Shown here: positions 1-64,000 of the stretch, piece after piece
How positions within the stretch are numbered: position 1 is the first letter of the stretch
Layout: every line of letters starts with the position of its first letter
DNA from: a virus
Strand: one strand, 5' to 3'
Virus record (IMG/VR): IMGVR_UViG_3300002350_000003
Span: 1-64,000 of that record
DNA: 64,000 bases
Program-made: the position numbers and the translations under genes
Notes under the pieces: model-generated
The model's database searches: none
Told to the model about the DNA's origin: nothing
The model's input: the letters and a program-made list of their open reading frames with translations, nothing else

Positions 1-3000
1 GGAATTTAATACAAGCCATAAATTCACCAAATGTAACCCGTGAATATAATGATAGATTTGGTCATGATGTTGCAATTAGTGATAATGGCGAAGTTATTGT
101 TATAGGATCACCTTATATCAATCAAGCTGTTATGGCCTATGAAAGAAATTATGCGGCTAGAGATATGTTCTATTATGGGCTTCCAGCGTGGATACAATCC
201 AATCGTTCAGAAAAATATGCAATACCATTAGAAAAATATTACAAATCACCTTCCAGATTAGATGATATAAAAGCTCTTTATTTATCTATAGATCAAGATG
301 ATAAATTTCAATCTAGACTAGATATGGGGATAGAAGAATATCAAAATATATATACATATGAACATAGCTCAATGCAACCGGTAGGATCATGGTCATTCAT
401 AGCCGCTGAACATGCTCCAACACCCAGACTTGGTTATAGTGTGGCTACTAATGAGGATGGTAGTGTTATTGTAGCTGGTGCGCCAACCGATAGTTTAAAT
501 TTTTACAACGATGCAGATGTATATTATGCATATAACTCTAGCTTCAAAGGTAAATATTATGGAACTGGATATGTTGATCCAAGTGGACTTATAACTGGTC
601 CAGTAAACTCATCGTGGTCTTCTAGTTTATATGCTGGATCTGCTCATGTATTTGAATCTAGAAAATATTATCCACATAATCGCGCTATTGAGTACGGTAG
701 ATTTGGAAACCTACATGAAAATATTAGCAATAACACAGCCGACTCTGGACATTTTCATTATATATCACAAATTTTTTCTGATAAAAACTTTACTAAGACT
801 GATTTTGATAACTCTGAAATTCCGAATGATGCGGGTTTAGTTTTTATTATTACCCCAGCAGTAAATGCGTTGAGTGATGAAGTTGTAAATAATATCAAGA
901 ATTGGTTAGCACTTGGTGATAGAAATTTAGTTCTTGTGGCAAATGATCCTATATGGGAAGCAAGTGGGATTTACGGTAAGTCTAATGAAATTTTAAATAA
1001 TTTGTTGGACAGGCTTCAGTCTAGGATGAGGATAGTTCCAGCAAGAAATCACTATGAATCGCTGCCAAGTGGATATACATCATTCAACAATATTGTTCCA
1101 TCAGTTATTCCACAGGGATCTACATATACTTATGTTAATAGATCACCAGCAAGGGCGAGCGGCGTTGCAGATATAAAAGTATTTTTTAGTTATGATGAGC
1201 AAATGTCTTGCAAACCAGTTCCGGGTTGTAGTTTAGAATTGGAGTCGCAGCAAATTCAAACACGATGCGAAATGCCACTAAGAAATTATGGAGATTTAAG
1301 AGCATCTTGGAATGAGTTGTGCTGTAAATCAACACCAAATGGTACATTGGTTCCAGTTATATATTCTCATAATTGGCCTCTTATTTTTGGTTCTTATACG
1401 CCAGACTGTGATGACGTAGCTTTTGAATCTAAACCAACAAAAAATCAAGAGCCAATTCCAATACTAGTCGCCGCAGAAAAAGTAAGACAAGAAATTATAT
1501 ATCCAGCAGTACCGGCATCTTCGGGATATGAAATTATATATGAAGATATTTCTTCTAACTCTATCATACATGAATTTGGTAGTCCAGATGATGGTGCTGA
1601 AACTAGTTTTTCTTATGGTCTAAATAGTCAAGAAGGGATTGACTATAATTCTATAGAGTACAATATAACTAATAGGCAAAATACTGAATTATTCTATAAA
1701 CCATTAGATGATCTTGGTGGATTATTGCAAGCTAAAGGTATTGCAAAGATAGATGTAGTTCCATATTTATACAAAGAGCAAATCTCAGATAGGGGCTATT
1801 TTGCTGTAGAATATTCTTACAAGAAACAAACATCTTCTAAGATAGATATTATAGCAAATTTTGAAATTGAATCTAAGTTTGCAGAGGGTGCTGGAGATGC
1901 CAATATTTTGTTTTATCAAAATTTAGCATCATCTTCTGAGACTAGGTTCAAAGAATCTAAGATAGCTCAATTGAATTGGAATGGTAGGCAATTTTTCTCT
2001 GATGCATACCCATATTCTCAGGCAAAAGGTGCTTTACAAATTGGAAATAATCTTGAACAAAATGTATCTGTATTAAATAGCACATACAATGTAGCTTTTC
2101 TTCCGGGCATCAATGGGCAACCATCAAGTGACAATATGCAAAATTTAACTGAATGGTTATCATTTGGGAATAAACGCTTGATTATAACGTGTGAAAATAC
2201 TCTGTCTAGCATAAAAGAAGCCCAAAAGCTATGTGAAACTTTAGAAATAAATTTAGAGTTACTTACCAATTATTACAACGATAATATTTCTGTCGGTTTT
2301 GGATCTTTAACCATAAATCAAAATCACAGAATTGGTGGTAATAATTTTACAAATGTAAGAACGATTTTTAGAAATATCGAAGATCCAAACCCCAAATTAA
2401 TTACGAGTTTATCATCATTTAATTGTGGCGGTCTTTCGTTTTATGCATTTAAGCTTAATGAAAATGCTATCCCTTTAGCATATCTTGACAGTCCAATTTA
2501 TGATTACATTCCTAAAGAATATAACAATAATAATTGGGATGTTAATGCCGGTATAGTAAAATTAAATGTTCCAGTTTTACCGGGATCGGGATATAGATTA
2601 TTTATCAACTCTGAAGCTCTAGATACTTCAGAAACAGTAAATTTAACAATAGATGTAGAAAATGCTTCTTTGTTCCCAAAGATGCCGTATCCAGATTTAT
2701 CATCCGCATTTATACCAGAGCTAGATAGTAATAGAGAAACATTCGACTCCAAAAATATTACTACCTCATTTTATAGTTTGAAATGTAACTCTCCAATTTT
2801 TAAAGATATTCAAGTTGGTGATACTAATAATATTAACATTTATATTTCATGTGTGTCACCTAGACTGAAAAGTGATTATGTTCCAAAGAGCGTAAGATTA
2901 TTAGGTATATCTGGCGTACCAATTCCAGTATATGAAAAAATTACTACATCCACTGTTCAAATACCAGTTGGAGGATTTCTTTATAGAATATCTGACCCAA

Positions 3001-4997
3001 TAGATGAAAGTAGAGAGATAATAGATGTTGTTAGAACAATAAGTACAGATAATACAAAATACTGTAAATCTGGATGTGAGTTTTTAGGTAATCAATTAAT
3101 AGAAGATGGTCCAGTAGTAGCGGCCCAAGAGCTAGAAATATTTTCATCTTTTGAAGCCGGATTTGCAAGATCAAGAGTCACTGTAATAACAGATTCTAGT
3201 ATTGTGCAGGGTAGATATTTAATTGATGAAAATGAAACAATAGTAAAGAGTACTTACGATTTTATTAGAAGTTTGTATCCAGAGACTTATTTTTTCTCAG
3301 AAAGATCTGGAAGACAAGTTGATGTCTATAATAAACTTATATCTCCAGAACGCGGAAGCCCAACTAAATATCATTCCCGAGCAACAAATCTTGGATTAAA
3401 TAAGAATTTTGGTAATTTTATTAATGCTCCTTCTGCGCCTATAAATGGTAATGAATCAAAATATATTCCTAAATATGTTACTAGACCCAAACTTCCTTGG
3501 GAAGATGAAATAGATCCTAAGAAAGTAGAAGAAATTAAAAATCAATTTATAAGTGGATTTTTACCACAACAATTTCAACACTCTGCTGTATCAAGAATAA
3601 GTGGTATTATAGATGGGGTTTCTTACTCTGATGCTACTGTAATAGGTGGAGTTCCTCAAATCTTGAAAGACAAAGGTTATGATTATCTTGATCTTGATAA
3701 ATTTCCATCTGGATACCCCGGAGATTTATTTGGATATTCCATTGCCGTAAAAGGAAAAAAGATTTTAGTTGGCTCCCCATTTTCTGCATTTAATTCAGAA
3801 ACAATAACACCGTGGAGTAATAATGTTTCATTACGTTTAGGATCAGATGGTGGTGCTGGTGCTGTTTATATGTTTGAAAAGTCTTCTGATAGTAAATGGG
3901 TTAATTCTAATAAATTTAGACCACAATCACTCATGGGACAGTTAAGTGGAGTAGGAATTTATTCTGACCAGTTTGGCCATTCGGTAGATATACAGAATGA
4001 TGTTATAGTGGTTGGCTCACCTAATCACAGTTATGGAAATTACTATGATTTTATTTATAACAATGGATCATTTTCTAGAAAGAACTTTAATCCACAATTT
4101 GATATTCCAGACTTGAAAGTTTATGATCTTGGATATTCTGGAGTTAGAAATAGCTTGAATGTAAATAATGCTTATAATAAAAACGCTGGAGCAGTTTACG
4201 TTTATGAGAATAAGATTACAGATTGGGAAAATAAAAAACAATCTTGGACTCTTGTAGAAAAACTTGTATCTAATCCATCTAATCCAAACGTAGCAAAATA
4301 CTTTAATGGAAGTGGAGAGAGATTTGGAAATAATGTATATATTACTAGGCCATACAGAACTGATGCTGATTATTGTATATTTGCTGGATGTGGATTTGCA
4401 TCTGGAGTTTCCAAAATTAATGTAGGGGCATCGTATGCAAAAGATATCATGCTTAGATCACAAAAGCCTTCTATACCAAGTAGTTCTGCTTGGATATCTG
4501 CCAAAGTGTTTGGTAATAGGGATGCTAATGGAGATCCAACAGTCACATTAGATTTTAATAATATTGGAGATAGTAAAAAATATTATGCAAGTGGCATTGT
4601 TATTGCAAATGAAAATGGAACTTTATTTATAGAAGTTTCTGGTCAAGACCCGTCAACAAAAGGCTTCATATCTCATAGACCATATATTGAATCTGTTTAT
4701 GGGTATTACCAATACGGCAAGCTTATGGAGGTTGCTACACCTCTGTATGTTAGCGGCGGATATATATCCCCAAGCTCTCAAATGCCATTAACTATAAATG
4801 TGGAAAATTCTGCATATGTGTATAATACTGTAGGATTGTATAGTGAGGTAAAATCTGGTGATATTTCTACATATCCATCTGGATTGCCTCTATTTATAGA
4901 ACCCCCATCCGGGGTATCTCTTGAGTACTTGAATTTGTATTCTAGCGGGACAGGAAGTCAAAACGACAATCTTAACTTAAGTATAAGAGGTAAATAA
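1..4997 (+). CDS. Giant virion protein with FG-GAP-like repeats (5' end outside window)
   Basis: The reading frame is open from base 3 at the window edge, so the ATG at 132 is internal and the protein has at least about 1,660 residues. Seen: repeated FG-GAP/beta-propeller-like motifs, each a 'FGxxV/I' followed by a hydrophobic strand ending in 'GSP' or 'GAP', near nt 60-115, 430-490, 3725-3790, 3970-4025 and 4315-4350. The middle holds two diverged copies of an alpha/beta segment (about nt 826-950 and 2084-2205), each with a 'WL..G...L' core. FG-GAP-type propellers in other proteins mediate adhesion. Inference: a tail or baseplate-associated adhesin. No catalytic motif is visible. It is followed by the next gene with a TAATG overlap, so the two are translationally coupled. 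The exact virion role is unknown. Confidence 0.75.
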   Translation, partial: NLIQAINSPNVTREYNDRFGHDVAISDNGEVIVIGSPYINQAVMAYERNYAARDMFYYGLPAWIQSNRSEKYAIPLEKYYKSPSRLDDIKALYLSIDQDDKFQSRLDMGIEEYQNIYTYEHSSMQPVGSWSFIAAEHAPTPRLGYSVATNEDGSVIVAGAPTDSLNFYNDADVYYAYNSSFKGKYYGTGYVDPSGLITGPVNSSWSSSLYAGSAHVFESRKYYPHNRAIEYGRFGNLHENISNNTADSGHFHYISQIFSDKNFTKTDFDNSEIPNDAGLVFIITPAVNALSDEVVNNIKNWLALGDRNLVLVANDPIWEASGIYGKSNEILNNLLDRLQSRMRIVPARNHYESLPSGYTSFNNIVPSVIPQGSTYTYVNRSPARASGVADIKVFFSYDEQMSCKPVPGCSLELESQQIQTRCEMPLRNYGDLRASWNELCCKSTPNGTLVPVIYSHNWPLIFGSYTPDCDDVAFESKPTKNQEPIPILVAAEKVRQEIIYPAVPASSGYEIIYEDISSNSIIHEFGSPDDGAETSFSYGLNSQEGIDYNSIEYNITNRQNTELFYKPLDDLGGLLQAKGIAKIDVVPYLYKEQISDRGYFAVEYSYKKQTSSKIDIIANFEIESKFAEGAGDANILFYQNLASSSETRFKESKIAQLNWNGRQFFSDAYPYSQAKGALQIGNNLEQNVSVLNSTYNVAFLPGINGQPSSDNMQNLTEWLSFGNKRLIITCENTLSSIKEAQKLCETLEINLELLTNYYNDNISVGFGSLTINQNHRIGGNNFTNVRTIFRNIEDPNPKLITSLSSFNCGGLSFYAFKLNENAIPLAYLDSPIYDYIPKEYNNNNWDVNAGIVKLNVPVLPGSGYRLFINSEALDTSETVNLTIDVENASLFPKMPYPDLSSAFIPELDSNRETFDSKNITTSFYSLKCNSPIFKDIQVGDTNNINIYISCVSPRLKSDYVPKSVRLLGISGVPIPVYEKITTSTVQIPVGGFLYRISDPIDESREIIDVVRTISTDNTKYCKSGCEFLGNQLIEDGPVVAAQELEIFSSFEAGFARSRVTVITDSSIVQGRYLIDENETIVKSTYDFIRSLYPETYFFSERSGRQVDVYNKLISPERGSPTKYHSRATNLGLNKNFGNFINAPSAPINGNESKYIPKYVTRPKLPWEDEIDPKKVEEIKNQFISGFLPQQFQHSAVSRISGIIDGVSYSDATVIGGVPQILKDKGYDYLDLDKFPSGYPGDLFGYSIAVKGKKILVGSPFSAFNSETITPWSNNVSLRLGSDGGAGAVYMFEKSSDSKWVNSNKFRPQSLMGQLSGVGIYSDQFGHSVDIQNDVIVVGSPNHSYGNYYDFIYNNGSFSRKNFNPQFDIPDLKVYDLGYSGVRNSLNVNNAYNKNAGAVYVYENKITDWENKKQSWTLVEKLVSNPSNPNVAKYFNGSGERFGNNVYITRPYRTDADYCIFAGCGFASGVSKINVGASYAKDIMLRSQKPSIPSSSAWISAKVFGNRDANGDPTVTLDFNNIGDSKKYYASGIVIANENGTLFIEVSGQDPSTKGFISHRPYIESVYGYYQYGKLMEVATPLYVSGGYISPSSQMPLTINVENSAYVYNTVGLYSEVKSGDISTYPSGLPLFIEPPSGVSLEYLNLYSSGTGSQNDNLNLSIRGK

Positions 4998-6847
4998 TGC
5001 TAGCTATTTATTATGATGAAGCTACAGCCTGCATTCTTAGGCCCACTCCGCTTATTTCTATAACTCAAAATGTTATTAGGAATAAGGCTGGTATGCTTGG
5101 TAGTTATTACGATATCACTTTAAATGGCACTATTCTCCCAGACGAAGGTTCCCCGTTTTATGTAACTGGCGGCGGTTCTGCAAACCACAACTCTCCAGCT
5201 ACAGTACAGTCGGCGTTTTCTTCACTCTACTCAACGCCGCCAAAAGAAGCAGTACATTTTGATAATTATATGAGTTCTATTATTCATAAGCAGAATTTAC
5301 TTAGAGAGTTGTTTAAGCGTGACGGTCAACTTGTTGAATTATTACCAGTTAGTGTAAGAACCGAATCAGACAGTGCAATGACGGATAATCCCGTTTTGAA
5401 GTTTCACCCCACAGTACAGTCTATTTCTTTTGAAGAAGGTATTTATGTTACCAATTGCAAATATACTATTAATTTACGTGCAGAAGTATTATTAGACAAC
5501 TCTAACAATATAATATCAGACGGTATTACCAATTCTACAATATGGCCAACGGGTTCGGATAGAATTCCAATAAGAGCCAATGATAGAAATTTGAAAATTG
5601 TAAATGCGTTAAATGCCAGCGGTTTTGTTGAAGACTATAGCGAAAGTTGGTCTATAGAAGTAGAGGAAGGCAACGGAACAACTAATACCGCCGCCCCAAT
5701 TACGACAGCTTTACCAACTAATCATATAGGATCACTCAGAACATATAGAGTGACTCGTAATATAACCGCAACTGGCCGCACAATGTATTATTCAGAAAAT
5801 GGTTCAAAGGTAATTAAAAGAAGAGAGGCTTGGGAGCAAGCAAAGCAATACATATATAATACAGTTTTAAAAGATCAAGATAATATTTCAACAAACAACT
5901 CTACTGGATATGAACAATTTCCAGAATATACTTTAGGCCCATATTTTGGAAGTGGATATCTTAATATTGCTAAAGATATTTGGGGAGGATATAATCATTT
6001 AAGAACTGAATCTATAGATACCACGGCTGGAACTGTTACCATAAATGATACTTGGTTAATGTCAAGTGGCAATGCTTATGAAAACTATAATCTATCAGTA
6101 TCAAAAAGTTATGATAACGCATTACATAAAGTTAGCATAGACGGAAAAATAAAGGGCTTGTCTAGCGTACATGCTGGATCAACACAATACGGCGGCTCTA
6201 ATACAAGCACAGCAACTCAATATGGAAACGCTCCACTAAACACCGCTCACGAAAATGCAAGATACAAATGGAATCAAGTGAGTAATACTGGAGTTTATGG
6301 GCCAAACTGTTATTTATTTAGACGCGCACAAGCCTTAATGCACTTGCCGCTGAATTATATACCTTTATCAATATCATTATCTTCTAATGAATTCACGGGT
6401 GAAATAGATTACAATGTTGAATATGACACAAGACTTCAAAATGTAGTAAGTGGCACTTTATCAGAAAGTATAACTTGCAGCGACACATATCCGGGTGATG
6501 TTTTTGCTGTTATACCAGTTATTGGAAGACAACACGGGCCAGTATTACAATATGTCGGCGGAAGAACAGAGTATCAAAGAAATTTAAGTATAGAATTGGT
6601 GATGGACAAATATTATACTTCTGGAAATGGCTCTTTAGTTAATAGGATAAGACAACAATCCGTTTTATCAAAACCAAGTTTAAACGAACCTTTTAAGGGT
6701 CAAATTAATTCTATCATTCATGCGTATAGTCCAGTACAAGAAGCTAATATAAGAAAATATTTCGTTAGCCCGCCATCAGAAACTTGGGATCCAAGCACCG
6801 GAAGATATTCATTACAAATCAATTGGACTTATGAGGTAGGTAGGTAA
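4997..6847 (+). CDS. Large probable virion protein (616 aa), function unknown
   Basis: Starts at an ATG that shares one base with the previous gene's stop (TAATG). It is rich in Ser, Thr, Asn and Tyr, low in Lys, and has no signal peptide or membrane segment, a composition typical of beta-rich tail or baseplate proteins. No family is recognised. Context is the evidence: it sits in a co-directional run of six large virion-like genes and is followed four bases later by a 137-aa protein. Inference: tail or baseplate structural protein. It could equally be a capsid-surface protein. Confidence 0.6.
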   Translation: MLAIYYDEATACILRPTPLISITQNVIRNKAGMLGSYYDITLNGTILPDEGSPFYVTGGGSANHNSPATVQSAFSSLYSTPPKEAVHFDNYMSSIIHKQNLLRELFKRDGQLVELLPVSVRTESDSAMTDNPVLKFHPTVQSISFEEGIYVTNCKYTINLRAEVLLDNSNNIISDGITNSTIWPTGSDRIPIRANDRNLKIVNALNASGFVEDYSESWSIEVEEGNGTTNTAAPITTALPTNHIGSLRTYRVTRNITATGRTMYYSENGSKVIKRREAWEQAKQYIYNTVLKDQDNISTNNSTGYEQFPEYTLGPYFGSGYLNIAKDIWGGYNHLRTESIDTTAGTVTINDTWLMSSGNAYENYNLSVSKSYDNALHKVSIDGKIKGLSSVHAGSTQYGGSNTSTATQYGNAPLNTAHENARYKWNQVSNTGVYGPNCYLFRRAQALMHLPLNYIPLSISLSSNEFTGEIDYNVEYDTRLQNVVSGTLSESITCSDTYPGDVFAVIPVIGRQHGPVLQYVGGRTEYQRNLSIELVMDKYYTSGNGSLVNRIRQQSVLSKPSLNEPFKGQINSIIHAYSPVQEANIRKYFVSPPSETWDPSTGRYSLQINWTYEVGR

Positions 6848-6851
6848 TAAA

Positions 6852-7265
6852 ATGCCAACAAGATCTGAAAATACTAATATAAATCCATCTGAACTTGTAC
6901 CCGCAGGAGATAGAAAAATATCTCGGCAATTGATGGATAATATATCTGGTGTGACTCATGGATATACATATGATAGTGTATCAGTAACTAGACCTCCAAG
7001 CCCTCTAACTCCAAACGGATTAATTTTTGCTACTACTGGAGTATCAAATGGCTATGCTTCTACTGTTAGCGGTATAACTAATTTTACTGCTTACAATGAC
7101 TATATACATTATGCTCCTGTTGGTGCTGGTGGTAGCCTTGGTGGAGCTTTAACTGGGGCGGGTATAACTAATGTTGTATCACCACCAGCTAGATTTAATG
7201 TATTTAACAATTTAGTCAAAGCAAATTTTAGATTTGAAATTTATACTAGGCAATATAGAACATGA
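6852..7265 (+). CDS. Small probable virion protein (137 aa)
   Basis: Short Ser/Thr/Gly-rich protein with a glycine-rich stretch near residues 93-105 and no membrane segment. It overlaps the next gene by four bases, so it belongs to the structural operon. No recognisable domain. Its size and position between two very large genes suggest a minor tail or baseplate component or a connector. That is inference from context only. Confidence 0.55.
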   Translation: MPTRSENTNINPSELVPAGDRKISRQLMDNISGVTHGYTYDSVSVTRPPSPLTPNGLIFATTGVSNGYASTVSGITNFTAYNDYIHYAPVGAGGSLGGALTGAGITNVVSPPARFNVFNNLVKANFRFEIYTRQYRT

Positions 7266-10200
7266 CTACTAGATCAGAATTAACATCGGGGATTTACGGG
7301 AATCCAAATCCAGTGCCAAGGGTACAGGCTGGAATTTTAAATCCTACTGACACTTCTAAAGTTTCTTCTATCATTCCATCTAGTGGATGGTACGGAGTTA
7401 ATTGGCCCCGATATAGTGGTAGTGTTATACCACAAGGTATTTCAACTGGAGGTTGGGTTTTAGACCCTACGACTAAGGATACATATGATAGGGGATATCC
7501 TCAACAAACATTTCTTGGAGCTTCTATATGTAATTTTAGTATGAATGGTGGCTTTGGTGATAGTAGCTCAACATTGTCGTTAGATCTAGTTGCTGATGAA
7601 TATAATAACTCTGATAATACCGCGCAGGGGGCGGGAGATGATGTTTATCATAGTGGACTTGGTGATAGATTTGTACCACCTATGGCTGGCAGTCCAGTAT
7701 TTTTTAAATTTGGGCAAAACTTTGCTACGGTAGAAGAAGCTTATAGATATACCTTTGATACTATATACAGAACTAACACCATTCAACCAGCATCTATAAC
7801 TCAGGGCGGAACTTTCAACAAAGATAACTTTACATCTTTGGGAGCAAATCAATATGTTAATTTGTCTAATAATGGTATCTATAATTTTACTCAGGCTGTT
7901 ACTAATCAATATGTAAGAGGATCTGGCCACATAGTATTTGGTGGTATCCTGCAATCCTATATACAAAACCGTGGCCCCGGTGGGAGTCCAACATATTCTG
8001 TGCAAGTCACAGACCCAAGAGAGATACTATCAAATGTAACAGTAATTTTGAACAACTATGCCGGAAGTACATTCAATACAAAAAATATCTTTAATGTCTA
8101 TGGATTTTTAGAACATAATGTTTCGACTACACTTTCTGGACAATTAATGGGATATTTTGGTGGATTTAATCTGTTAAAAAAGTTTGTAAATCCGACAAAT
8201 GGATTTGTTAGTTATAGTGGCGAACAATATCCAAAAGATTTTGTTGATTGTTGGGTTGGTAATGCACCATTCCCAGCCTTTGGTGCTACCAAGTCAGCAT
8301 TTCCTTTTACTGGCACTGGCATGTCTAGAAGAGGATCTCAGGGTATTCCATATTATCGCCTTGCTCAAGCGATGAATGCATTAATGTCTATTCAATATCC
8401 TTTACCGCAAGAATATATTAAAAAAGGATTTGGTGGTACTATAAATTTTCGTGGATATAATTATGTTGTTGATTTTAGTGGACTCCCTAATTTACCACCT
8501 TTATACTATTTAGATTTTGATCAAATAAATCTACTAGACTTAGCACTTGAGGTTTGTGAGGTCGCTAGCAGAGACTTGTTTGTTTCTTTGCTGCCAGTAA
8601 TAAATCATCCTGCGTGTCAACATTTATATAATAGCCAACAAGGTGGTTCATTTACTGGTCTAAATGCTATACCCAGTGGTTTAATAGCTGGAATTATAAG
8701 ACTAGATAGTATTGATAGATCCTCGCCCCCAAATTATGGTGCAATTAAACGATACATAGATAACTTATCTAATGCTGGAATATATGTAGAAAATCAAGAT
8801 ATTGGTTATGAGCTTTCTAACGTTACAACTGATAAGTTTGTTACTGGCGCACAAGAAGTTGATATGTATTGTTTTTCTACTAATTCTGATAGAGGAATAG
8901 TGAACGCTAGGAGTAGACGTAGCGGTGGTGAGGGTAACGATGCTGATTGGCAACAATGGACACTTGAAAAACAAGTTGAACAACAGATTTTACCCTATTA
9001 TGGAACTTTAGGTCAAAGTGCTGTGACTATTCCCAAAGGTTGGGGTGCTTATCAACAAGTATTATTAGATGCTACAACATTAAATGCTAAAGGTGTTGGA
9101 GCATACTATGTAACAACAGAAATGGAGCTACGATGTGCTTCAGTATCGTATGAATGCTGGAAGAATTTTTTACAACAATATAATGATACATATTTAGAAT
9201 CTATAGAAGACGATGATACATTTGAGGGAGCCGCCCTTAATCAGACCCCTAATTTTGGTGGAGTTCCAGCGCGCTCAATAGCTACAAATTATGCCGTTAC
9301 AGTTCCACGTTCCGTATTTGATACTTACACTGCTTCTGGCTCACGGTTTGGTCAAGATAATTTGCCTGCTAGTCCATGCAATCCTCCATATGGATATCCA
9401 CTATATTATAAAAGAATGACTAAGTTAGGAATACCAGAAGGAGGATTAACAAAATTACAATCCCGGTTAACTGGATTTATTACTGCCGCCGCGACTATTA
9501 GAGGTGCAGATGCAGATAGTTGGGAAGATATTAGAAATTCTGTATTAGCAGAATTAGAACAGATTAATTATGGTGAGTTGACTCAGCAAGAACAAACTTT
9601 TTATACTACCATTAAAAACGAGTTACAAAAAAATCCTCCAAATTTAGAAATGTTGAATGGCATAGATGAAGGATTGCATAAAATTGGCGCGGTTTTACCA
9701 AGATTAGCAAAGAAGGGGACAGAAAATGCATTAAAAGTATATGAGTTTTTGAAAAAAATAGCTGATGAAAATTTAGGTAAAAAATTCTTAATAAAAATTC
9801 CTAGCAAGGTTAACTTTTTTTATGATGAAAATATAACTTGGAATAGTAGTTCAAATGGCGGTGAATATTTGACCGGCCCATTTGGTTTCAAGCCTAGGCC
9901 GGTTACATCTGGAATATATGAAGAGTTCTCCGCAGATTTTAAAAATGGATATATTGCAAAAAGAGATAATTCAAAAAATTCTATTAATTCATTTTTGACC
10001 AGCGGCATCGATACAAAACAAGATGATTATGTAGGGGCTTTGAAAGTCAATTTTAATCCCATAGCTGATAAATATGAATTCAATTATTCTCCTAGTAATT
10101 TAGGTGGATACTTTCCATTTGATTTATATACTAATACTTTAAGCTATAAAGATATACAGAAATTACCACCGAGTGTTCAACCAAAGGCTGTTTTTCAACA

Positions 10201-12016
10201 ATTGATTCCACAGGATGCTAGTAATTTCATAGATGAAAATGGTAGGCTTTCAGCATATGTAAGGTTTGATCACAGTCAACATTTGACACTCAATTCTATG
10301 AACGCAGAAGATTTTACTCAACAGCTTATTACTGCTAGAGGTATGATTCCAGATCTATGTGAATTTTTAGATAATGTTGGCGAAGATGTATGGACATCTT
10401 TTAACGACGCAGATGCTAGCCGCAGAGACAATAACCCATCAGCTTCAAAGCAGTGCTTGTTTGTAAAGTGCAATGTTGATGAAAAGTTTTATTTAGCACC
10501 AAAGTTAGGATTTCGCCCAATACAAATATTCGGAGGTAGCACAACACAAAAATCAAAAGTATCTCGTCCAAGAAAAATTTTCATACCATGCTCTGGCTGG
10601 AAGGCTGGATCTTCGCCACAAACTAGAACTCGCTCAGATTTAATTCCCGGTACTGGATGTTATATAGACAGTTACAATTTTATTGAATATAATTATTCTC
10701 CAACAATTGCCGGTGGAGATACTATTAATAGATTGGATTATGATAGGCCATATTCAACAGAATTAAATAGTCATATAGTAAATACTTCTCTAGAATCATT
10801 AGACACTAGATTTGTTTATGCTCTGATTACATTACCAAATAAAGTGTTACCTACAAAAGATTCAAGATATAGGGATGCTGTGGGTCAAGAGGGTGATACT
10901 AAAAGCGTCAAACATTATTTAACTATGGACGTTGTTAAAGGTTTGCCAGAATTCGGTGATATAGCATATGCCAACGAAGCAACGCAGGGTGCAAACAATA
11001 TCACAGCATTCCCATCTGAAATTGCTAGCAGGGCGTGGTTAGCTGCTAAAAAAGCAAAGTATGCTATGCAATTTGGTTTTCCATATCAAATCCAAATGTC
11101 AGCACCGTCGCCAGTTTATCCAGATTTAGTTGTTTTGCCGCTAATGTCTCATGAAAGATGTTATGGTCCTTGGATTTCATCTCAAGTAGATCCACAGTCA
11201 AATGCATATGTAAATGTTGGTGGTAGAGTAGAGTTCATTAAAGATGAAAATTTAGCACCTTGGAATTACTCTGGATACGAATTGATGAATGGTGCAGGAA
11301 TATTACAAGCTCAATTTGCTAATAGCTTATTATTATTTTCAGAACGTGGAGGATTTACTTTTCCCGGCATTCCAAATAGATCACTTTGTCAAGCACTGGA
11401 AAATGGTGGACCATTAGTTACAAATATATCTGTTGATGTATCTAGTGCTGGATTAAAAACAACTTATAAATTAGATCTTTACACATCTAGTTTTGGTAAA
11501 TTACAAAAACAAAAACAAGATATGATTTCTAAAATTAGTAGAGAACGCCAAAAGCTTAGAGATGAGAGAAATGCATTAATTAGAAAAGGAATCGGAAAAT
11601 CACAATCTAGCATTAATACTGTCGGAGCTGCAAATTTATTTGGTAATAATGGAACCCCAATGAGAACTCCCCAAATGAATAATTACATAGTAGCATCTGT
11701 AAATGAATATGAGAGTCAAGTATATGCTCCACTATTACAAAACTATAGCAATTTTGGTGATGGCCCTTCATCTCAAGGCGAGGGGGTTGTAGATCATGGA
11801 TTTGCAGTTGGAAATACATCCGAAACAGACTTATTAGATTCAATGAATTATTTTGCTGGAGAAAAAGGGAATTTATTATATAACAATCGCTCTTACAAAA
11901 CCGGCGGGGCTTCTTACGATCAAATATTTAGTCCATATTCTGAAGAATACAATCCAAACATGCCAAACTTTTTAAATATTAATCCAAATACAAGAAGAGG
12001 ATTTTACGAGAGTTGA
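7262..12016 (+). CDS. Very large probable virion protein (1,584 aa)
   Basis: The ATG lies inside the four-base overlap with the preceding gene. Composition is Asn/Gly/Tyr/Ser-rich over most of its length. A Lys/Arg/Gln-rich helical, coiled-coil-like segment lies near residues 1415-1445, followed by an Asn/Gly-rich tail, and a second charged helical stretch near residues 770-850 is rich in Glu and Lys. No enzyme motif or known domain was identified. Inference: large baseplate, tail-wall or tail-tip component assembled with the neighbouring proteins. The length fits giant-phage structural proteins. Confidence 0.6.
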   Translation: MTTRSELTSGIYGNPNPVPRVQAGILNPTDTSKVSSIIPSSGWYGVNWPRYSGSVIPQGISTGGWVLDPTTKDTYDRGYPQQTFLGASICNFSMNGGFGDSSSTLSLDLVADEYNNSDNTAQGAGDDVYHSGLGDRFVPPMAGSPVFFKFGQNFATVEEAYRYTFDTIYRTNTIQPASITQGGTFNKDNFTSLGANQYVNLSNNGIYNFTQAVTNQYVRGSGHIVFGGILQSYIQNRGPGGSPTYSVQVTDPREILSNVTVILNNYAGSTFNTKNIFNVYGFLEHNVSTTLSGQLMGYFGGFNLLKKFVNPTNGFVSYSGEQYPKDFVDCWVGNAPFPAFGATKSAFPFTGTGMSRRGSQGIPYYRLAQAMNALMSIQYPLPQEYIKKGFGGTINFRGYNYVVDFSGLPNLPPLYYLDFDQINLLDLALEVCEVASRDLFVSLLPVINHPACQHLYNSQQGGSFTGLNAIPSGLIAGIIRLDSIDRSSPPNYGAIKRYIDNLSNAGIYVENQDIGYELSNVTTDKFVTGAQEVDMYCFSTNSDRGIVNARSRRSGGEGNDADWQQWTLEKQVEQQILPYYGTLGQSAVTIPKGWGAYQQVLLDATTLNAKGVGAYYVTTEMELRCASVSYECWKNFLQQYNDTYLESIEDDDTFEGAALNQTPNFGGVPARSIATNYAVTVPRSVFDTYTASGSRFGQDNLPASPCNPPYGYPLYYKRMTKLGIPEGGLTKLQSRLTGFITAAATIRGADADSWEDIRNSVLAELEQINYGELTQQEQTFYTTIKNELQKNPPNLEMLNGIDEGLHKIGAVLPRLAKKGTENALKVYEFLKKIADENLGKKFLIKIPSKVNFFYDENITWNSSSNGGEYLTGPFGFKPRPVTSGIYEEFSADFKNGYIAKRDNSKNSINSFLTSGIDTKQDDYVGALKVNFNPIADKYEFNYSPSNLGGYFPFDLYTNTLSYKDIQKLPPSVQPKAVFQQLIPQDASNFIDENGRLSAYVRFDHSQHLTLNSMNAEDFTQQLITARGMIPDLCEFLDNVGEDVWTSFNDADASRRDNNPSASKQCLFVKCNVDEKFYLAPKLGFRPIQIFGGSTTQKSKVSRPRKIFIPCSGWKAGSSPQTRTRSDLIPGTGCYIDSYNFIEYNYSPTIAGGDTINRLDYDRPYSTELNSHIVNTSLESLDTRFVYALITLPNKVLPTKDSRYRDAVGQEGDTKSVKHYLTMDVVKGLPEFGDIAYANEATQGANNITAFPSEIASRAWLAAKKAKYAMQFGFPYQIQMSAPSPVYPDLVVLPLMSHERCYGPWISSQVDPQSNAYVNVGGRVEFIKDENLAPWNYSGYELMNGAGILQAQFANSLLLFSERGGFTFPGIPNRSLCQALENGGPLVTNISVDVSSAGLKTTYKLDLYTSSFGKLQKQKQDMISKISRERQKLRDERNALIRKGIGKSQSSINTVGAANLFGNNGTPMRTPQMNNYIVASVNEYESQVYAPLLQNYSNFGDGPSSQGEGVVDHGFAVGNTSETDLLDSMNYFAGEKGNLLYNNRSYKTGGASYDQIFSPYSEEYNPNMPNFLNINPNTRRGFYES

Positions 12017-12031
12017 AACAAAGGAAAATAT

Positions 12032-15000
12032 ATGACTAATTTTTTTAATTCAAGATCTGGATCTATTGTAAAGACTTATCACTATTATGTTACTTCTGAT
12101 AAAAAGTTGCATGATATAGGATTAGCATCTTATACTAGAAATAGTTTAGAAAAGTTTGGTAAAAGGAAAAAAAACGGAGTAGAACAAAATGATCCAGATA
12201 TTAGTGAATATTTAACCGGCGGTGTTGATAGCATCAAGCCAATACTTCGCGGTGATGGTAGAACACTAATTGTTTATAGATTTGACAAAGATACAAAAAG
12301 ATATTTGTATACAACCAATAGTGCTACTGGTGAAGACAATATTTTTTGGACCCCTAGTGGAGATATAGTATATACAAACCTAAAAACATTTCAAGAAAAA
12401 TTTGATTTATATCAAAAGGGTTGGATCACAAATGATACAGAAGCTTTTAATATTTCATATATTTGGTCAAAAATAAATACAAGCTTGTCTGGATGCATTA
12501 GTTTTCAAGCAAATGGATATAGTATTTTATCCCAAGCATCTAGCGGTATTGTAAATATGTTTCTACAGTCTAAGGGAGATGGAAGTAACAGAGGGGTAGC
12601 TTTTCAAACACCAGTTATTGCTGGAGTTGCATCAACGGCTGGTGGTATACAACACGCTTTTGGTATAAGCGAAACATTACCGCCGGGAGCTTTTTCTGCC
12701 CCAGATGTTGGCGGTGCTAAAAATCCAAATAATACAGTTGCTGGCCCGTTAAATTTACATCTTAATCGTGGAACCGGCAAGTGGGAATCTGGAACTACCC
12801 AAACATATTGTCAGATATTAGATGATGTGCCGGGAGTTCCATTGTCAGACTTGCCTAGTAATGTAGATAATATAGACAATGAAACTTTAAAGTTACCATT
12901 TACAAGTGGTATTGCTATGGTAATGGAAACAGAAAAGGGCAATCCTCATCTTTGTGTGCCATGTTCTATGGGGTGTAGCGTATCTGAAAAACACAAAATA
13001 ACTGTAGTGAACAGAACCCCCAGAGCTTTTGTGAAAGGCGAAGTTATATTAGCTAGTCAAATTAATGGAGATTGGGTTCCAGTACCATTGACTAATGGTG
13101 TATCGGTAGCGAAAAAATTAGTTTTTGAATGGTCACAAATACAAAAATATATAGTAAATGCAAAAGGATTTTTTAGGAATATTAATGATGCCGGCCAGTT
13201 TATGGACAGAGAAGTATATACCGATACTATGAGAGCAAGATTTTATAATACTCTTCCAAGTACATCTTTTACCGATAATGCCCAATATAATAATTTGAGT
13301 AATTTAAGACTTCTTAACCTTGCTAAAGCAGAATCTGATAAATATGAAATAACAAGTGGTGGCAGTATAAATATGAATGGAATAGATGACGCATCTTTGA
13401 ACTCTCTTGGATTACAAACCTTACTAAATAACAGAGTTAGTTATAATTACATGCAATTTTTTGATGCTGATATTATTGGTAAAGACTTGGGTGGAAACAA
13501 TCTTGGAACTAAATTAAAGAATACGGTGATAGCAAAAACAGAACCAACTAGCTCAGATGGAGTTTCATCTGCAAGTGTGCCGACTAGTTGGGGCTTGTAT
13601 TTTCCAGATGGATACTCAACAGCTAGTGTGGGAAGAACAATAACTAATACCACTAGCGTTTCTCATTATAGCAGCTTAAACATTTATACTTCCTCAAGTC
13701 TTAATTTTGCAAAATATAGAAATACTGTACAAACAGATCAATTCAATCTAAAAGATATGTATTTTTATCATATGCCAGCACAAATGGCACTGAATGGTTC
13801 TGGAAATCAAAGTATAGATTACCAATTTTTTCCAATGACCTCTTCTTTTACAAATGATGGTTTTTGTGATAAGATGATAAGATATATACAAAATCCAGTT
13901 AAGGGAGATTGGTTAAAAACTTCAACTGGTAAAAATTTATATGGATTGACCCCCATAAATTCTACATCTGTTCAATTTACACCGCTATCATTAGAATTAG
14001 CATTATCTTCTACCAAAATCTTGGATAACGGACTTGGTGCTGTAATATATCCAAATAATGGAGGATATAAAAAATTAAAAACTAATTTAAACAATATTAA
14101 AGCATATGGAATATATGCTACAGATGATTCATTTTTTGGTAAAGCTTGGGATCGTCTTCAAATTTCTGATGTTAATCTAGAATCAGACGGTTCAGTACTT
14201 GCAAAAATATCATTTGGAGACAGGTTAACAAATTTGGGATGGGGAAAAGAGAACTACGGTAAACTTGAGAATATAGGTAAGCCATTCCGTGGAGATAGAC
14301 CAGACGGTGGACCAGATCTAATACCAACACAGGGAAACAGCATGGAAAGTTCTAATGTAGTAGGAATTATTGCTGCCAAAGCTACATTTTCACTTACTGC
14401 CGGTGGAGCAATAGAGTTAAAGACTAATAATAAATTCGGAATGCTTGCATATAAACAGTCCACTATGGCAAATAGTAGTTTTTCAACTGTGTTCGGTGGT
14501 ATAGCTGGTCTTTTTATTCAAGATAATAGTGGTCTTTCTAAAACATCTGATAATGTTCAGTGGGGAGGAAGTCTTGGGGATGAAAAAGTACAAGATTTAG
14601 GAACAACTGCACTCTGGTGTGCCGTATATGATCACTGTCCAAATACCATATATGATGGAAGATATTTTGCACCACTTCAATTTAATCCTTCTGGCGCATC
14701 TGTAGACTTTGATGAAGTTAATCTTTCTGTTGGTCAAATTGTTGGTTTAGCTAATAAAACTATTCCAACAATTAAAAATAAAATTAGAAGAAACATGTTA
14801 TTATCAAACGGTGGATTTGCATATGTTAAGAAAGTCATATCGGCTAATCCAGCTTCAATAAATATTAAAAAGGCTGGACGGGGTTACAGTGAAGGGGATA
14901 AAGTAGTTTTTAAAATTGGTGGTAAAGAAGCAGTATTTTTGGTATCACAAACTTCTGGTGGTGGTGGCATAGGAGGTTTAATTCCAGATCCAGACCTTGG

Positions 15001-15409
15001 AGTTGACGCATATGGCGAAACCGCTGATGGAGGAACTAGTAATCCATTTAAATCTGGAGTCATAAACGGAGTTATAACATCAAATAATGTTGATCCCGAC
15101 CCCGACGCAAAAGCTGTAATAGAATTAAGTTCTGGTAAAGTCATAGAAAAACTATTAGTTGATAAGTTACAGTTTCATGGCTACAAAAAAGTTACCCCGT
15201 CTGATGCAAATGGAAAGGGTGATTCTGGAGGATTTGTTTATGGTAATAAAACTACAACTTTTTCATTACCAAAAAATAGTACTGGAAAATACGATTTATT
15301 CTTTTTCTTTGTAAGCGATATTGCTAATTATCCAGAAGGAGGAGTCCTTTGGGAAGGTGCTAGCGAACCGCAGGGAAGATATGTCAATCTAGAAATAACA
15401 ACTATATAA
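12032..15409 (+). CDS. Very large probable virion protein (1,125 aa)
   Basis: Starts 15 bases after the previous stop with an 'AAAGGAAAATAT' ribosome site. Mostly beta-type composition. Near residues 955-975 it has a 'GxGYSEGDKV' motif of the kind seen repeatedly in phage tail proteins as a small beta-domain linker, and a Gly-rich region follows. The C-terminal 60 residues look like a compact beta domain. Two close Cys residues (about residues 308-314) could bind metal or form a disulfide. Inference: tail or baseplate protein. No specific assignment. Confidence 0.6.
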   Translation: MTNFFNSRSGSIVKTYHYYVTSDKKLHDIGLASYTRNSLEKFGKRKKNGVEQNDPDISEYLTGGVDSIKPILRGDGRTLIVYRFDKDTKRYLYTTNSATGEDNIFWTPSGDIVYTNLKTFQEKFDLYQKGWITNDTEAFNISYIWSKINTSLSGCISFQANGYSILSQASSGIVNMFLQSKGDGSNRGVAFQTPVIAGVASTAGGIQHAFGISETLPPGAFSAPDVGGAKNPNNTVAGPLNLHLNRGTGKWESGTTQTYCQILDDVPGVPLSDLPSNVDNIDNETLKLPFTSGIAMVMETEKGNPHLCVPCSMGCSVSEKHKITVVNRTPRAFVKGEVILASQINGDWVPVPLTNGVSVAKKLVFEWSQIQKYIVNAKGFFRNINDAGQFMDREVYTDTMRARFYNTLPSTSFTDNAQYNNLSNLRLLNLAKAESDKYEITSGGSINMNGIDDASLNSLGLQTLLNNRVSYNYMQFFDADIIGKDLGGNNLGTKLKNTVIAKTEPTSSDGVSSASVPTSWGLYFPDGYSTASVGRTITNTTSVSHYSSLNIYTSSSLNFAKYRNTVQTDQFNLKDMYFYHMPAQMALNGSGNQSIDYQFFPMTSSFTNDGFCDKMIRYIQNPVKGDWLKTSTGKNLYGLTPINSTSVQFTPLSLELALSSTKILDNGLGAVIYPNNGGYKKLKTNLNNIKAYGIYATDDSFFGKAWDRLQISDVNLESDGSVLAKISFGDRLTNLGWGKENYGKLENIGKPFRGDRPDGGPDLIPTQGNSMESSNVVGIIAAKATFSLTAGGAIELKTNNKFGMLAYKQSTMANSSFSTVFGGIAGLFIQDNSGLSKTSDNVQWGGSLGDEKVQDLGTTALWCAVYDHCPNTIYDGRYFAPLQFNPSGASVDFDEVNLSVGQIVGLANKTIPTIKNKIRRNMLLSNGGFAYVKKVISANPASINIKKAGRGYSEGDKVVFKIGGKEAVFLVSQTSGGGGIGGLIPDPDLGVDAYGETADGGTSNPFKSGVINGVITSNNVDPDPDAKAVIELSSGKVIEKLLVDKLQFHGYKKVTPSDANGKGDSGGFVYGNKTTTFSLPKNSTGKYDLFFFFVSDIANYPEGGVLWEGASEPQGRYVNLEITTI

Positions 15410-15414
15410 TAAAA

Positions 15415-15424
15415 GTGTATATTA
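15415..15424 (+). promoter_or_regulatory. GTGTATATTA motif upstream of last plus-arm gene
   Basis: Plus strand GTGTATATTA lies in the 46-base gap before the ATG at 15456, about 31 bases upstream. It resembles the TGTGTATATAAT motif at 57450-57439 (minus) and could be a promoter for the phage sigma-like factor. Tentative. Confidence 0.3.
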
Positions 15425-15455
15425 CTGTATAACCCACGAAAATAGGGAGAATTCT

Positions 15456-16175
15456 ATGGCTGAAATCAAATTTTATGGTAATTATGTAGCTTCATTGGAT
15501 GAGAATCTAATAAGGCACGATTTAGGGTCTGGAATAGGATTTTATGGTCTAGACTTTGGAATTTCTGTTCCAATCGGCTCACAGCAAACATCAACTTGGA
15601 TCACCAACTCTGATGGGACTGTTCCCGGCCCAAGATTGAACAATACAGCCAAAGTAGCCAGTGGTATTGGCAGCAGTAAAGGTACTGTCAGCATTAATGG
15701 TACTAATGCTATTGATTTAGATTTACTACCAAATTATTTATGCCCATTAAATATTAGATTCACTCATTCAACCCCAGTAAAAGTTCAAAATGGAAAATTA
15801 AGAATATTTGCTAGAAATGATGGAATTAGTAAGCCAGCCAGCGGAGTTACAACTTGGGTTTATGAAGCTAGAAGACCAACATCTTCAACTAATCCAGCGT
15901 TAGGGAGTTTAAATCTCAGGGGGGTTTCAGATTTCGTGTGGGCAGAATTCGATCCATTATCGACCCAGACTGAATTGCCCCTTACTCCATCTCCGGGTAT
16001 GAGTGGATTAAATACAAGTAATCTGGACGCTAATGCAAGTTTAGGATATACTAGTCAAAATGGTATATCTCATAGTTCTTCTAGACATGATTGGTATATT
16101 GCTCTCAGTTCAGAGCCAGAGAGTATCGGAAGTAAAACTAATTATGCTTTATATTATACAGTAGAATATCTATGA
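15456..16175 (+). CDS. Probable virion protein (239 aa), last gene of the plus arm
   Basis: Separated from the gene before by 46 bases and preceded by a good ribosome site (AGGGAG, 7 bases from ATG). The gap and its own strong site suggest higher or separate expression. The protein is Ser/Thr/Asn/Gly-rich without membrane segments and looks like a single beta-sandwich-sized domain. Inference: abundant minor structural or decoration protein. Its stop abuts the A-run of the convergent terminator hairpin. Confidence 0.6.
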   Translation: MAEIKFYGNYVASLDENLIRHDLGSGIGFYGLDFGISVPIGSQQTSTWITNSDGTVPGPRLNNTAKVASGIGSSKGTVSINGTNAIDLDLLPNYLCPLNIRFTHSTPVKVQNGKLRIFARNDGISKPASGVTTWVYEARRPTSSTNPALGSLNLRGVSDFVWAEFDPLSTQTELPLTPSPGMSGLNTSNLDANASLGYTSQNGISHSSSRHDWYIALSSEPESIGSKTNYALYYTVEYL

Positions 16176-16198
16176 AAAAAGGGGCGGTTTCCCGCCCC
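16175..16198 (-). terminator. Rho-independent terminator of the minus-strand arm
   Basis: GGGGCGG (16181-16187) pairs with CCGCCCC (16192-16198) around a 4-base loop. Read on the minus strand, the hairpin is followed directly by a run of six T (A-run 16175-16180 on plus). It lies just past the last minus-strand gene. On the plus strand no T-run follows, so it probably does not terminate the structural operon efficiently. Confidence 0.85.
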
Positions 16199-16205
16199 CA
16201 GATCA

Positions 16206-16487
16206 TCAGTAATTCCAGCACCTATGTCTGTGTCTTACGACCGGCATAGGTGTTGTTGTATAATAAGGATACCCCCAATAAATTCTTTGATCAATAATTG
16301 GTTGAGGATAAACTACTATTGGCACAGGAACCGTAACGATTAACTGCGGTGCTTGGTACACCATAGTTTGGACAACCACCGGTTGCTGAACAATAGGAAC
16401 CGGTTGTGGTACAATGTAAACTGGATAATTAGCAAATCCCTCATTTGATATCCCTATCAGCATAAATAGTATTGCTAAACATCTCAT
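16206..16487 (-). CDS. Small secreted Pro/Val/Gln-rich protein
   Basis: 93 residues from the ATG at 16487, which overlaps the upstream stop as ATGA; a longer frame exists but lacks support. The N-terminus is a clear signal peptide: Met-Arg, a hydrophobic stretch, then a probable cleavage after 'EGFA'. The mature part is low-complexity with repeated Val-Pro, Pro-Gln and Tyr-Pro pairs and ends in a His/Arg/Tyr/Trp-rich tail. No domain recognised. Export to the periplasm or surface is inferred from the signal peptide. An envelope role late in infection is possible but unproven. Confidence 0.65.
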   Translation of the reverse strand: MRCLAILFMLIGISNEGFANYPVYIVPQPVPIVQQPVVVQTMVYQAPQLIVTVPVPIVVYPQPIIDQRIYWGYPYYTTTPMPVVRHRHRCWNY

Positions 16488-16819
16488 TCTGCCTTCTCCG
16501 TCTTTGGATTCCACTTGACCCAACCGTTATCGGAAAGCCAGTTACCTTCATTGTCCTTACGCTTTGGAAATAGACCGCCACCCTTCTTGTGGACACCGAA
16601 TGATAGTCTAGCACCACACTTCATACAGCGAAGTTCGTAGTACTGGTTATCATCAACGGTACGAACCACAAATCTGATATCATCAGATCCACACTTACCA
16701 CATGTGGTTTCCTCAAATACCTCTTGAAATCTACTTAGTTCATTAAATAGATCCTTCTGTGATTCGCCCTCTATTTCTGCCTGTAGTCTGCCATTCTTTG
16801 TTGTATATAGAATCTTCAT
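16484..16819 (-). CDS. Zinc-ribbon protein (111 aa)
   Basis: Two CxxC knuckles (CGKC near residue 40 and CMKC near residue 66) make a four-cysteine zinc ribbon. A charged N-terminal half and a Trp/Lys-rich tail flank it. It overlaps both neighbours by four bases and directly follows the annealing-protein candidate, so a role in DNA recombination or transcription is plausible. The family is not named from the sequence. Confidence 0.7.
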   Translation of the reverse strand: MKILYTTKNGRLQAEIEGESQKDLFNELSRFQEVFEETTCGKCGSDDIRFVVRTVDDNQYYELRCMKCGARLSFGVHKKGGGLFPKRKDNEGNWLSDNGWVKWNPKTEKAE

Positions 16820-17571
16820 TTACGCCACTCCTGTTTATAGCCTATAATATCTTGTGGAATTGAACTCTTATCACGCTGGTAATCGTTTAGTGAATCAATG
16901 ATTTCACTAGCGATCTTCTTAGAAACTTTCTTTCCGCTATCAACACTAAAACGTGCAAATAGCTTCTCTCCATCAATATTGAGTTGCTTACACTTTACAT
17001 CAATAAAGTTGTATTGTGCATCACTCATTCTACTCTGATCGTCATACTCGCCCTCGCTAGCATTCTTAGTATTAGAAATATCCCTGACGATCTTTGCTGT
17101 ATCCTTCTTAGTTAGTTCTTCGGCAGCAACACCCTTAATCTTTAGTGCCTTACGCAAAGCCCTTGCTTCTGCTCTGGTGCTAGCAATAGCAACCGCAAAA
17201 GCACAGAACATGTCATCAGTGTTGCCTTCCCAAGAGTCTGCAACTTCCGCATACCTCATACCATTAGCAAATTCTACGCTAAATATGACGGTCGCTCTAC
17301 CATGATGATCTTCTCTTTGAACTGGAAAGACCTGTGTTGGGCCACTAAACATAATTGGACCCAGCACAAGCTCTGCTACACGCCTTAAACCGGCAACTAG
17401 AGGATGACCATCAACCATCTCTGACTCAGTGAATAGAGTCATAGCGTAGTCATGCCACTCTGGGGAAAGCATGGATGGAACATCTGACACTACAACGTCC
17501 TTAACTGATGTATTTGTATTACTAGGTGAAGATAATACCACTTCTTCAAAAATACTTTCAATATTACTCAT
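16816..17571 (-). CDS. Putative single-strand annealing / recombination protein
   Basis: 251 residues. The central region has beta strands with 'GRATVIFSVEF', then the helix 'ASTRAEARALRKAL' near residues 130-143. That helix resembles the 'A.T.A..RAL..AL' segment of ERF/Rad52-type phage annealing proteins. The C-terminal third is charged and looks like a separate small helical domain. It is followed by a zinc-ribbon protein and preceded by a nuclease gene, which suits a recombination function. The resemblance is a short motif only, so this is a moderate-confidence call. An unrelated phage protein is the alternative. Confidence 0.5.
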   Translation of the reverse strand: MSNIESIFEEVVLSSPSNTNTSVKDVVVSDVPSMLSPEWHDYAMTLFTESEMVDGHPLVAGLRRVAELVLGPIMFSGPTQVFPVQREDHHGRATVIFSVEFANGMRYAEVADSWEGNTDDMFCAFAVAIASTRAEARALRKALKIKGVAAEELTKKDTAKIVRDISNTKNASEGEYDDQSRMSDAQYNFIDVKCKQLNIDGEKLFARFSVDSGKKVSKKIASEIIDSLNDYQRDKSSIPQDIIGYKQEWRK

Positions 17572-18335
17572 ATTTCAATCTCTATATACCTTTCTGATTT
17601 TGGAGGGAACGACTCCTTTATTCTACTCAAACATTTTAAAATGTCAAGTCTCAACTTCTCCTTATCGGCTAAACAAACCGAGTCAGATAAGTTTTTTATT
17701 CTCAAAATAACCATCCCTTTGCTTAAGATAAGACCACTCTTTTGCGTATCGGCCTTAATTTGCTTCTGGAGCTTTTCTTCTCCCCATATCGGAAGAAAGT
17801 GGGATGGGCCGTCTACCTCTATTATAGTCTTGATGGAGGGTACGTACATATCAAGTTCCATGTCGTGATTTTGGATAAGGTGCTTTTTGTGATATTCAAC
17901 ACTATATCCTGCCCTAGTTATTTCTTCGTATAAAAATTTCTCTAATTTAGATCCTTCTTTGCCAGCAATTTGAATACTCTTAATAGCAGCAGTCATCATT
18001 TTATCCTTTTCTACGTCGGATAATTCTTCCCACCTTTTCTTTGATTGTGCTACGCGAGATTCATATATTTCGTCTGACATATCATCCCAATACTTTTTAA
18101 GACCAGAACTAATCTTTAGCTTTTCTTCTTGTGTTCTTATCTTGCCGCTAGTTGGGTGAGTGGCAGTTCCACTCTCTATTGCATTCTTCTGCGCCTCACT
18201 TTTAGTCTTTAGATTAACGCCACTCTTGATAAGAATACGTCTTATGCGATTGGGATAAGTATTTAACTCTTCCGCAATCTCATAAGTACTCTTATGCTGT
18301 TTGGTATACATCGTTATTATTTGATTTGTATTCAT
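17568..18335 (-). CDS. HTH plus restriction-fold (DUF559/Vsr-like) endonuclease
   Basis: 255 residues. An N-terminal helix-turn-helix (about residues 5-40, 'STYEIAEELN') is followed by a basic, NUMOD-like linker of repeated short helices ('TQEEKLKISSGLKKYW'). A C-terminal nuclease domain carries 'ELDMYVP' and 'IIEVDGPSH' near residues 163-183, the D...ExD pattern of small PD-(D/E)XK/Vsr-like enzymes. Such HTH-nuclease proteins are often free-standing mobile (homing-type) endonucleases. It overlaps the upstream gene by 44 bases and has a good ribosome site (AAGGTG). Role: probably a selfish nuclease, alternatively a recombination nuclease. Confidence 0.65.
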   Translation of the reverse strand: MNTNQIITMYTKQHKSTYEIAEELNTYPNRIRRILIKSGVNLKTKSEAQKNAIESGTATHPTSGKIRTQEEKLKISSGLKKYWDDMSDEIYESRVAQSKKRWEELSDVEKDKMMTAAIKSIQIAGKEGSKLEKFLYEEITRAGYSVEYHKKHLIQNHDMELDMYVPSIKTIIEVDGPSHFLPIWGEEKLQKQIKADTQKSGLILSKGMVILRIKNLSDSVCLADKEKLRLDILKCLSRIKESFPPKSERYIEIEI

Positions 18336-18777
18336 CTTCGCACCTTGCTATTAAGTTGATAATGTCATTAAAATTTTCTGATATTCCTATTGGACATTTA
18401 CCTGTGATTCTATATATTTCTTTTGAGTCTTTTTCTGATCTAGATATAATTTGCACATTTTGTACAGATGTCACCAATCTCAGAGTATTCTTCTCTTCAT
18501 TCCATCCATGATAGTAAAAGATATTAATATTATTCACTACCTTTAAGGACGTTGCTAAAGCCTCTAATGATGTGACTATCAAATTTCCATTGAAACTCCA
18601 TAAGTCTGTTGAATTAAACATTCCGCACAGAGTATGATTTTCATTAAAATCTACATCATCATAAAAGATACTTATATCATGTATTGATTTATTGTTTATA
18701 TTGTTATTAACTAGAGAGCTTATATAATGTAGTTGTTCTTTATCTGATAATCTAGATATATATATTCCTAAATTCAT
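18292..18777 (-). CDS. Hypothetical protein at end of glycosyltransferase operon (161 aa)
   Basis: The start is the ATG at 18777, which overlaps the upstream stop (ATGA) and has an AGGAG site 10 bases ahead. The GTG nine bases earlier sits too close to that site. The protein is alpha/beta-like and soluble, with no known motif. As the last gene of the sugar operon it may assist the GT-D-type enzyme encoded just before it. Function unknown. Confidence 0.5.
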   Translation of the reverse strand: MNLGIYISRLSDKEQLHYISSLVNNNINNKSIHDISIFYDDVDFNENHTLCGMFNSTDLWSFNGNLIVTSLEALATSLKVVNNINIFYYHGWNEEKNTLRLVTSVQNVQIISRSEKDSKEIYRITGKCPIGISENFNDIINLIARCEDEYKSNNNDVYQTA

Positions 18778-19514
18778 TGATCCCACGCTCCTGTCATGTT
18801 TGAAAAATAATTGTTTCCTAAATAATAATGTCTATCAAATTCAGCGGATTGTAAAAATGGATTCAGCGTTGATCCAATATCTAGGTATGTATTGTCTTCA
18901 CAGTGTTTAGTTAGTTCATAACACAATATATTACCAAATGGCCCGCAACAGAATAAGAATATCATATCTTTTAAGTTTCTATCGGTAATCATAGACTTAC
19001 TTTTTTCAATTAGATCCCAATTGCTTTGCCAAGCATTGTTCTCTACCGGAAAAACTATTTTAGGTCTAAATGGTAGACGTTCTATTTTAGCGTTCTTATT
19101 ACAAAATAAAACAACGGGTCTTTCCTTGTAGTGGGGCAATATGTTATTGATATAATATTTATAATTGCTATTTACCCATATGTCTGCCCATGTCAAATGA
19201 CTTTCTTCTTGACCGGACAACTCTTTCATTTGCTGGTGAGTTTCTAAGCCAAAAACGTTAACGCACGTAACTCCTACAAAATATCTAGAATTTTTATATT
19301 GAAAAGCATTTATTAGTTCTTGTCTCTTCAATTGATCTTGCTCATTATTAGGATCAAACCAAAACTCTTTATTGTTTATTGGTTGATTGCACATGACAGA
19401 CCATTCTCCATCACAAAACTTCGAAAAGCTTATATTATCCTTAGACTTTAGTGCAGACTCTAAAACCTTGATATCTTCTCTATAATCTTTATTCGGTGGC
19501 GTTGTGAATTTCAT
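18774..19514 (-). CDS. GT-D-fold-like glycosyltransferase
   Basis: 246 residues with 'FSKFCDGEW' near residues 30-38. That matches the 'RFGDGE' signature of the GT-D (DUF1792-type) glycosyltransferases, whose Asp-x-Glu (here D35, E37) binds the metal and nucleotide sugar. A late 'FCCGPFGN' loop resembles the family's glycine-rich segment. Ribosome site AAAAGGA precedes the ATG. It is embedded among other sugar-transfer genes. The acceptor is unknown: candidates are virion proteins, phage DNA bases or host surface sugars. Confidence 0.65.
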   Translation of the reverse strand: MKFTTPPNKDYREDIKVLESALKSKDNISFSKFCDGEWSVMCNQPINNKEFWFDPNNEQDQLKRQELINAFQYKNSRYFVGVTCVNVFGLETHQQMKELSGQEESHLTWADIWVNSNYKYYINNILPHYKERPVVLFCNKNAKIERLPFRPKIVFPVENNAWQSNWDLIEKSKSMITDRNLKDMIFLFCCGPFGNILCYELTKHCEDNTYLDIGSTLNPFLQSAEFDRHYYLGNNYFSNMTGAWDQ

Positions 19515-20280
19515 TTTGTTCCTTTTCTGATTCTTCTTCAGCTATTGTATATCCCATTTGTCTCACAAAGTTCCAATATCTATTCATACCAATATTTGCG
19601 TGATAATCCATAGATATTGCTACTGGCTCTTCACCGTATTTTAATGCTGTCTCTGGCATAGATCCCCACATGTCCATATCACCTTTTGGGTGCGGTGGAA
19701 CATATGTATTTAATCCAAAATGCCTTTTTACAGCGAATGATAGATGCGTATCCTCTCCGTATCTCATTGGATTTATATCCGGCATTTCTGCCCAGAAAGC
19801 TCTCAACCAATTTTTTTCAAAGAACCAAGAATGACAACCCATGTCTACTCTTACGGTTTCTTCATTAGGATTACACCATCCAACGGCTGTATAGCTTTTT
19901 GGTGCTGGGTATGTCAGGTCATAACCTTTGTGTGCTATTACTCCCCTAGTACTCAATATACCATTATGAGTTTCCAATGTTTTTAAACAGTTTTCTAGCC
20001 ACTTTTTACCCGGAATGGTATCATCATCAATTACACACACGTATTTAGTTCTTGCATTTAAAGCTACGGCAAATCTTCCCCAGCTACCATAATCAGTGTT
20101 TGATATTATTGTATTGCACTGGTTTAATATATCTCTGTCAAATTGTACATTATCAACAACATTGACCCACATCATTATATCTATATCACTCACTGTTTGA
20201 GATTTGATGGCTTCAAACTGTTGCTTTAAAACGTGCGGCCTTTTGAATCCGCTAAGAACTATAGTAATTAGATTACTCAT
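19489..20280 (-). CDS. Family 2 (GT-A) glycosyltransferase
   Basis: 263 residues. The N-terminal Rossmann-like start 'ITIVLSGFKRP' and the 'VCVIDDDTIPGKKWL' segment (D85-D87) are the nucleotide-sugar-binding DxD region of GT-A/GT2 enzymes. A later 'YGEDTHLSFAV' motif resembles the catalytic ED loop. It overlaps the GT-D gene by 26 bases and the upstream gene by four. Likely transfers a sugar in the same pathway as its neighbours. Confidence 0.8.
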   Translation of the reverse strand: MSNLITIVLSGFKRPHVLKQQFEAIKSQTVSDIDIMMWVNVVDNVQFDRDILNQCNTIISNTDYGSWGRFAVALNARTKYVCVIDDDTIPGKKWLENCLKTLETHNGILSTRGVIAHKGYDLTYPAPKSYTAVGWCNPNEETVRVDMGCHSWFFEKNWLRAFWAEMPDINPMRYGEDTHLSFAVKRHFGLNTYVPPHPKGDMDMWGSMPETALKYGEEPVAISMDYHANIGMNRYWNFVRQMGYTIAEEESEKEQNEIHNATE

Positions 20281-21086
20281 TTAATTTCTCCAATAATTTT
20301 AGTAAGTTCTGATGCTTTGTCATCAATATGTAAACTATTTAATAGTGTTTTTAGTCTGTGTAAACAAGTGTGCTTGTTTTTTACTGATGATAATAATTTT
20401 TGCCCCTTGAATATATCGTCTATTTTATCTAGATCCTTGGTGTCTTTTGTGTCAAATGTGACCTTAGTTCCACTATATATAGAATTAAAAGCTAATTGTG
20501 AACCTATATATGATCTACCCTTAAACACAATCTCTTTGTAGTTACGGAATAAAGTGTTCAAAACATGAACAGGCAAAATAAAATCTACTTTATCAGCTAA
20601 CTTATGATTCCATGAAGAGTAATGATAAGTTCCATCTAATTCCACTATATCCTCTTCTTTTTCTACAAAAATCAATTTTTCTATAGAATATTCAGCATTT
20701 CCAGAATTCAAAAATATATCTGCTGATTCTAGTATTTTAATATATGAGCCATTCTTTAGCTCAAGATTGCTATTTCCAAAAAATTTAGCATTTATTTTTT
20801 TGTCACTTAATGAGGCGGCAAAATCTTCTAATGATGTAGTATCTATATTATTGATATTTATTAATAGTGATATATTTTTATTGGATAACATATAGTGTAT
20901 CATATCTTTTGAAACACCGCTTATGTGAGTTATTAAAATATCCGGCTTGAAAAGATCAAATTCGTCATATATGCTGCTTCTACTATCGAAAATCTTAGAC
21001 TCGATATTTATCTTAGAGAGGGCAGCATTGATATAAAACGGCTCAGTATTCCAAGGTGTGCTGTAATCAGATATTAAAAATTTCAT
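20277..21086 (-). CDS. Probable GT-B-like glycosyltransferase (divergent)
   Basis: 269 residues. The N-terminus has a beta-alpha start and 'LFKPDILITH' near residues 47-56, reminiscent of CgeB-type GT-B proteins. The C-terminal half has 'GRSYIGSQLAFNSIYSG', resembling the donor-side loop of that group, but the usual Glu pair is not obvious. Base composition looks especially AT-rich. Assigned mainly from fold-like pattern and operon position, so it could be another sugar-pathway protein. Confidence 0.4.
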   Translation of the reverse strand: MKFLISDYSTPWNTEPFYINAALSKINIESKIFDSRSSIYDEFDLFKPDILITHISGVSKDMIHYMLSNKNISLLININNIDTTSLEDFAASLSDKKINAKFFGNSNLELKNGSYIKILESADIFLNSGNAEYSIEKLIFVEKEEDIVELDGTYHYSSWNHKLADKVDFILPVHVLNTLFRNYKEIVFKGRSYIGSQLAFNSIYSGTKVTFDTKDTKDLDKIDDIFKGQKLLSSVKNKHTCLHRLKTLLNSLHIDDKASELTKIIGEIK

Positions 21087-21828
21087 GATTATCCTTTATA
21101 GTGTGATAAGTTTTGATGTTATTTATTTTATAGATCGGAAATTTGTTTTCGATGCAAGAAATGGAGTAATCATTTTTGATAATGTCGTTTATAGCTTCAA
21201 AGATAAACTTTTTCTTACTATCTTGATGATTCAAAAATTTTCGTAATGTGTCTATTACCTCTGCACCGTTTAAATATAATAGCTCTGACCAAGTTTTATA
21301 TGCACCAAAAGAAAAATGCTCTGCTATATTTTGAGAGTTTACATTTATGCCAATCTCTAGGTTTTCGCATGGGTTTCGTTCAACAACGGCACATATTTTA
21401 TTAGTATCTATTAGCGATAAAGCTTTTTTGTTTATTAATAGACTCCCATCCACGACAAGAATTTTCTCATTAAAAGTATTATTAATTGCTATTCTGAAGC
21501 CCTCACATGAATTGCAAGATCCAAATACTTGATTTTCAACTATTCTTATATTAAGATTTTTATACTTTGAGCGTATATACTTTGATATCTTTTCACCATC
21601 AAACCCAATGCAAACTATTATTTCGCTATTTGGGAAACATTTTTTAATGCATTCTATTTGTATATCTATTAACACTTTCTTATTTATTTGAATCAATGAT
21701 ACTGGACCATAAGATTTCATTCTATATCCCGGCAGATCACATAGCATTATTATTGTAACAAAATCATGTATTTTTTCTTCGGCCTGTTTTTTGATTATTG
21801 TTCGTTTTTTCTTTATTATTCTTACCAT
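21067..21828 (-). CDS. Sugar-nucleotidyltransferase-like protein
   Basis: 253 residues. After a Lys-rich N-terminus, the pattern 'SLIQINKKVLIDIQIECIKKCFPNSEIIVCIGF' (about residues 44-76) matches the start of nucleotidyltransferases of the RfbA/GlmU type. In those, a 'L..i..kpll..qi..l' helix precedes a 'ei.vv.Gy' strand. 'KILVVDGSLLI' near residue 123 fits the metal-binding Asp strand ('v.GD'). The classical GxG-x-R-xx-P loop is degraded ('CDLPGYRMKSYGPVS'), so activity is uncertain. It may activate a sugar for the adjacent transferases. Confidence 0.5.
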   Translation of the reverse strand: MVRIIKKKRTIIKKQAEEKIHDFVTIIMLCDLPGYRMKSYGPVSLIQINKKVLIDIQIECIKKCFPNSEIIVCIGFDGEKISKYIRSKYKNLNIRIVENQVFGSCNSCEGFRIAINNTFNEKILVVDGSLLINKKALSLIDTNKICAVVERNPCENLEIGINVNSQNIAEHFSFGAYKTWSELLYLNGAEVIDTLRKFLNHQDSKKKFIFEAINDIIKNDYSISCIENKFPIYKINNIKTYHTIKDNHEIFNI

Positions 21829-22554
21829 TTAGAACTCAATATATAAGTTGTTATTTTTTATTTGTTGTTCTACTTCTGGGTATTTATTTTCGAAATCTAA
21901 ATACAATTCTGGATATAGTATTTTAAAAGCTAATGTTGATATAGCTGTTTTCGATCCACTCTTAAATATTAGACCTCTCCCAAGATCCTCATTTATAATA
22001 GTATCAATATCTAGTATAAATTTTTCTATTCCTATGTAATTAGTTTCATCTACTATGGTATGAAATGCACTAGCAGACTTGAGTAATGTCAAGTATATGT
22101 ATTCGGCCTTATTAATGTACATAGAGACAAATATGTTATGATCAGTATAAACTAGATTTTTGATTTTCTCTTTTTTGTCATCAGAAATTTGATATGAATG
22201 AAACAACTTTAGTATGTATTTTTTATTGATTGTTGATAAAAGTGATTGAATATATTCCATCATTTCATCATCTATATTATCGCAATTAATTAAAATATCA
22301 CAGGTTATTGAAGATTCAAGCCTTGCTTTGCTTAAATCCTTTTGTCCATTATTCCAATCCTTAGTTTTGTATAGGTTACATATTCTATTTATTACAAAAA
22401 ACTCTTTTTCGTTATCATAGGCTTCTATAATATCCTTTTTGAATTTTTCTATCCGATTAGCTTCACATGCAACCTGAGTGTTATCTTCGTATATGGCAAA
22501 GATACATTCTTTACAGCTAGTTTGGCTAATTGTGCCTGACGGCATGTAATTCAT
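21829..22554 (-). CDS. Cysteine-motif protein of sugar operon (241 aa), unknown
   Basis: Starts at an ATG with AAGGAT six bases ahead. The N-terminus has 'SCKECIFA' followed about 11 residues later by another Cys, a CxxC-x11-C arrangement that could bind zinc or an iron-sulfur cluster. The rest is helical and acidic. The stop abuts the next start (TAAATG). No family identified. Position between a methyltransferase-like gene and a nucleotidyltransferase-like gene suggests an accessory role in the same pathway. Confidence 0.5.
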   Translation of the reverse strand: MNYMPSGTISQTSCKECIFAIYEDNTQVACEANRIEKFKKDIIEAYDNEKEFFVINRICNLYKTKDWNNGQKDLSKARLESSITCDILINCDNIDDEMMEYIQSLLSTINKKYILKLFHSYQISDDKKEKIKNLVYTDHNIFVSMYINKAEYIYLTLLKSASAFHTIVDETNYIGIEKFILDIDTIINEDLGRGLIFKSGSKTAISTLAFKILYPELYLDFENKYPEVEQQIKNNNLYIEF

Positions 22555-22942
22555 ATGTCGATCCTTTCAAAAACATTTTTTCAGTTTTGATGCCTAATGC
22601 ATCTAATCTATCAGATAGATTTTTGCAGTCATAAATAGCTTTTCTGTTATATACGACCTCATTGAATACATCGCAGTCAAGAACCTTATTTATCATATCC
22701 ATGCATAGACAATTTGCATCAACCCCAGTAATTAAGAGATTACCATTCATTCTAAGTAATTGTCTTATCTTTCCAAGAAAATTATTGATGTTATTGTGTG
22801 GTACTTGCTCTATGGTATTTATCATCACGATAGAACTGATAGAATTATCTGGTACATCTAAATTGATCATACCATTTTCTATCATAACTGGATTATAACC
22901 ATCTACGCAGTCAGATATATCGTTTAATATCTGTATCTTCAT
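22526..22942 (-). CDS. Short methyltransferase-like protein lacking the SAM loop
   Basis: 138 residues. 'INLDVPDNSISSIVMINTIEQVPH' (quoted here only in part: residues 26-49) and 'IRQLLRMNGNLLITGVD' correspond to motifs II-IV of the class I SAM methyltransferases found beside glycosyltransferases ('LP.ds.d.i....leH' and 'L.pGG.l.i..p'). The N-terminal GxGxG SAM-binding loop is missing, and the length is well below the usual 200 or more. It is either a degenerate or non-enzymatic relative, or it works with a partner. The stop/start overlaps on both sides look intact. Confidence 0.5.
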   Translation of the reverse strand: MKIQILNDISDCVDGYNPVMIENGMINLDVPDNSISSIVMINTIEQVPHNNINNFLGKIRQLLRMNGNLLITGVDANCLCMDMINKVLDCDVFNEVVYNRKAIYDCKNLSDRLDALGIKTEKMFLKGSTYELHAVRHN

Positions 22943-23931
22943 TTTGTTGATTCCTCATAGGCTTCATCGAACAACTTATTCCAATTATTTACAAACTGTG
23001 TTTCTGAAAAATTATCTTCTATAGTTTTTCTAGCATTAGCACCGATTTTTTCTCTTAGGCTTTTATCATTTAATAGTAATTCTAGATATGACCTTAACTC
23101 ACCCTCGTTATTTGAGATAAAGCCATTTTCTCCATTCTTGATTATCTTTGGTATCATGCACGTTGCCGTGGAAACAACAGCACACCCACAGGACATAGCC
23201 TCTAGCAAAGACATGGGTATTGGACTAAGAGTTGAACTATTAAAATATACAGCGCACTGATTATATGAATCGACCAAATCATTTATACTTTTAGCAGCTT
23301 CTGAAAGCCCTTCTGTATCTCCTATTAGTTTTGTATTTAGTCCACTTGTTATTCTTTTCCACCCGGAGAAATTCAAACAATAATCTCTTTTAACAAAGTC
23401 ATTAGCAACTGTTAAAATTGTATTATTTTTTTCAATGTCTTTGACACTAAAGGTGCTGGTATCTAATCCATGATGAATAACTTTTCCATCTAACTCCCAA
23501 GCAGATCTAGAAAAATCCGATATAAAAACATTTATGTCGCCATTCATACTCCGCATTTCTTCAATTTGCTTTTGTGCCATTGAATTAGGGGTTGGTAAGG
23601 TGTGTTCTAAACATATGATTGGCAATCCAAGCTGCCTATTTATATTTTGAGCCATTTGAAACTGTCCAAATTTGCTCTGAACAAGAATCATATCAAAATT
23701 TAAATAATCACACAATTGATTTTCTGGTAGAATATGATAATTTGCTGGAATATCTGTTTGATTTGAATTCCACTTTTTCATGTTTGAAATATTCAACGCA
23801 TAAAACTCATGATTTGTTTTACATAGCCCTGTCTCATACCTTTCGTGAGTAGGAAAAGTAAGAATATTATACTTATCCTTTTTTGGACTATTTGCTAGAC
23901 TAATAATTCTATTTGTTGTATTATTCAGCAT
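22939..23931 (-). CDS. GT4-like (GT-B) glycosyltransferase
   Basis: 330 residues with a C-terminal donor domain: 'PIPMSLLEAMSCGCAVVST' near residues 240-258, then 'NGENGFI', as in GT4 enzymes. Of the typical E-x7-E pair only the second Glu is present; the first position is Ser. The N-terminal acceptor domain is weakly conserved. It overlaps both neighbours. Likely adds a sugar in the operon's pathway. Confidence 0.75.
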   Translation of the reverse strand: MLNNTTNRIISLANSPKKDKYNILTFPTHERYETGLCKTNHEFYALNISNMKKWNSNQTDIPANYHILPENQLCDYLNFDMILVQSKFGQFQMAQNINRQLGLPIICLEHTLPTPNSMAQKQIEEMRSMNGDINVFISDFSRSAWELDGKVIHHGLDTSTFSVKDIEKNNTILTVANDFVKRDYCLNFSGWKRITSGLNTKLIGDTEGLSEAAKSINDLVDSYNQCAVYFNSSTLSPIPMSLLEAMSCGCAVVSTATCMIPKIIKNGENGFISNNEGELRSYLELLLNDKSLREKIGANARKTIEDNFSETQFVNNWNKLFDEAYEESTK

Positions 23932-25036
23932 TTAGTATTTCCTTTATAATATTTCCCACATTTTCATAAGAAAACTTTTCTGCACACTCTAGCCCTTTTG
24001 TTTTATCTATATTACCCCTATTGTCATAATAGAATCTCATGGCAGATTTTATCTCTTGCTCATCTGGAGTAAACCACAATTCCCTACCGGTAAAAATATT
24101 GGGAAAAGCAGAATCAGAATGTTCACAAACAGACTGTACCCCATTTATTAGTGTTCCATGATTTCTATCTAAGATATATTCTTTTGGTCCACCCTCATTG
24201 CTACATATTGGAGTATTGCCAAAGCACATAGCATCAAATGAAGGAATAGACCACCCTTCACCGTGAGTTGTGTTGACCATACAATCACAAGATTTATGTA
24301 ATATATCTATCTCTTCTGAAGTCATTTCGTCTGATATTATGATTTCTTCATGATAATCTTCAATCTTAGGATAGATTCTTAGAGTCTTTTTAATTGAATC
24401 ACACATACTTTTTACATGATTTTTTAAATCTGTTGAATTTACTCCAAATTTCTTAATCTTAAGAACCAACGAAACCGGCTCATATGCATGAAATTCGCTA
24501 TGAAAAGATTTGATAACTGATTCTATATTTTTTCTTTCATTTATATCTGCAATATAATAAAATTTGAAGCTGCTATTTTTAGCTCCAAAATTAACTCTCG
24601 TCTTTATGTCTTTTTTGTATCTACTAATATCAAATGCGTGTGGAACGTATTTTACATTACTAAAGCCATCTTTTTTCATATTATGCAATTGAGTATTATT
24701 TGGAACCCATATTTCATCAACAAGACTCAGGCTTGTTTTCCAAGGATTGTATTTTAAAGTATTAGACTCACCAACATAGTAGGCAATATTCTTTTTGAAC
24801 TTAGAAGTTCCAACTATATGGTGTGGTAATAGGTGCTGGATGCAAAAATCAATATTGTCTAAAGACTTTTTTTCTAGCTCTGTTATCTTATCTGGTATAC
24901 TAAATGGTTTTGGTGTTAGTTTTACATTCCTACAAACTACATCTATACCAGCTGAATCTATAGCATGTATTAAATCTATAGCTGCTTTTGACCAGCCGCT
25001 ACTTTCTTTATAATGTCCTATATATAATAATTTCAT
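23921..25036 (-). CDS. GT4-like glycosyltransferase
   Basis: 371 residues. It begins 'KLLYIGHYKESSGWSKAA', the Gly-rich N-terminal loop of GT-B enzymes. 'NTTHGEGWSIPSFDAMCFGN' near residues 253-272 is the donor-binding motif, with the second Glu replaced by Asp (E-x7-D). 'NEGGPKEYI' follows at the expected place. It overlaps the next gene by 11 bases and the previous by four. Probably a retaining glycosyltransferase. The acceptor is unknown. Confidence 0.8.
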   Translation of the reverse strand: MKLLYIGHYKESSGWSKAAIDLIHAIDSAGIDVVCRNVKLTPKPFSIPDKITELEKKSLDNIDFCIQHLLPHHIVGTSKFKKNIAYYVGESNTLKYNPWKTSLSLVDEIWVPNNTQLHNMKKDGFSNVKYVPHAFDISRYKKDIKTRVNFGAKNSSFKFYYIADINERKNIESVIKSFHSEFHAYEPVSLVLKIKKFGVNSTDLKNHVKSMCDSIKKTLRIYPKIEDYHEEIIISDEMTSEEIDILHKSCDCMVNTTHGEGWSIPSFDAMCFGNTPICSNEGGPKEYILDRNHGTLINGVQSVCEHSDSAFPNIFTGRELWFTPDEQEIKSAMRFYYDNRGNIDKTKGLECAEKFSYENVGNIIKEILNAE

Positions 25037-26703
25037 GTCATCCCTCTAGCTTTCAGCATTTCGATTCTTTTGTTTTCCCAAAAATTTCTTCTTTGGCATA
25101 AATAAGCCATTTGATCATAAGCGGTATTAAAATCAAATGCATTTCTGCTATTTTTTCCATCAAACATAGATGAATTTTCATTAAAATACATTCCACCAGT
25201 TGTGGATGTAGAACTTTGATATGTCAAATCTCTTATCATCCTTGATTCAAAGTATGAATTTAATCTTTCTGGTTCTCCTAGCACTTCCGCAATGAGCCAT
25301 CTAGCAATATCTTTATGCGGTATGTTATTAGGTAATTTTTCTGGCTTTGGTTTTGGGGTAGATATCCTTGGTTGATTTTTCCAATTATCAAAATCTTCTG
25401 ATATTTCTATACTATCAAAGAAACTTTCCCAAGCACTTCCGCTCTTATCCCACTGATAATGCTTTAGAAACGCTTGTCTGGTATCAAAACCTAGTCTTCT
25501 TCTTATACTGACAGGCTGTTCGAAAAACTCTTTAAACTTTTGAGCGGCTAATATATTGTCTGGAACCGCTCTAAAACATCCAGTTTCAAGTTCTTTGTAT
25601 AAAGCTTTTGGAGTAAGTGGAGTTCCACCAAGATTTCTGACTACACTTTCCATAGCAGAATAATCTGTGGCCATTACTGGTACTCCACATGCGGCGGCTT
25701 CTACTTGTGGTAATCCAAAACCCTCACAATTAGCATACTGAACATATAGATCAAACAAGTTTATGATCTTAGAAAGTTCTTCATATTCTACGCCGTGCTT
25801 TACGTTAGACAAAGATGAACCAAATTGACCAGTATATGGAGATTGTGTAATAGCACCCTTAAATAAAGATGGGAAAGGTTTTCCAGTTTGTCCACATATA
25901 TATGTAAAATATACTTTAGATGATAGCTGGTATTGCTGTAATAACTCTGGAATGTCCCAACCTAAGTCGGGGTAACTTGTATGACAATATAAATAATAAT
26001 TACTGCTATCTTCTACGCTGTCTAATAAAAGTCTAAATGCTTGAAATAAATCTGGATATAATTTTCTTCGCTGGTTTCTCATCACTGTTCCAATAATTTT
26101 AGCATCTGGATTAATTCCCATTGATGCTCTAAGTCCAGCCTTATCTTCTATTGGTTGATAAGCACTGTGTGCAGACGGAGGAGAAATGCCAATATAGTTT
26201 ATCTTACCGCCAGACTGTTGTTTCAATACCTCGCCAGCCCACTCAGAATATGTTAAACAGGCATCAGCGGATTCATATGTTGATACCCACTGCCTAGCCT
26301 GCGGTCTAGCATCTACTGTGGGCATAATGCACCATTTAAAATTTCTTCTAAAGGGCGACCGTTCAGCAAAATCAAGCATCCAAAAATCTCGTATATCGCA
26401 TACAACGTCTGGTAAAAAGTCTAAACATACATGCTCAAACATTGTTTCTCCAAACTGAGCCATTGGATTTTGTGCGTATTGATCTTTTTCTTCTTGTGAG
26501 CAGGAATTGTCTGGAACAACTCCATAAAATTTCCAAGGTATATTTGATGCTCTTGGGTCGCTTCTTTCGCCATATGAAGCCATTTCCGCAATATCATACT
26601 TGCCAGTGCTGTATAAATAATTGAGTATTTCTCTTGTGTAAGTAGCATAACCAGTATTTAAAAATGTTGCTTCACTGCAAAATAATATTCTGGGTTTTCT
26701 CAT
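25033..26703 (-). CDS. Large GT4 glycosyltransferase (556 aa)
   Basis: The N-terminal 'RILFCSEATFLNTGYATYTRE' region (first 25 residues) is a GT-B Gly-rich loop. 'CEGFGLPQVEAAACGVPVMA' near residues 323-342 is a full E-x7-E donor motif followed by 'TDYSAMESV'. The protein is 150-180 residues longer than a typical GT4, with an extra C-terminal helical region (after about residue 430) that has no recognised domain. It is an early gene of the operon and overlaps its neighbours by four bases. Confidence 0.85.
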   Translation of the reverse strand: MRKPRILFCSEATFLNTGYATYTREILNYLYSTGKYDIAEMASYGERSDPRASNIPWKFYGVVPDNSCSQEEKDQYAQNPMAQFGETMFEHVCLDFLPDVVCDIRDFWMLDFAERSPFRRNFKWCIMPTVDARPQARQWVSTYESADACLTYSEWAGEVLKQQSGGKINYIGISPPSAHSAYQPIEDKAGLRASMGINPDAKIIGTVMRNQRRKLYPDLFQAFRLLLDSVEDSSNYYLYCHTSYPDLGWDIPELLQQYQLSSKVYFTYICGQTGKPFPSLFKGAITQSPYTGQFGSSLSNVKHGVEYEELSKIINLFDLYVQYANCEGFGLPQVEAAACGVPVMATDYSAMESVVRNLGGTPLTPKALYKELETGCFRAVPDNILAAQKFKEFFEQPVSIRRRLGFDTRQAFLKHYQWDKSGSAWESFFDSIEISEDFDNWKNQPRISTPKPKPEKLPNNIPHKDIARWLIAEVLGEPERLNSYFESRMIRDLTYQSSTSTTGGMYFNENSSMFDGKNSRNAFDFNTAYDQMAYLCQRRNFWENKRIEMLKARGMT

Positions 26704-27365
26704 ATAAAAAATCCTATTTCTTTATCTGTTCCGGGTGAATTTTTTCTGTAAGTTTCATATCTTGAGAAGGCTATGAGCCGGTTTTTATATACGCAGCACC
26801 ACCTATTATTCATTGGAGTTTCTTGTCCTATACCTATAATTTTATCATTATCAATATAGTCATTTGATATAACCTCATCTACTGAAAGGAAGTTTTTAAT
26901 ATTTTTATACATATCTCTAGTAGTAAAATAGAAGGCGTCATTTGATGAGGTCGGATTCATTATGTCTAATATGCAATTTTTAATGATTGGGTGATCTGAT
27001 TCACAATATAAAAGAGCTTGAAATGTAGTATTCTGGCAAGCACCAGAATTAATGCTGAAAAATTCTATGTTATCAGAAATATAACTTGATATTGGGGCAA
27101 TATGTTCAATGTCTATATCGCAATAATAACCACCATACTTTAGTAGATAACAATATCTAAAAAAATCACCTCTTGTGCATCCAAGATTTAGGCTATTAAA
27201 AAAGTCTACATACGATGAATCGTATTCTTTTGATAAGAATGAAACAATATCATTATCTGTAAAAAAGAGTAAATTTTTATCTGAATTCAATCTTTTGATG
27301 TTATTGAATACATAGTTAGGAATATTATCATTTCTATATGTTAGTATGATATTATTTGGTATCAT
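26700..27365 (-). CDS. GT32-like (DXD sugar-binding) glycosyltransferase
   Basis: 221 residues. 'CTRGDFFRYCYLLKYGGYYCDIDI' (residues 63-86) matches the DXD-containing signature of GT32/capsular-polysaccharide-type transferases: an 'R.D..R...L...GG.Y.D.D' pattern with metal ligands D83 and D85. A 'NNRWCCVY' segment near the C-terminus resembles the family's late loop. It is the first gene of the sugar operon, following the SSB-like gene with TGAATG adjacency. Confidence 0.8.
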   Translation of the reverse strand: MIPNNIILTYRNDNIPNYVFNNIKRLNSDKNLLFFTDNDIVSFLSKEYDSSYVDFFNSLNLGCTRGDFFRYCYLLKYGGYYCDIDIEHIAPISSYISDNIEFFSINSGACQNTTFQALLYCESDHPIIKNCILDIMNPTSSNDAFYFTTRDMYKNIKNFLSVDEVISNDYIDNDKIIGIGQETPMNNRWCCVYKNRLIAFSRYETYRKNSPGTDKEIGFFI

Positions 27366-27677
27366 TCAGTCCTCAATGTCGCCATGGCAAAAATCAAATT
27401 CATTTACCCTAAATATTATTTCAGAACTATCCTTATCTGGATGTTTGGCAGAAGCACTAACCACTAATTTGGTTCCTTTTGTTGCATATTTTTCTATGGT
27501 TTCTGCACCAGTATGCCAAGCTTCACAATTTATATAAGTTGGAATTCTATTTTTTTCCCCGCTTTTAGTTTTGCGGTAAGTATAGACTACCATAGTAAAT
27601 TCTGCTAAAACTACATCATTCACAACAGAAACGTTGGGATTTTCTACTAAATATCCCGTAAAAGAACATATATTCAT
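27366..27677 (-). CDS. Single-stranded DNA-binding-like OB-fold protein
   Basis: 103 residues. It starts 'NICSFTGYLVENP', with 'LAEFTMVVYTYRK' and 'YINCEAWHTGAETIEKYATKGTKLVVSA', the strand order and 'W...A......kG..l.v.g' pattern of bacterial SSB OB-folds. The usual acidic C-terminal tip is short (ends 'GDIED'). It is the second SSB-like protein in the window. It follows the polymerase gene and precedes the sugar operon, with a weak promoter-like sequence upstream. Binding to single-stranded DNA is inferred from family. Confidence 0.75.
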   Translation of the reverse strand: MNICSFTGYLVENPNVSVVNDVVLAEFTMVVYTYRKTKSGEKNRIPTYINCEAWHTGAETIEKYATKGTKLVVSASAKHPDKDSSEIIFRVNEFDFCHGDIED

Positions 27678-27696
27678 TCAAATCTCCTATCTTAAT

Positions 27697-27725
27697 ATAT
27701 TAGCAACGACTGATCAAAAAAACAA
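27697..27725 (-). promoter_or_regulatory. Weak sigma70-like promoter candidate upstream of SSB-like gene
   Basis: Minus strand: TTGTTT (27725-27720), 17-base spacer, TAATAT (27702-27697), 20 bases before the ATG at 27677. It lies in the only gap between the polymerase gene and the SSB-like/sugar operon. Four of six -10 bases match consensus, so this is tentative. Confidence 0.35.
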
Positions 27726-27728
27726 CCG

Positions 27729-29300
27729 TTAAATTTCATGAATCTTATCTACTATAAATGATGTATCTTTATCACTTACTGACCCACAGAAAATTAAGTT
27801 GTTTCCTTCATATAGAATATATTTATACTTTTCACGGGTCTTTGGAAATACTATAACACTGTCTAATATGCACGTATCATCCTCTATAGTCAAAAATGAC
27901 ATGACCTGACCCTTAGATTCGCCTTTATTGATGGTATAATCTGATAGTCTTTGAATGTTGGCAACTACGCACATATCCTTACCCTTCTTGCCATTGATTA
28001 TTTCTTTGCAAGTTGTGTTAGCAGCAGAAGTGTCAGAAGTCTCAACCTTCGTCATTGTAACTGGACATCCTAGAAATTTGACCTCTTGATCTATAATCCA
28101 AGTTGGATCGTCTTCTAGATCATACGGTGGACTTACTAATAGTTGTATTTCATTTTCTATAGCCTGCTTCCTGTCAGCTTTGCTAGTTCCACCACCATCT
28201 TTTTTAGTCGGTGCTAAATCTCTCAAGCAATCCACAAAGGAACTCCACTTTTTATCACTATAATGATTTAATATCCAAGTCTGTTCTGCTTTGGTGAGAG
28301 TTCTATAAATTTCATAATCATAGAGAGCTTTGTTTCTAGTAACACTGCTCTTGAAATTTCTAAAGAATCCTATTGAGGCTAAAGCCTTGAATGCAGTAGA
28401 GCTAATATTTGATCCTATAAAAAGCAAGATTTCAAGCCAAGTAAATTCCTTTACTGGTTTACTCAAAGTCTTTTCAGCTTCATTTATAGTTTCTATTAAC
28501 TTATCTCCGGTCGCACCCGTTAGTGACTTTACATCCTTAATACCAAAGTATATCTTACCACGCTTAATATTGAACTTTCTTTCAAAGTTGGTTAAGCTTG
28601 GAGTTCTTGTCTCAATATCAAATAGTTTTGCCTCAGATATCAATTCATAAACTTCTTGATGAGGGTCTTGCTTTTCATTCGCGTAGAACAGGTAAGACAA
28701 AAAGAATTCCTTGGTGTTATGAGCCTTAAAGTATGCACTCCAATAAGAACATACAGCATATGAAACACTGTGGGATTTATTAAATGCGTATCTTGATGAT
28801 TTCTCAATCCATCCGAAAATTTCTTCTGCGTTCTCCTTACTTACAATTCCAACACGCTCTGCCCCCGCTATGAATGATTTTTTGACTTCATTCATGAGGT
28901 CAGCCTTTTTCTTTCCAATGGCCTTACGAAGAACGTCTGCCTCTTGTAAATTGAAACCAGCGATTTTCTCTGCTATACGCATAGACTGCTCTTGATATAC
29001 AAGAACTCCATATGTTGGCTTTAGAATCTCTTCAAGTGCTGGATGAAGATATGTTACTTCTTCTCTACCGTGCTTACGGTCTACATAATGCTGGGTCATG
29101 CTTTTCCCATCAACAATTGCTTTCAAAGTTCCCGGCCTAATGATAGCAATTAGTGCTGATAGTTCTTCAATATTATTTGGTGCAACTTTTTTAGACCATG
29201 ATTTTCCAAGGTTACTTTCTAATTGAAAGATTCCCTTAGTCTTGCCTTCTGCGAACAGTTGCCAAGTTGTTTTATCATTATAGTCTAAATTATTTAACAT
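27729..29300 (-). CDS. dnaE: DNA polymerase III alpha, C-terminal half (fingers to OB fold)
   Basis: 523 residues from ATG 29300, which overlaps the exonuclease stop by 11 bases and is preceded by GGAAA; an earlier in-frame start is less supported. It begins exactly where family members continue after the third catalytic Asp: 'GIFQLES' (residues 23-29), 'IIRPG', 'YQEQ', 'RKAIGKKK' and 'NKSHSVSYA' are fingers-domain motifs. A helix-hairpin-helix region ('GIKDVKSLTGATG') and an OB-fold (last about 100 residues) follow. It has no catalytic aspartates of its own, so it must pair with the N-terminal half encoded at 29963-31588. There are no intein motifs at its start. Confidence 0.9.
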   Translation of the reverse strand: MLNNLDYNDKTTWQLFAEGKTKGIFQLESNLGKSWSKKVAPNNIEELSALIAIIRPGTLKAIVDGKSMTQHYVDRKHGREEVTYLHPALEEILKPTYGVLVYQEQSMRIAEKIAGFNLQEADVLRKAIGKKKADLMNEVKKSFIAGAERVGIVSKENAEEIFGWIEKSSRYAFNKSHSVSYAVCSYWSAYFKAHNTKEFFLSYLFYANEKQDPHQEVYELISEAKLFDIETRTPSLTNFERKFNIKRGKIYFGIKDVKSLTGATGDKLIETINEAEKTLSKPVKEFTWLEILLFIGSNISSTAFKALASIGFFRNFKSSVTRNKALYDYEIYRTLTKAEQTWILNHYSDKKWSSFVDCLRDLAPTKKDGGGTSKADRKQAIENEIQLLVSPPYDLEDDPTWIIDQEVKFLGCPVTMTKVETSDTSAANTTCKEIINGKKGKDMCVVANIQRLSDYTINKGESKGQVMSFLTIEDDTCILDSVIVFPKTREKYKYILYEGNNLIFCGSVSDKDTSFIVDKIHEI

Positions 29301-29970
29301 ACAAATTTCCGTCAGCAAAAGCCTTATCAAAGTTCATGTTTTGGTATACCGCACGATGAGTTTTCATAAGCTTAATAAATATATTTGCTTCATCTTTAAC
29401 GTCCTGTAGAGCATCGTGAGCATTGTCAAAACTTAAGCCCATTCTCTCACGCAAAGAATCCATGCTTATAGATCTAACACTGGGATCGCTTTCAGTCCAA
29501 GCAAATACACTATCCATGATATCTATCTTATAGACTCTACTGAATAGTTTTTGCTGCTCTCTCTCTTTGTCCCAAGGTCCAAAATCTCTACATAGTCTGT
29601 TTATTATGTGCATATCGAAGCCAATTATATTAAAACCAACAGGGATAGGATTAAAAAATGGTTCACCCTTCCAGTTGTATTGATCAACAAATTTTGTAAA
29701 TTTATTCCATACGGACTTTAAGGATGGTGCTAATTCTAATTGCTCCCTTGTCTTCTTTGTTATCTTTAGAGCTTCATCTTGTATGGGGTCAAATCCAGCC
29801 GCTATAGCTTTTTCATCATCAAAAATAGGCTTAATTTCACTGTTGAATTGCCCCTTCATCTGCAATGTTCTTCCATCTAAGGCAATAGCGGCGATTTGTG
29901 TTGGTTGAGTACGATGTGGATTGCGTGATCCTGTTTCAAAATCAAATATAATATAGTCTCTATTAGCCAT
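29290..29970 (-). CDS. dnaQ: DnaQ-type 3'-5' exonuclease located between the polymerase halves
   Basis: 226 residues. 'YIIFDFETGS' (D10, E12) is ExoI with the D-x-E metal ligands, 'GFNIIGFDMHIINRL' is ExoII, and 'NAHDALQDV' is ExoIII of the DEDDh type. Family role: proofreading of replication errors. Its start overlaps the N-half stop by 8 bases (ATGGCTAA) and its stop overlaps the C-half start by 11 bases, so the three proteins are probably made in equal amounts and work together. The length is near that of the epsilon catalytic domain alone. Confidence 0.9.
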   Translation of the reverse strand: MANRDYIIFDFETGSRNPHRTQPTQIAAIALDGRTLQMKGQFNSEIKPIFDDEKAIAAGFDPIQDEALKITKKTREQLELAPSLKSVWNKFTKFVDQYNWKGEPFFNPIPVGFNIIGFDMHIINRLCRDFGPWDKEREQQKLFSRVYKIDIMDSVFAWTESDPSVRSISMDSLRERMGLSFDNAHDALQDVKDEANIFIKLMKTHRAVYQNMNFDKAFADGNLYVK

Positions 29971-31588
29971 TAGATACTCCTGTTAGTTCTTCAATCTTCA
30001 TAATTTTATCTAGCAAATTGATTCCTAGAACGTCAAACTTTACGTGGCCCAGTGCCTCTAAGTCTGCCATTTCAAGTCCAGCCACCTTTTCTGACGAGCC
30101 TTTTTGTTTTACCATTGGGCATACCTTTTGAAGTGGCTCTGCTGAAATTACCACACCGGCAGCGTGTTTGCCTTGAGTTTTAAATGTTCCCTCTATCTGA
30201 ATAGCTTGTTCAAAATATTCAGCATACTCTCCCTCAAGTTTTCCATCTTCTGATATTCTACAGAAATCTCTTAGATCCTCAGAGTTATTAATCAAAGCCC
30301 ACTTAATAATAGATCGATCTTCATCATCCATTTCTGCTAATTGATCTGAGATTCTTGCTTCGTCTGGTATACAGTTACTTATAGCATTCATTTCAGAGAA
30401 TGAGCAAGCCTCATTAACACGTAAAACTTCCTTAATAGCACTCTTTCCTTGAAGTCTTCCAAACGTTAACATTTGGCTAACTCGACTATTCCCATACTTA
30501 TCTTTTAGATATGCAATAATTTCATCACGCTTAGTACCGGGAACGTCTATATCAATATCTGGTAGAGATATATGATCAGCACTGTTTCTTCCAGCGTTAT
30601 AAAATCGTGCAAATAGAAGGTCAAACTCTATTGGGTCAATCTTCGTTATGCCAATTAAATATGAGATTAAACATCCTGCGGCAGATCCTCTACCGGGACC
30701 AGATAGCCAACCCATATCATTAACGTGCTTTATAATATCACGAACAATAAGAAAATATCCGAATAGATTAGCATCTTTAATAACATCAAACTCTTCCTTG
30801 AATCTACTCAAATACTTCTGCTTATCTTCTTCGTTTGATACCTTGTTTTGATCTATTAATATTTTCTTCCAGCCAATACGACATAGTTCCTTGAGATAAT
30901 CTTCTTCTGATGCCCCTTTTGGACATTCAAATTTAGGCAACATTGGCTTGCTGAGAATATCGTAGTCTTCACACTGGTCATAAATCTCTTTTAGTTTAGA
31001 TGAGTCTAAGCCCTTAGATTCGTCTTTGTCTTTAACGTAGAAAGAGTCTTGCATAAAATATACCAATTTATCCATATGCTCTTGGGGATATTTTGAGTCT
31101 ACATTTATACCACCGCTGTTGTCTGGCCTAATGCATTTCTTTATTTTTGGTAGCGTAGTCTTCATATCAGAACATAATAATATTCTGTGAAGTTTGGCAT
31201 CTTCCCTATTTGTATAATAACTAATAGGCATTGATTCAGTAGGAGCATTATAGACACTAATCAAATTTTTACTGATATTTGTGTTGTCATATTGCTCTGG
31301 TAATTTACCATTTTCATCTAGTGATGAAACCATCTCAATTAACTCGTACCACCCATCTTTATTCTTAGCAAAAAGTGTAGCAAAATCAAATGAGCATCCA
31401 ATGATGGGCTTTATACCCTGTTTTTTGCAGGCTTTATAAAAAGCAACTGCACCAGATAATGTTTTATAATCACAAATACCACATGCTGGATATCCATTAT
31501 ACTTACATTTTTTAGCCAATTCTTCTGGCTTTGAATAACCTTTGAGCAAACTGTAATGGGTATAATTCTTCAACGGGAACCAGTTCAT
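29963..31588 (-). CDS. dnaE: DNA polymerase III alpha, N-terminal half (PHP and palm)
   Basis: About 541 residues. The PHP domain (1 to about 220) is degenerate: where active PHP enzymes have 'HVHTEYS', this has 'KNYTHYS', so the metal His residues are lost. 'LSGPGRGSAAGCLISY' (about 295-310), 'LPDIDIDVPG' (D346 and D348) and 'HVKFDVLG' (about D518) supply the full catalytic aspartate triad. The protein ends about 20 residues after the third Asp, whereas a normal alpha subunit continues for 500-600 more residues. A sigma70-like promoter and AAGGAAA ribosome site lie upstream. Polymerase activity needs the separate C-terminal protein. Confidence 0.92.
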   Translation of the reverse strand: MNWFPLKNYTHYSLLKGYSKPEELAKKCKYNGYPACGICDYKTLSGAVAFYKACKKQGIKPIIGCSFDFATLFAKNKDGWYELIEMVSSLDENGKLPEQYDNTNISKNLISVYNAPTESMPISYYTNREDAKLHRILLCSDMKTTLPKIKKCIRPDNSGGINVDSKYPQEHMDKLVYFMQDSFYVKDKDESKGLDSSKLKEIYDQCEDYDILSKPMLPKFECPKGASEEDYLKELCRIGWKKILIDQNKVSNEEDKQKYLSRFKEEFDVIKDANLFGYFLIVRDIIKHVNDMGWLSGPGRGSAAGCLISYLIGITKIDPIEFDLLFARFYNAGRNSADHISLPDIDIDVPGTKRDEIIAYLKDKYGNSRVSQMLTFGRLQGKSAIKEVLRVNEACSFSEMNAISNCIPDEARISDQLAEMDDEDRSIIKWALINNSEDLRDFCRISEDGKLEGEYAEYFEQAIQIEGTFKTQGKHAAGVVISAEPLQKVCPMVKQKGSSEKVAGLEMADLEALGHVKFDVLGINLLDKIMKIEELTGVSNG

Positions 31589-31624
31589 ATATTTCCTTAT
31601 TCAAAATCAAGAGATCAACAACTT

Positions 31625-31653
31625 ATTATACCGCCTTGGGGGCCATAAGTCAA
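31625..31653 (-). promoter_or_regulatory. Strong sigma70-like promoter for the polymerase operon
   Basis: Minus strand: TTGACT (31653-31648), 17-base spacer, perfect TATAAT (31630-31625), about 37 bases before the polymerase ATG at 31588. The -35 hexamer forms the loop of a hairpin (next entry). Confidence 0.8.
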
Positions 31654-31663
31654 TATGACCCCC
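31638..31663 (-). terminator. Hairpin overlapping the polymerase promoter
   Basis: In minus-strand RNA GGGGGUCAUA pairs with UAUGGCCCCC (one U-G pair) around a 6-base loop UUGACU. It lies 14 bases past the stop of the upstream gene (31677-32663), the right place for a terminator. No T-run follows, so it may instead pause RNA polymerase or stabilise the 3' end. Confidence 0.55.
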
Positions 31664-31676
31664 ATTCAAAATTTAA

Positions 31677-32663
31677 TTACCAACTCTTACACGCCCAATA
31701 TCGACTTTTCCACTTTGGACCCGGATTATCACAATTGTGTCTAGCTCTGAAACTCTTACGTCTTTCTGGAATGTTTTTCTTAATTGTCATATTTGGATCG
31801 CCAAATCTAACAATAACAACATTTCCACTCTCATTTTTGACGTATACTGCAAACTTTTTAGGACCATTAGAAGTTCTAAATGGTTTATTAAGAGTAACTT
31901 TTCTTCCTTGGTACTCGCTGCCTTCACCCATATACATTAAGACTCTGCCATCTTTTTCGTAATAGCCTTTGCGTCTGTATGTATAAACTTCTCCAGTTTT
32001 TGTATCTTGATATTCATATGAACCTTCTGTTTCTTCTTCATCGTCGCCGGTATATTCATCTTCGTATTTCCCCGGTTCATAGTATTTAACGAAATCATAT
32101 ACATTTTGTATATAGATTTCTGCTTTGGAAATCATATCCTTAGTCCAATCTTGGAATTCTACTGACAACTGCATAACTTTTAATTTTGTGACTATTTCCA
32201 TAAGCTGATCGTGCATTTTTTGTATTTGCTCAAGAGCCATTTCATCACCACCATCAGATTGAGCTTTTTTCCAAGCTTCTGGATCTGGACGATCTTTGTC
32301 GCCCCTTTTTGCTGGCTTGTAGTTTTTACCTTCACGTTCTTTTTTCTTACGTATATTTTCCCATAAGCCGGGTTTTTCTGCTGCAATATCATACTCTTCT
32401 ACTTCTTCGCCAAAGTCTTCATACTCTGCTTGAGTTGGGATATAAAAATTTTCTTCTGTGATTTCTTCTTCGTATCCATAATTTTCCATTTGCAATTTAA
32501 AATCAGCCGCTTCTACGCACCCACAATCTGCGGTAGCTTGACCAATACAAATTGCCACTCTTTGAGAATTATCTGGATATTCTTTTTTCATAACTTCGCT
32601 ACCCATGCATCGTGCTACGAACTTATCTTTGTCTTCATCTTTATTTCTTTTAGGAAGTGGCAT
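31677..32663 (-). CDS. Probable virion protein with conserved basic/aromatic C-terminal motif
   Basis: 328 residues from ATG 32663, which has GGAG six bases ahead; the upstream TTG is weaker. The N-terminus 'MPLPKRNKDEDKDKFVARCM' with 'QRVAICIGQA' resembles a short module common at the start of phage head-gene products. The middle is acidic and helical (Glu-rich, about 75-220). The C-terminus 'FGDPNMTIKKN...FRARHNCDNPGPKWKSRYW' is a motif that in large phages is often appended to head or protease proteins. Inference: packaged or head-associated protein. Function unproven. Confidence 0.55.
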   Translation of the reverse strand: MPLPKRNKDEDKDKFVARCMGSEVMKKEYPDNSQRVAICIGQATADCGCVEAADFKLQMENYGYEEEITEENFYIPTQAEYEDFGEEVEEYDIAAEKPGLWENIRKKKEREGKNYKPAKRGDKDRPDPEAWKKAQSDGGDEMALEQIQKMHDQLMEIVTKLKVMQLSVEFQDWTKDMISKAEIYIQNVYDFVKYYEPGKYEDEYTGDDEEETEGSYEYQDTKTGEVYTYRRKGYYEKDGRVLMYMGEGSEYQGRKVTLNKPFRTSNGPKKFAVYVKNESGNVVIVRFGDPNMTIKKNIPERRKSFRARHNCDNPGPKWKSRYWACKSW

Positions 32664-33522
32664 AATTGTCTCCAAGTATTAGTTTTTTAGCGTCGTTAAA
32701 AATGTTATCTAAGCTTTCTCTGGGTATTCTATTTCTAAAATAGTTGTAAGCACCCAACACCATTATGTCATTTGGATCTTTAGTTATTTCTAGCCATCCA
32801 ACGAAATAATTCCAAACCCTGTCCTCTAAGACTAGTCTATATTTAACACCTTCTGGTCTACCAAATCTATGTAACCATCCTAGTTGTGGTAAGCATATTG
32901 CCCGTCCACCATTTCTTCTAAATTTTTCGTGTATATATCCTTCTTCTCCACCAAATCCTTTGAAGTGCTTATTAAAGCCTAGCCAGTTTTTTGTCTCGCA
33001 TGAAAAAAGTCCAAGCCCCATCATTGGTATATCAAAAGGTTCTCCCTTTTCGTAAGCTTCTGTATTTGTCCCCCATGTTCCAAACATATCTCCACGCCAA
33101 GCGGGATCAAATTGAGTTGAATAACTAACTTGATCGTCATATATCATTGGTCCTTGTATTATATCTTTGCAGTCTGGATTACTTTCATAGTATTTTAATA
33201 GCGATTCTATTGCACCGGGCTTGATTAAAACGTGGCAGTCAATAGATATTGCATATTTACCAGACGAGTTAGAAAATATTTCATTTCTTACTGCTGTACT
33301 AGCCTTTTCTTCATATGGTATATATTTTACGTGATTTCTAAGCCACCCAGATACGTCTTTAACAGCCTGCCCGTGCTTTCCTGTTGGATTATTGTCTATA
33401 ATTATTATCTCATAGTCAATATTTTTTAGTATCTCTTGGTACATTACTAACGATTGAGTGGTAAAATACACTCCATCAAAATCGTCATATGTAGCCATTC
33501 CTATTGTAAGTAATTTACTCAT
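32650..33522 (-). CDS. Family 2 (GT-A) glycosyltransferase
   Basis: 290 residues from ATG 33522, with AAAGGA just upstream and an 11-base gap after the previous stop. The TTG 15 bases earlier is rejected. 'LLTIGMATYDDFDGV' is the GT2 N-terminal strand-loop. 'YAISIDCHVLIKPGAIESLLKY' (about residue 92) is the DxD region, here D-x-H. 'GFGGEEGYIHEKFRRNGGRAICLPQLGWLH' fits the catalytic base and C-terminal His region of polypeptide-GalNAc-transferase-like GT2 enzymes. It stands apart from the main sugar operon, between a nuclease and a virion-like gene. Confidence 0.8.
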   Translation of the reverse strand: MSKLLTIGMATYDDFDGVYFTTQSLVMYQEILKNIDYEIIIIDNNPTGKHGQAVKDVSGWLRNHVKYIPYEEKASTAVRNEIFSNSSGKYAISIDCHVLIKPGAIESLLKYYESNPDCKDIIQGPMIYDDQVSYSTQFDPAWRGDMFGTWGTNTEAYEKGEPFDIPMMGLGLFSCETKNWLGFNKHFKGFGGEEGYIHEKFRRNGGRAICLPQLGWLHRFGRPEGVKYRLVLEDRVWNYFVGWLEITKDPNDIMVLGAYNYFRNRIPRESLDNIFNDAKKLILGDNYATS

Positions 33523-33533
33523 ATTTCCTTTTC

Positions 33534-34556
33534 TCAACCGGGAGCAGAATAGAATCCAATATCAAATCCTGACCTTGTACAATCCTTTATGGTTTGTTCC
33601 ATACCATTAGTTTTTATGCTATTCTCTATATATATACACATGTTCTGGTCGGTTTCGGGCCACTTGTTTTTGCAATAATGGCACAATTTAGTGCATTTCC
33701 AGTTCTCTCTATTGGGCGAAATTGGCTGTGGTTTTTCATTCTTTTTGATGTCTAGAAACCTTTCCTTTAGCATCTCCAAGAACCTTTTTTCATCAGCTTT
33801 ATCAAAACACATCGAAAATGGACCACCATCCTTAATAAAAAAGATACTCATTATTGACTGCTTGTACTGGGGGAAGAGCTTAGAAATTGCATAATTATAT
33901 AGCAATAACTGAGGATCTGAACATAGCTTACCATATGTCTTTTCCTCGCCGGTTGCCCAATCTAGCCTACGACCTGTCTTCCAATCTATTACTTCAATAA
34001 TACCTTCTTCTGTTTCTGTTACTAAGTCAATAGTACCCTTAATAGCAAGCTGCCCTTTTATCTTTTGACCATTTACTTCATACTCATAGAAAGCCCAATC
34101 TTCATCGATTGGTATATCAAAGTGAGGCTCTGCCGCCACTATTTTCCTTAGTCTTGGATCAAACTGACCATTGTTATATCTAACAGCGTCAAAACACATT
34201 TTTAAACAATCTTCTCTATCTTTTTTGGTAAATTTATTATGAGAAGATCTATTAGAATAATAATCAAAACTAAGATTTAAAAGTTTATCTATTATCTTAT
34301 CTGTCAAAAATTCATTTTTATCAATGATAATAGACCCTAAAGCATCATCTTGAAATTGTATTTTTTTGATCTTTAGATTTTGTTGAATTTTTTCTTTGGT
34401 TTTAGCTAATATTTCCATAACCTTGTGGACAATAGTACCCATATCTGCACGTTTACCAGACGGTTGATTAAATCCTAAGTTATAAGTAATAAAATAACTC
34501 ATTTGACAATATTCATATTGGTTATATGAAGAACTTCTAATATAAGTACATAACAT
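33534..34556 (-). CDS. PD-(D/E)XK nuclease, Cas4/RecB-like, with probable Fe-S cysteines
   Basis: 340 residues. 'GTIVHKVME' (H44) and 'IKGTIDLVT' (D177) followed by 'EVIDWKTG' (D191, K193) give the H...D...D-x-K active site of RecB-family nucleases. 'QLLLYNYAI' is the family's QxxxY helix. C17 plus the C-terminal cysteines near residues 285-305 ('KLCHYCKNKWPETDQNMC') could hold a [4Fe-4S] cluster as in AddB/Cas4. Likely acts in DNA recombination or end processing in the replication block. There are no CRISPR genes nearby. Confidence 0.85.
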   Translation of the reverse strand: MLCTYIRSSSYNQYEYCQMSYFITYNLGFNQPSGKRADMGTIVHKVMEILAKTKEKIQQNLKIKKIQFQDDALGSIIIDKNEFLTDKIIDKLLNLSFDYYSNRSSHNKFTKKDREDCLKMCFDAVRYNNGQFDPRLRKIVAAEPHFDIPIDEDWAFYEYEVNGQKIKGQLAIKGTIDLVTETEEGIIEVIDWKTGRRLDWATGEEKTYGKLCSDPQLLLYNYAISKLFPQYKQSIMSIFFIKDGGPFSMCFDKADEKRFLEMLKERFLDIKKNEKPQPISPNRENWKCTKLCHYCKNKWPETDQNMCIYIENSIKTNGMEQTIKDCTRSGFDIGFYSAPG

Positions 34557-35240
34557 TTATTGTTCCTTTGTTATTAATTTGCATAGCTCTATAAATCTCT
34601 CTTGACTTAATTCCCACTTCATTTTATTTATATCTTTGTGTAACCACTGGATATTGTCTGTCGTATACCCTAGATCACTGTTTATTCTGTCTAATGATGC
34701 GGTTTGTACTGTTGGTTTTTCTCCAAACTTTGGGAATTGTAATTCTAATCCAGACAAAGAACATTTTCTATTTTGCATTTTAAATTGTTGCCATAGATCA
34801 TCAACAGTAATTTGAAAATTAATCTTTCTTTTTTTCGCTCCATGCTTTAATGAATAAAAATACCTTGCTGGTATAGTGTGATGTTTTCTATTATTTTCTA
34901 TTGCTATTTGGAATTTTGAACTTTTAGTGTGTTCTCTCTCTGTAATTCCATGTTTTTCTAGAGCCTTTTTTACTATAGCTTTTCTTTGAAATCCTGCAAG
35001 TATAGCTACGTCTTTTAGACTTAAATTTTGTTTGATATAATACTCTTCAAGGAATTCTTTGGTCAATATTTTAGAACTATCTTTTAAGTTAGATCTATAC
35101 AGGCCATATTTTTTTATATATTGACTTATTGAATTATGAGAATTGATATTGAATTCTTTAGCTATTTGGTTAATGCTCTTTCTTTGTTTAATATAATGCT
35201 CTTCAAGAAATTCTTTGGTTAAAAGATCTTTTGGTTTCAT
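34557..35240 (-). CDS. HNH homing-type endonuclease with HTH repeats
   Basis: 227 residues from ATG 35240, with a perfect AAGGAG six bases ahead; a longer frame with an N-terminal extension is rejected. Two similar N-terminal helical repeats ('LTKEFLEEHYIKQ' and 'LTKEFLEEYYIKQ') each lead into an HTH. The C-terminus has 'KCSLSGLEL' and 'ASLDRINSDLGYTTDNIQWLHKDINKMK', the pattern of phage HNH enzymes in which 'N.....h...N..K' replaces the classical His-Asn-His. It lies between dNMP kinase and a nuclease gene without disrupting either, typical of a free-standing mobile endonuclease. Confidence 0.8.
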   Translation of the reverse strand: MKPKDLLTKEFLEEHYIKQRKSINQIAKEFNINSHNSISQYIKKYGLYRSNLKDSSKILTKEFLEEYYIKQNLSLKDVAILAGFQRKAIVKKALEKHGITEREHTKSSKFQIAIENNRKHHTIPARYFYSLKHGAKKRKINFQITVDDLWQQFKMQNRKCSLSGLELQFPKFGEKPTVQTASLDRINSDLGYTTDNIQWLHKDINKMKWELSQERFIELCKLITKEQ

Positions 35241-35278
35241 ATTATGCTCCTTAGTGAAGGACTTTAGTACATAATATG

Positions 35279-35286
35279 TATACACA
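35279..35286 (-). promoter_or_regulatory. TGTGTATA motif upstream of HNH endonuclease gene
   Basis: Minus strand TATGTGTATACATATTAT around 35288-35271, 39 bases before ATG 35240, in the 53-base gap between dNMP kinase and the HNH gene. Shares TGTGTATA with the sequence before the virion-like gene (57450-57443). Tentative regulatory site. Confidence 0.3.
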
Positions 35287-35293
35287 TAAAATA

Positions 35294-36034
35294 CTAATTT
35301 CTCCAAAAGGTATTATTCTTGAGTTCGTCACATAGAACTTCTAGTGTCATATTATGATTATCAATTACTGTATCAAAATTGTGCCAATCAAATCTGTCGC
35401 TATCTAATGATGATTCTGATTCAGAATCACTATTGAACATGTTCCTAGTTAATCTTATAACTATTCCGCCATTGTCCTTGATAGCCTTGACTTCGTTTGG
35501 GAATCTAACATCTGGAACAATAGCCAACTGAGAATCTTCATTTAGTATTTTGTTTATTGTTGCGTGTACCCAAGCATCTGACTTAACCCGTCTTATTATT
35601 TTAGTTCCAAAGTATTCTAAAAACTCTCTATGAGTCATATTTCCAGTTTTATTTGTTGGGGTTGGCATTTCTTCCCATAGAAATGGGGTATGTTCATTCT
35701 TTTGATCGTCAGTGCCATATACATTCTTAGAATTGAGTCCAAATAAATTAACTGACATGTCTTTCAAGTAATCTGCGAAATGGTACACCTTGACATAAGG
35801 CCACAATTCTTTTTCTGCATACTCAATAAAAATTGAGTCTTTTCTAGTAACATCAAATATTCCATATCCACTTGTTCCAGTTATATCCTGAGTATTTATT
35901 AGTAGGTTGCCATCGTCGCTGATAGCAAAATCATTAATCATAGACCTTTCTTTCAGCACTTGGCCATTAATATAATTCGCTACTGTGTTTTTACCAGACT
36001 GTTTTCTACCAGAAATCCCAATAATTTTAACCAT
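35294..36034 (-). CDS. Deoxynucleoside monophosphate kinase
   Basis: 246 residues. 'IIGISGRKQSGKNTVANYI' is the P-loop (GRKQSGKN near residues 8-15). 'MTHREFLEYFGTKIIRR' and 'IVPDVRFPNEVKAIKDNGG' match phage T4 gp1-type dNMP kinases, where the Arg of 'DVRF' binds substrate. Converts dNMPs to dNDPs for DNA synthesis. An insert near residues 35-60 follows the P-loop helix. It overlaps the primase gene by eight bases. Confidence 0.85.
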   Translation of the reverse strand: MVKIIGISGRKQSGKNTVANYINGQVLKERSMINDFAISDDGNLLINTQDITGTSGYGIFDVTRKDSIFIEYAEKELWPYVKVYHFADYLKDMSVNLFGLNSKNVYGTDDQKNEHTPFLWEEMPTPTNKTGNMTHREFLEYFGTKIIRRVKSDAWVHATINKILNEDSQLAIVPDVRFPNEVKAIKDNGGIVIRLTRNMFNSDSESESSLDSDRFDWHNFDTVIDNHNMTLEVLCDELKNNTFWRN

Positions 36035-37067
36035 TTATTGTTCCCCTAACCTGTGGTATGATAATATTCTGTATTTGTTCGACTCTCATCTCGCCAACGT
36101 CTTTGGTTGGTATTTTGGGGAAAGATAACTTATACATTCTACCCAATTGTCTTTGGAGTTGAACTTTTGCCTCTCGACCCGCTTGATCATTGTCTAGTAA
36201 GACTATTATATGAGTGAGGGGCATTTTAGACAGTTTTAATTCTTGTTCTTTGCTAAGATTCCTACCAAAAAGACTCATTGACTGAGTAATACCAGCTTCA
36301 TATAGTCTCCAAACATCGCCCTGTCCTTCTACTAGAAATAATGATGATGTTTGTTTAACACTTTCTATAGCTCGGTGATAGTTATAAAAGAAATATCTCT
36401 TATCAAACCCCTTTGGGTCTAGAAGAAACTTTGGGCTTCTATATTCTTTTATAGACCTTGCTATACAAGCTATTACTTTATCGCCCGTATCATTATGAAT
36501 GGGGACTACTGATCTTTCGTATAATTTTGATCCACGATCATAACAATCTCCAACATCAAAATGAACTAAAGTTTCTGGTTTGAATCCCCTAGATATAAAA
36601 TATTGTGACGGTGTTTTTACGCATTCTTCTATTTCAATTGCTGGATAATTATCATCTAGTTTAACTTTAGAGTTTATTGTGTTTACTAGTTTATTAAAGT
36701 CATCTTCTTTTATTGGTTCTTTAACAATAGTTTTTTGAGATGAGCTTCTATCTTTTTTGATACCTAGAAAATCACACGCCCATTTTAGAGCATCAGAAAA
36801 TTCAGCCTCTACTCCAATCTCCTTTGAAAGTGATCCTCTTATAACTCCAAATATATCATTCCTGTATTGTTGCTGACAATCTCTAGTCCAGCATTTCCAT
36901 ATGCCTTTATCTTTAGAGAATGAGAATGCTCTTGGGTTATCGCTGCCTTCGTGGACAGGACAATTACAATAGATGTTATCTCCCAAAACTTCGTATTTCA
37001 TACCTAGTTTTGAGAATACTTCTTCTGATTGCTCGTTAAGACTATTCTTGATCTTCTGCAAGTCCAT
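36027..37067 (-). CDS. DnaG-like DNA primase (zinc finger and TOPRIM)
   Basis: 346 residues. The N-terminal zinc-binding domain has C-x-C-x2-H with 'KCWTRDC' (about residues 34-63). The TOPRIM domain has 'LFLVEGQGDVWRLYEAG' (catalytic Glu) and 'IIVLLDNDQAGREA' (Asp-x-Asp). It lacks the C-terminal helicase-binding domain of bacterial DnaG, so it is shorter than cellular primase. Makes RNA primers. It is encoded directly after and overlapping the helicase gene, so the two probably act as a pair. Confidence 0.9.
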   Translation of the reverse strand: MDLQKIKNSLNEQSEEVFSKLGMKYEVLGDNIYCNCPVHEGSDNPRAFSFSKDKGIWKCWTRDCQQQYRNDIFGVIRGSLSKEIGVEAEFSDALKWACDFLGIKKDRSSSQKTIVKEPIKEDDFNKLVNTINSKVKLDDNYPAIEIEECVKTPSQYFISRGFKPETLVHFDVGDCYDRGSKLYERSVVPIHNDTGDKVIACIARSIKEYRSPKFLLDPKGFDKRYFFYNYHRAIESVKQTSSLFLVEGQGDVWRLYEAGITQSMSLFGRNLSKEQELKLSKMPLTHIIVLLDNDQAGREAKVQLQRQLGRMYKLSFPKIPTKDVGEMRVEQIQNIIIPQVRGTING

Positions 37068-38508
37068 TAATTTTTAGCTTATCTAATGTATTCTGATCTA
37101 CCATACCAGTATCTCCAACTGGTTGATTCTTAAATTCATTACGTGTTTTAAGTTCTCTTAACTTGGCGTGAGATCCCTGCATTACCATGTTGATATAATC
37201 ACCATCGTCCAAACCTCCACCATGCCTTGAAACAATTGGCACAAGCTTCCTATTGCCAGCATTTGGCCCATCTTCTGCTAGTTCTTCTGGAGATTTGATT
37301 TTGAATATACTGAATGATGTACATAGCCAAATCAATCTGTCCGATCCAGAAACAGCGTCTGTGCTTTCTTTTGTTATGCCGTCACGGTTCAATTGTACAA
37401 AGGACAAGCATGGTATGTCAAGCTTGACGCAAAGATTATGTAGCGATGTAATCTGAAAACCAAGTGCTTGGTACTCTTGTATATTATTAGTAATAGAAGT
37501 GGATGACATTAACTTAAGATAATCATATATAATAAGACAGTTATTTGTCTTGCCATTATCACCCATCTTGACTTCTTGCATAACCCAACGTTTAATTAGG
37601 TTAAGTATTTGTTCAAATGGTTTTCCAGCAACGCTAACATAACTATAAGGTATAGACTCAATCTTTTCAATTGCTTCCATTACCTTGCGTCGTTTTTCTT
37701 CATCTTCTGTAAACTTACCAGTGGCTACTTCATTGATTGGAACTCCACTTATGTTTGCCAATAGTCTATTTAAATGATCTTCCTTACTCATTTCAGTATC
37801 TAACATCAATACTGGAACTCCACCAGAAGATACATTTAATGCTACATTATCAGCGAACACGCTTTTCCCAACTTTGGGTCGTGCTGATATTAAATCAACA
37901 CACTTCCTTCGCAATCCACCGCCAATTGCTTCATCATACTTGTTGAAGCCGGTTGGAATGCCTATAATGTCACATTTATTTTCTTCTAGAAACTGTATAT
38001 AATCTTTGGCATCCTTGCCAATCTTTTCTGGAAGATCGCCGCTATCATCTTCCCTTAAGAAATCAGTAACTGGATTCTCCAGTATTTGTATAATCTCATT
38101 TATAGACTCAGCACCAGTAACACTATCTACATCTTTATGAATTTTTGCAGTAAGACCTTTTATCTTACGTGCAAATTCAAACTTCTTCATCTGTATTGCA
38201 AAGCTAAACACATTATCTTTGTTGATTGGGAAGTCCATTAAAGACTTAATATACTTCAACTCTTGATCTGTGTTTATGCTTTCAGAAAGATTCAACTGAT
38301 CTGCTGCCGACAGTATTGATGGTATATCTACTTTCTGATCGTTGAGAATAACCTTTTCAATGCACTTAAACAATATTTGATTATTCAAATGTCCGAAAGT
38401 ATCTTGACTCACTACGTCAGATATAGCTACATATCCATCTATACCGTGCTGCAATAGTCCAGCTAAAACGGCTCTTTCTGATCCAATATCAGTTAGTTTA
38501 ACTTCCAT
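37042..38508 (-). CDS. DnaB-like replicative helicase
   Basis: 488 residues from ATG 38508, one base after the upstream stop (TAATATG). Starts at 38550 or 38586 are possible but lack ribosome sites and overlap a conserved zinc finger. The N-terminal DnaB domain has 'ERAVLAGLL' and 'FKCIEKVI'. The RecA-like C-terminal core has Walker A 'ARPKVGKSVFADN', Walker B 'NCLIIYDYLKLM' and the late 'GSDRLIWLC' arginine-finger region. Hexameric 5'-3' unwinding is known for the family. No intein is present. Confidence 0.92.
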   Translation of the reverse strand: MEVKLTDIGSERAVLAGLLQHGIDGYVAISDVVSQDTFGHLNNQILFKCIEKVILNDQKVDIPSILSAADQLNLSESINTDQELKYIKSLMDFPINKDNVFSFAIQMKKFEFARKIKGLTAKIHKDVDSVTGAESINEIIQILENPVTDFLREDDSGDLPEKIGKDAKDYIQFLEENKCDIIGIPTGFNKYDEAIGGGLRRKCVDLISARPKVGKSVFADNVALNVSSGGVPVLMLDTEMSKEDHLNRLLANISGVPINEVATGKFTEDEEKRRKVMEAIEKIESIPYSYVSVAGKPFEQILNLIKRWVMQEVKMGDNGKTNNCLIIYDYLKLMSSTSITNNIQEYQALGFQITSLHNLCVKLDIPCLSFVQLNRDGITKESTDAVSGSDRLIWLCTSFSIFKIKSPEELAEDGPNAGNRKLVPIVSRHGGGLDDGDYINMVMQGSHAKLRELKTRNEFKNQPVGDTGMVDQNTLDKLKINGLAEDQE

Positions 38509-38509
38509 A

Positions 38510-38929
38510 TTATTTGCCGGTGCATCGATTGCAACGGTAGTAATCTCCATGAACAAACTTGGGATCTTCCTTGAATGATTTTCCACAAACGTGGCACTCT
38601 ACTTCTACTCTTTTATGTGGTTGACGGCGACGGGGTGTTCTCTCAAACTGTGGAGTTTCTACATCCTTAAACTCGCCCGTGTCTTTCCACTCGTTCTTTC
38701 TGGCTCTCACGGCTTCTTTTCTCCTAGTATTAGAATTACTATCCTGCTTAAAAACAGTAAAATCTTCATTCACGCTTGCAGGAGGCGTGGAAGATTGTAT
38801 TTTCTTTATGCTTTCCTTTTTCACTTCTTTTGGAACGCTGGCTACGGTTGGACTATCACCAACTAGTGCTTTTAATAAAGCTTGCTTTTGCTCATCGTTA
38901 AGCATATTTATAAAATCGTTCATACTCAT
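38510..38929 (-). CDS. Zinc-finger protein upstream of helicase (139 aa)
   Basis: The N-terminal 30 residues form an acidic helix ('NDFINMLNDEQKQALLKAL'). The middle is Lys/Ser-rich and probably disordered. The last 30 residues hold two CxxC pairs (CHVCGKSF and CNRC), a zinc finger. Start ATG 38929 overlaps the upstream stop (ATGA). Helix-linker-zinc-finger and its position next to the helicase suggest a loader or DNA-binding adaptor. That role is inference. Confidence 0.6.
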   Translation of the reverse strand: MSMNDFINMLNDEQKQALLKALVGDSPTVASVPKEVKKESIKKIQSSTPPASVNEDFTVFKQDSNSNTRRKEAVRARKNEWKDTGEFKDVETPQFERTPRRRQPHKRVEVECHVCGKSFKEDPKFVHGDYYRCNRCTGK

Positions 38930-39402
38930 GATCGTTTACCTTTCTCAAGTAGTATATCGGCTTTTCTCTTTAGTTCAAATACTTTACCATCTAATGATTG
39001 TAGCCTAGCCTCTGCTACTTCTCTCATATTTTCTAGCGATGCAGCATATGAATTACTATTAGCTAATATGTGCTTCTTAGATTCGTGCTTAGTATACTGA
39101 CCAAACTCTTGACTATTCTTAACAATTAGCTTTTCCATTTGATCATTGCACCAGTTCAATGCCACTTTATTCTTACTTATTTCGTCTTGAATGTAGGTAG
39201 CGTAACCATATAAAAGATATGCGGCATCAAATAGTTCTGTTTGTGTTAACTTCCTAAGTTGATCAGAGGACATATCTGCTACAAACAAATATTCTTCTCT
39301 AAAAGAAGAGAACTTTGTATTACTCAAATTTATATAGTCATTAATTGATGCTATATATTCTGCTAACTTATCAGATGCCTTTAATTCTTTGTCGCCACTC
39401 AT
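38926..39402 (-). CDS. Helical hypothetical protein in recombination block (158 aa)
   Basis: Almost entirely alpha-helical by composition, with a probable coiled coil over the last 60 residues ('MREVAEARLQSLDGKVFELKRKADILLEKGK'; only part is a heptad). No cysteine cluster and no membrane segment. It overlaps the nuclease gene by 32 bases and the zinc-finger gene by four. Similar helical proteins lie beside recombinases in many phages, but no function is recognised. Confidence 0.55.
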   Translation of the reverse strand: MSGDKELKASDKLAEYIASINDYINLSNTKFSSFREEYLFVADMSSDQLRKLTQTELFDAAYLLYGYATYIQDEISKNKVALNWCNDQMEKLIVKNSQEFGQYTKHESKKHILANSNSYAASLENMREVAEARLQSLDGKVFELKRKADILLEKGKRS

Positions 39403-39793
39403 CGTCGCTTTCTGAATATTTTAGGGTTATTAGTTCAATTCCATTCAACTCACACCAGTTTATCTTATCATCGTCACGAACTTGACCTTTTATGAAGTCT
39501 GCTTTGCTCCTATGAAAGAATGGATTGTACTCATAGTGCTGCTCTCCATGAACCTCAACCCCCAGTTTAATAGAAGGAATATAAAAGTCAAGGTACAGTA
39601 CAGATTTTCTATGTAAGGCTGTGCTTCCCGGTAACTTTACTTCTTCTAGTATTCTATAACTATTGTAGATTTCTTTTAGTAAGTTTCTAGCCCGAATATG
39701 ATATTTAGATCGCTTACGCTTGTCATCATTAAAAACATCATATCCAGTTAGATTCCACGCATATTCTTTACCATTTATGCCGGTAACTTTCAA
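39371..39793 (-). CDS. Small restriction-fold endonuclease (DUF559/Vsr-like), TTG start
   Basis: 140 residues. 'YLDFYIPSIKLGVEVHGEQHYE' (D69, E79 region) and the downstream 'DDDKINWCELNGIELITLKY' give the D...ExH/Q plus strand pattern of small PD-(D/E)XK nucleases. The start is TTG at 39793, sharing TTGA with the recombinase stop and preceded by AAAGGAG five bases away; no ATG fits. Directly following a RecA-like gene, it may process recombination intermediates, possibly as a Holliday-junction or debranching nuclease. Confidence 0.65.
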   Translation of the reverse strand: MKVTGINGKEYAWNLTGYDVFNDDKRKRSKYHIRARNLLKEIYNSYRILEEVKLPGSTALHRKSVLYLDFYIPSIKLGVEVHGEQHYEYNPFFHRSKADFIKGQVRDDDKINWCELNGIELITLKYSESDDEWRQRIKGI

Positions 39794-40896
39794 TGAAGCT
39801 CCTTTATCTTGTTATAAATAAATGATGAAATTGCTAGATTGCCATTCAAGAATTCTGCTACGTTGTTAACGCCTTGAAACTTAAAGAATCTTTCTATTTC
39901 GTCTGGAGTCTTGCCTATCTGGTTTTCTTCTAGCACCTTAGAAACAATGGGATTTTCTGGTTCATCTACGGCACACTGTATAGTATACCAAGCACCAGCC
40001 GCTTTGATAAGTCTAAACTCACAGGCAATCTGAATTATCTCTTGTACTTCGTCAACTCCAACCCCGTACTTAATCCAACTTTCTGCTGTACTATTTGGCC
40101 TACCGCCAGCGGTTGATGTTTTTATTACCCAGTTTGCTATCTGACCAACGTGTACACCAGTATCTTTTGGAACTTGCCACTTTCCGCGATGGGTGATCAC
40201 CATGTTTGTACCGGCTTGATATTGTAACATGTTTCCACAATCTGCCATCTTTTGTGGTGCATATGGAGATCCGCCAGTATTAGCAATATTATGAGTAATA
40301 CAAATTAATATAGTCTTATTCTTCATAAGCGTACCACTAATACGCTTGAAAAACATGGAGAGTAATCTTGGCAAAGCATTTCTTACGCCCGTTCTAACTT
40401 CTCCCTCTAGCTCACACGCTGGAACCATATTAGATAGTGAGTCTGTAATTATGAGGCAACCGGGATCATTGTTAATATAAAACTCAATAATGTTTAAGAA
40501 GTCTTCTGCTGATAGAACTCTCTCATCAGTTGATTCTATAATGATAATATTATCTGGTTCTAGACCTTTAATACCATCAAAGTTTTGCTTAGATAGTCTA
40601 CCCTCTGTGTTTATATAAATGATTCTTTTGTTGAGCTTTTGACACTTGGCAGCAAAATGTAATGCTGTTGTGGTTTTTCCGCTTTTTGGATCTCCCGTCA
40701 TTACTACTACAGATCCTTCTCTTAGCCCACCGCCCAAAGCAATATCAAGGGCTGGAGATATTCCTATAACTCCCAGACTATTTATATTTTGAAGAACTTC
40801 TGTTCCACTCCTAACAACATCGCCATACTTACTTACTATAGAATTACTAACCGCATCTTCTGAAAACTTACCTGTTATCTTTTTGGTTTTGCTCAT
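39790..40896 (-). CDS. RecA/UvsX-like recombinase
   Basis: 368 residues. Walker A 'GDPKSGKTT' (68-76), catalytic Glu in 'NTEGRLS', Walker B 'CLIITDSLSNM', and the 'ITHNIANTGGSPYAPQKM' loop correspond to RecA-family ATPase and DNA-binding loop L2. The C-terminal 80 residues are a separate small helical domain. Catalyses strand exchange and recombination-dependent replication in this family. It overlaps both neighbours by four bases. Confidence 0.88.
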   Translation of the reverse strand: MSKTKKITGKFSEDAVSNSIVSKYGDVVRSGTEVLQNINSLGVIGISPALDIALGGGLREGSVVVMTGDPKSGKTTTALHFAAKCQKLNKRIIYINTEGRLSKQNFDGIKGLEPDNIIIIESTDERVLSAEDFLNIIEFYINNDPGCLIITDSLSNMVPACELEGEVRTGVRNALPRLLSMFFKRISGTLMKNKTILICITHNIANTGGSPYAPQKMADCGNMLQYQAGTNMVITHRGKWQVPKDTGVHVGQIANWVIKTSTAGGRPNSTAESWIKYGVGVDEVQEIIQIACEFRLIKAAGAWYTIQCAVDEPENPIVSKVLEENQIGKTPDEIERFFKFQGVNNVAEFLNGNLAISSFIYNKIKELH

Positions 40897-41408
40897 AAAT
40901 TCCTCAGTTGGTTCAACGTTGTCCTTTTTGTATTATAGCCGCTAGACGATCTAGTTTCAAGCGGTGTATTTTCTTCTTTAACTTCAAGATTAACTTGGGG
41001 TTTATTTTGTTCTTCTTCAATCTTCTTTTGATATTTGGCAATTACTTTTTCTGCTTCTGGGCTAATCTTATATCCTCTTCCATTTTGCACACCAAGTACC
41101 AGTAGCCTATCAAAGTCTTTTGATTTTATAGCTTGCAATATAGCTTCTTCGCTATATTTCTTTTTAAGCTGAACCGCAGCACCGTGCTGTTTCTTCCACA
41201 ACCAATGTAGTGGATCACCTTTAGTCCAGAACTTATATGAAGGTTTACCCAAGTTCAATTTTTCAGATCTTCTCAAAACTATATATTCTGCAACATATGC
41301 TTCAAAAGTACAGTATTCACCAGTATGAATATGCTTGTATTTATGAGTTTCTGACCATTCTTTTTGATACGTCTGATTAAATAATTGCGGCTTATCTTTG
41401 TTTGACAT
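40893..41408 (-). CDS. Hypothetical protein upstream of recombinase (171 aa)
   Basis: The N-terminal 100 residues are basic and aromatic ('KFWTKGDPLHWLWKKQHGAAVQLKKKYSEE' region), likely nucleic-acid-binding. The C-terminal third is Glu/Lys/Asn-rich and probably disordered. It overlaps the recombinase start (ATGA). No family recognised. A recombination mediator role would fit the position but is a guess. Confidence 0.5.
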   Translation of the reverse strand: MSNKDKPQLFNQTYQKEWSETHKYKHIHTGEYCTFEAYVAEYIVLRRSEKLNLGKPSYKFWTKGDPLHWLWKKQHGAAVQLKKKYSEEAILQAIKSKDFDRLLVLGVQNGRGYKISPEAEKVIAKYQKKIEEEQNKPQVNLEVKEENTPLETRSSSGYNTKRTTLNQLRNL

Positions 41409-41820
41409 AGTTATAAATTATCGCCTCTTCAAAACATTGATCAATATTATCTTCTTCTTCAAGCTGTTTTATCAGCTCTGGAATAACCCAGATACTTTTT
41501 TCAACTCTAGATTCAAACACTTTTCCAACAGTATAAGTTTGCCTCTCTGACTGCCCAAAAGAAGCAAGGATAGATCTTGTTAGATAAACACCGTCTGAGT
41601 TGCATGTATCAACTTCAATGGAATTAGATCTATACTGTAGACCAACTTTGGTTACACCCAGATTTTTTTGTTTACAATAATCTTTAAGCTCTAACCACTC
41701 TGAATACTCTCTTAAGTATATTTCTTCATTGTTTGTCAGGGTTGCTCTTATCCAAGTATTGTACTTGTTTTTTTTATATTCTTCTAGCCAATCTTGATAT
41801 GATCTTATGAAATTTATCAT
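41392..41820 (-). CDS. Hypothetical protein (142 aa)
   Basis: Soluble alpha/beta-like protein with a Trp/Tyr-rich first half and an acidic C-terminus. No motifs recognised. It overlaps its neighbours by 17 and four bases, so it belongs to the replication operon. Confidence 0.5.
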   Translation of the reverse strand: MINFIRSYQDWLEEYKKNKYNTWIRATLTNNEEIYLREYSEWLELKDYCKQKNLGVTKVGLQYRSNSIEVDTCNSDGVYLTRSILASFGQSERQTYTVGKVFESRVEKSIWVIPELIKQLEEEDNIDQCFEEAIIYNYVKQR

Positions 41821-42101
41821 CTTATTTTAGTAACACATTCGTGCTTTATTGGAGTAACTTTTCTTTTTTCATCTATCATTGTAGATGCACTTTCTGTCAT
41901 TATAGTAGCACCGTTCTGACGAGCAAACTGCTGATCGATCAATGTTTTTGGTGGTTCTACTTTATTTTTCTTGATATGTTTTTCTATAGCTCCAGAAGCT
42001 CTATCTAAATCTGTTGCTATTTGTTCTATTGATTGTCCAGACTTAAATTTTTCTTCAACATAAAAAGCTTCTGCTTTTCCAAGTGGTCCTGTTTTAGCCA
42101 T
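41817..42101 (-). CDS. Small HTH-like protein (94 aa)
   Basis: 'FKSGQSIEQIATDLDRASGAIEKHIKK' (residues 19-45) reads as a helix-turn-helix of the resolvase/Myb-like type. The C-terminal half is low-complexity. It has a strong AAAGGAG site eight bases before ATG. Possibly a small DNA-binding regulator of the operon. No target is visible. Confidence 0.5.
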   Translation of the reverse strand: MAKTGPLGKAEAFYVEEKFKSGQSIEQIATDLDRASGAIEKHIKKNKVEPPKTLIDQQFARQNGATIMTESASTMIDEKRKVTPIKHECVTKIR

Positions 42102-42441
42102 TGATGAAACTCCTTTGCGCTCTAGTCATATATAGTGAGTTCTTGCTTTTCAAATACGATGTATAATAATTGTATGTTTGTTGACTTACGGGCTTATACT
42201 CTAATCTTAGATTAGACTCTCTATGACTGTCTGCTCCATAAGGATCATAAGGTTGATTATTGAATGTGATGATGGCATATTTCATCTGAACCCTACCTTC
42301 ACCCATGTCGGTAGTAATAGTCTTAGCAAAAACTCGTTCAGATTCATCTGTGATGGATCTGCCAAGTTTGTTTAACAATACTTCATGAATTTCTTTCTTA
42401 TCAATATTTTCAAAACTATCTGATGAGCTAATAAACTTCAT
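42094..42441 (-). CDS. Hypothetical protein (115 aa)
   Basis: Polar protein with a beta-rich middle ('GRVQMKYAIITFNNQPYDP') and a Tyr/Ser/Asn-rich tail. No cysteine motif or membrane segment. It overlaps the zinc-ribbon gene by four and the HTH gene by eight bases. Function not recognised. Confidence 0.5.
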   Translation of the reverse strand: MKFISSSDSFENIDKKEIHEVLLNKLGRSITDESERVFAKTITTDMGEGRVQMKYAIITFNNQPYDPYGADSHRESNLRLEYKPVSQQTYNYYTSYLKSKNSLYMTRAQRSFING

Positions 42442-42788
42442 TTTTCACCTGTCATTATATATTTAGTTCTTTGGGTTTCTGACATTTTATTTATTTCTTT
42501 TTTGGAGGCAGACCCCAATGAAGAAAAGTGCGAGTCATTACCCACACTCTTCTTCGATTGGGCTTCTATCTCAGACTTCTCGTAGTGACCTTTTTTAGAC
42601 CAATTTCTATCCGCGAGACTTCCAATAGTCTTAGGTTCTGACATAAAAGAAGCTATGCCACCATATATTACCCTTCTCAGACCTTCTTTTCCACAATTTG
42701 TACATTGAGTCAAAGCATCATCTTTTATAGATTGGTAAACGTCCTTCATTTCATGCGAACATTCATCACAAACGTAGTCATATAGCAT
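42438..42788 (-). CDS. FmdB-type zinc-ribbon protein (116 aa)
   Basis: 'YDYVCDECSHEMKD' and 'CTNCGKEGLRRVIYGG' near the N-terminus form the two-knuckle (CxxC...CxxC) zinc ribbon of FmdB-like regulatory proteins, including the conserved Arg and 'GG' after the second pair. The Ser/Lys-rich remainder is probably disordered. A GAGG site precedes it, directly after phoH. Likely a small nucleic-acid- or protein-binding factor. Confidence 0.7.
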   Translation of the reverse strand: MLYDYVCDECSHEMKDVYQSIKDDALTQCTNCGKEGLRRVIYGGIASFMSEPKTIGSLADRNWSKKGHYEKSEIEAQSKKSVGNDSHFSSLGSASKKEINKMSETQRTKYIMTGEK

Positions 42789-42795
42789 TTTTTCC

Positions 42796-43488
42796 TCAAG
42801 ATTCTAGAGCGTGTAAAACCGCTCCTAATATTCCATTTCTTTGTATATCTTGATAACCTAAACCGCAAATACCAATACCATTGATATTACTTAATTTATC
42901 TATACATTCTAATAATCCATTACCACGATACAAGTCTGTTTGTTTTGTATCGCCATTGATCATAACCTTAGAATTCTCGCCCATTCTTGTTATAAACATT
43001 TTAATCTGCTCTAATGTGCAATTTTGGGCTTCATCTAAAATCATATATGCATTATGGAATGTTGATCCTCTCATTGTTTCTAACGGCTCAAATCTTATTC
43101 TTCTAGTATTATAGTACAAGCCAAACTTATCTCTGCCTAGAAAATATTTAAGATTTTCTTCCATAGGCTGTAAGTATGGTTTAATTTTGTCCCCAAGTTC
43201 TCCCGGTAAAGAACCAATATCTTTGCCAGTGCAAACTAAGGGTCTTGTTACTATAATGGATTCTATCTTATCCTTCATAAGATGTTCAGCAGCTATACCG
43301 GCAGCAATAAAAGATTTGCCAGTACCAGATGGGCCAGTGCAAAAAATAATATCATTCTCAACAATAGATAAGATATATTCTTTTTGATTGTCTGTTTTAG
43401 CTATTAAAACATTTTCTTTAGGAGTTTGCTTTTTATTTTTTTTGTTGTTATTATTCTTTCTCGGATTGTTATTTGCCGCTGCTGCCAA
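42796..43488 (-). CDS. phoH: PhoH-like P-loop ATPase, TTG start
   Basis: 230 residues. After an Asn/Lys-rich tail, Walker A 'GPSGTGKSF' (about 52-60), 'TRPLVCTGKDIGSLPGEL', Walker B 'MILDEAQN' and 'NGDTKQTDL' match the PhoH ATPase domain, which is related to the RecD-type superfamily I core. Start is TTG at 43488, with GAGGAG nine bases upstream and inside the dUTPase reading frame; no usable ATG precedes the P-loop. The family occurs widely in phages, with probable RNA-related or helicase-like function. Confidence 0.9.
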   Translation of the reverse strand: MAAAANNNPRKNNNNKKNKKQTPKENVLIAKTDNQKEYILSIVENDIIFCTGPSGTGKSFIAAGIAAEHLMKDKIESIIVTRPLVCTGKDIGSLPGELGDKIKPYLQPMEENLKYFLGRDKFGLYYNTRRIRFEPLETMRGSTFHNAYMILDEAQNCTLEQIKMFITRMGENSKVMINGDTKQTDLYRGNGLLECIDKLSNINGIGICGLGYQDIQRNGILGAVLHALES

Positions 43489-43888
43489 AGCCGTTGTCTC
43501 CTCGTTGCGAGGAACCTAACGTTTCATGGACCTCCATACTTACGCGAGGAACCTCTTGGAATATAATCTGAGCGATTCTATCCCCGGTATTTATACCTAC
43601 AACTTCATCAGAAGTGTTGTATAAGCATACCATTATTTCTCCTCTATATCCGCTATCCACTACCCCTGCTAAAACATCAATTCCATGTTTAACTGATAGT
43701 CCCGATCTGGGCCAAATTAAACCGGCAAAGTGTTCTGGCATTTGTATTGCTATCCCCGTTCTGACAGTCTTACGTTGTTTTGGTGGTATGACGGTATCAA
43801 GCACTGAGTATAAGTCAAATCCTGCGTCATTTATATTAGCTTTTGTTGGAACTTTGGCATTATTATCAAGTAATTGAACAGAAATCAT
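43469..43888 (-). CDS. dut: dUTP diphosphatase
   Basis: 139 residues with all five trimeric dUTPase motifs in order: 'DAGFDLYS' (I), 'RSGLSVKHGI' (II), 'GVVDSGYRGEI' (III, catalytic Asp), 'GDRIAQIIF' (IV) and 'RGDNGFGSSG' (V). Hydrolyses dUTP to dUMP, limiting uracil in DNA and feeding dTMP synthesis. Overlaps nrdB by four bases (ATGA). Confidence 0.95.
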   Translation of the reverse strand: MISVQLLDNNAKVPTKANINDAGFDLYSVLDTVIPPKQRKTVRTGIAIQMPEHFAGLIWPRSGLSVKHGIDVLAGVVDSGYRGEIMVCLYNTSDEVVGINTGDRIAQIIFQEVPRVSMEVHETLGSSQRGDNGFGSSGK

Positions 43889-44964
43889 AGATCGAATCCT
43901 CCTAGGTCAACATCCTCTAAGTCATTCTTACTAGCACCAATCTTATATGAAGTAATTTCATGCTCTTGTGGTGCAACTTGTACTGATTCACTATTCATCC
44001 AAGGGTCAGTCCATCCAGATATTGGGTTTCTACAACCCTTATCGTATGGTAGTCCTATATTCTTTCTTCTGGTCATACATAGCCAATCAATGTATTCAGC
44101 CATTACCTTTTCATTTAAGCCAATGATTGATCCATCTTTAAATAGATATTCTGCCCATGCTTTTTCCTCATTTGCTGCGGATTCAAACATTGCTACGGCT
44201 TCTTCTTGGCATTCTTCTGCTATCTTTACAAATCCCTCTTCTGGAACATTATGAAGAATCTTAATAATTTCCTGAGTATTATAAAGATGTAATGCCTCAT
44301 CGCGTTTTATTAGTTTAATAATGTCTGCATTACCGATCATTTTCTTATTTTCTGCAAACGCGAATGCAGAAATAAATGAGACATAAAATCTAACTGCTTC
44401 AAGTATGTTAACGCTAATGAGAGTTAGGTAAATCTGCTTTTTTATATCTTTAACTTTGCCGGAATGACCTACTTCTCGTAAAGCGTTATATTCTTTTATT
44501 GCTACATTAGCTCGTTTGAGAATTTCTTTGTCTGTTAAACAGCTATCTAATATTTCACTAGGATTATTATATACGTTCTTAATAATATATGTATAGCTGT
44601 AACTATGAATTTGTTCGAAAAATTGCCAAACATTCATACAAGCTTCTAATTCTGGATTAGAAACATACTGATTGAAGCTTGGAACACCCCTACAAATAAC
44701 TGAATCAAGCATAGTTTGATATTTAAGATTAGATGTGAAAATAAATCTTTCATTCTCACTCATAATATCATCATTTTTGAAGTCATTACGATCTTTCTTC
44801 AGTTCTATTTCTTCTGGACGCCAAAAGAATTCAATTTGTTTCTTATATAAATCAAAAAATACTGGATATTTAAATTTATCATATCTCTGTAATGATAAGT
44901 TTTCGCCTAAAAATAATGGTTGCTTCAAGTAGTCAACGTTTTTAGTATTTAATATTGTTTTCAT
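43885..44964 (-). CDS. nrdB: Class Ia ribonucleotide reductase beta subunit
   Basis: 359 residues. Diiron ligands are visible: D87, E117, H120, E189, E223 and H226, with the radical Tyr at Y124 ('EQIHSYSYT'). The C-terminal tail 'DLGGFDL' is of the kind that binds the alpha subunit. The start at 44964 lies inside the 3' end of the HNH gene. With NrdA it reduces NDPs to dNDPs. No intron or intein interrupts it. Confidence 0.95.
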   Translation of the reverse strand: MKTILNTKNVDYLKQPLFLGENLSLQRYDKFKYPVFFDLYKKQIEFFWRPEEIELKKDRNDFKNDDIMSENERFIFTSNLKYQTMLDSVICRGVPSFNQYVSNPELEACMNVWQFFEQIHSYSYTYIIKNVYNNPSEILDSCLTDKEILKRANVAIKEYNALREVGHSGKVKDIKKQIYLTLISVNILEAVRFYVSFISAFAFAENKKMIGNADIIKLIKRDEALHLYNTQEIIKILHNVPEEGFVKIAEECQEEAVAMFESAANEEKAWAEYLFKDGSIIGLNEKVMAEYIDWLCMTRRKNIGLPYDKGCRNPISGWTDPWMNSESVQVAPQEHEITSYKIGASKNDLEDVDLGGFDL

Positions 44965-45412
44965 GTTCCAATCTTCTTTCTATAGCTTTATTTATATCAT
45001 CAAAAAAGCCTAACTCTTTGCGTTTACCATTAATTTGTATTCTTACTTGCCACTTTTTTCTTATTTTATTCCAAGAAATACCTCTATACCCACTAGTTGA
45101 ATCTTTTCTAACATGTGAATTACTTTGATTAATTTCTTGTGTGACATCTCGTAAATTATTAATACAATTATTCTGTTTATTTCTATCAATGTGATCTATT
45201 TGATTTTTAGGCCATTCATCATAATACAAATACCATGCCAATCTGTGTGCTTTATATCTTTTATATCCTACTGATATTACTATATACCCCTTATTATCAA
45301 TAGTACCTGCGATATCTCCCGCCTTTGTATATCCCAAATTAGGATTTATTTTCCAGAATATATTTCCAGTGTTGGGGTCATATAATAACATTTCTTTTAA
45401 ATTATATTGCAC
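44942..45412 (-). CDS. HNH homing-type endonuclease with AP2-like domain between nrdA and nrdB
   Basis: 156 residues from a GTG at 45412 that has GAGGGTGG five bases ahead; ATG 45391 is the alternative. The N-terminal 'YDPNTGNIFWKI' and 'AHRLAWYLYYDEWPKNQIDHIDRNKQNNCINNLRDVT' regions form the HNH_3-type nuclease, with His in 'HRLAW', 'IDHIDRNKQNN' and Asn in 'NNLR'. The C-terminal 'GYRGISWNKIRKKWQVRI' is an AP2-like DNA-binding domain. Overlaps nrdA by 11 and nrdB by 23 bases without truncating them. Confidence 0.88.
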   Translation of the reverse strand: MQYNLKEMLLYDPNTGNIFWKINPNLGYTKAGDIAGTIDNKGYIVISVGYKRYKAHRLAWYLYYDEWPKNQIDHIDRNKQNNCINNLRDVTQEINQSNSHVRKDSTSGYRGISWNKIRKKWQVRIQINGKRKELGFFDDINKAIERRLEHENNIKY

Positions 45413-47636
45413 AAGAACCACCCTCACAGGTAGATAACAAATCTTTTTCAGTATTACCATCAGAATCTGGCGTATTGCAATAATAAAAGTTCTTTACACC
45501 ATATTTATACCCCTGTATCTGATCTTTGATCAAAATACTCAAAGGAATATTGCCGTCAGGATAATGGGAATAATTATAGTATAAATTAACACTTATGCTC
45601 ATATCAACAAATTTTTGTAACACTGCACAAATATTTAATATTGCTTTGTTGTTTGGCATTTCCCACGCTAAAGTATAGTAATTTTTACGAGAAGCATAAT
45701 TTGGCACTAATTGCTTGAGGATGCCGTTCTTAGCCTTTTTATAAGACATGAGGCTACGGACAGGTTCAATTCCATTTGTGCTGTTCTGGATGACGCTAGA
45801 GGACTCACAGGGCATTATAGCAGTCAGAGTAGAGTGTCTTAGACCATGAATTTTGATCCTAGCTCTCAAACCCTCCCAATCCATAATATACTCTGGCTTA
45901 ACCAGTTCGTCAACTGTTTTTTTGTACCAATCGATTGGAAGCAATCCGCGAGAATATTTAGTCTCATTAAATTTATTACATGGACCCTTGAGTTCAGCAA
46001 GTTTGCAGGACTCATTTAGTAAGTACCACTGAATTTTTTCCATGATTTCATGAACTAATCTTAATGTTTCGGCATCATCATATTTTAGCTTGTGCTTTGC
46101 TAAAAATGCAGCAAAATTAGTAATACCAATTCCAAGTGATCTACGATTCTTTGTAAAGTTTTCACCAGCCGCTACTGGATAATCTTGATAATCAATAATA
46201 GATTCTAAAGACTTTACAGCAATAGAGCAAGCTTTTTCTATGTCCTTGTTATCTTCCAGTTCAAGTAGGTTTAATGCTGACAGAATACAAATACCAATTT
46301 CGCCTTCTTTGTCATCTATAGATGATATTGGTTTAGTTGGATGGATAATTTCTTGACATAGATTACTCATGTAAACTGGGGCATCCCATGATCCATGCTC
46401 ATTAGCATTATCAATATTCATAACATAAATGCGACCAGTTTCTAATCTCTCTTTGGTAAAAATTTCAGCAAGCTTTCTTGCGTTAATTTTCTTCTTCATC
46501 TTTACGTAGCGAGCGTTTTCATATTTTTCATATAGCTTTTTGAAGTCTTCATTATTGTTCATAGAACTATAAAGACCACCAGTTTCATGAGGACTCATTA
46601 GTGTAATGTCTTCATTTTTAATTAAACGCTCATAGAATAACTTGTTAAACTGAACAGAATAATCTAGCTTTCTTACTCTATTATCGTCAGTTCCCGCGTT
46701 ATTCTTTAATGTCATTATATCTTCAATTTCATAGTGCCAAAATGGAATATGCACAGTAGCAGAACCACCACGAATACCATTCTGACTTGTTGCTTTAACC
46801 GTTGACTCAAATATCTTTAAGTATGGGATAAGACCAGTATGAATTACTTCGCCGCCCCTAATGCTAGAGTTAATTGGGCGAATGCGGCCAATATTTAAAC
46901 CAATGCCAGCCCTTCTTGCAGTATACTTTCCAACAGCGTGTACGCTTGAAAATATAGAATCAAGATCATCTTCAACGTCTACTAGAACACAGCTAGCAAA
47001 CTGTTTGATTTTAGTTCTTACTCCAGCCATGATTGGAGTTGGAAGATTAATCTTAAATGTAGAGAAACATTCATATGCCTCTTCTACTTCCTCTACGGTA
47101 TCAAATAAAGACATAGCGATTGCTACATAAGCAAACTGTGGTGTTTCATACATCTGTCCAGTAGACCTATTCTTAATAAGATACTTATCTATCATTTGCT
47201 GTAATCCAGCATAAGTATATAAATAATCTCTATCATGATCCACGAACTTTTCAATCTGATCTATTTGTTCTTTACTCCACTTTGATAATAGAGTTTCATC
47301 ATATATTTCAGCTTTTACATTACTAGATATATGAGACAACAAACTTGGTGGAGCATCATGGTTTTCCCAGAGATCTTTTCTAAGGGACATATTCAATAGT
47401 CTAGATGCAACATATTGATAGTTTGGCTTGCTGGGAGAAGTTAGATCGTTAGCAGACTTGATTAAGATTTGATGGATTTCTTCTGTGGTTATTCCATCTT
47501 TTAAAGAGAGGTTAGCATTCATCTCTATATCTGACCAAGAAACGTTAGCGATGTCTTTTATCGCCCACTCTACAACCTTATGAATCTTCTCAACTGTATA
47601 GACTTCGAAACTACCGTTCCTTTTTTGAACGCGCAT
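45402..47636 (-). CDS. nrdA: Class Ia ribonucleotide reductase alpha subunit
   Basis: 744 residues, near the usual 750-760. An N-terminal ATP-cone-like domain (first 90 residues, 'VQKRNGSFEVYTVEKI') is followed by the barrel, with 'CVLVDVEDDLDSIF' (redox Cys), 'NLCQEI' (active-site Cys-Glu loop), 'MPCESSSVIQNSTNGIEPV' and the radical-transfer Tyr pair near 'ASRKNYYTLAWEM'. The C-terminal 'CEGGSCAI' is the mobile redox CxxxxC tail. An ATP cone suggests dATP feedback control is retained. Confidence 0.95.
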   Translation of the reverse strand: MRVQKRNGSFEVYTVEKIHKVVEWAIKDIANVSWSDIEMNANLSLKDGITTEEIHQILIKSANDLTSPSKPNYQYVASRLLNMSLRKDLWENHDAPPSLLSHISSNVKAEIYDETLLSKWSKEQIDQIEKFVDHDRDYLYTYAGLQQMIDKYLIKNRSTGQMYETPQFAYVAIAMSLFDTVEEVEEAYECFSTFKINLPTPIMAGVRTKIKQFASCVLVDVEDDLDSIFSSVHAVGKYTARRAGIGLNIGRIRPINSSIRGGEVIHTGLIPYLKIFESTVKATSQNGIRGGSATVHIPFWHYEIEDIMTLKNNAGTDDNRVRKLDYSVQFNKLFYERLIKNEDITLMSPHETGGLYSSMNNNEDFKKLYEKYENARYVKMKKKINARKLAEIFTKERLETGRIYVMNIDNANEHGSWDAPVYMSNLCQEIIHPTKPISSIDDKEGEIGICILSALNLLELEDNKDIEKACSIAVKSLESIIDYQDYPVAAGENFTKNRRSLGIGITNFAAFLAKHKLKYDDAETLRLVHEIMEKIQWYLLNESCKLAELKGPCNKFNETKYSRGLLPIDWYKKTVDELVKPEYIMDWEGLRARIKIHGLRHSTLTAIMPCESSSVIQNSTNGIEPVRSLMSYKKAKNGILKQLVPNYASRKNYYTLAWEMPNNKAILNICAVLQKFVDMSISVNLYYNYSHYPDGNIPLSILIKDQIQGYKYGVKNFYYCNTPDSDGNTEKDLLSTCEGGSCAI

Positions 47637-47662
47637 AATCCCCTCTTTCTTTTAATCAACTA

Positions 47663-48301
47663 TCAATATTCGTTAAAAAGTTTTCTAAACAATCTTTCAA
47701 GTATAAACTTTAATATAACGGGCAAAACAACATAGATTAGCAAGAATGATAGTATAACAGACCCATGAATTACTTCTGGATCTTGTTTTACATTAGACAT
47801 TACGAAGTCTTTGCAGTCTCTTTTTAGTTGCCTCTTGCTATATTTGTCACACTCCGCAAAGTTCATTCCGCCTTGGCTAGCTATTGTAGCCCATTCGTTG
47901 CCATACTGCAAACATTTTTTGGCTAAAAAGTTTCTTTCTTCGTCTGCGTATTCAGCATCAATCTGAGCTTCTATGTCGCTAGTGTCGAAAGAACCACCAA
48001 ACAGAGTTTCTGAGTTTTCATCATAGGAAAACTTGATATCTGGAAGGTATCTCAACTTTAGTGTACCACCATCTTTACCCAAAGTCAAGCCCTGTACGTA
48101 AGCACTTAACTTTATGTACTTTTTCCAAGTGACTTTTGGGAGAGATTCAGTAAATGAAAGAATGATATTTTCAGAGGTATCTTTTATGACTTTAATATCT
48201 AATGGTTGGGGGAAACTTATATTTAGATTTTTAATGTCATAACCATTCTTTGAAAAGATAAAATCAACAATCTGTTTAATTTGTAAAATTGGTATTGCCA
48301 T
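47663..48301 (-). CDS. Membrane-anchored hypothetical protein (212 aa)
   Basis: Soluble, beta-rich N-terminal 170 residues followed by a strong transmembrane segment near residues 180-200 ('SFLLIYVVLPVILKFIL') and a short basic tail. Two cysteines lie in the helical region before the membrane segment. First of the small-membrane-protein group after nrdA. Function unknown. It could be an envelope or superinfection-type protein. Confidence 0.55.
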   Translation of the reverse strand: MAIPILQIKQIVDFIFSKNGYDIKNLNISFPQPLDIKVIKDTSENIILSFTESLPKVTWKKYIKLSAYVQGLTLGKDGGTLKLRYLPDIKFSYDENSETLFGGSFDTSDIEAQIDAEYADEERNFLAKKCLQYGNEWATIASQGGMNFAECDKYSKRQLKRDCKDFVMSNVKQDPEVIHGSVILSFLLIYVVLPVILKFILERLFRKLFNEY

Positions 48302-48302
48302 A

Positions 48303-48770
48303 TTAATTTTTCTGTATTAGTGACCAAGCCAAGCCCATAAATCTATCTGAGATTTTATTTTTTTCTTCATCTGTTAGTTTATGATTGTCATCACCACCAG
48401 CGGCAGAAGTAATTAAATCTATGATAGCGACATCTAAATCTTTATACTTATCGTTCATAGCCCCTTCAAAGAATCCACTTGCAGATAATGCTAGCACATC
48501 ATTTACTTGTTGTAACTGAGCGTCATAGGTTTTTACCCTACTAGCAAACTCTTGACTATATATAGCCATCTTTGCTCTATCGGTAGGGTCAGTAATTAAT
48601 GATGATACCGGTTTAACAAGTTCTATTATTTCATCGCTTGGGCGATCTATATTTAGAATAGCAACATCGGGCTTTGGAAAAACTGGAATTAAATTTAATA
48701 CCGGTTTGTATAAAGCTAAACCTAGTAAAACTAGTGCTATAAGATTTCTAACCTTAAGAAACTTTTCCAT
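48303..48770 (-). CDS. N-terminally anchored hypothetical protein (155 aa)
   Basis: ATG 48770 has GAGG six bases ahead; the upstream TTG is rejected. One hydrophobic segment near residues 9-24 ('NLIALVLLGLALYKPVL') anchors a helical domain, exported by the positive-inside rule. The lone start/stop context places it in the membrane-protein group. No enzymatic motif. Confidence 0.55.
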   Translation of the reverse strand: MEKFLKVRNLIALVLLGLALYKPVLNLIPVFPKPDVAILNIDRPSDEIIELVKPVSSLITDPTDRAKMAIYSQEFASRVKTYDAQLQQVNDVLALSASGFFEGAMNDKYKDLDVAIIDLITSAAGGDDNHKLTDEEKNKISDRFMGLAWSLIQKN

Positions 48771-49029
48771 CGTTGTCCTCAATTACTTTGTTTAATAGTG
48801 GAAATACTTCGTCTAATTTCTCAGACGCTACGGTTAAATGGTATTCATCGCATTTATTTTTTAGCTGATACCATAAACTAACTATTTCCAAAAATCCCTC
48901 TTCTTTGTTCTCTACAACTTTGACTTTAGACTTAGCAAATAATCTAGATACCCAGTATGGAATATCTACAAAGTTAGTTGCTAATATAAGTAAAGCAATT
49001 ACAATCAACCAAACATTCCACGATTCCAT
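48754..49029 (-). CDS. Small membrane protein (91 aa)
   Basis: An N-terminal transmembrane segment (residues 5-25, 'VWLIVIALLILATNF') precedes a charged helical domain. A good AGAGGT site precedes ATG. Directly downstream of a lipoprotein gene and overlapping the next gene by 17 bases. The pair of a short inner-membrane protein and a small lipoprotein resembles spanin organisation, but this is inference. Confidence 0.55.
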   Translation of the reverse strand: MESWNVWLIVIALLILATNFVDIPYWVSRLFAKSKVKVVENKEEGFLEIVSLWYQLKNKCDEYHLTVASEKLDEVFPLLNKVIEDNDGKVS

Positions 49030-49033
49030 CTTA

Positions 49034-49339
49034 TTACCTCTTTAAATTAGTGGTCTTTGCATGAAATGGACACACTGTTTTATGACCATCTCCTTGAACT
49101 ATTATTCCCGTGCCTTTGCAAACGCATTTGGCTGGGTCTGGATCAGTATCCACAACGGGCTGTGGTTTTGGATCTACCTTAAAAACCTCTTTTTCTGCGT
49201 TATCAAAAGCTGCTTTACACTTCTCTTGCCACTCCGTTACGTAAGAAGAGTACATATTTGTTATATCTTCTGGATTGACAGAAAACATATTATTTGAGCA
49301 TCCAGCTAATAATAATGCTAATAGTATATATTTATTCAT
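49034..49339 (-). CDS. Small lipoprotein with a cysteine-glycine motif (101 aa)
   Basis: Signal peptide ending in a lipobox 'LLAGC' (Cys14), so a lipid-anchored protein is expected. The mature part has a Pro/Asp-rich linker and a 'CVCKGTGII...CPFHA' pair of cysteine knuckles, similar to a DnaJ-type CxCxGxG element and perhaps zinc-binding. Downstream is the small membrane protein. It could act in lysis or in surface exclusion. Confidence 0.65.
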   Translation of the reverse strand: MNKYILLALLLAGCSNNMFSVNPEDITNMYSSYVTEWQEKCKAAFDNAEKEVFKVDPKPQPVVDTDPDPAKCVCKGTGIIVQGDGHKTVCPFHAKTTNLKR

Positions 49340-49347
49340 TGTAATTC

Positions 49348-50646
49348 CTAGTATAAAGTGAATGAAGACAAATCAATTGTTGTTACAGTATATGAACTAC
49401 CAGATCTATTATTTCTTGTCCAAAGTAGATTCATATTAGTATTTAATGTACTTATAAAATTACTATAGAATGGTCCACTGTCTGGTCCGGTCCATGTTAT
49501 TATCAAAACCAATTGATTATTGATGATTAAAAATGATGGGTTACCACTATCTCCACCGATTATTGATTCATGAAATAATATTCTATTTGGGTATGTATTA
49601 TAATAACTATTATTGGGATCAAGATAATTTTGTGTTGGTTGCTGTGTATATGCGGAACTGCCCGTTGGGTCCACGTATAGAAATTCTTTTACTAAAGCTT
49701 TTTCTTCTTGATCTAAAGATAGCATTGGAAGTCTGTAGATGGTATAAGTACCACTTTTATTTCTATAAATTGTAGGTAAATATATAGACCAATTAGAAGG
49801 AAGTAATTTGGCAAAACTAATGGAATTTGGTACGTCAGAATCTAAAAGTCCCAAATAAATATCACTAGTCAATGTTGGCATTTTGTCTATTAATGTTCTT
49901 TCTATAACGACATTATCATTAGTAACAAATCTAACTTTAGCCCCGATATCTATTTCATAATGAGTAGCAAAAACTAAGTGACTTGGGCTAATTAGAGTTC
50001 CAGCTCTAGTATTTGATCCAGTTGTATTCCAAGGACTTATGCAAGTTAAATCTAAATCATAAGCCCAACAATTAGTATTTCTAACGTATGTAGAAGTTGA
50101 ATGGTTTTGAGTACTATAAATATCTTTTGCTATAGTTGGGTTTTTATTTAATAGTCTATTATCGACGCTATCAGAACAATTTTTTGCTAAACTACCAGAT
50201 GTAAATTCACAAAAAGCATCTATTTGTCCACCTATATTACAATTGACATTTACTTCTGCAATGTTAAAATCAGATGTATTTATTCCACTTGCTATAATTT
50301 TTACTGCTCTTTTAGAAGTGCTTCCCGTTGGCACTCCAGAACATATATAGTTGTTAGGATTTAAATTTGATAAAATACTGTTATCTGTACTATATACAGT
50401 AACTGATATATCATCTTGTTTATATAATATTATATTAAAATCAGTTATAGTAGATGAATTAGTAGATCTGAATACTGTAGCGTCATAATTCGTAGTATAA
50501 CCAGAGCCAGTAGAAACTAATATCCTATCTTGGGGCTGTGCTGTGATTTTTACTCTATCTCCACCAATATCTGGTTTTTTAAACAGATAAGATGAATTCT
50601 CAGATATAGAACCACAATTGAGAGGTATATTTTGAGCTTCTATCAT
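49348..50646 (-). CDS. Trypsin-like serine protease, copy B, following fibre B
   Basis: 432 residues. The N-terminal 150 residues are beta-rich with Cys near residues 11, 102, 136, 146 and 157. The protease domain has the full triad: H229 ('FATHY'), D262 ('SDIYLGLLDSDVP') and S367 in 'IGGDSGNPS'. 'NTNCWAYDLDLTCISPW' carries two Cys shared with copy A. No signal peptide. It overlaps the fibre gene by one base (TAATG), so the two are co-translated. Serine proteases with this fold normally cut peptide bonds. Here the virion context suggests a tail-associated protease, but that is inference. Confidence 0.8.
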   Translation of the reverse strand: MIEAQNIPLNCGSISENSSYLFKKPDIGGDRVKITAQPQDRILVSTGSGYTTNYDATVFRSTNSSTITDFNIILYKQDDISVTVYSTDNSILSNLNPNNYICSGVPTGSTSKRAVKIIASGINTSDFNIAEVNVNCNIGGQIDAFCEFTSGSLAKNCSDSVDNRLLNKNPTIAKDIYSTQNHSTSTYVRNTNCWAYDLDLTCISPWNTTGSNTRAGTLISPSHLVFATHYEIDIGAKVRFVTNDNVVIERTLIDKMPTLTSDIYLGLLDSDVPNSISFAKLLPSNWSIYLPTIYRNKSGTYTIYRLPMLSLDQEEKALVKEFLYVDPTGSSAYTQQPTQNYLDPNNSYYNTYPNRILFHESIIGGDSGNPSFLIINNQLVLIITWTGPDSGPFYSNFISTLNTNMNLLWTRNNRSGSSYTVTTIDLSSFTLY

Positions 50647-51950
50647 TATGGTGTTCCATAGCTAGCTTGACAGTAATTTACTGCCGCTACCCATCTAATA
50701 TTTTTAGTTGCTAATCCAGTAACTCTAATAGACAATCCTCCATTTGTAGCATCTGCTGCTACGCTGGCTAAAGCCGAAGTCATACCAGCATCTTTCCAGC
50801 TTGTTTCAGTGGGTGTTTCAATCAAAGCGGTAGTACTAGCACCAACCCCTCTTTTAATACCTCCAACAAAATTCCATACGGCTGAAGAAGTATCCGTGTC
50901 ATTATAAGCACTAATTTGTATGTTAAAATTTACCGTAGTTTTATCTGGTAAAAATATAAAATTTCTTGAAGTCGTGTTACTTGGAGATGTTACTAGAGAT
51001 GCAGATCCATTTGCCGTTAAAATTACATTTGATGTATTACTTGAGGTTTCAGTTCTTAGCACTATGGTTGATCGCTGTGCATCTCCAGCAGAAGCAAAAC
51101 TACCACCAGCCTGTGCCACTTCTCCATATAAAGTAGTTTTTGCGGATATACCACCTAAAATAGATGAATATATTCCGCTAGCAATATTGTTTTGACCGTT
51201 AATGATGCTAGAATAGTTAGCAGTTGCTGTGTTTTGATTCCCATTTCCAATAAAAGTATAATCTGAAATAGCAGAATGACCAAATCCATTTATAATAGAA
51301 GAATAAGTTCCTCTGCTCATATTAAAAGTTCCATTACATATCAACCCATAGTTAGGAGACGTTACAGTATTTCTTAAACCAGTGATTATGGTAGCGTTAC
51401 TAGAGGCTGGTGATCCAGCAGTATTTCTATCTCCATTAAGAATAGATGTATAAACACCGCTACCAACACAGCCATTACCAGATAAAATTGTTATATTATA
51501 ACCACTTGCAGTACAAGTATTAGCGTGATAAATACCATTATAGTTAAAACTTGAACCAAGCAGTGATGAAATTATTGAGTTTCCTGATCCCAAGCATAGA
51601 TTTCCGCTTCCTAATATATTGTTAAATTTTGTAGTATTATTACCAGAGATTTCAACTATTGGGGATGAGATTACTATTCCGCCAACTGTAGATCCATCAC
51701 CAACATATAGTTTTTTAGTATCGGTTGTCCATAACGGTTCTGCTACCGATGGAGTTACCAATAGTCTTTCTGAATCAAGACCCTGCTTTAATTGCAAAGT
51801 TGCAGCTTGATTTAGTACAGAACTTCTTAATGTGCTGGCAGAAACTTTTTTTGTTATTGCTTGATCATTTGGGCTATCCACCATAACAAAAAGATCATCA
51901 TCTGTTACAGATGATACTGATGGTAACTGCGTTATTTTTACAACACCCAT
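50646..51950 (-). CDS. Tail fibre / adhesin with trimeric beta-roll-like repeats (fibre B)
   Basis: 434 residues. The N-terminal 'KITQLPSVSSVTDDDLFVMV' and 'PLWTTDTKKLYVGDG' segments match the N-terminal domain often found in phage fibre/tropism proteins, as in Mtd-like adhesins. Residues 95-280 hold repeats of the type 'SSIINGxxN', 'SSILGG', 'TIITGxxN', resembling the left-handed beta-roll of trimeric autotransporter adhesins. The C-terminus is a compact beta domain and probably the receptor-binding part. A good TAGGAG site precedes ATG. Confidence 0.75.
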   Translation of the reverse strand: MGVVKITQLPSVSSVTDDDLFVMVDSPNDQAITKKVSASTLRSSVLNQAATLQLKQGLDSERLLVTPSVAEPLWTTDTKKLYVGDGSTVGGIVISSPIVEISGNNTTKFNNILGSGNLCLGSGNSIISSLLGSSFNYNGIYHANTCTASGYNITILSGNGCVGSGVYTSILNGDRNTAGSPASSNATIITGLRNTVTSPNYGLICNGTFNMSRGTYSSIINGFGHSAISDYTFIGNGNQNTATANYSSIINGQNNIASGIYSSILGGISAKTTLYGEVAQAGGSFASAGDAQRSTIVLRTETSSNTSNVILTANGSASLVTSPSNTTSRNFIFLPDKTTVNFNIQISAYNDTDTSSAVWNFVGGIKRGVGASTTALIETPTETSWKDAGMTSALASVAADATNGGLSIRVTGLATKNIRWVAAVNYCQASYGTP

Positions 51951-51959
51951 ATTAAACTC

Positions 51960-53171
51960 CTAATAAGATAAAAAAGATGAAAGATCTATTTCAGTTAGTT
52001 GATACCCACCGCCAAGCTGAGACATCATTGTGTTGATAGCATTTTTTCTTTGAGTTATAAATGTACCCAAACTAGAACTAGTCCAAACTGTAAGAACTAC
52101 TAATTGATTGTTAATTATTAGAAATGATGGACTACCAGAATCTCCGCCAATAATATCTTCATAAAATGATAATCTAAAAGAATTTGTCGGGCGCATCAGT
52201 ACAACTTGATTAGATATTGCATATAAATCAGCAACCATAGCTTTTTTTTCTTGATCCGTTATTAAAACTGGAAGTTTTATTGGATGAGAAATAGAAGGTA
52301 AATACGATGTCCAGTTTTCTGGCAAAATTTTAGCAAATGATATACTATTAGGAACATCAGAATTTAATACACCAATAGTTATATCTGGATAATATGGAGT
52401 GTATGAAGGATCTGTTTGCAATGTTTCAATAGTTCTATTAATAACAATATTGTCTGATGTGACATATCTTATTGTTGTTCCTACTGGTGGTTGATAGTGG
52501 GCGGCAAATAAAACATGACGAGGAGAAATAAGTACTCCCGCCATATTATTGCCACCATATGAGTTCCATGGACTTATGCACGTTAAATCTATGTCTGAAA
52601 CCCAACATCCTGTATTTCTAATATAAATATTAGATGAGTTGTTTATATTAGAAAAAATAGGTTTTGAGTAACCGGGAACTTTGTTGCTTATACGACTGTC
52701 GATGGCATCAGTAGTATTTTTTGCTAATGAATTATTAGCCCAACTGTTAAAAGAGTCTATATTTCCAGAATATGTTTTTTGAGCATACAGTCCTATTGCT
52801 GATGTTTCACCATCATTAGATATTGCTGTAATAGTACAATATCCATCATTCTGATACGTAGCTATTCCACCATTATTATTTATAGTTAATACAGATGGAT
52901 TGGATGATGAAAATTTAACAAGGCTATTGAATGTAGATTGATTGAATATATTTTGTATAGTAAAATCTGTAACATATTCAGCACTAGTTTGCCTATTGAG
53001 CATTTTATCTTTATCATAAGCTATAGAATTAGAGCCAGACACTGTAATTCTATTTATGACATTACCTACAATGTCAAAAGATCTATCGCTAATCCTTTTT
53101 TTAGCATAATTATTGAAGTTTACGGTTGATGCTAAACCGCAGTTAATTGGATGATTTACAGATGGATACAT
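51960..53171 (-). CDS. Trypsin-like serine protease, copy A, following fibre A
   Basis: 403 residues. An N-terminal Big_2-like immunoglobulin-type segment (about 85-130, 'SSSNPSVLTINNNGGIAT') leads to the protease domain with H225 ('FAAHY'), D263 ('PDITIGVLNSDVP') and S345 in 'IGGDSGSPS'. C189 and C198 match copy B and may form a disulfide. The two proteases align through the whole catalytic domain and end with the same 'IDLSSF' motif, so they are paralogues. It sits one base after fibre A, the same arrangement as copy B. Confidence 0.8.
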   Translation of the reverse strand: MYPSVNHPINCGLASTVNFNNYAKKRISDRSFDIVGNVINRITVSGSNSIAYDKDKMLNRQTSAEYVTDFTIQNIFNQSTFNSLVKFSSSNPSVLTINNNGGIATYQNDGYCTITAISNDGETSAIGLYAQKTYSGNIDSFNSWANNSLAKNTTDAIDSRISNKVPGYSKPIFSNINNSSNIYIRNTGCWVSDIDLTCISPWNSYGGNNMAGVLISPRHVLFAAHYQPPVGTTIRYVTSDNIVINRTIETLQTDPSYTPYYPDITIGVLNSDVPNSISFAKILPENWTSYLPSISHPIKLPVLITDQEKKAMVADLYAISNQVVLMRPTNSFRLSFYEDIIGGDSGSPSFLIINNQLVVLTVWTSSSLGTFITQRKNAINTMMSQLGGGYQLTEIDLSSFLSY

Positions 53172-53172
53172 A

Positions 53173-54678
53173 TTAGTTAGTAGTTAGTGTTACTCCTCTG
53201 GTTACTAATGCTTTTGCACTAGAGCCAGCTTTAATGATAGTGGCTGTGCCAGCACCAGTTGCTGTTTGAGATGATATAGTATAAGTAAATTGATTACTAT
53301 TAGTTACCGTAATAACAGCATACCTGTTTGCATTTGTAGCTGTTGTAATTCCACTGACTCTTAATACATCTCCACTGAGATATCCATGATTAGTTAAATT
53401 TACAGTACAAGTTGTACCAGAACAAACGAAATTTGAACCATTGGTAGTAATACTGCCTAAATTTGAAGGAGATGCGCTAGACCCTCCACTAATATTGATA
53501 CTTCTTGCATTAGGAGATCCATAAGATGTTGTTCCATTAGTTCCATCCATGTATGCGAATGTTGCTAATAAATTATCAACACTACTTTGATTTAGCGAAG
53601 CATTAGTTATAGACACATTCAAACCACAACTTTTCCATGTTCCAAGAGAAGGAAGAGTTAGTGTTTGTAAAACGGGGGTTGTGAATGTTATGGTACTAGA
53701 AAAAGAACTCCCTACCGCTACTATCGATGGAATAGATATTGATGTCATAGAAGACGAAGAGATATTAAAATTTCCACCGTTGCTAGTAACAACATACTGT
53801 AATGATGGTAGAGATAAAGAGCTTAAGCTGTTTGCTGTTAAATTAAAATAATCAATAGTATTTAATAATGGTAAGCTTATTGATGTCAAGTTTGAGCCAG
53901 TAAATAATAAATATTTTGCATAAGTGAGCTTTGGCATTTGAAAAGACGTTAGAGCATTTGCTGTTAATCCAAAATTCCCAGTAATATGTACAATTTCTGG
54001 TAATGACAGAGTTGTTAAACTATTCATCGTAGTAGAATCAAACAAATTTCCATTTATATATTTAAAATTATTTAGTAATATGCTTGTAAGATTAGTGACA
54101 GTACCCATAGTAGAAAATAAATTACCGGTAAGACCTTCTATGTTGGATGAAATAGTAGCTATTCTACCATCAACAAAATCTTGATTATTATAGAGGGGCC
54201 ACGAACCTTCAACCCACGGTCCTGTTCCTGTTAACACATTTCCATTTATTGTCATTATGTTTTTAGGAAAAGTAATAAGGGCTGCATTCCTTGAATATAT
54301 TGGAGTAGACCCTGTGATAGTCGTCGTTAGTGCAGGTATGCTTTCAGAAAAACTTATTGGCACACCTCCTTGTGTAATACCATCACCCATTCGTAATACT
54401 TTGGAGTCGGTAGCCCATAAAGGCTCACCTTCTAATGGAGTTATTGCATTAACTTCTGCTAATGTTCCTCTACGAATTTGTAAATTAGCTGGAGATGTAA
54501 TATCAACCCACTGATTATTGCGGCGACCATATGTAATAGTGCCAGATGGTGCATCAACATCCTTCCATAATATTTTTTTAGTTACAGGTGTTCCATCTGG
54601 ATTATCTACCATTACCAAAACATCGTCTGGAGTTATAGAGGAACTAGATGGTAATTGGTGTATTCTTGTGACAACCAT
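53173..54678 (-). CDS. Tail fibre with leucine-rich-like repeats (fibre A)
   Basis: 501 residues. The N-terminal part is like fibre B ('RIHQLPSSSSITPDDVLVMV', 'LQIRRGTLAEVNAITP', 'PLWATDSK'), the Mtd-type attachment region. Residues about 185-370 hold irregular repeats such as 'LTTLSLPEIVHITGNF' and 'LTSISLPLLNTIDYF' of 20-25 residues each, resembling BspA-type leucine-rich repeats used in surface adhesion. The C-terminal 100 residues are a Ser/Thr/Asn-rich beta domain. Likely receptor-binding tail fibre; the repeat region probably sets specificity. Confidence 0.75.
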   Translation of the reverse strand: MVVTRIHQLPSSSSITPDDVLVMVDNPDGTPVTKKILWKDVDAPSGTITYGRRNNQWVDITSPANLQIRRGTLAEVNAITPLEGEPLWATDSKVLRMGDGITQGGVPISFSESIPALTTTITGSTPIYSRNAALITFPKNIMTINGNVLTGTGPWVEGSWPLYNNQDFVDGRIATISSNIEGLTGNLFSTMGTVTNLTSILLNNFKYINGNLFDSTTMNSLTTLSLPEIVHITGNFGLTANALTSFQMPKLTYAKYLLFTGSNLTSISLPLLNTIDYFNLTANSLSSLSLPSLQYVVTSNGGNFNISSSSMTSISIPSIVAVGSSFSSTITFTTPVLQTLTLPSLGTWKSCGLNVSITNASLNQSSVDNLLATFAYMDGTNGTTSYGSPNARSINISGGSSASPSNLGSITTNGSNFVCSGTTCTVNLTNHGYLSGDVLRVSGITTATNANRYAVITVTNSNQFTYTISSQTATGAGTATIIKAGSSAKALVTRGVTLTTN

Positions 54679-54679
54679 C

Positions 54680-54928
54680 TTAAACTCCTAATATGCCAGA
54701 AGATCCGGTAGTATAATAAGTAACGTCATCAAATCTATCTTTTAGTCTGTTTTCTATAGCTGTATATGAATAAGATTTCTCATATTCAAATGGACTTATA
54801 AGAGCTTGATAATTGCCACTCCCACTAACTGGCTTTCCGAACCAGCAATATACAACGGCTGAACCGTTTTGAATTGTTTCTCTACCAGAAACTACATTAG
54901 TGATTACATCTGTTGTTGAAATTGGCAT
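54680..54928 (-). CDS. Small hypothetical protein preceding fibre A (82 aa)
   Basis: Preceded by AAGGGG seven bases before ATG and followed by fibre A after one base. Polar, Ser/Thr/Tyr-rich, one Cys, no membrane segment. The gene order (papain-like peptidase, this, fibre A) suggests a small virion connector or fibre-assembly protein. No motif recognised. Confidence 0.5.
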   Translation of the reverse strand: MPISTTDVITNVVSGRETIQNGSAVVYCWFGKPVSGSGNYQALISPFEYEKSYSYTAIENRLKDRFDDVTYYTTGSSGILGV

Positions 54929-54941
54929 ATTTTACCCCTTT

Positions 54942-55859
54942 TTAGAATTGATCTTTTAATGTCCAAATTACTTTTCTTGGAGGAAAGCCGTCTACATCAC
55001 TAAATACCCAAGAGCCATTCTGTGCTAACATTTCTGCTGCATCTCGTTCTCTTATCCAGAAACTTCCATCTGGTTGATCTAAACGCTTCTCACCATTATT
55101 CCAAACCCCCCAAGAGTTTTGGACTAAGAATAGTGTTTCATTATAAATTTCATGAGTATCATCCATCCCAATCCAAGCCATCGCGTGACCCCATGATCCA
55201 GATCGGGCGGCAATACCATTCTTATCTCTTCTAGAACTAAATCCAGAATTACTGCATACACTAATAGAATAACCGTTGGCTATTGCATCTCTGGCTTGAT
55301 CTATTGTGTTAATTAAACTGATAGTCTTAACTTGATGTTTCTTTGCTGCTTTTACTAATTCTTCTGGAACACCAGTACGACCCCATCTGCCACCAATAGC
55401 ACTATATGTTGAAAGATCATAATCTCCGTACTTTTGACGAAGTAATATTCCTCCATTTTGGTGGACGAATTTAGCAGCACCACCACAAGTCATACCTTCA
55501 CCGCCGTGTCCGCGTGAACCATAAATACCTTCAGTAGCACCACGGGCCACAAACTCTTCTCGTTGTCCATTTATAATTTCACAACTGCGTGTAATATCTA
55601 CGCTATTTCGCGTTGCATGTGAAACACAATCTCCTTGGACTTGCCTTTCTGATGGACCAAAAGAGGGATCAAACTTCAAGAGAGACTTAAACGGTAGGGA
55701 TAGTTTTCCTTTTCCAGTACCATATAAATCATGTGCTGCCACACCAAATAGTGGATGTGGCAGTTCTCCTAAGAGCTTGTCCAACTCTTTTGGGTCACAG
55801 TATGATCCTACAAAGCCATCTTTATAGGCTTTTAATAAATCTTTCGGTGTCTTGAACAT
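54942..55859 (-). CDS. Papain-like (C1-type) cysteine peptidase
   Basis: 305 residues from ATG 55859, overlapping the holin-candidate stop as TGATG; a GTG one codon earlier is possible. The triad is in papain order: Q75 (oxyanion) and C78 in 'QGDCVSHA', H225 in 'SWGHAMAWIG', and N248 in 'VQNSWG'. No signal peptide. A substrate-like propeptide (residues 1-65) is present. Known role of family: peptide-bond hydrolysis. Directly downstream of the holin candidate it may act as a lysis enzyme, or it may process virion proteins. The two cannot be separated here. Confidence 0.8.
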   Translation of the reverse strand: MFKTPKDLLKAYKDGFVGSYCDPKELDKLLGELPHPLFGVAAHDLYGTGKGKLSLPFKSLLKFDPSFGPSERQVQGDCVSHATRNSVDITRSCEIINGQREEFVARGATEGIYGSRGHGGEGMTCGGAAKFVHQNGGILLRQKYGDYDLSTYSAIGGRWGRTGVPEELVKAAKKHQVKTISLINTIDQARDAIANGYSISVCSNSGFSSRRDKNGIAARSGSWGHAMAWIGMDDTHEIYNETLFLVQNSWGVWNNGEKRLDQPDGSFWIRERDAAEMLAQNGSWVFSDVDGFPPRKVIWTLKDQF

Positions 55860-56080
55860 CACTTTGAGTTATCCTTTGCCCATTTAACTACTGTGTTAAT
55901 TAATACTACTGTAACAGGCACAATTAGTGCTGTCATGCTACCAAGATCAAGCTTAGTTAGATTTTCGCCAATATATGTTAATAGTGCGGCTAAACCAACT
56001 AATGCTGCGTTCTTACCAACTGAAATAAGATCAGTTGTATTTAATGAGAATGCTTTTGAACCTACTTTTAGATCTAACAT
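55859..56080 (-). CDS. Holin candidate (73 aa, two membrane segments)
   Basis: Two predicted transmembrane helices (about residues 24-42 and 48-66) joined by a short loop 'GENLTKLDLGS', and a basic C-terminus ending 'KWAKDNSK'. That is the size and topology of small two-helix phage holins. Strong GGAGATATAAG site. It lies between a membrane PAS protein and a papain-like peptidase. Holin identity is from topology and position, not a sequence signature. Confidence 0.6.
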   Translation of the reverse strand: MLDLKVGSKAFSLNTTDLISVGKNAALVGLAALLTYIGENLTKLDLGSMTALIVPVTVVLINTVVKWAKDNSK

Positions 56081-56081
56081 C

Positions 56082-56675
56082 TTATATCTCCTTGAGTTGA
56101 GAAATGCTTATTAAAAATCCACCATGCTCCTTGTCATTTATCCTATATGGAAATCCCATCATTTTTACTATCTTATCATCTACTGTTTGTACTGTTTTGA
56201 CTAATTTTCTATTCATTTTTAAGCAAGATTTCAATTCATCAAAAAGATCTTCTCTATCTTCTTCTTTTATATAATTGAGCCAATCATAACCTTCTACACT
56301 GTTAATAACTTCTTGTGTTAATTCATAAAAATTATTATTGGTCCAAGTTAGTCTACCATGATCATCTGTTTCAAATAATGCCGCATCATTATAGTGAAGT
56401 GCGGCTTTTGTTCTTTGTTCTATAACTTTTTGTCTTTTTTCCATCCTATTAACGGTAGATCTTAAGTCTACAATAGCGTCTTTTAGGCTATTTCCACCAT
56501 TAGTTGTTAGTTCTTTTTTGATTGTTTCTAATGATCTACCAACTTCTTCCTGCCCTTTAACAAATTTAACTGTTGGTTTTATTACCTTGACCCACATTAA
56601 GCTAAAAAATGTTCCTAGACCACCAATGATAGTAAATATAAAGGTGATATGTTCTGGACTTTTTATGTCTAGCAT
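56082..56675 (-). CDS. Membrane-anchored PAS-domain protein
   Basis: 197 residues. A transmembrane segment near residues 9-30 ('ITFIFTIIGGLGTFFSLMWV') leads into a coiled-coil-like helix (about 40-90) and a PAS-fold domain (about 90-195). The PAS pattern is 'ALFETDDHGRLTWTNNNFYELT' (core strand-helix), 'YDWLNYIKEEDREDLFDEL' and a final 'HGGFLISISQL' strand. There is no kinase or cyclase domain. GGAGGCAATT precedes ATG, very strong. It is two bases upstream of the holin candidate. PAS domains sense small molecules, redox, oxygen or light, or mediate dimerisation. Confidence 0.75.
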   Translation of the reverse strand: MLDIKSPEHITFIFTIIGGLGTFFSLMWVKVIKPTVKFVKGQEEVGRSLETIKKELTTNGGNSLKDAIVDLRSTVNRMEKRQKVIEQRTKAALHYNDAALFETDDHGRLTWTNNNFYELTQEVINSVEGYDWLNYIKEEDREDLFDELKSCLKMNRKLVKTVQTVDDKIVKMMGFPYRINDKEHGGFLISISQLKEI

Positions 56676-56698
56676 AATTGCCTCCGTAGGAAAAAGAA

Positions 56699-56737
56699 GG
56701 ATAAAGTGCCTTAAGATTTCTCAAAAGGCACTTATCC
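56699..56737 (-). terminator. Hairpin terminator between virion-like gene and PAS gene
   Basis: GGATAAAGTGCCTT (56699-56712) pairs with AAGGCACTTATCC (56725-56737), 13 pairs with one bulged A and a 12-base loop. Read on the minus strand it follows the stop of the gene at 56750 and runs into a T/C-rich stretch. It could reduce readthrough into the lysis genes. Confidence 0.7.
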
Positions 56738-56749
56738 AAAAATAACGAC

Positions 56750-57367
56750 TTATTCGTTACTATCTTTAGCCTTGTAGGCAACATTACGAGTTGGTAAAGC
56801 TGCTCCAAATCTATAGGTAAGTTCACCGGGAACTGCTCTACTAGTACTTGCAGCATCATCAACGGCTGGGAAGTTACCGCTGGTAGCTCTATAAGTTACA
56901 GCAGTACCAGCACCAGTACCTCTGGTAAGACCGGGGAAATTGCCACTAGATGGAGTTGCAAGAACATTAAATGTTCTTGTAGCATATGAACCAAACTGAG
57001 TAGTCTTTAGATTCTTATTAACTACGGCTTCTGTAGCACCACCGGGGATAGTTAAAATAGTTGAAGATGATCCATTGATTTTACCAGCATTGGTATCACC
57101 AGCGGCCATTAATAGAAATTCGCTACCAGCGGGTGGAGTATATGCAAAAGTGCCACCCTCTTTTGCCCTTGTTACACCGTGTGGATCACGAAAATTATTT
57201 GGGGCTGTAGGTGTATCTTCAGTTACAACTGTACCATAGCCCGGAACGTCAGCTAAATTGTTGATAAGTGATAGATCTGTTAGATTTTCACTAACAGCAC
57301 CGCCATTTAGAACAACGCCACCGTCATTATTGTATGCATTTGCAGAAACTGCTTTTTGGGATGCCAT
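56750..57367 (-). CDS. Probable abundant virion protein (205 aa)
   Basis: Ala/Gly/Thr/Asn-rich, no Cys, no membrane segment; composition fits a head decoration or minor capsid protein. Preceded by a near-perfect AAAAGGAG site and followed by a strong hairpin, suggesting high and separately controlled expression. It is the first gene after the sigma-like factor gene. Exact role unknown. Confidence 0.6.
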   Translation of the reverse strand: MASQKAVSANAYNNDGGVVLNGGAVSENLTDLSLINNLADVPGYGTVVTEDTPTAPNNFRDPHGVTRAKEGGTFAYTPPAGSEFLLMAAGDTNAGKINGSSSTILTIPGGATEAVVNKNLKTTQFGSYATRTFNVLATPSSGNFPGLTRGTGAGTAVTYRATSGNFPAVDDAASTSRAVPGELTYRFGAALPTRNVAYKAKDSNE

Positions 57368-57438
57368 ATTATTCTCCTTTTATTAAATAAAATTTGCAAA
57401 GTAATAATTCCGCATCCTTTTATAGTCCAGTTCCTAAA

Positions 57439-57450
57439 ATTATATACACA
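57439..57450 (-). promoter_or_regulatory. TGTGTATATAAT motif, possible extended -10 promoter
   Basis: Minus strand TGTGTATATAAT (57450-57439), a TGn-extended-like -10 about 70 bases before the ATG of the virion-like gene at 57367. It lies in the gap directly after the sigma-like factor gene. A TGTGTATA/GTGTATAT core recurs in two other gaps (35286-35279 minus; 15415-15422 plus). Confidence 0.4.
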
Positions 57451-57451
57451 T

Positions 57452-57928
57452 TTAACAGAATTTATCTTTTATGTTGTCTGCAAGTTTGTGGATTTTACGT
57501 CTAATACTTTCCCTATTTTTACCACGTTTTTCAGATATTTCTGCTATAGTCATATTGCTAAGTCTATCTTCAATCAAATCCCTATCTTCTGAATTCTTAA
57601 ACTCGTCCATTAGATCAATACTAAAAAATGGATCTGTATTGGATGCTATATTTTGGTGCAACATTCCAAAAGACTTATTTTTATTGGCAAACTTAATCTC
57701 CTTCATGCACTCAATAAACACGCCCTTATATAGATAAGTTGTAAATTTAGCTCCCTTTTCTGCATTGTAGTTAACGAATGTTTTCCATAACGCATTAAGT
57801 TGGCAAGTCTTTATAGAATCAGCATCTAATTGATTTCTAAATCTCTTAGAAGCCTTATTCATAATTTTAACAATATTTTCATCCTTAAGGGCAACCTGTA
57901 TCTTATCATCTATGCAATTACTCATCAT
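57452..57928 (-). CDS. Sigma-factor-like protein (158 aa)
   Basis: Start ATG 57928 has AAGGAG six bases ahead. The middle 'KTFVNYNAEKGAKFTTYLYKGV' resembles sigma region 2 helices, and the C-terminal 'MTIAEISEKRGKNRESIRRKIHKL' is a helix-turn-helix like sigma region 4. The length matches small ECF-type sigma factors. It is directly upstream of a strongly expressed virion-like gene, so it probably directs host RNA polymerase to late phage promoters. The region 2 match is moderate. Confidence 0.65.
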   Translation of the reverse strand: MMSNCIDDKIQVALKDENIVKIMNKASKRFRNQLDADSIKTCQLNALWKTFVNYNAEKGAKFTTYLYKGVFIECMKEIKFANKNKSFGMLHQNIASNTDPFFSIDLMDEFKNSEDRDLIEDRLSNMTIAEISEKRGKNRESIRRKIHKLADNIKDKFC

Positions 57929-58373
57929 CAAATTCTCCTTTTATAAGTTCTTGTTCAATATCAAATCTTATATTCTGAAAATCAAACATCTGTCCTATAC
58001 CAACAAAAAATCTATAACGACTAAAGATTTTTAGTATCTCAATACCGGGCATTTTATTGAGTTTATTTTTTATGGCTGGTGTAATATCGAAGTTTGTGTG
58101 ACCAATCCAGCAGTCAAAATTAGCTAACATAGATATATCATCTATTACCTGCGGAGTGAGTGGCAACATCTTATGCAAAGCTGCTGACATCATATCTTTT
58201 TTATTGTCTTCATCTTCATATGATTCGTCTTCATCATCGTCATCGTCTTCTTCACCCAAAATATCTTCTTCTGCTTCTGGCATCATATTCTGTATTATAT
58301 TCTGTAATATGGGGCATGATAATTGTTTTTCAATATAATCTTCATATTTTTGCCATCCTATTTTTTTAGACAT
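57918..58373 (-). CDS. Acidic hypothetical protein (151 aa)
   Basis: Contains an extreme acidic stretch of Asp/Glu near residues 33-56 with a helical, hydrophobic C-terminal half. Preceded by TAGGAG. It overlaps the sigma-like gene by 11 bases and follows a 123-aa gene by nine. Acidic tracts often mimic DNA or bind basic proteins. No more can be said. Confidence 0.5.
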   Translation of the reverse strand: MSKKIGWQKYEDYIEKQLSCPILQNIIQNMMPEAEEDILGEEDDDDDEDESYEDEDNKKDMMSAALHKMLPLTPQVIDDISMLANFDCWIGHTNFDITPAIKNKLNKMPGIEILKIFSRYRFFVGIGQMFDFQNIRFDIEQELIKGEFDDE

Positions 58374-58382
58374 ATATGACTC

Positions 58383-58754
58383 CTATTTTGTGAAAACTTC
58401 AGACGGTTTTATACAAGGTTCATCCGCCTTACTATCTTTATGCCCATTTATGATTTTTGCTTTAGTATCTTTACTAATAAGATTGAAAATTTTAATTAGA
58501 CAATCTTCTCTACCTTCTTCTACAAGGGCATTTTTTACTATATTCATAGTTTCTAGTATCGCCCTATCTTCTGCTAAAGTGTCGATTATATAACACAGTG
58601 ATTCAATAGATTCATCACTATAATCCTCCAGTTCTACATCCACTATCGTAGAATCTGAACCTTTAGAAACTATATAACTTATTTTTGCTAAAACTTCATT
58701 AGGTTCTGAAACTTGTTCATTATCTGGTTTTTTCTTGAAGAAATTAAATAACAT
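58383..58754 (-). CDS. Hypothetical protein (123 aa)
   Basis: Acidic, helical and soluble after a short hydrophobic/basic N-terminal start ('LFNFFKKK'), with regular 'E..L..' patterns. No recognised motif. It overlaps the glycosyltransferase stop by 11 bases and may be co-translated with it. Confidence 0.45.
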   Translation of the reverse strand: MLFNFFKKKPDNEQVSEPNEVLAKISYIVSKGSDSTIVDVELEDYSDESIESLCYIIDTLAEDRAILETMNIVKNALVEEGREDCLIKIFNLISKDTKAKIINGHKDSKADEPCIKPSEVFTK

Positions 58755-59817
58755 TTAATATTTTTCTCCCGGTGTTTTTCCAGCTAAAATTTTTAGCAGT
58801 TGTAATTCCATATTCGTTAACAGTTAAACTATTAGTTATATTTAGTTCATGGATATTTTGCATATATTTTATAGCAATATTTTTGGCCCTATTATCTATC
58901 CTAGCCCAATTACCTTGACCGTGAAACCATTTACCGTCATATGCAGTTTCGGTTTCTTCTATAGGTATTAACAATGCATTATTAGAGTTACAAAATTCTG
59001 TATGGGCAGAATAATCTGTGGCTATTACACGTTTTCCACAAGCCATCATTTCTAATAGCTCTAAATTCCACCCCTCTGCTCTTGCTGGAAATATTCCACA
59101 ATGAGTTTGGGACATTATATTATACACTTCTTGCTGAGTGTTCTGTCGTGGAATAATATGTATTTTAGATCCCAGTTTAGACTTTTTATATAGATTTATC
59201 CATTCATTTTGTTCCTGCTCTGTGCAGAAAGGATTTTCGCACATCATGAATAGTTCTACATTATCATCTTCGTTAAACGCTGAGTTAAATATATCAACTA
59301 ATACATCATGCCCCTTTCTTATTTCCCATTTACCACAATTAAAAAATCTTGTTGGACTATTTTGTGGCATTTCAGACGGCTGAAAAATAGATGAATCAAC
59401 ACCCAGCGGGACTACTATAACGTTAGATTCTTCAATAGTTGTATTATTTAATACTATTTTCTTAGCCCATTCTGAACATACAAACACTCTATCTAAAGAT
59501 TGAAGTTGATGCTTTTCAAAATCATTAAACTTATCCAACTCAAATATCGGAAACCCTATTCTGGTTCCTTTGCCAGCAAATTGTGCCATATCATGTTGAT
59601 GCCATATTTTAATACATGGGGCATTATAATCATAAAACTGAGAATTTTTTATACATTTAGAGATTATGTCGGCATCTTCTTGATTTGTTACTTGAGGTTG
59701 TCCTATCATGAATAAAGAAACTTCTATGGATTTAGATAGTTCTTTGATAATGTTTAAGGATGATACGCCGTAACCAAGCTGATTAATTGGGGCCATTACA
59801 TTAATTTTAGTATTCAT
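58744..59817 (-). CDS. GT4 glycosyltransferase
   Basis: 357 residues. The N-terminal 'PINQLGYGVSSLNII' is the GT-B Gly-rich loop. 'FPARAEGWNLELLEMMACGKRVIAT' (about residues 243-267) has the E-x7-E donor motif, followed by 'DYSAHTEFC'. It lies outside the main sugar operon, between a deoxyribosyltransferase-like gene and a small acidic protein. Confidence 0.85.
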   Translation of the reverse strand: MNTKINVMAPINQLGYGVSSLNIIKELSKSIEVSLFMIGQPQVTNQEDADIISKCIKNSQFYDYNAPCIKIWHQHDMAQFAGKGTRIGFPIFELDKFNDFEKHQLQSLDRVFVCSEWAKKIVLNNTTIEESNVIVVPLGVDSSIFQPSEMPQNSPTRFFNCGKWEIRKGHDVLVDIFNSAFNEDDNVELFMMCENPFCTEQEQNEWINLYKKSKLGSKIHIIPRQNTQQEVYNIMSQTHCGIFPARAEGWNLELLEMMACGKRVIATDYSAHTEFCNSNNALLIPIEETETAYDGKWFHGQGNWARIDNRAKNIAIKYMQNIHELNITNSLTVNEYGITTAKNFSWKNTGRKILNVI

Positions 59818-60367
59818 AGTTTATTTTGTTATTCCTAAAAAAGAACCATCGTTTTAGTTTTGTTACGTCTTCTTCTTGATTTATATAGCTAAGATAGTTT
59901 AATACCTCGCTCAGAGAATTAAATATATGTTCGTGTGGCAACATAAAGAATAACCAATTGGGTGCTTGGCTTTTACCCTGTTCGCACCATATTAAAACTG
60001 GCTTTTTCTCCCTATTAGCTGTTACTATCTCTTCGTATGTTCCACAAGCATGAATATTAAGATCAATATGAGCAATAATGAAGTCAGATATATCTACACA
60101 TCGCAAATCTGCACTGCGTATTATACCAAATTTCTCTTTGATCTTTTCATACTTTTCTGTCTCTTTGTAGTATTCTATCCAGTGCCTAGTCTCTTCATCT
60201 TCAATAACCCCATTGATTGGTTTGTCGCACGGGTCAATGACAGTTACCCCTAGTTCGTTTAGATATGGAGTTATTCGCTTACGCCAAGTAGTTCCACCGT
60301 CTGGAACTCTATCCATAGCACCAACTAAATAAACTCTCATGCCAACTAAGTTATTTATTGAATCCAT
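59807..60367 (-). CDS. Nucleoside 2-deoxyribosyltransferase-like protein
   Basis: 186 residues. 'RVYLVGAMDRVPDGGTTWRKRI' (about residues 11-32) matches the substrate-binding start of the family, and 'DFIIAHIDLNIHACGTYEEIVTA' (about 93-116) the catalytic-Glu region. The family exchanges bases on deoxynucleosides or cleaves dNMPs. Next to a deaminase-like gene it probably serves nucleotide salvage or base modification. Confidence 0.65.
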   Translation of the reverse strand: MDSINNLVGMRVYLVGAMDRVPDGGTTWRKRITPYLNELGVTVIDPCDKPINGVIEDEETRHWIEYYKETEKYEKIKEKFGIIRSADLRCVDISDFIIAHIDLNIHACGTYEEIVTANREKKPVLIWCEQGKSQAPNWLFFMLPHEHIFNSLSEVLNYLSYINQEEDVTKLKRWFFFRNNKINYEY

Positions 60368-60758
60368 TGTCTATGCTCCACCATACTTTGTTAATACCTA
60401 GAGATCTCATTATTCTATCACACTTATCGCACGGCTGACTACATCTTAATTCGCCACGCTTATTTAGTCTTATAATAACCATTTTGAGGCTATTATCTAT
60501 ATAATATTTACCCCATAAACGAGATATTAGATCAGTTTCTGCGTGAAAGTAAGGGTATTCACTATCTGTATTGAACCTTTTAGCTAATACTAGTGCTTGA
60601 GTATGGGTTTTCTCTGGATTGTTTTGCCCTATTGCAAGAAGTTTATTTTTCTTGTATCCAAAAGCAAAGTGAAAAAATTTATTCTTAGTTTGTCTTTCCT
60701 CTTTGGCTTTAGGTAAAAGGCTCAGTGCTATTTCAAGTGATTGATCTATTATATTCAT
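60351..60758 (-). CDS. Deaminase-fold (cytidine/deoxycytidylate-like) zinc protein
   Basis: 135 residues. The zinc site is visible as H72-A-E74 ('FHAETDL') and P109-C110-x2-C113 ('QPCDKC'), the HAE...PCxxC pattern of cytidine-deaminase-fold enzymes. It is shorter and more divergent than the canonical dCMP deaminase at 62474, so the substrate may be different, possibly a modified base. Overlaps both neighbours. Confidence 0.75.
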   Translation of the reverse strand: MNIIDQSLEIALSLLPKAKEERQTKNKFFHFAFGYKKNKLLAIGQNNPEKTHTQALVLAKRFNTDSEYPYFHAETDLISRLWGKYYIDNSLKMVIIRLNKRGELRCSQPCDKCDRIMRSLGINKVWWSIDNGFNK

Positions 60759-61255
60759 GAGAAATCTATAGTATTGATAGTAATAAGCTTGATAAATTCT
60801 TGAATACTAGTTACTTTATGATTATCAAAAGCTTGTTTGGTTTTCTGTTTTGCTTCTGTCTTTTTGTATCCAAGTGCTACAAGCGAACTAATACAATCAT
60901 TGTAAAGTTGCTCATCTCGTACTGGTTTTGGTTTAGGGGTTGTTGTTGTTGGTGTAATAGTAGGTATGGTTGCCGGTTGATTAATGACGGGGTTATTTTT
61001 CTTAGGTTTGGGCTTATCTGCAACGGTGCGTTTTGGTACACTCTTGACAGCACAGCTTTGTGTTGGTACAACCTTTACTTGTTTTGGTTTTTCAATATAC
61101 GTGTAGTCTTCTACATATCCAATAACAAACTTATCTAGCTTGTTGAAGCTAATTGATTTGCCCTCAATGTATGCCTTATATGTATAAAAAATTGTTAAGC
61201 AAATGATAACAAATGCCCAAAAATTTCCAACGCTAGGATGTGGCTGTGGGTTCAT
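60755..61255 (-). CDS. Membrane-anchored protein with RuvA-C-like helical end (166 aa)
   Basis: An N-terminal hydrophobic segment (about residues 12-28, 'FWAFVIICLTIFYTYKA') is followed by a Pro/Lys/Thr-rich linker and a C-terminal three-helix motif ('CISSLVALGYKKTEAKQKTKQAF'). The motif resembles UBA/RuvA-C-type modules that bind partners. First gene after the strong promoter at 61273-61300. Confidence 0.5.
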   Translation of the reverse strand: MNPQPHPSVGNFWAFVIICLTIFYTYKAYIEGKSISFNKLDKFVIGYVEDYTYIEKPKQVKVVPTQSCAVKSVPKRTVADKPKPKKNNPVINQPATIPTITPTTTTPKPKPVRDEQLYNDCISSLVALGYKKTEAKQKTKQAFDNHKVTSIQEFIKLITINTIDFS

Positions 61256-61272
61256 AATTTTTTCCTACTGTG

Positions 61273-61300
61273 ATCATACCATAACTATCGTCACAGTCAA
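61273..61300 (-). promoter_or_regulatory. Strong sigma70-like promoter
   Basis: Minus strand: TTGACT (61300-61295), 16-base spacer, TATGAT (61278-61273), about 18 bases before the ATG at 61255. It lies just after the SSB terminator and probably drives the operon that includes the deaminase-like, deoxyribosyltransferase-like and glycosyltransferase genes. Confidence 0.8.
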
Positions 61301-61311
61301 GACGCAAACTT

Positions 61312-61348
61312 AAAAAAAATGGCCCGAAGCACAAGGCGACGGGCCATT
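61312..61348 (-). terminator. Rho-independent terminator after SSB gene
   Basis: AATGGCCCG (61318-61326) pairs with CGGGCCATT (61340-61348) around a 13-base loop. On the minus strand it is followed by eight T (A-run 61312-61319 on plus). It ends the nucleotide-metabolism/SSB operon. Confidence 0.85.
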
Positions 61349-61372
61349 CCTTAGACAGATTGACTATCCATT

Positions 61373-61705
61373 TCACTCTTTAGAGTCTTGCCCTACAATT
61401 CCAGACGGGCCTAAAGAAATTTCATCTGCCATTACGCAGATAGAGTTCTTTTGATTCCCATCCTTATCTTGATAATCATCAATTTTTAGCTTCCCTTGAA
61501 CGCCAACCAATCTGCCCTTCTTTAGATGATCCTTTAATGCTTCAGCCATTTTTCCAAAACATAGGATATTTAAGAATAGAGTATCTTCATTGCGACGATC
61601 ATTCACGGCCATACGAAACTTTGCCATAGCAGTACCCTTTTGGGTTGTGCTTAATTCCGCATCCTTTGTTAATCTGCCACAACCTAACCATGTATTAATA
61701 TTCAT
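61373..61705 (-). CDS. ssb: Single-stranded DNA-binding protein (SSB)
   Basis: 110 residues: 'NTWLGCGRLTKDAEL', 'TAMAKFRMAVNDR', 'LFLNILCFGKMAEALKDHLKKGRLVGVQGKL' are the OB-fold strands of bacterial-type SSB, including the 'W/F..A......KG..v.v.G' segment. The acidic tip is short ('VGQDSKE'). Preceded by GGAGGT (strong). It protects single-stranded DNA at replication forks. A second SSB-like gene lies at 27366; copy divergence suggests different tasks. Confidence 0.9.
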   Translation of the reverse strand: MNINTWLGCGRLTKDAELSTTQKGTAMAKFRMAVNDRRNEDTLFLNILCFGKMAEALKDHLKKGRLVGVQGKLKIDDYQDKDGNQKNSICVMADEISLGPSGIVGQDSKE

Positions 61706-61709
61706 GCTA

Positions 61710-62027
61710 TCATACCTCCAATGCTGAACGAATTCTACCTCTTACTACCTGTGTATTGCCACGATTATAAGTGCCTAGTGTAGCACTGTATACGTTTCTA
61801 GCAATTGATCGCGGAATACCCAGAAGTCGAGCAGCGAACTCTGTATCTTCACGATTATTACGAAAAAATCCAAACCCAGACTTGTGTGCTAAAGCAGTAA
61901 TTGGATTTAATGTTACACCCTTGTAGTGACCACTTTGAATGGTGGCAACAACACGATTATGATTAATATCCCAATGATATGCATCAGCTAGGTTTGATAG
62001 TCTGTCAAAAAATTCAGTATAATTCAT
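61710..62027 (-). CDS. Hypothetical protein (105 aa)
   Basis: ATG 62027 has AAGGAG six bases upstream; the longer frame is rejected. Composition suggests a small basic alpha/beta protein with a helical C-terminus. 'ARLLGIPRSIARNVYSAT' might be a DNA-binding helix-turn-helix. No family identified. Co-transcribed with SSB. Confidence 0.5.
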   Translation of the reverse strand: MNYTEFFDRLSNLADAYHWDINHNRVVATIQSGHYKGVTLNPITALAHKSGFGFFRNNREDTEFAARLLGIPRSIARNVYSATLGTYNRGNTQVVRGRIRSALEV

Positions 62028-62028
62028 A

Positions 62029-62208
62029 TCAATCTCCTTCTTCATTGCTATTTAATTCTTCGAAAACTTGAACATCTTTAACGCCATTTTGCACATAAGC
62101 CTTTAGTTGCTCAATCTCATTTTGAATTAAAGCCTGCTGCTTTGTCAATTCTTCAATCCTTTGAGCAACATTTTGCAAATGTGCTTTTGCCATTTCTACA
62201 ACCGTCAT
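62029..62208 (-). CDS. Small coiled-coil protein (59 aa)
   Basis: ATG 62208 with AAGGAG eight bases ahead; the longer frame from 62268 has no ribosome site. The protein is a single long helix with heptad-type spacing ('NVAQRIEELTKQQALIQNEIEQL'). Its own promoter candidate lies in the gap before it. Function unknown. Confidence 0.55.
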   Translation of the reverse strand: MTVVEMAKAHLQNVAQRIEELTKQQALIQNEIEQLKAYVQNGVKDVQVFEELNSNEEGD

Positions 62209-62235
62209 ATCTTTTTCTCCTTGTTCTTTCACCTT

Positions 62236-62264
62236 GTTATACCCATTAGTACTGTCAAAAACAA
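62236..62264 (-). promoter_or_regulatory. Promoter candidate for the SSB mini-operon
   Basis: Minus strand: TTGTTT (62264-62259), 17-base spacer, TATAAC (62241-62236), followed by an AAGGAG site (62222-62217) and the ATG at 62208. Placed in a 56-base gap. The -35 is weak but the -10 fits. Confidence 0.45.
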
Positions 62265-62477
62265 TCATGGTTTTTGTTCATATGTCATATAATCTAAAAC
62301 TTGAAGATGAGTCCAATTAGGTTGATAATTGTCATCTGTTCCAAGTCTAGCAATATCTATATATTCACTTTCTAGCCTGACTACTAGTTCTGCAAGAAAT
62401 TCTAGCTTGTTTGAGTAAACACATTCCTCTATCATATCTAGAGTCTCTTTTACTGTGCGTTTATTATTAGTACTCAT
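62265..62477 (-). CDS. Small acidic protein (70 aa)
   Basis: ATG 62477 overlaps the dCMP deaminase stop (ATGA) with GGAG eight bases ahead; a longer frame is rejected. Helical, acidic, one Cys, with a Trp/His-containing C-terminus. No motif. Role unknown. Confidence 0.5.
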   Translation of the reverse strand: MSTNNKRTVKETLDMIEECVYSNKLEFLAELVVRLESEYIDIARLGTDDNYQPNWTHLQVLDYMTYEQKP

Positions 62478-62899
62478 GTTTGATACTCCACACATTCGAC
62501 ATCAGATTCATGAAATAATTCCCTTGATAATTCAAAGTCTTTTTCCCATCTATCTATTTTGTTTACGAATGAAACTATTCTGCTTATTCCTGACTGTATT
62601 ATTAAACCAGCACATCTTGGACATGGCATAAATGGGTAAGTATATAAAGTACATCCTTCTACAGATTTATTAGCAAATAAGATTGCATTTATCTCGCCGT
62701 GTACAATAATATTATACTTTGTATCTCTCTCTTTCAGTCTATCATTATCTTCTATATGTTTAGGAAAACCATTATATCCAACAGAGACTATTCTATTATT
62801 TTTATCAACTATGACAGCACCAACTTTAGTCGATGGATCTTTAGACCATCCAGAAATAAATTTAGCTAAATCAAGAAACCTATAATCCCATTTAGACAT
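62474..62899 (-). CDS. dCMP deaminase
   Basis: 141 residues from ATG 62899, sharing TAATG with the upstream stop. Zinc-ligand set H67-x-E69 ('VHGEINA') and P92-C93-x2-C96 ('MPCPRCA'), with 'SKDPSTKVGAVI' near the N-terminus as in phage T4 Cd. Converts dCMP to dUMP to feed dTMP synthesis. Together with dUTPase this gives two routes to dUMP. Confidence 0.9.
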   Translation of the reverse strand: MSKWDYRFLDLAKFISGWSKDPSTKVGAVIVDKNNRIVSVGYNGFPKHIEDNDRLKERDTKYNIIVHGEINAILFANKSVEGCTLYTYPFMPCPRCAGLIIQSGISRIVSFVNKIDRWEKDFELSRELFHESDVECVEYQT

Positions 62900-63465
62900 T
62901 ATAATTCCCAAACTATTTGATAGCCATCAAAAATAGGATCTATACCTATGTTCTTCATAAATTGTTTAACGTATTTACCTTTACCGTGTCCATTTTCAAA
63001 ATTGTCATCTACAGCAATTATAGTTCCGGCAGAACATGAAGGCCAAATACATAACAATTCCATAATATGGTGCATAGATGATGGGTGAGGATTGTTATGA
63101 TCAAAATCGTAAGAATCTAGATACAAAAGATCTACTGTTTTGTTTATTTCTCTCAACTGTTTATTCATATGAAATAAATAAGAAACTGAATCAGAACATA
63201 TAAGACTTATATTTTTAGTTATACTTTTTGCTAATTCTATATTATATGGATTTATATCTATTGAATAACATTGACCTTTATTGTCTTGAATAAACTTATC
63301 AAATATTACAGTTGACATTCCAGCACCGTAATCATTTACTTGTCTTACACAGCCAGTTTCTATAATCAACGGACTATCTTTTTTTGATAATTTGTCAATC
63401 ATCAATTGAAAAGATTCTTTGCGTAATCCATTATTGTTTATTATTTCTTGTAATTCCAGTTCCAT
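62899..63465 (-). CDS. Class I SAM-dependent methyltransferase-like protein
   Basis: 188 residues. 'LIIETGCVRQVNDYGAGMST' (residues 33-52) fits the SAM-binding loop of Methyltransf_24-type proteins (E-x-G-x7-G-x-S/T). 'YSIDINPYNI' (Asp of motif II) and 'DLLYLDSYDFD' (motif IV) follow at family spacing. Substrate unknown; related proteins methylate sugars or small molecules, and with the sugar genes nearby this is possible. AGGAG precedes the start. Overlaps the GMP reductase stop by one base. Confidence 0.75.
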   Translation of the reverse strand: MELELQEIINNNGLRKESFQLMIDKLSKKDSPLIIETGCVRQVNDYGAGMSTVIFDKFIQDNKGQCYSIDINPYNIELAKSITKNISLICSDSVSYLFHMNKQLREINKTVDLLYLDSYDFDHNNPHPSSMHHIMELLCIWPSCSAGTIIAVDDNFENGHGKGKYVKQFMKNIGIDPIFDGYQIVWEL

Positions 63466-64000
63466 TAAATGCTCCTATCAAAGTGTACCCTATTAACTTT
63501 AACAAATTCTGCACATTTTGGAAGGTCTTTTATACTATCTGCCCCAACATATGCACAAGCACTTCTGATACCACCCAATATATCATCAATGACATCTGAT
63601 ACCTCACCCTTATATTCTACCGTCTTAACGCGACCTTCACTGGCCCTATAATTTTTAATTCCACCATATTTTTCCTGTGCTGCATGGGAACTCATCCCAT
63701 AGAATGTTAAAACCCTACTACCGTTTATATGACTCCATTCTCCACTGCATTCCTCTGTACCAGCAATCATGCCTCCAAGCATAACAAAGTCTGCACCAGC
63801 AGCAAATGCTTTTACAACGTCTGCTGGAGTCCTACAGCCACCATCTGCACAAATTAGACCCAAGTGCTTGTGTTGTGCTTTTAATCCATGGGCAGCGTGA
63901 GAGCATTCATTAATTGCTGATAATTGAGGATATCCTACTCCAGCTTTTAGTCTTGTTGTACATGCTGATCCCGGCCCAATTCCAACCTTAACAATATCAA
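63465..64000 (-). CDS. guaC: GMP reductase / IMPDH-family enzyme (5' end outside window)
   Basis: The frame is open to the right window edge, so only the C-terminal about 178 residues are present. Catalytic Cys is in 'GIGPGSACTTR', followed by 'LKAGVGYPQLSAINECSHAAHG' and 'ADGGCRTPADVVKAFAAGADFVMLGG'. 'GYPQLSA' and the 'EC..AAHG' segment favour GMP reductase over IMPDH. Converts GMP to IMP with NADPH in purine metabolism. Why a phage keeps it is unclear. Confidence 0.85.
   Translation of the reverse strand, partial: DIVKVGIGPGSACTTRLKAGVGYPQLSAINECSHAAHGLKAQHKHLGLICADGGCRTPADVVKAFAAGADFVMLGGMIAGTEECSGEWSHINGSRVLTFYGMSSHAAQEKYGGIKNYRASEGRVKTVEYKGEVSDVIDDILGGIRSACAYVGADSIKDLPKCAEFVKVNRVHFDRSI

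Follow-up and report, generated by a model that had tools for sequence, protein, structure and literature searches.

The window analysed here is a stretch of 64,000 nucleotides of viral DNA (positions 1 to 64,000 of IMG/VR record IMGVR_UViG_3300002350_000003), and all coordinates refer to it. At positions 49348–54678 four open reading frames were confirmed, all on the minus strand, in the order that had been proposed from the sequence: fibA, encoding fibre A (53173–54678, 501 amino acids), protA, encoding protease A (51960–53171, 403 amino acids), fibB, encoding fibre B (50646–51950, 434 amino acids), and protB, encoding protease B (49348–50646, 432 amino acids). An overlap of 0–1 base within each pair had been claimed; this is correct for pair B, where the genes overlap by 1 base, whereas those of pair A are separated by a gap of 1 base. 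The spacing between protA and fibB is 9 bases. An identical Shine-Dalgarno context, TTAGGAGTTTAA, is present at both fibre genes, and none was found at the corresponding position of protA or protB; translational coupling of fibre and protease within each pair is therefore plausible.

Properties of the proteases

Proteases A and B share 39% identity across 434 alignment columns (E 2e-86). The numbering of the catalytic residues in the original prediction was exact for both. In protease A the codons for His225 (FAAHY, 52497–52499), Asp263 (YPDIT, 52383–52385) and Ser345 (GGDSGSP, 52137–52139) were assigned from the sequence and from alignments with the family and with trypsin; in protease B those for His229 (FATHY, 49960–49962), Asp262 (TSDIY, 49861–49863) and Ser367 (GGDSGNP, 49546–49548) were assigned from the sequence and the family alignment, all six on the minus strand. 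An AlphaFold2 model of protease A (m86e814a62b5a; pLDDT 90.5, pTM 0.78) consists of an N-terminal tail of low confidence (residues 1–30), a predicted Ig-like domain (residues ~32–130), for which Big_2 gave a weak match (E 7.8e-4), and an S1/trypsin-like domain (residues ~137–403). The model had 298 PDB fold matches at E ≤ 0.001, and the best 50 of the 298 were all chymotrypsin-like, with E values from 1.6e-8. Searches of PDB sequences with single proteins gave nothing relevant, and trypsins were reached by profiles alone: the family profile matched PDB trypsin (E 4e-4), with the three residues falling on H57, D102 and S195, so that the triad, in a fold predicted to be trypsin-like, corresponds to that of trypsin. 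Pfam Trypsin was not matched by protA or protB; four of 37 relatives matched it (PF00089, best E 1.5e-5). In all 37 family members, whose mean column identity is 32%, H225, D263 and S345 are invariant, and they are among only nine columns of this kind. Judging from the model, the two proteases are divergent trypsin-clan enzymes (clan PA, family S1) with N-terminal Ig-like domains, and the invariant triad suggests that catalysis has been kept under selection.

Two further features had been noted as common to both proteases. The Cys pair (C189/C198) is indeed present in A and B, but it is not family-wide, occurring in 28 and 31 of the 37 members, respectively. The C-terminal "IDLSSF", likewise found in both, is well ordered in the model of protease A as an element of the fold; the idea of a special tag was rejected, since it is a signature of the whole family, bacterial members included. 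The proteases had also been thought to be possibly secreted. Neither protA nor protB has a hydrophobic signal peptide at the N-terminus, unlike the bacterial relatives L049 and L051, and one relative carries a tail-fibre adaptor; secretion is thus not supported.

Properties of the fibres

Similarity between fibres A and B is confined to the first ~110 residues (39% identity, E 6e-20). The Mtd-type N-terminus predicted for both was corroborated, since Mtd_N exceeded the Pfam gathering score of 26.3 bits in fibA (31.4 bits, E 1.8e-7) as well as in fibB (29.2 bits, E 8.4e-7). Fibre A starts with a phage adaptor (QLPSSSSITPDDVLVMVD...), followed by the Mtd_N domain at residues 67–102 (54373–54480, minus strand; Pfam and genome search). 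Its display region, within 53173–54678, probably contains a beta-solenoid/LRR-like repeat of ~21 residues, seen at residues 180–320 of a model with low confidence overall (mean pLDDT 51.8) and in particular outside these residues. Among the weak fold matches of this model LRR proteins were prominent, and LRR-like fibres are present in relatives. Fibre B contains an N-terminal phage adaptor, an Mtd_N domain (51687–51794, minus strand; Pfam and genome search), beta-roll-like GG/N repeats and a conserved C-terminal head with the last residues IRWVAAVNYCQASYGTP, all within 50646–51950. Thus, the claim that the display regions differ was borne out; the "leucine-rich" designation of fibre A is tentative, and naming of its fold was dropped, LRR-like being suggested at most.

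Occurrence of the protease family and possible hosts

The family was found in at least 33 viral clusters (90% identity); Pfam, PHROGs and NCBIfam mostly fail to recognize it. Immediately upstream of the protease, or in one case one gene further away, a fibre or tail gene is located in at least 22 of the 33 clusters; podovirus MW202510.1, where the protease and a beta-helix-type neighbour overlap by 4 bases, was left out of the 22. In at least 21 clusters, representing very different phages, the protease follows directly downstream on the same strand, mostly at a distance of 0–30 bases. The fibre types involved are unrelated (beta-roll, LRR-like, beta-helix). The protease of L022/L023 carries an N-terminal tail-fibre adaptor of its own (PHROG 1699, E 1.7e-12). 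Sulfotransferase-like genes are among those that adjoin the fibre or the protease. The proposed adjacency therefore recurs in many unrelated phages, with homologues mostly linked to fibres, and together with the trypsin-like fold and the triad this supports a module of a receptor-binding fibre and a serine protease of the active type. About one third of the viral clusters (e.g., L037, L041 and L043) have a protease without a recognizable adjoining fibre gene, and of 55 non-redundant fibres that have the C-terminal head of fibre B, 46 are found with no protease alongside; the protease is therefore an optional extra.

Homologues in bacteria occur mainly in PVC phyla, and some are present without any fibre. 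A scan of one genome for each of 84,980 species, which served as a rough stand-in for a non-PVC control phylum, yielded six protease matches, five of them titled Planctomycetota, Lentisphaerota, Kiritimatiellota or Verrucomicrobiota and the sixth "bacterium". In the prophage-like loci L131 and L139, on contigs of PVC-phylum genomes, tail genes adjoin the protease. The host of the phage may belong to the PVC bacteria.

Exchange of cassettes and origin of the two pairs

DNA comparison with the close relatives L009 and L010 showed an exchanged block from codon ~11 of fibA to the stop codon of protB (49346–54646, minus strand), with 90–93% identity outside and scattered patches of ~68–80% inside. 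With respect to L008 a sub-block from codon ~37 of fibA to codon ~343 of protA, just before Ser345, was exchanged (52145–54570, minus strand), the remainder of the locus being 93–96% identical. Breakpoints among close relatives are thus situated at the fibre adaptor on one side and, on the other, within the protease or immediately behind it, and the fibre display region and the protease are exchanged as one block. Pair B (49370–51856, minus strand) is common to the distant phage L011 at 86.6% DNA identity; in the compared flanks beyond it, matches were restricted to the C1 gene (66%) and to a patch of 78 bases.

If "duplicated module" is taken to mean a recent tandem copy, the term would not apply, since protB shares 84% identity with the L011 protease and falls into a clade separate from protA (support 100/99); each protease is nearer to proteases of other phages than to its neighbour. 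Pairs A and B therefore look like two cassettes which were acquired or diverged long ago. Protease clades follow the type of fibre head with 6 changes, a number as low as this being obtained in 0 of 200 shuffles; a five-member protease clade had support of 100/99.

Possible function

The gene order, S1 fold, invariant triad, linkage to fibres, block exchange and one natural adaptor fusion, all contained in the sequences, probably reflect a virion-borne, fibre-linked protease that acts on host surface protein, i.e., a counterpart of the sugar depolymerases. A host-recognition cassette would then be present twice at the locus. Each copy would supply a trimeric-type tail fibre, held on the tail by the N-terminal adaptor and the Mtd_N domain, and, from the adjacent gene, a trypsin-clan endoprotease of its own. 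We infer that the protease is present in virions and catalytically active, with substrate and timing as follows: situated most likely near the fibre tip or the baseplate, by means of its Ig-like N-terminal part, it would cut a host surface protein (S-layer, adhesin or receptor shield) once the fibre has bound, and thereby clear the path or free the virion from non-productive binding. Attachment to the virion is indicated indirectly by the L022/L023 fusion and by the absence of a signal peptide. The replacement of fibre and protease as one block suggests that the enzyme cuts host surface proteins, although linked genes may also be transferred together without functional coupling, and the occurrence of proteases without fibres and of type B fibres without proteases speaks against it.

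Other explanations have to be considered. The protease might make a single cut in the fibre it is paired with, while this is assembled or later, and thus mature or release it, similar to the S74 intramolecular chaperone. One-to-one pairing of the genes, the context for translational coupling, the joint exchange and the correspondence between protease clade and head type would fit such a role; it is unlikely, however, as a general one, and was rejected as an obligate one, because fibres with the fibre-B type head mostly lack an adjoining protease. Against it are also the pairing of one protease family with unrelated fibre types, the tail adaptor of the L022 protease itself and the bacterial homologues without fibres. 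Quite unlikely, too, is a function in detachment rather than entry, where a free or virion-bound protease would strip receptor protein from lysed cells and debris, so that progeny is not trapped, in the manner of influenza neuraminidase. The anatomy would be the same as in the preferred reading, and without a signal peptide release with lysis would be possible; the adaptor fusion in L022 argues for attachment to the virion, but gives no means of telling entry from release.

Trypsin-fold proteins without activity exist, and a domain of this kind, now used for binding only, could serve as a second receptor-binding protein, paired and exchanged with fibres as observed. Invariance of H, D and S in every family member at such a low mean identity would be unexpected once catalysis is lost, which makes this very improbable. 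Chance proximity of a common accessory gene deserves equally little credence: fibre regions do gather many accessory genes, e.g., those resembling sulfotransferases, but a position directly downstream, closely spaced and on the same strand, in very different phages, exchange boundaries which leave out the flanking genes and the adaptor fusion of L022/L023 all speak against it.

Comparison with known systems

Tailspike and fibre depolymerases, which cut sugars of capsules or LPS (PMC6116005), are similar in that an enzyme is tied to the receptor-binding apparatus, is exchanged with it and probably clears the cell surface; they are sugar-cutting domains of the spike, whereas here an S1 protease for proteins is encoded by a separate gene. 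In the part of that text which was searched "protease" does not occur, and "peptidases" refers to peptidoglycan enzymes. In Klebsiella prophages enzymes are also encoded beside receptor-binding proteins (PMC13123978); that description lists cysteine proteases and SGNH hydrolases, but no trypsin-clan enzymes. The modules of tail fibre and chaperone common to distant phages such as Alteromonas A5/V22 (PMC10579305) resemble the present pairs as two-gene host-recognition modules moved between unrelated phages, the partner of the fibre being a chaperone there and a protease here. A trypsin-like serine protease is annotated in another tailed phage, Sinorhizobium phage phiM9 (Sm_phiM9_102; PMC10783043). 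It is located near head genes on the opposite strand, is not linked to fibres and showed no significant similarity to the family profile; it was therefore rejected as a known member of the family.

Bordetella phage Mtd shares the Mtd_N domain with both fibres, and in the fibre A model 42 residues superpose on Mtd structures (rmsd about 1.1 Å), but the display regions of fibres A and B are unrelated to that of Mtd. No reverse transcriptase (RVT_1) was found in the 84-kb record, which is possibly incomplete, as a contig of 158.8 kb of the same virus exists; there is thus no sign of a diversity-generating retroelement, and this idea was dropped. The Peptidase S74 intramolecular chaperone of endosialidases is an example of proteolysis in fibre biology which acts on itself. 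Its fold and catalytic residues are different, and neither the two fibres nor the two proteases matched this domain at E ≤ 1.

Implications

In the open-access full-text literature searched no fibre-linked trypsin-like protease was found described, in agreement with the original statement that no phage system of this design was known, nor was a recurrent trypsin-clan, protein-cutting counterpart of the sugar enzymes of tails. A wider notion could perhaps be entertained, although more tentatively: a widespread, exchangeable two-gene system in tailed phages of PVC bacteria, in which a trypsin-like protease on the virion cuts the protein coat of the host, the specificities of protease and fibre are matched, and both are replaced together on a change of host. 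This would be the first class of protein depolymerases in phage tails. Due to the block-wise exchange a direct test is possible, since fibre and protease should have one common target surface. If the interpretation is true, protein surface layers would be the barrier which these phages must cross; access would also be gained to the phages of PVC bacteria, of which little is known, and to specific proteases directed at surface proteins of bacteria.

Gene arrangement

The original prediction described two fibre and trypsin-like protease pairs in tandem, and all four genes were found in that order, on the minus strand: fibA (53173-54678), protA (51960-53171), fibB (50646-51950) and protB (49348-50646). 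Overlaps of 0-1 base had been described within both pairs; pair B overlaps by 1 base, and the genes of pair A are separated by a gap of 1 base. A strong ribosome site, TTAGGAGTTTAA, is identical before fibA and fibB, and an equivalent site is absent at that place before protA and protB. The window belongs to an 84-kb virus record; IMG/VR contigs of 158.8, 128.9 and 95.5 kb contain sequence identical to it.

Protease fold and catalytic residues

Single-sequence searches with protA and protB gave almost no matches. The model of protease A, built from a family alignment of 37 relatives, was confident (pLDDT 90.5, pTM 0.78) and consists of a low-confidence N-terminus, an Ig-like domain (residues ~32-130; Big_2 match in 7 of 37 family members) and a chymotrypsin-like domain (~137-403). 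Its best 50 PDB fold matches were all S1 proteases, e.g., thrombin, factor Xa and trypsin (E from 1.6e-8), which bears out the trypsin-like assignment. A profile of the catalytic domain matched PDB trypsins (E 4e-4), with H, D and S aligned to H57, D102 and S195; the triad positions predicted for both proteases were exact. Only nine columns are invariant among the 37 sequences (R185, W202, N203, H219, H225, D263, L269, D344 and S345, protease A numbering), and since H225, D263 and S345 belong to them, the triad is complete in every sequence, strong sequence-level evidence that selection keeps the protease active.

Fibres and linkage

Each fibre carries an N-terminal adaptor followed by a Pfam Mtd_N domain; 42 residues of the fibre A model superpose on the solved Mtd N-terminus at about 1.1 A. 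Fibre B combines a beta-roll-like repeat with a C-terminal head terminating in IRWVA (IRW head). The repeat of fibre A is ~21 residues long, and relatives found at its position include a BspA-type LRR protein (L016; LRR_5, E 3e-18); given the weak model of fibre A (pLDDT 51.8), "LRR-like" stays a suggestion for its display region.

In the scans the protease turned up at 42 viral loci, the window's own virus being counted three times, and also in podovirus MW202510.1 and six bacterial contigs; clustering at 90% identity gave 39 clusters, 33 of them viral. By our reading of the annotation outputs, at least 22 viral clusters out of 33 have a fibre or tail gene directly upstream (one gene removed in L017), recognised by a match to the Mtd_N profile, to Pfam or to a PHROG, or by a shared display region of the IRW or LRR-like kind, so the adjacency recurs among homologues. 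Several of the other 11 have small genes of no assigned family upstream, and the neighbours are clearly different in L037, L041 and L043. The protease adjoins only nine of 55 non-redundant IRW-head fibres; thus, the protease accompanies fibres, yet the fibre does without the protease.

Two genes upstream of fibre A, at 54942-55862 (minus), lies a papain-like (C1) cysteine peptidase-like gene with the motifs GDC, GHAMAW and NSWG and a Pfam Peptidase_C1 score just under the cut-off. Its counterparts in related phages are 54-99% identical and lie to one side or the other of the fibre-protease block; it may be a third protease of the module. Another gene type found repeatedly in this slot, adjoining fibre or protease, is sulfotransferase-like (SGLPRSGSTLLCN or similar): it is present in L009 (3540-4340), L010 (7266-8066), L014 (4418-5293), L017 (5129-5977) and L131 (2748-3647), and occurs downstream of fibres in L062, L072 and L112, as if it coded for a further enzyme, likewise optional, of the host-recognition module.

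Block exchange

The ribonucleotide reductase and flanking genes of close relatives are mostly 85-100% identical to those of the window. In two of these relatives, L009 and L010, DNA identity drops at fibA codon ~11 and returns at the protB stop codon; in a third, L008, the drop is at fibA codon ~37 and identity returns at protA codon ~343, immediately ahead of Ser345. Phage L011 is distant and nearly unrelated in the flanks compared, yet the DNA of its pair B is 86.6% identical to that of the window (51856-49370). Fibre display region and protease are thus exchanged jointly, between a conserved fibre adaptor and a conserved protease end. Protease clades track the fibre-head type, the five IRW-type proteases forming a single clade (support 100/99); fibre-head labels change 6 times on the protease tree, a number as low in 0 of 200 shuffles, although this signal comes partly from near relatives and the tree bootstrap is not yet settled. 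The window's two pairs, originally taken for a duplicated module, are not a recent duplication.

Other genes of the window

An HNH-type homing endonuclease-like ORF (44942-45460, minus) lies between and overlaps both class I ribonucleotide reductase genes; it was not seen in L009, where these two genes adjoin. DNA polymerase III alpha (DnaE-type; 27729-31588, minus) is apparently split into two genes, 29963-31588 and 27729-29330, which flank a gene for a DnaQ-like exonuclease (29290-29970). Four large plus-strand genes (132-15409; 1621, 616, 1584 and 1125 aa), on the strand opposite to nearly all remaining genes, had no PHROG match at E<=0.001.

Bacterial homologues and host

A scan of 84,980 species (one genome each) yielded six protease matches, in Planctomycetaceae, Lentisphaerae, Kiritimatiellae, Pontiella sulfatireligans, Verrucomicrobia and one unassigned MAG. 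A match was present in 23 of 289 sampled genomes of Pontiella's phylum, versus 3 of 199 in Planctomycetota. By reading of the sequences, the protease of locus L131 stands between a tape-measure-like gene and a sulfotransferase-like gene, next to which is an LRR-like fibre; in locus L139 an Mtd_N-like fibre comes after the protease. Because of such matches in PVC genomes (Planctomycetota, Verrucomicrobiota, Kiritimatiellota, Lentisphaerota), some adjoining tail genes, a PVC host is likely for phages of this protease family; the window phage itself may have one as well.

Some bacterial matches are domains within large, apparently secreted proteins (1,136-1,359 aa). In four such loci (L047, L048, L049, L051), from PVC bacteria and one unassigned MAG, the protease domain stands at one end, and the partner parts are cadherin, TSP3, beta-helix or peptidoglycan-binding. 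By sequence these proteases appear to be an undescribed cellular S1 subfamily, from which the phage gene may have come or to which it may have passed.

Location and function

The protease had been proposed to be secreted or virion-bound. In relatives L022/L023 it opens with the type of tail-fibre adaptor that the surrounding fibres carry (PHROG 1699, long tail fibre distal subunit; E 1.7e-12). No signal peptide-like stretch was found in the two window proteases, whereas L049 and L051, both bacterial relatives, have one. Taken together, these observations speak indirectly for a virion-attached rather than a secreted enzyme. In two phage loci (L044:2861-5013, L045:5052-7230), protease and upstream gene both have hydrophobic, signal-peptide-like starts, unlike other phage members.

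For the window phage we infer location, activity, substrate and infection stage as follows: most likely, the protease would be carried on the tail alongside the fibre, which would bind first, and the protease would then cleave a host surface protein. The main rival readings are both unlikely: that it serves fibre maturation and, slightly less probable still, release from receptors.

Phage phiM9 has an annotated trypsin-like gene, which was rejected as a known member: it is unrelated by profile to the window family and located away from fibres. As originally supposed, neither a fibre-linked family of trypsin-like proteases nor a phage system built in this way was found described in the open-access papers searched. 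The closest ideas are sugar depolymerases (PMC6116005), enzymes, including cysteine proteases, adjoining receptor-binding genes in Klebsiella prophages (PMC13123978), and fibre-chaperone modules common to distant phages (PMC10579305). The fibre-protease pair can be classed as an enzyme-bearing receptor-binding module, in which a protease would replace the glycan depolymerase.
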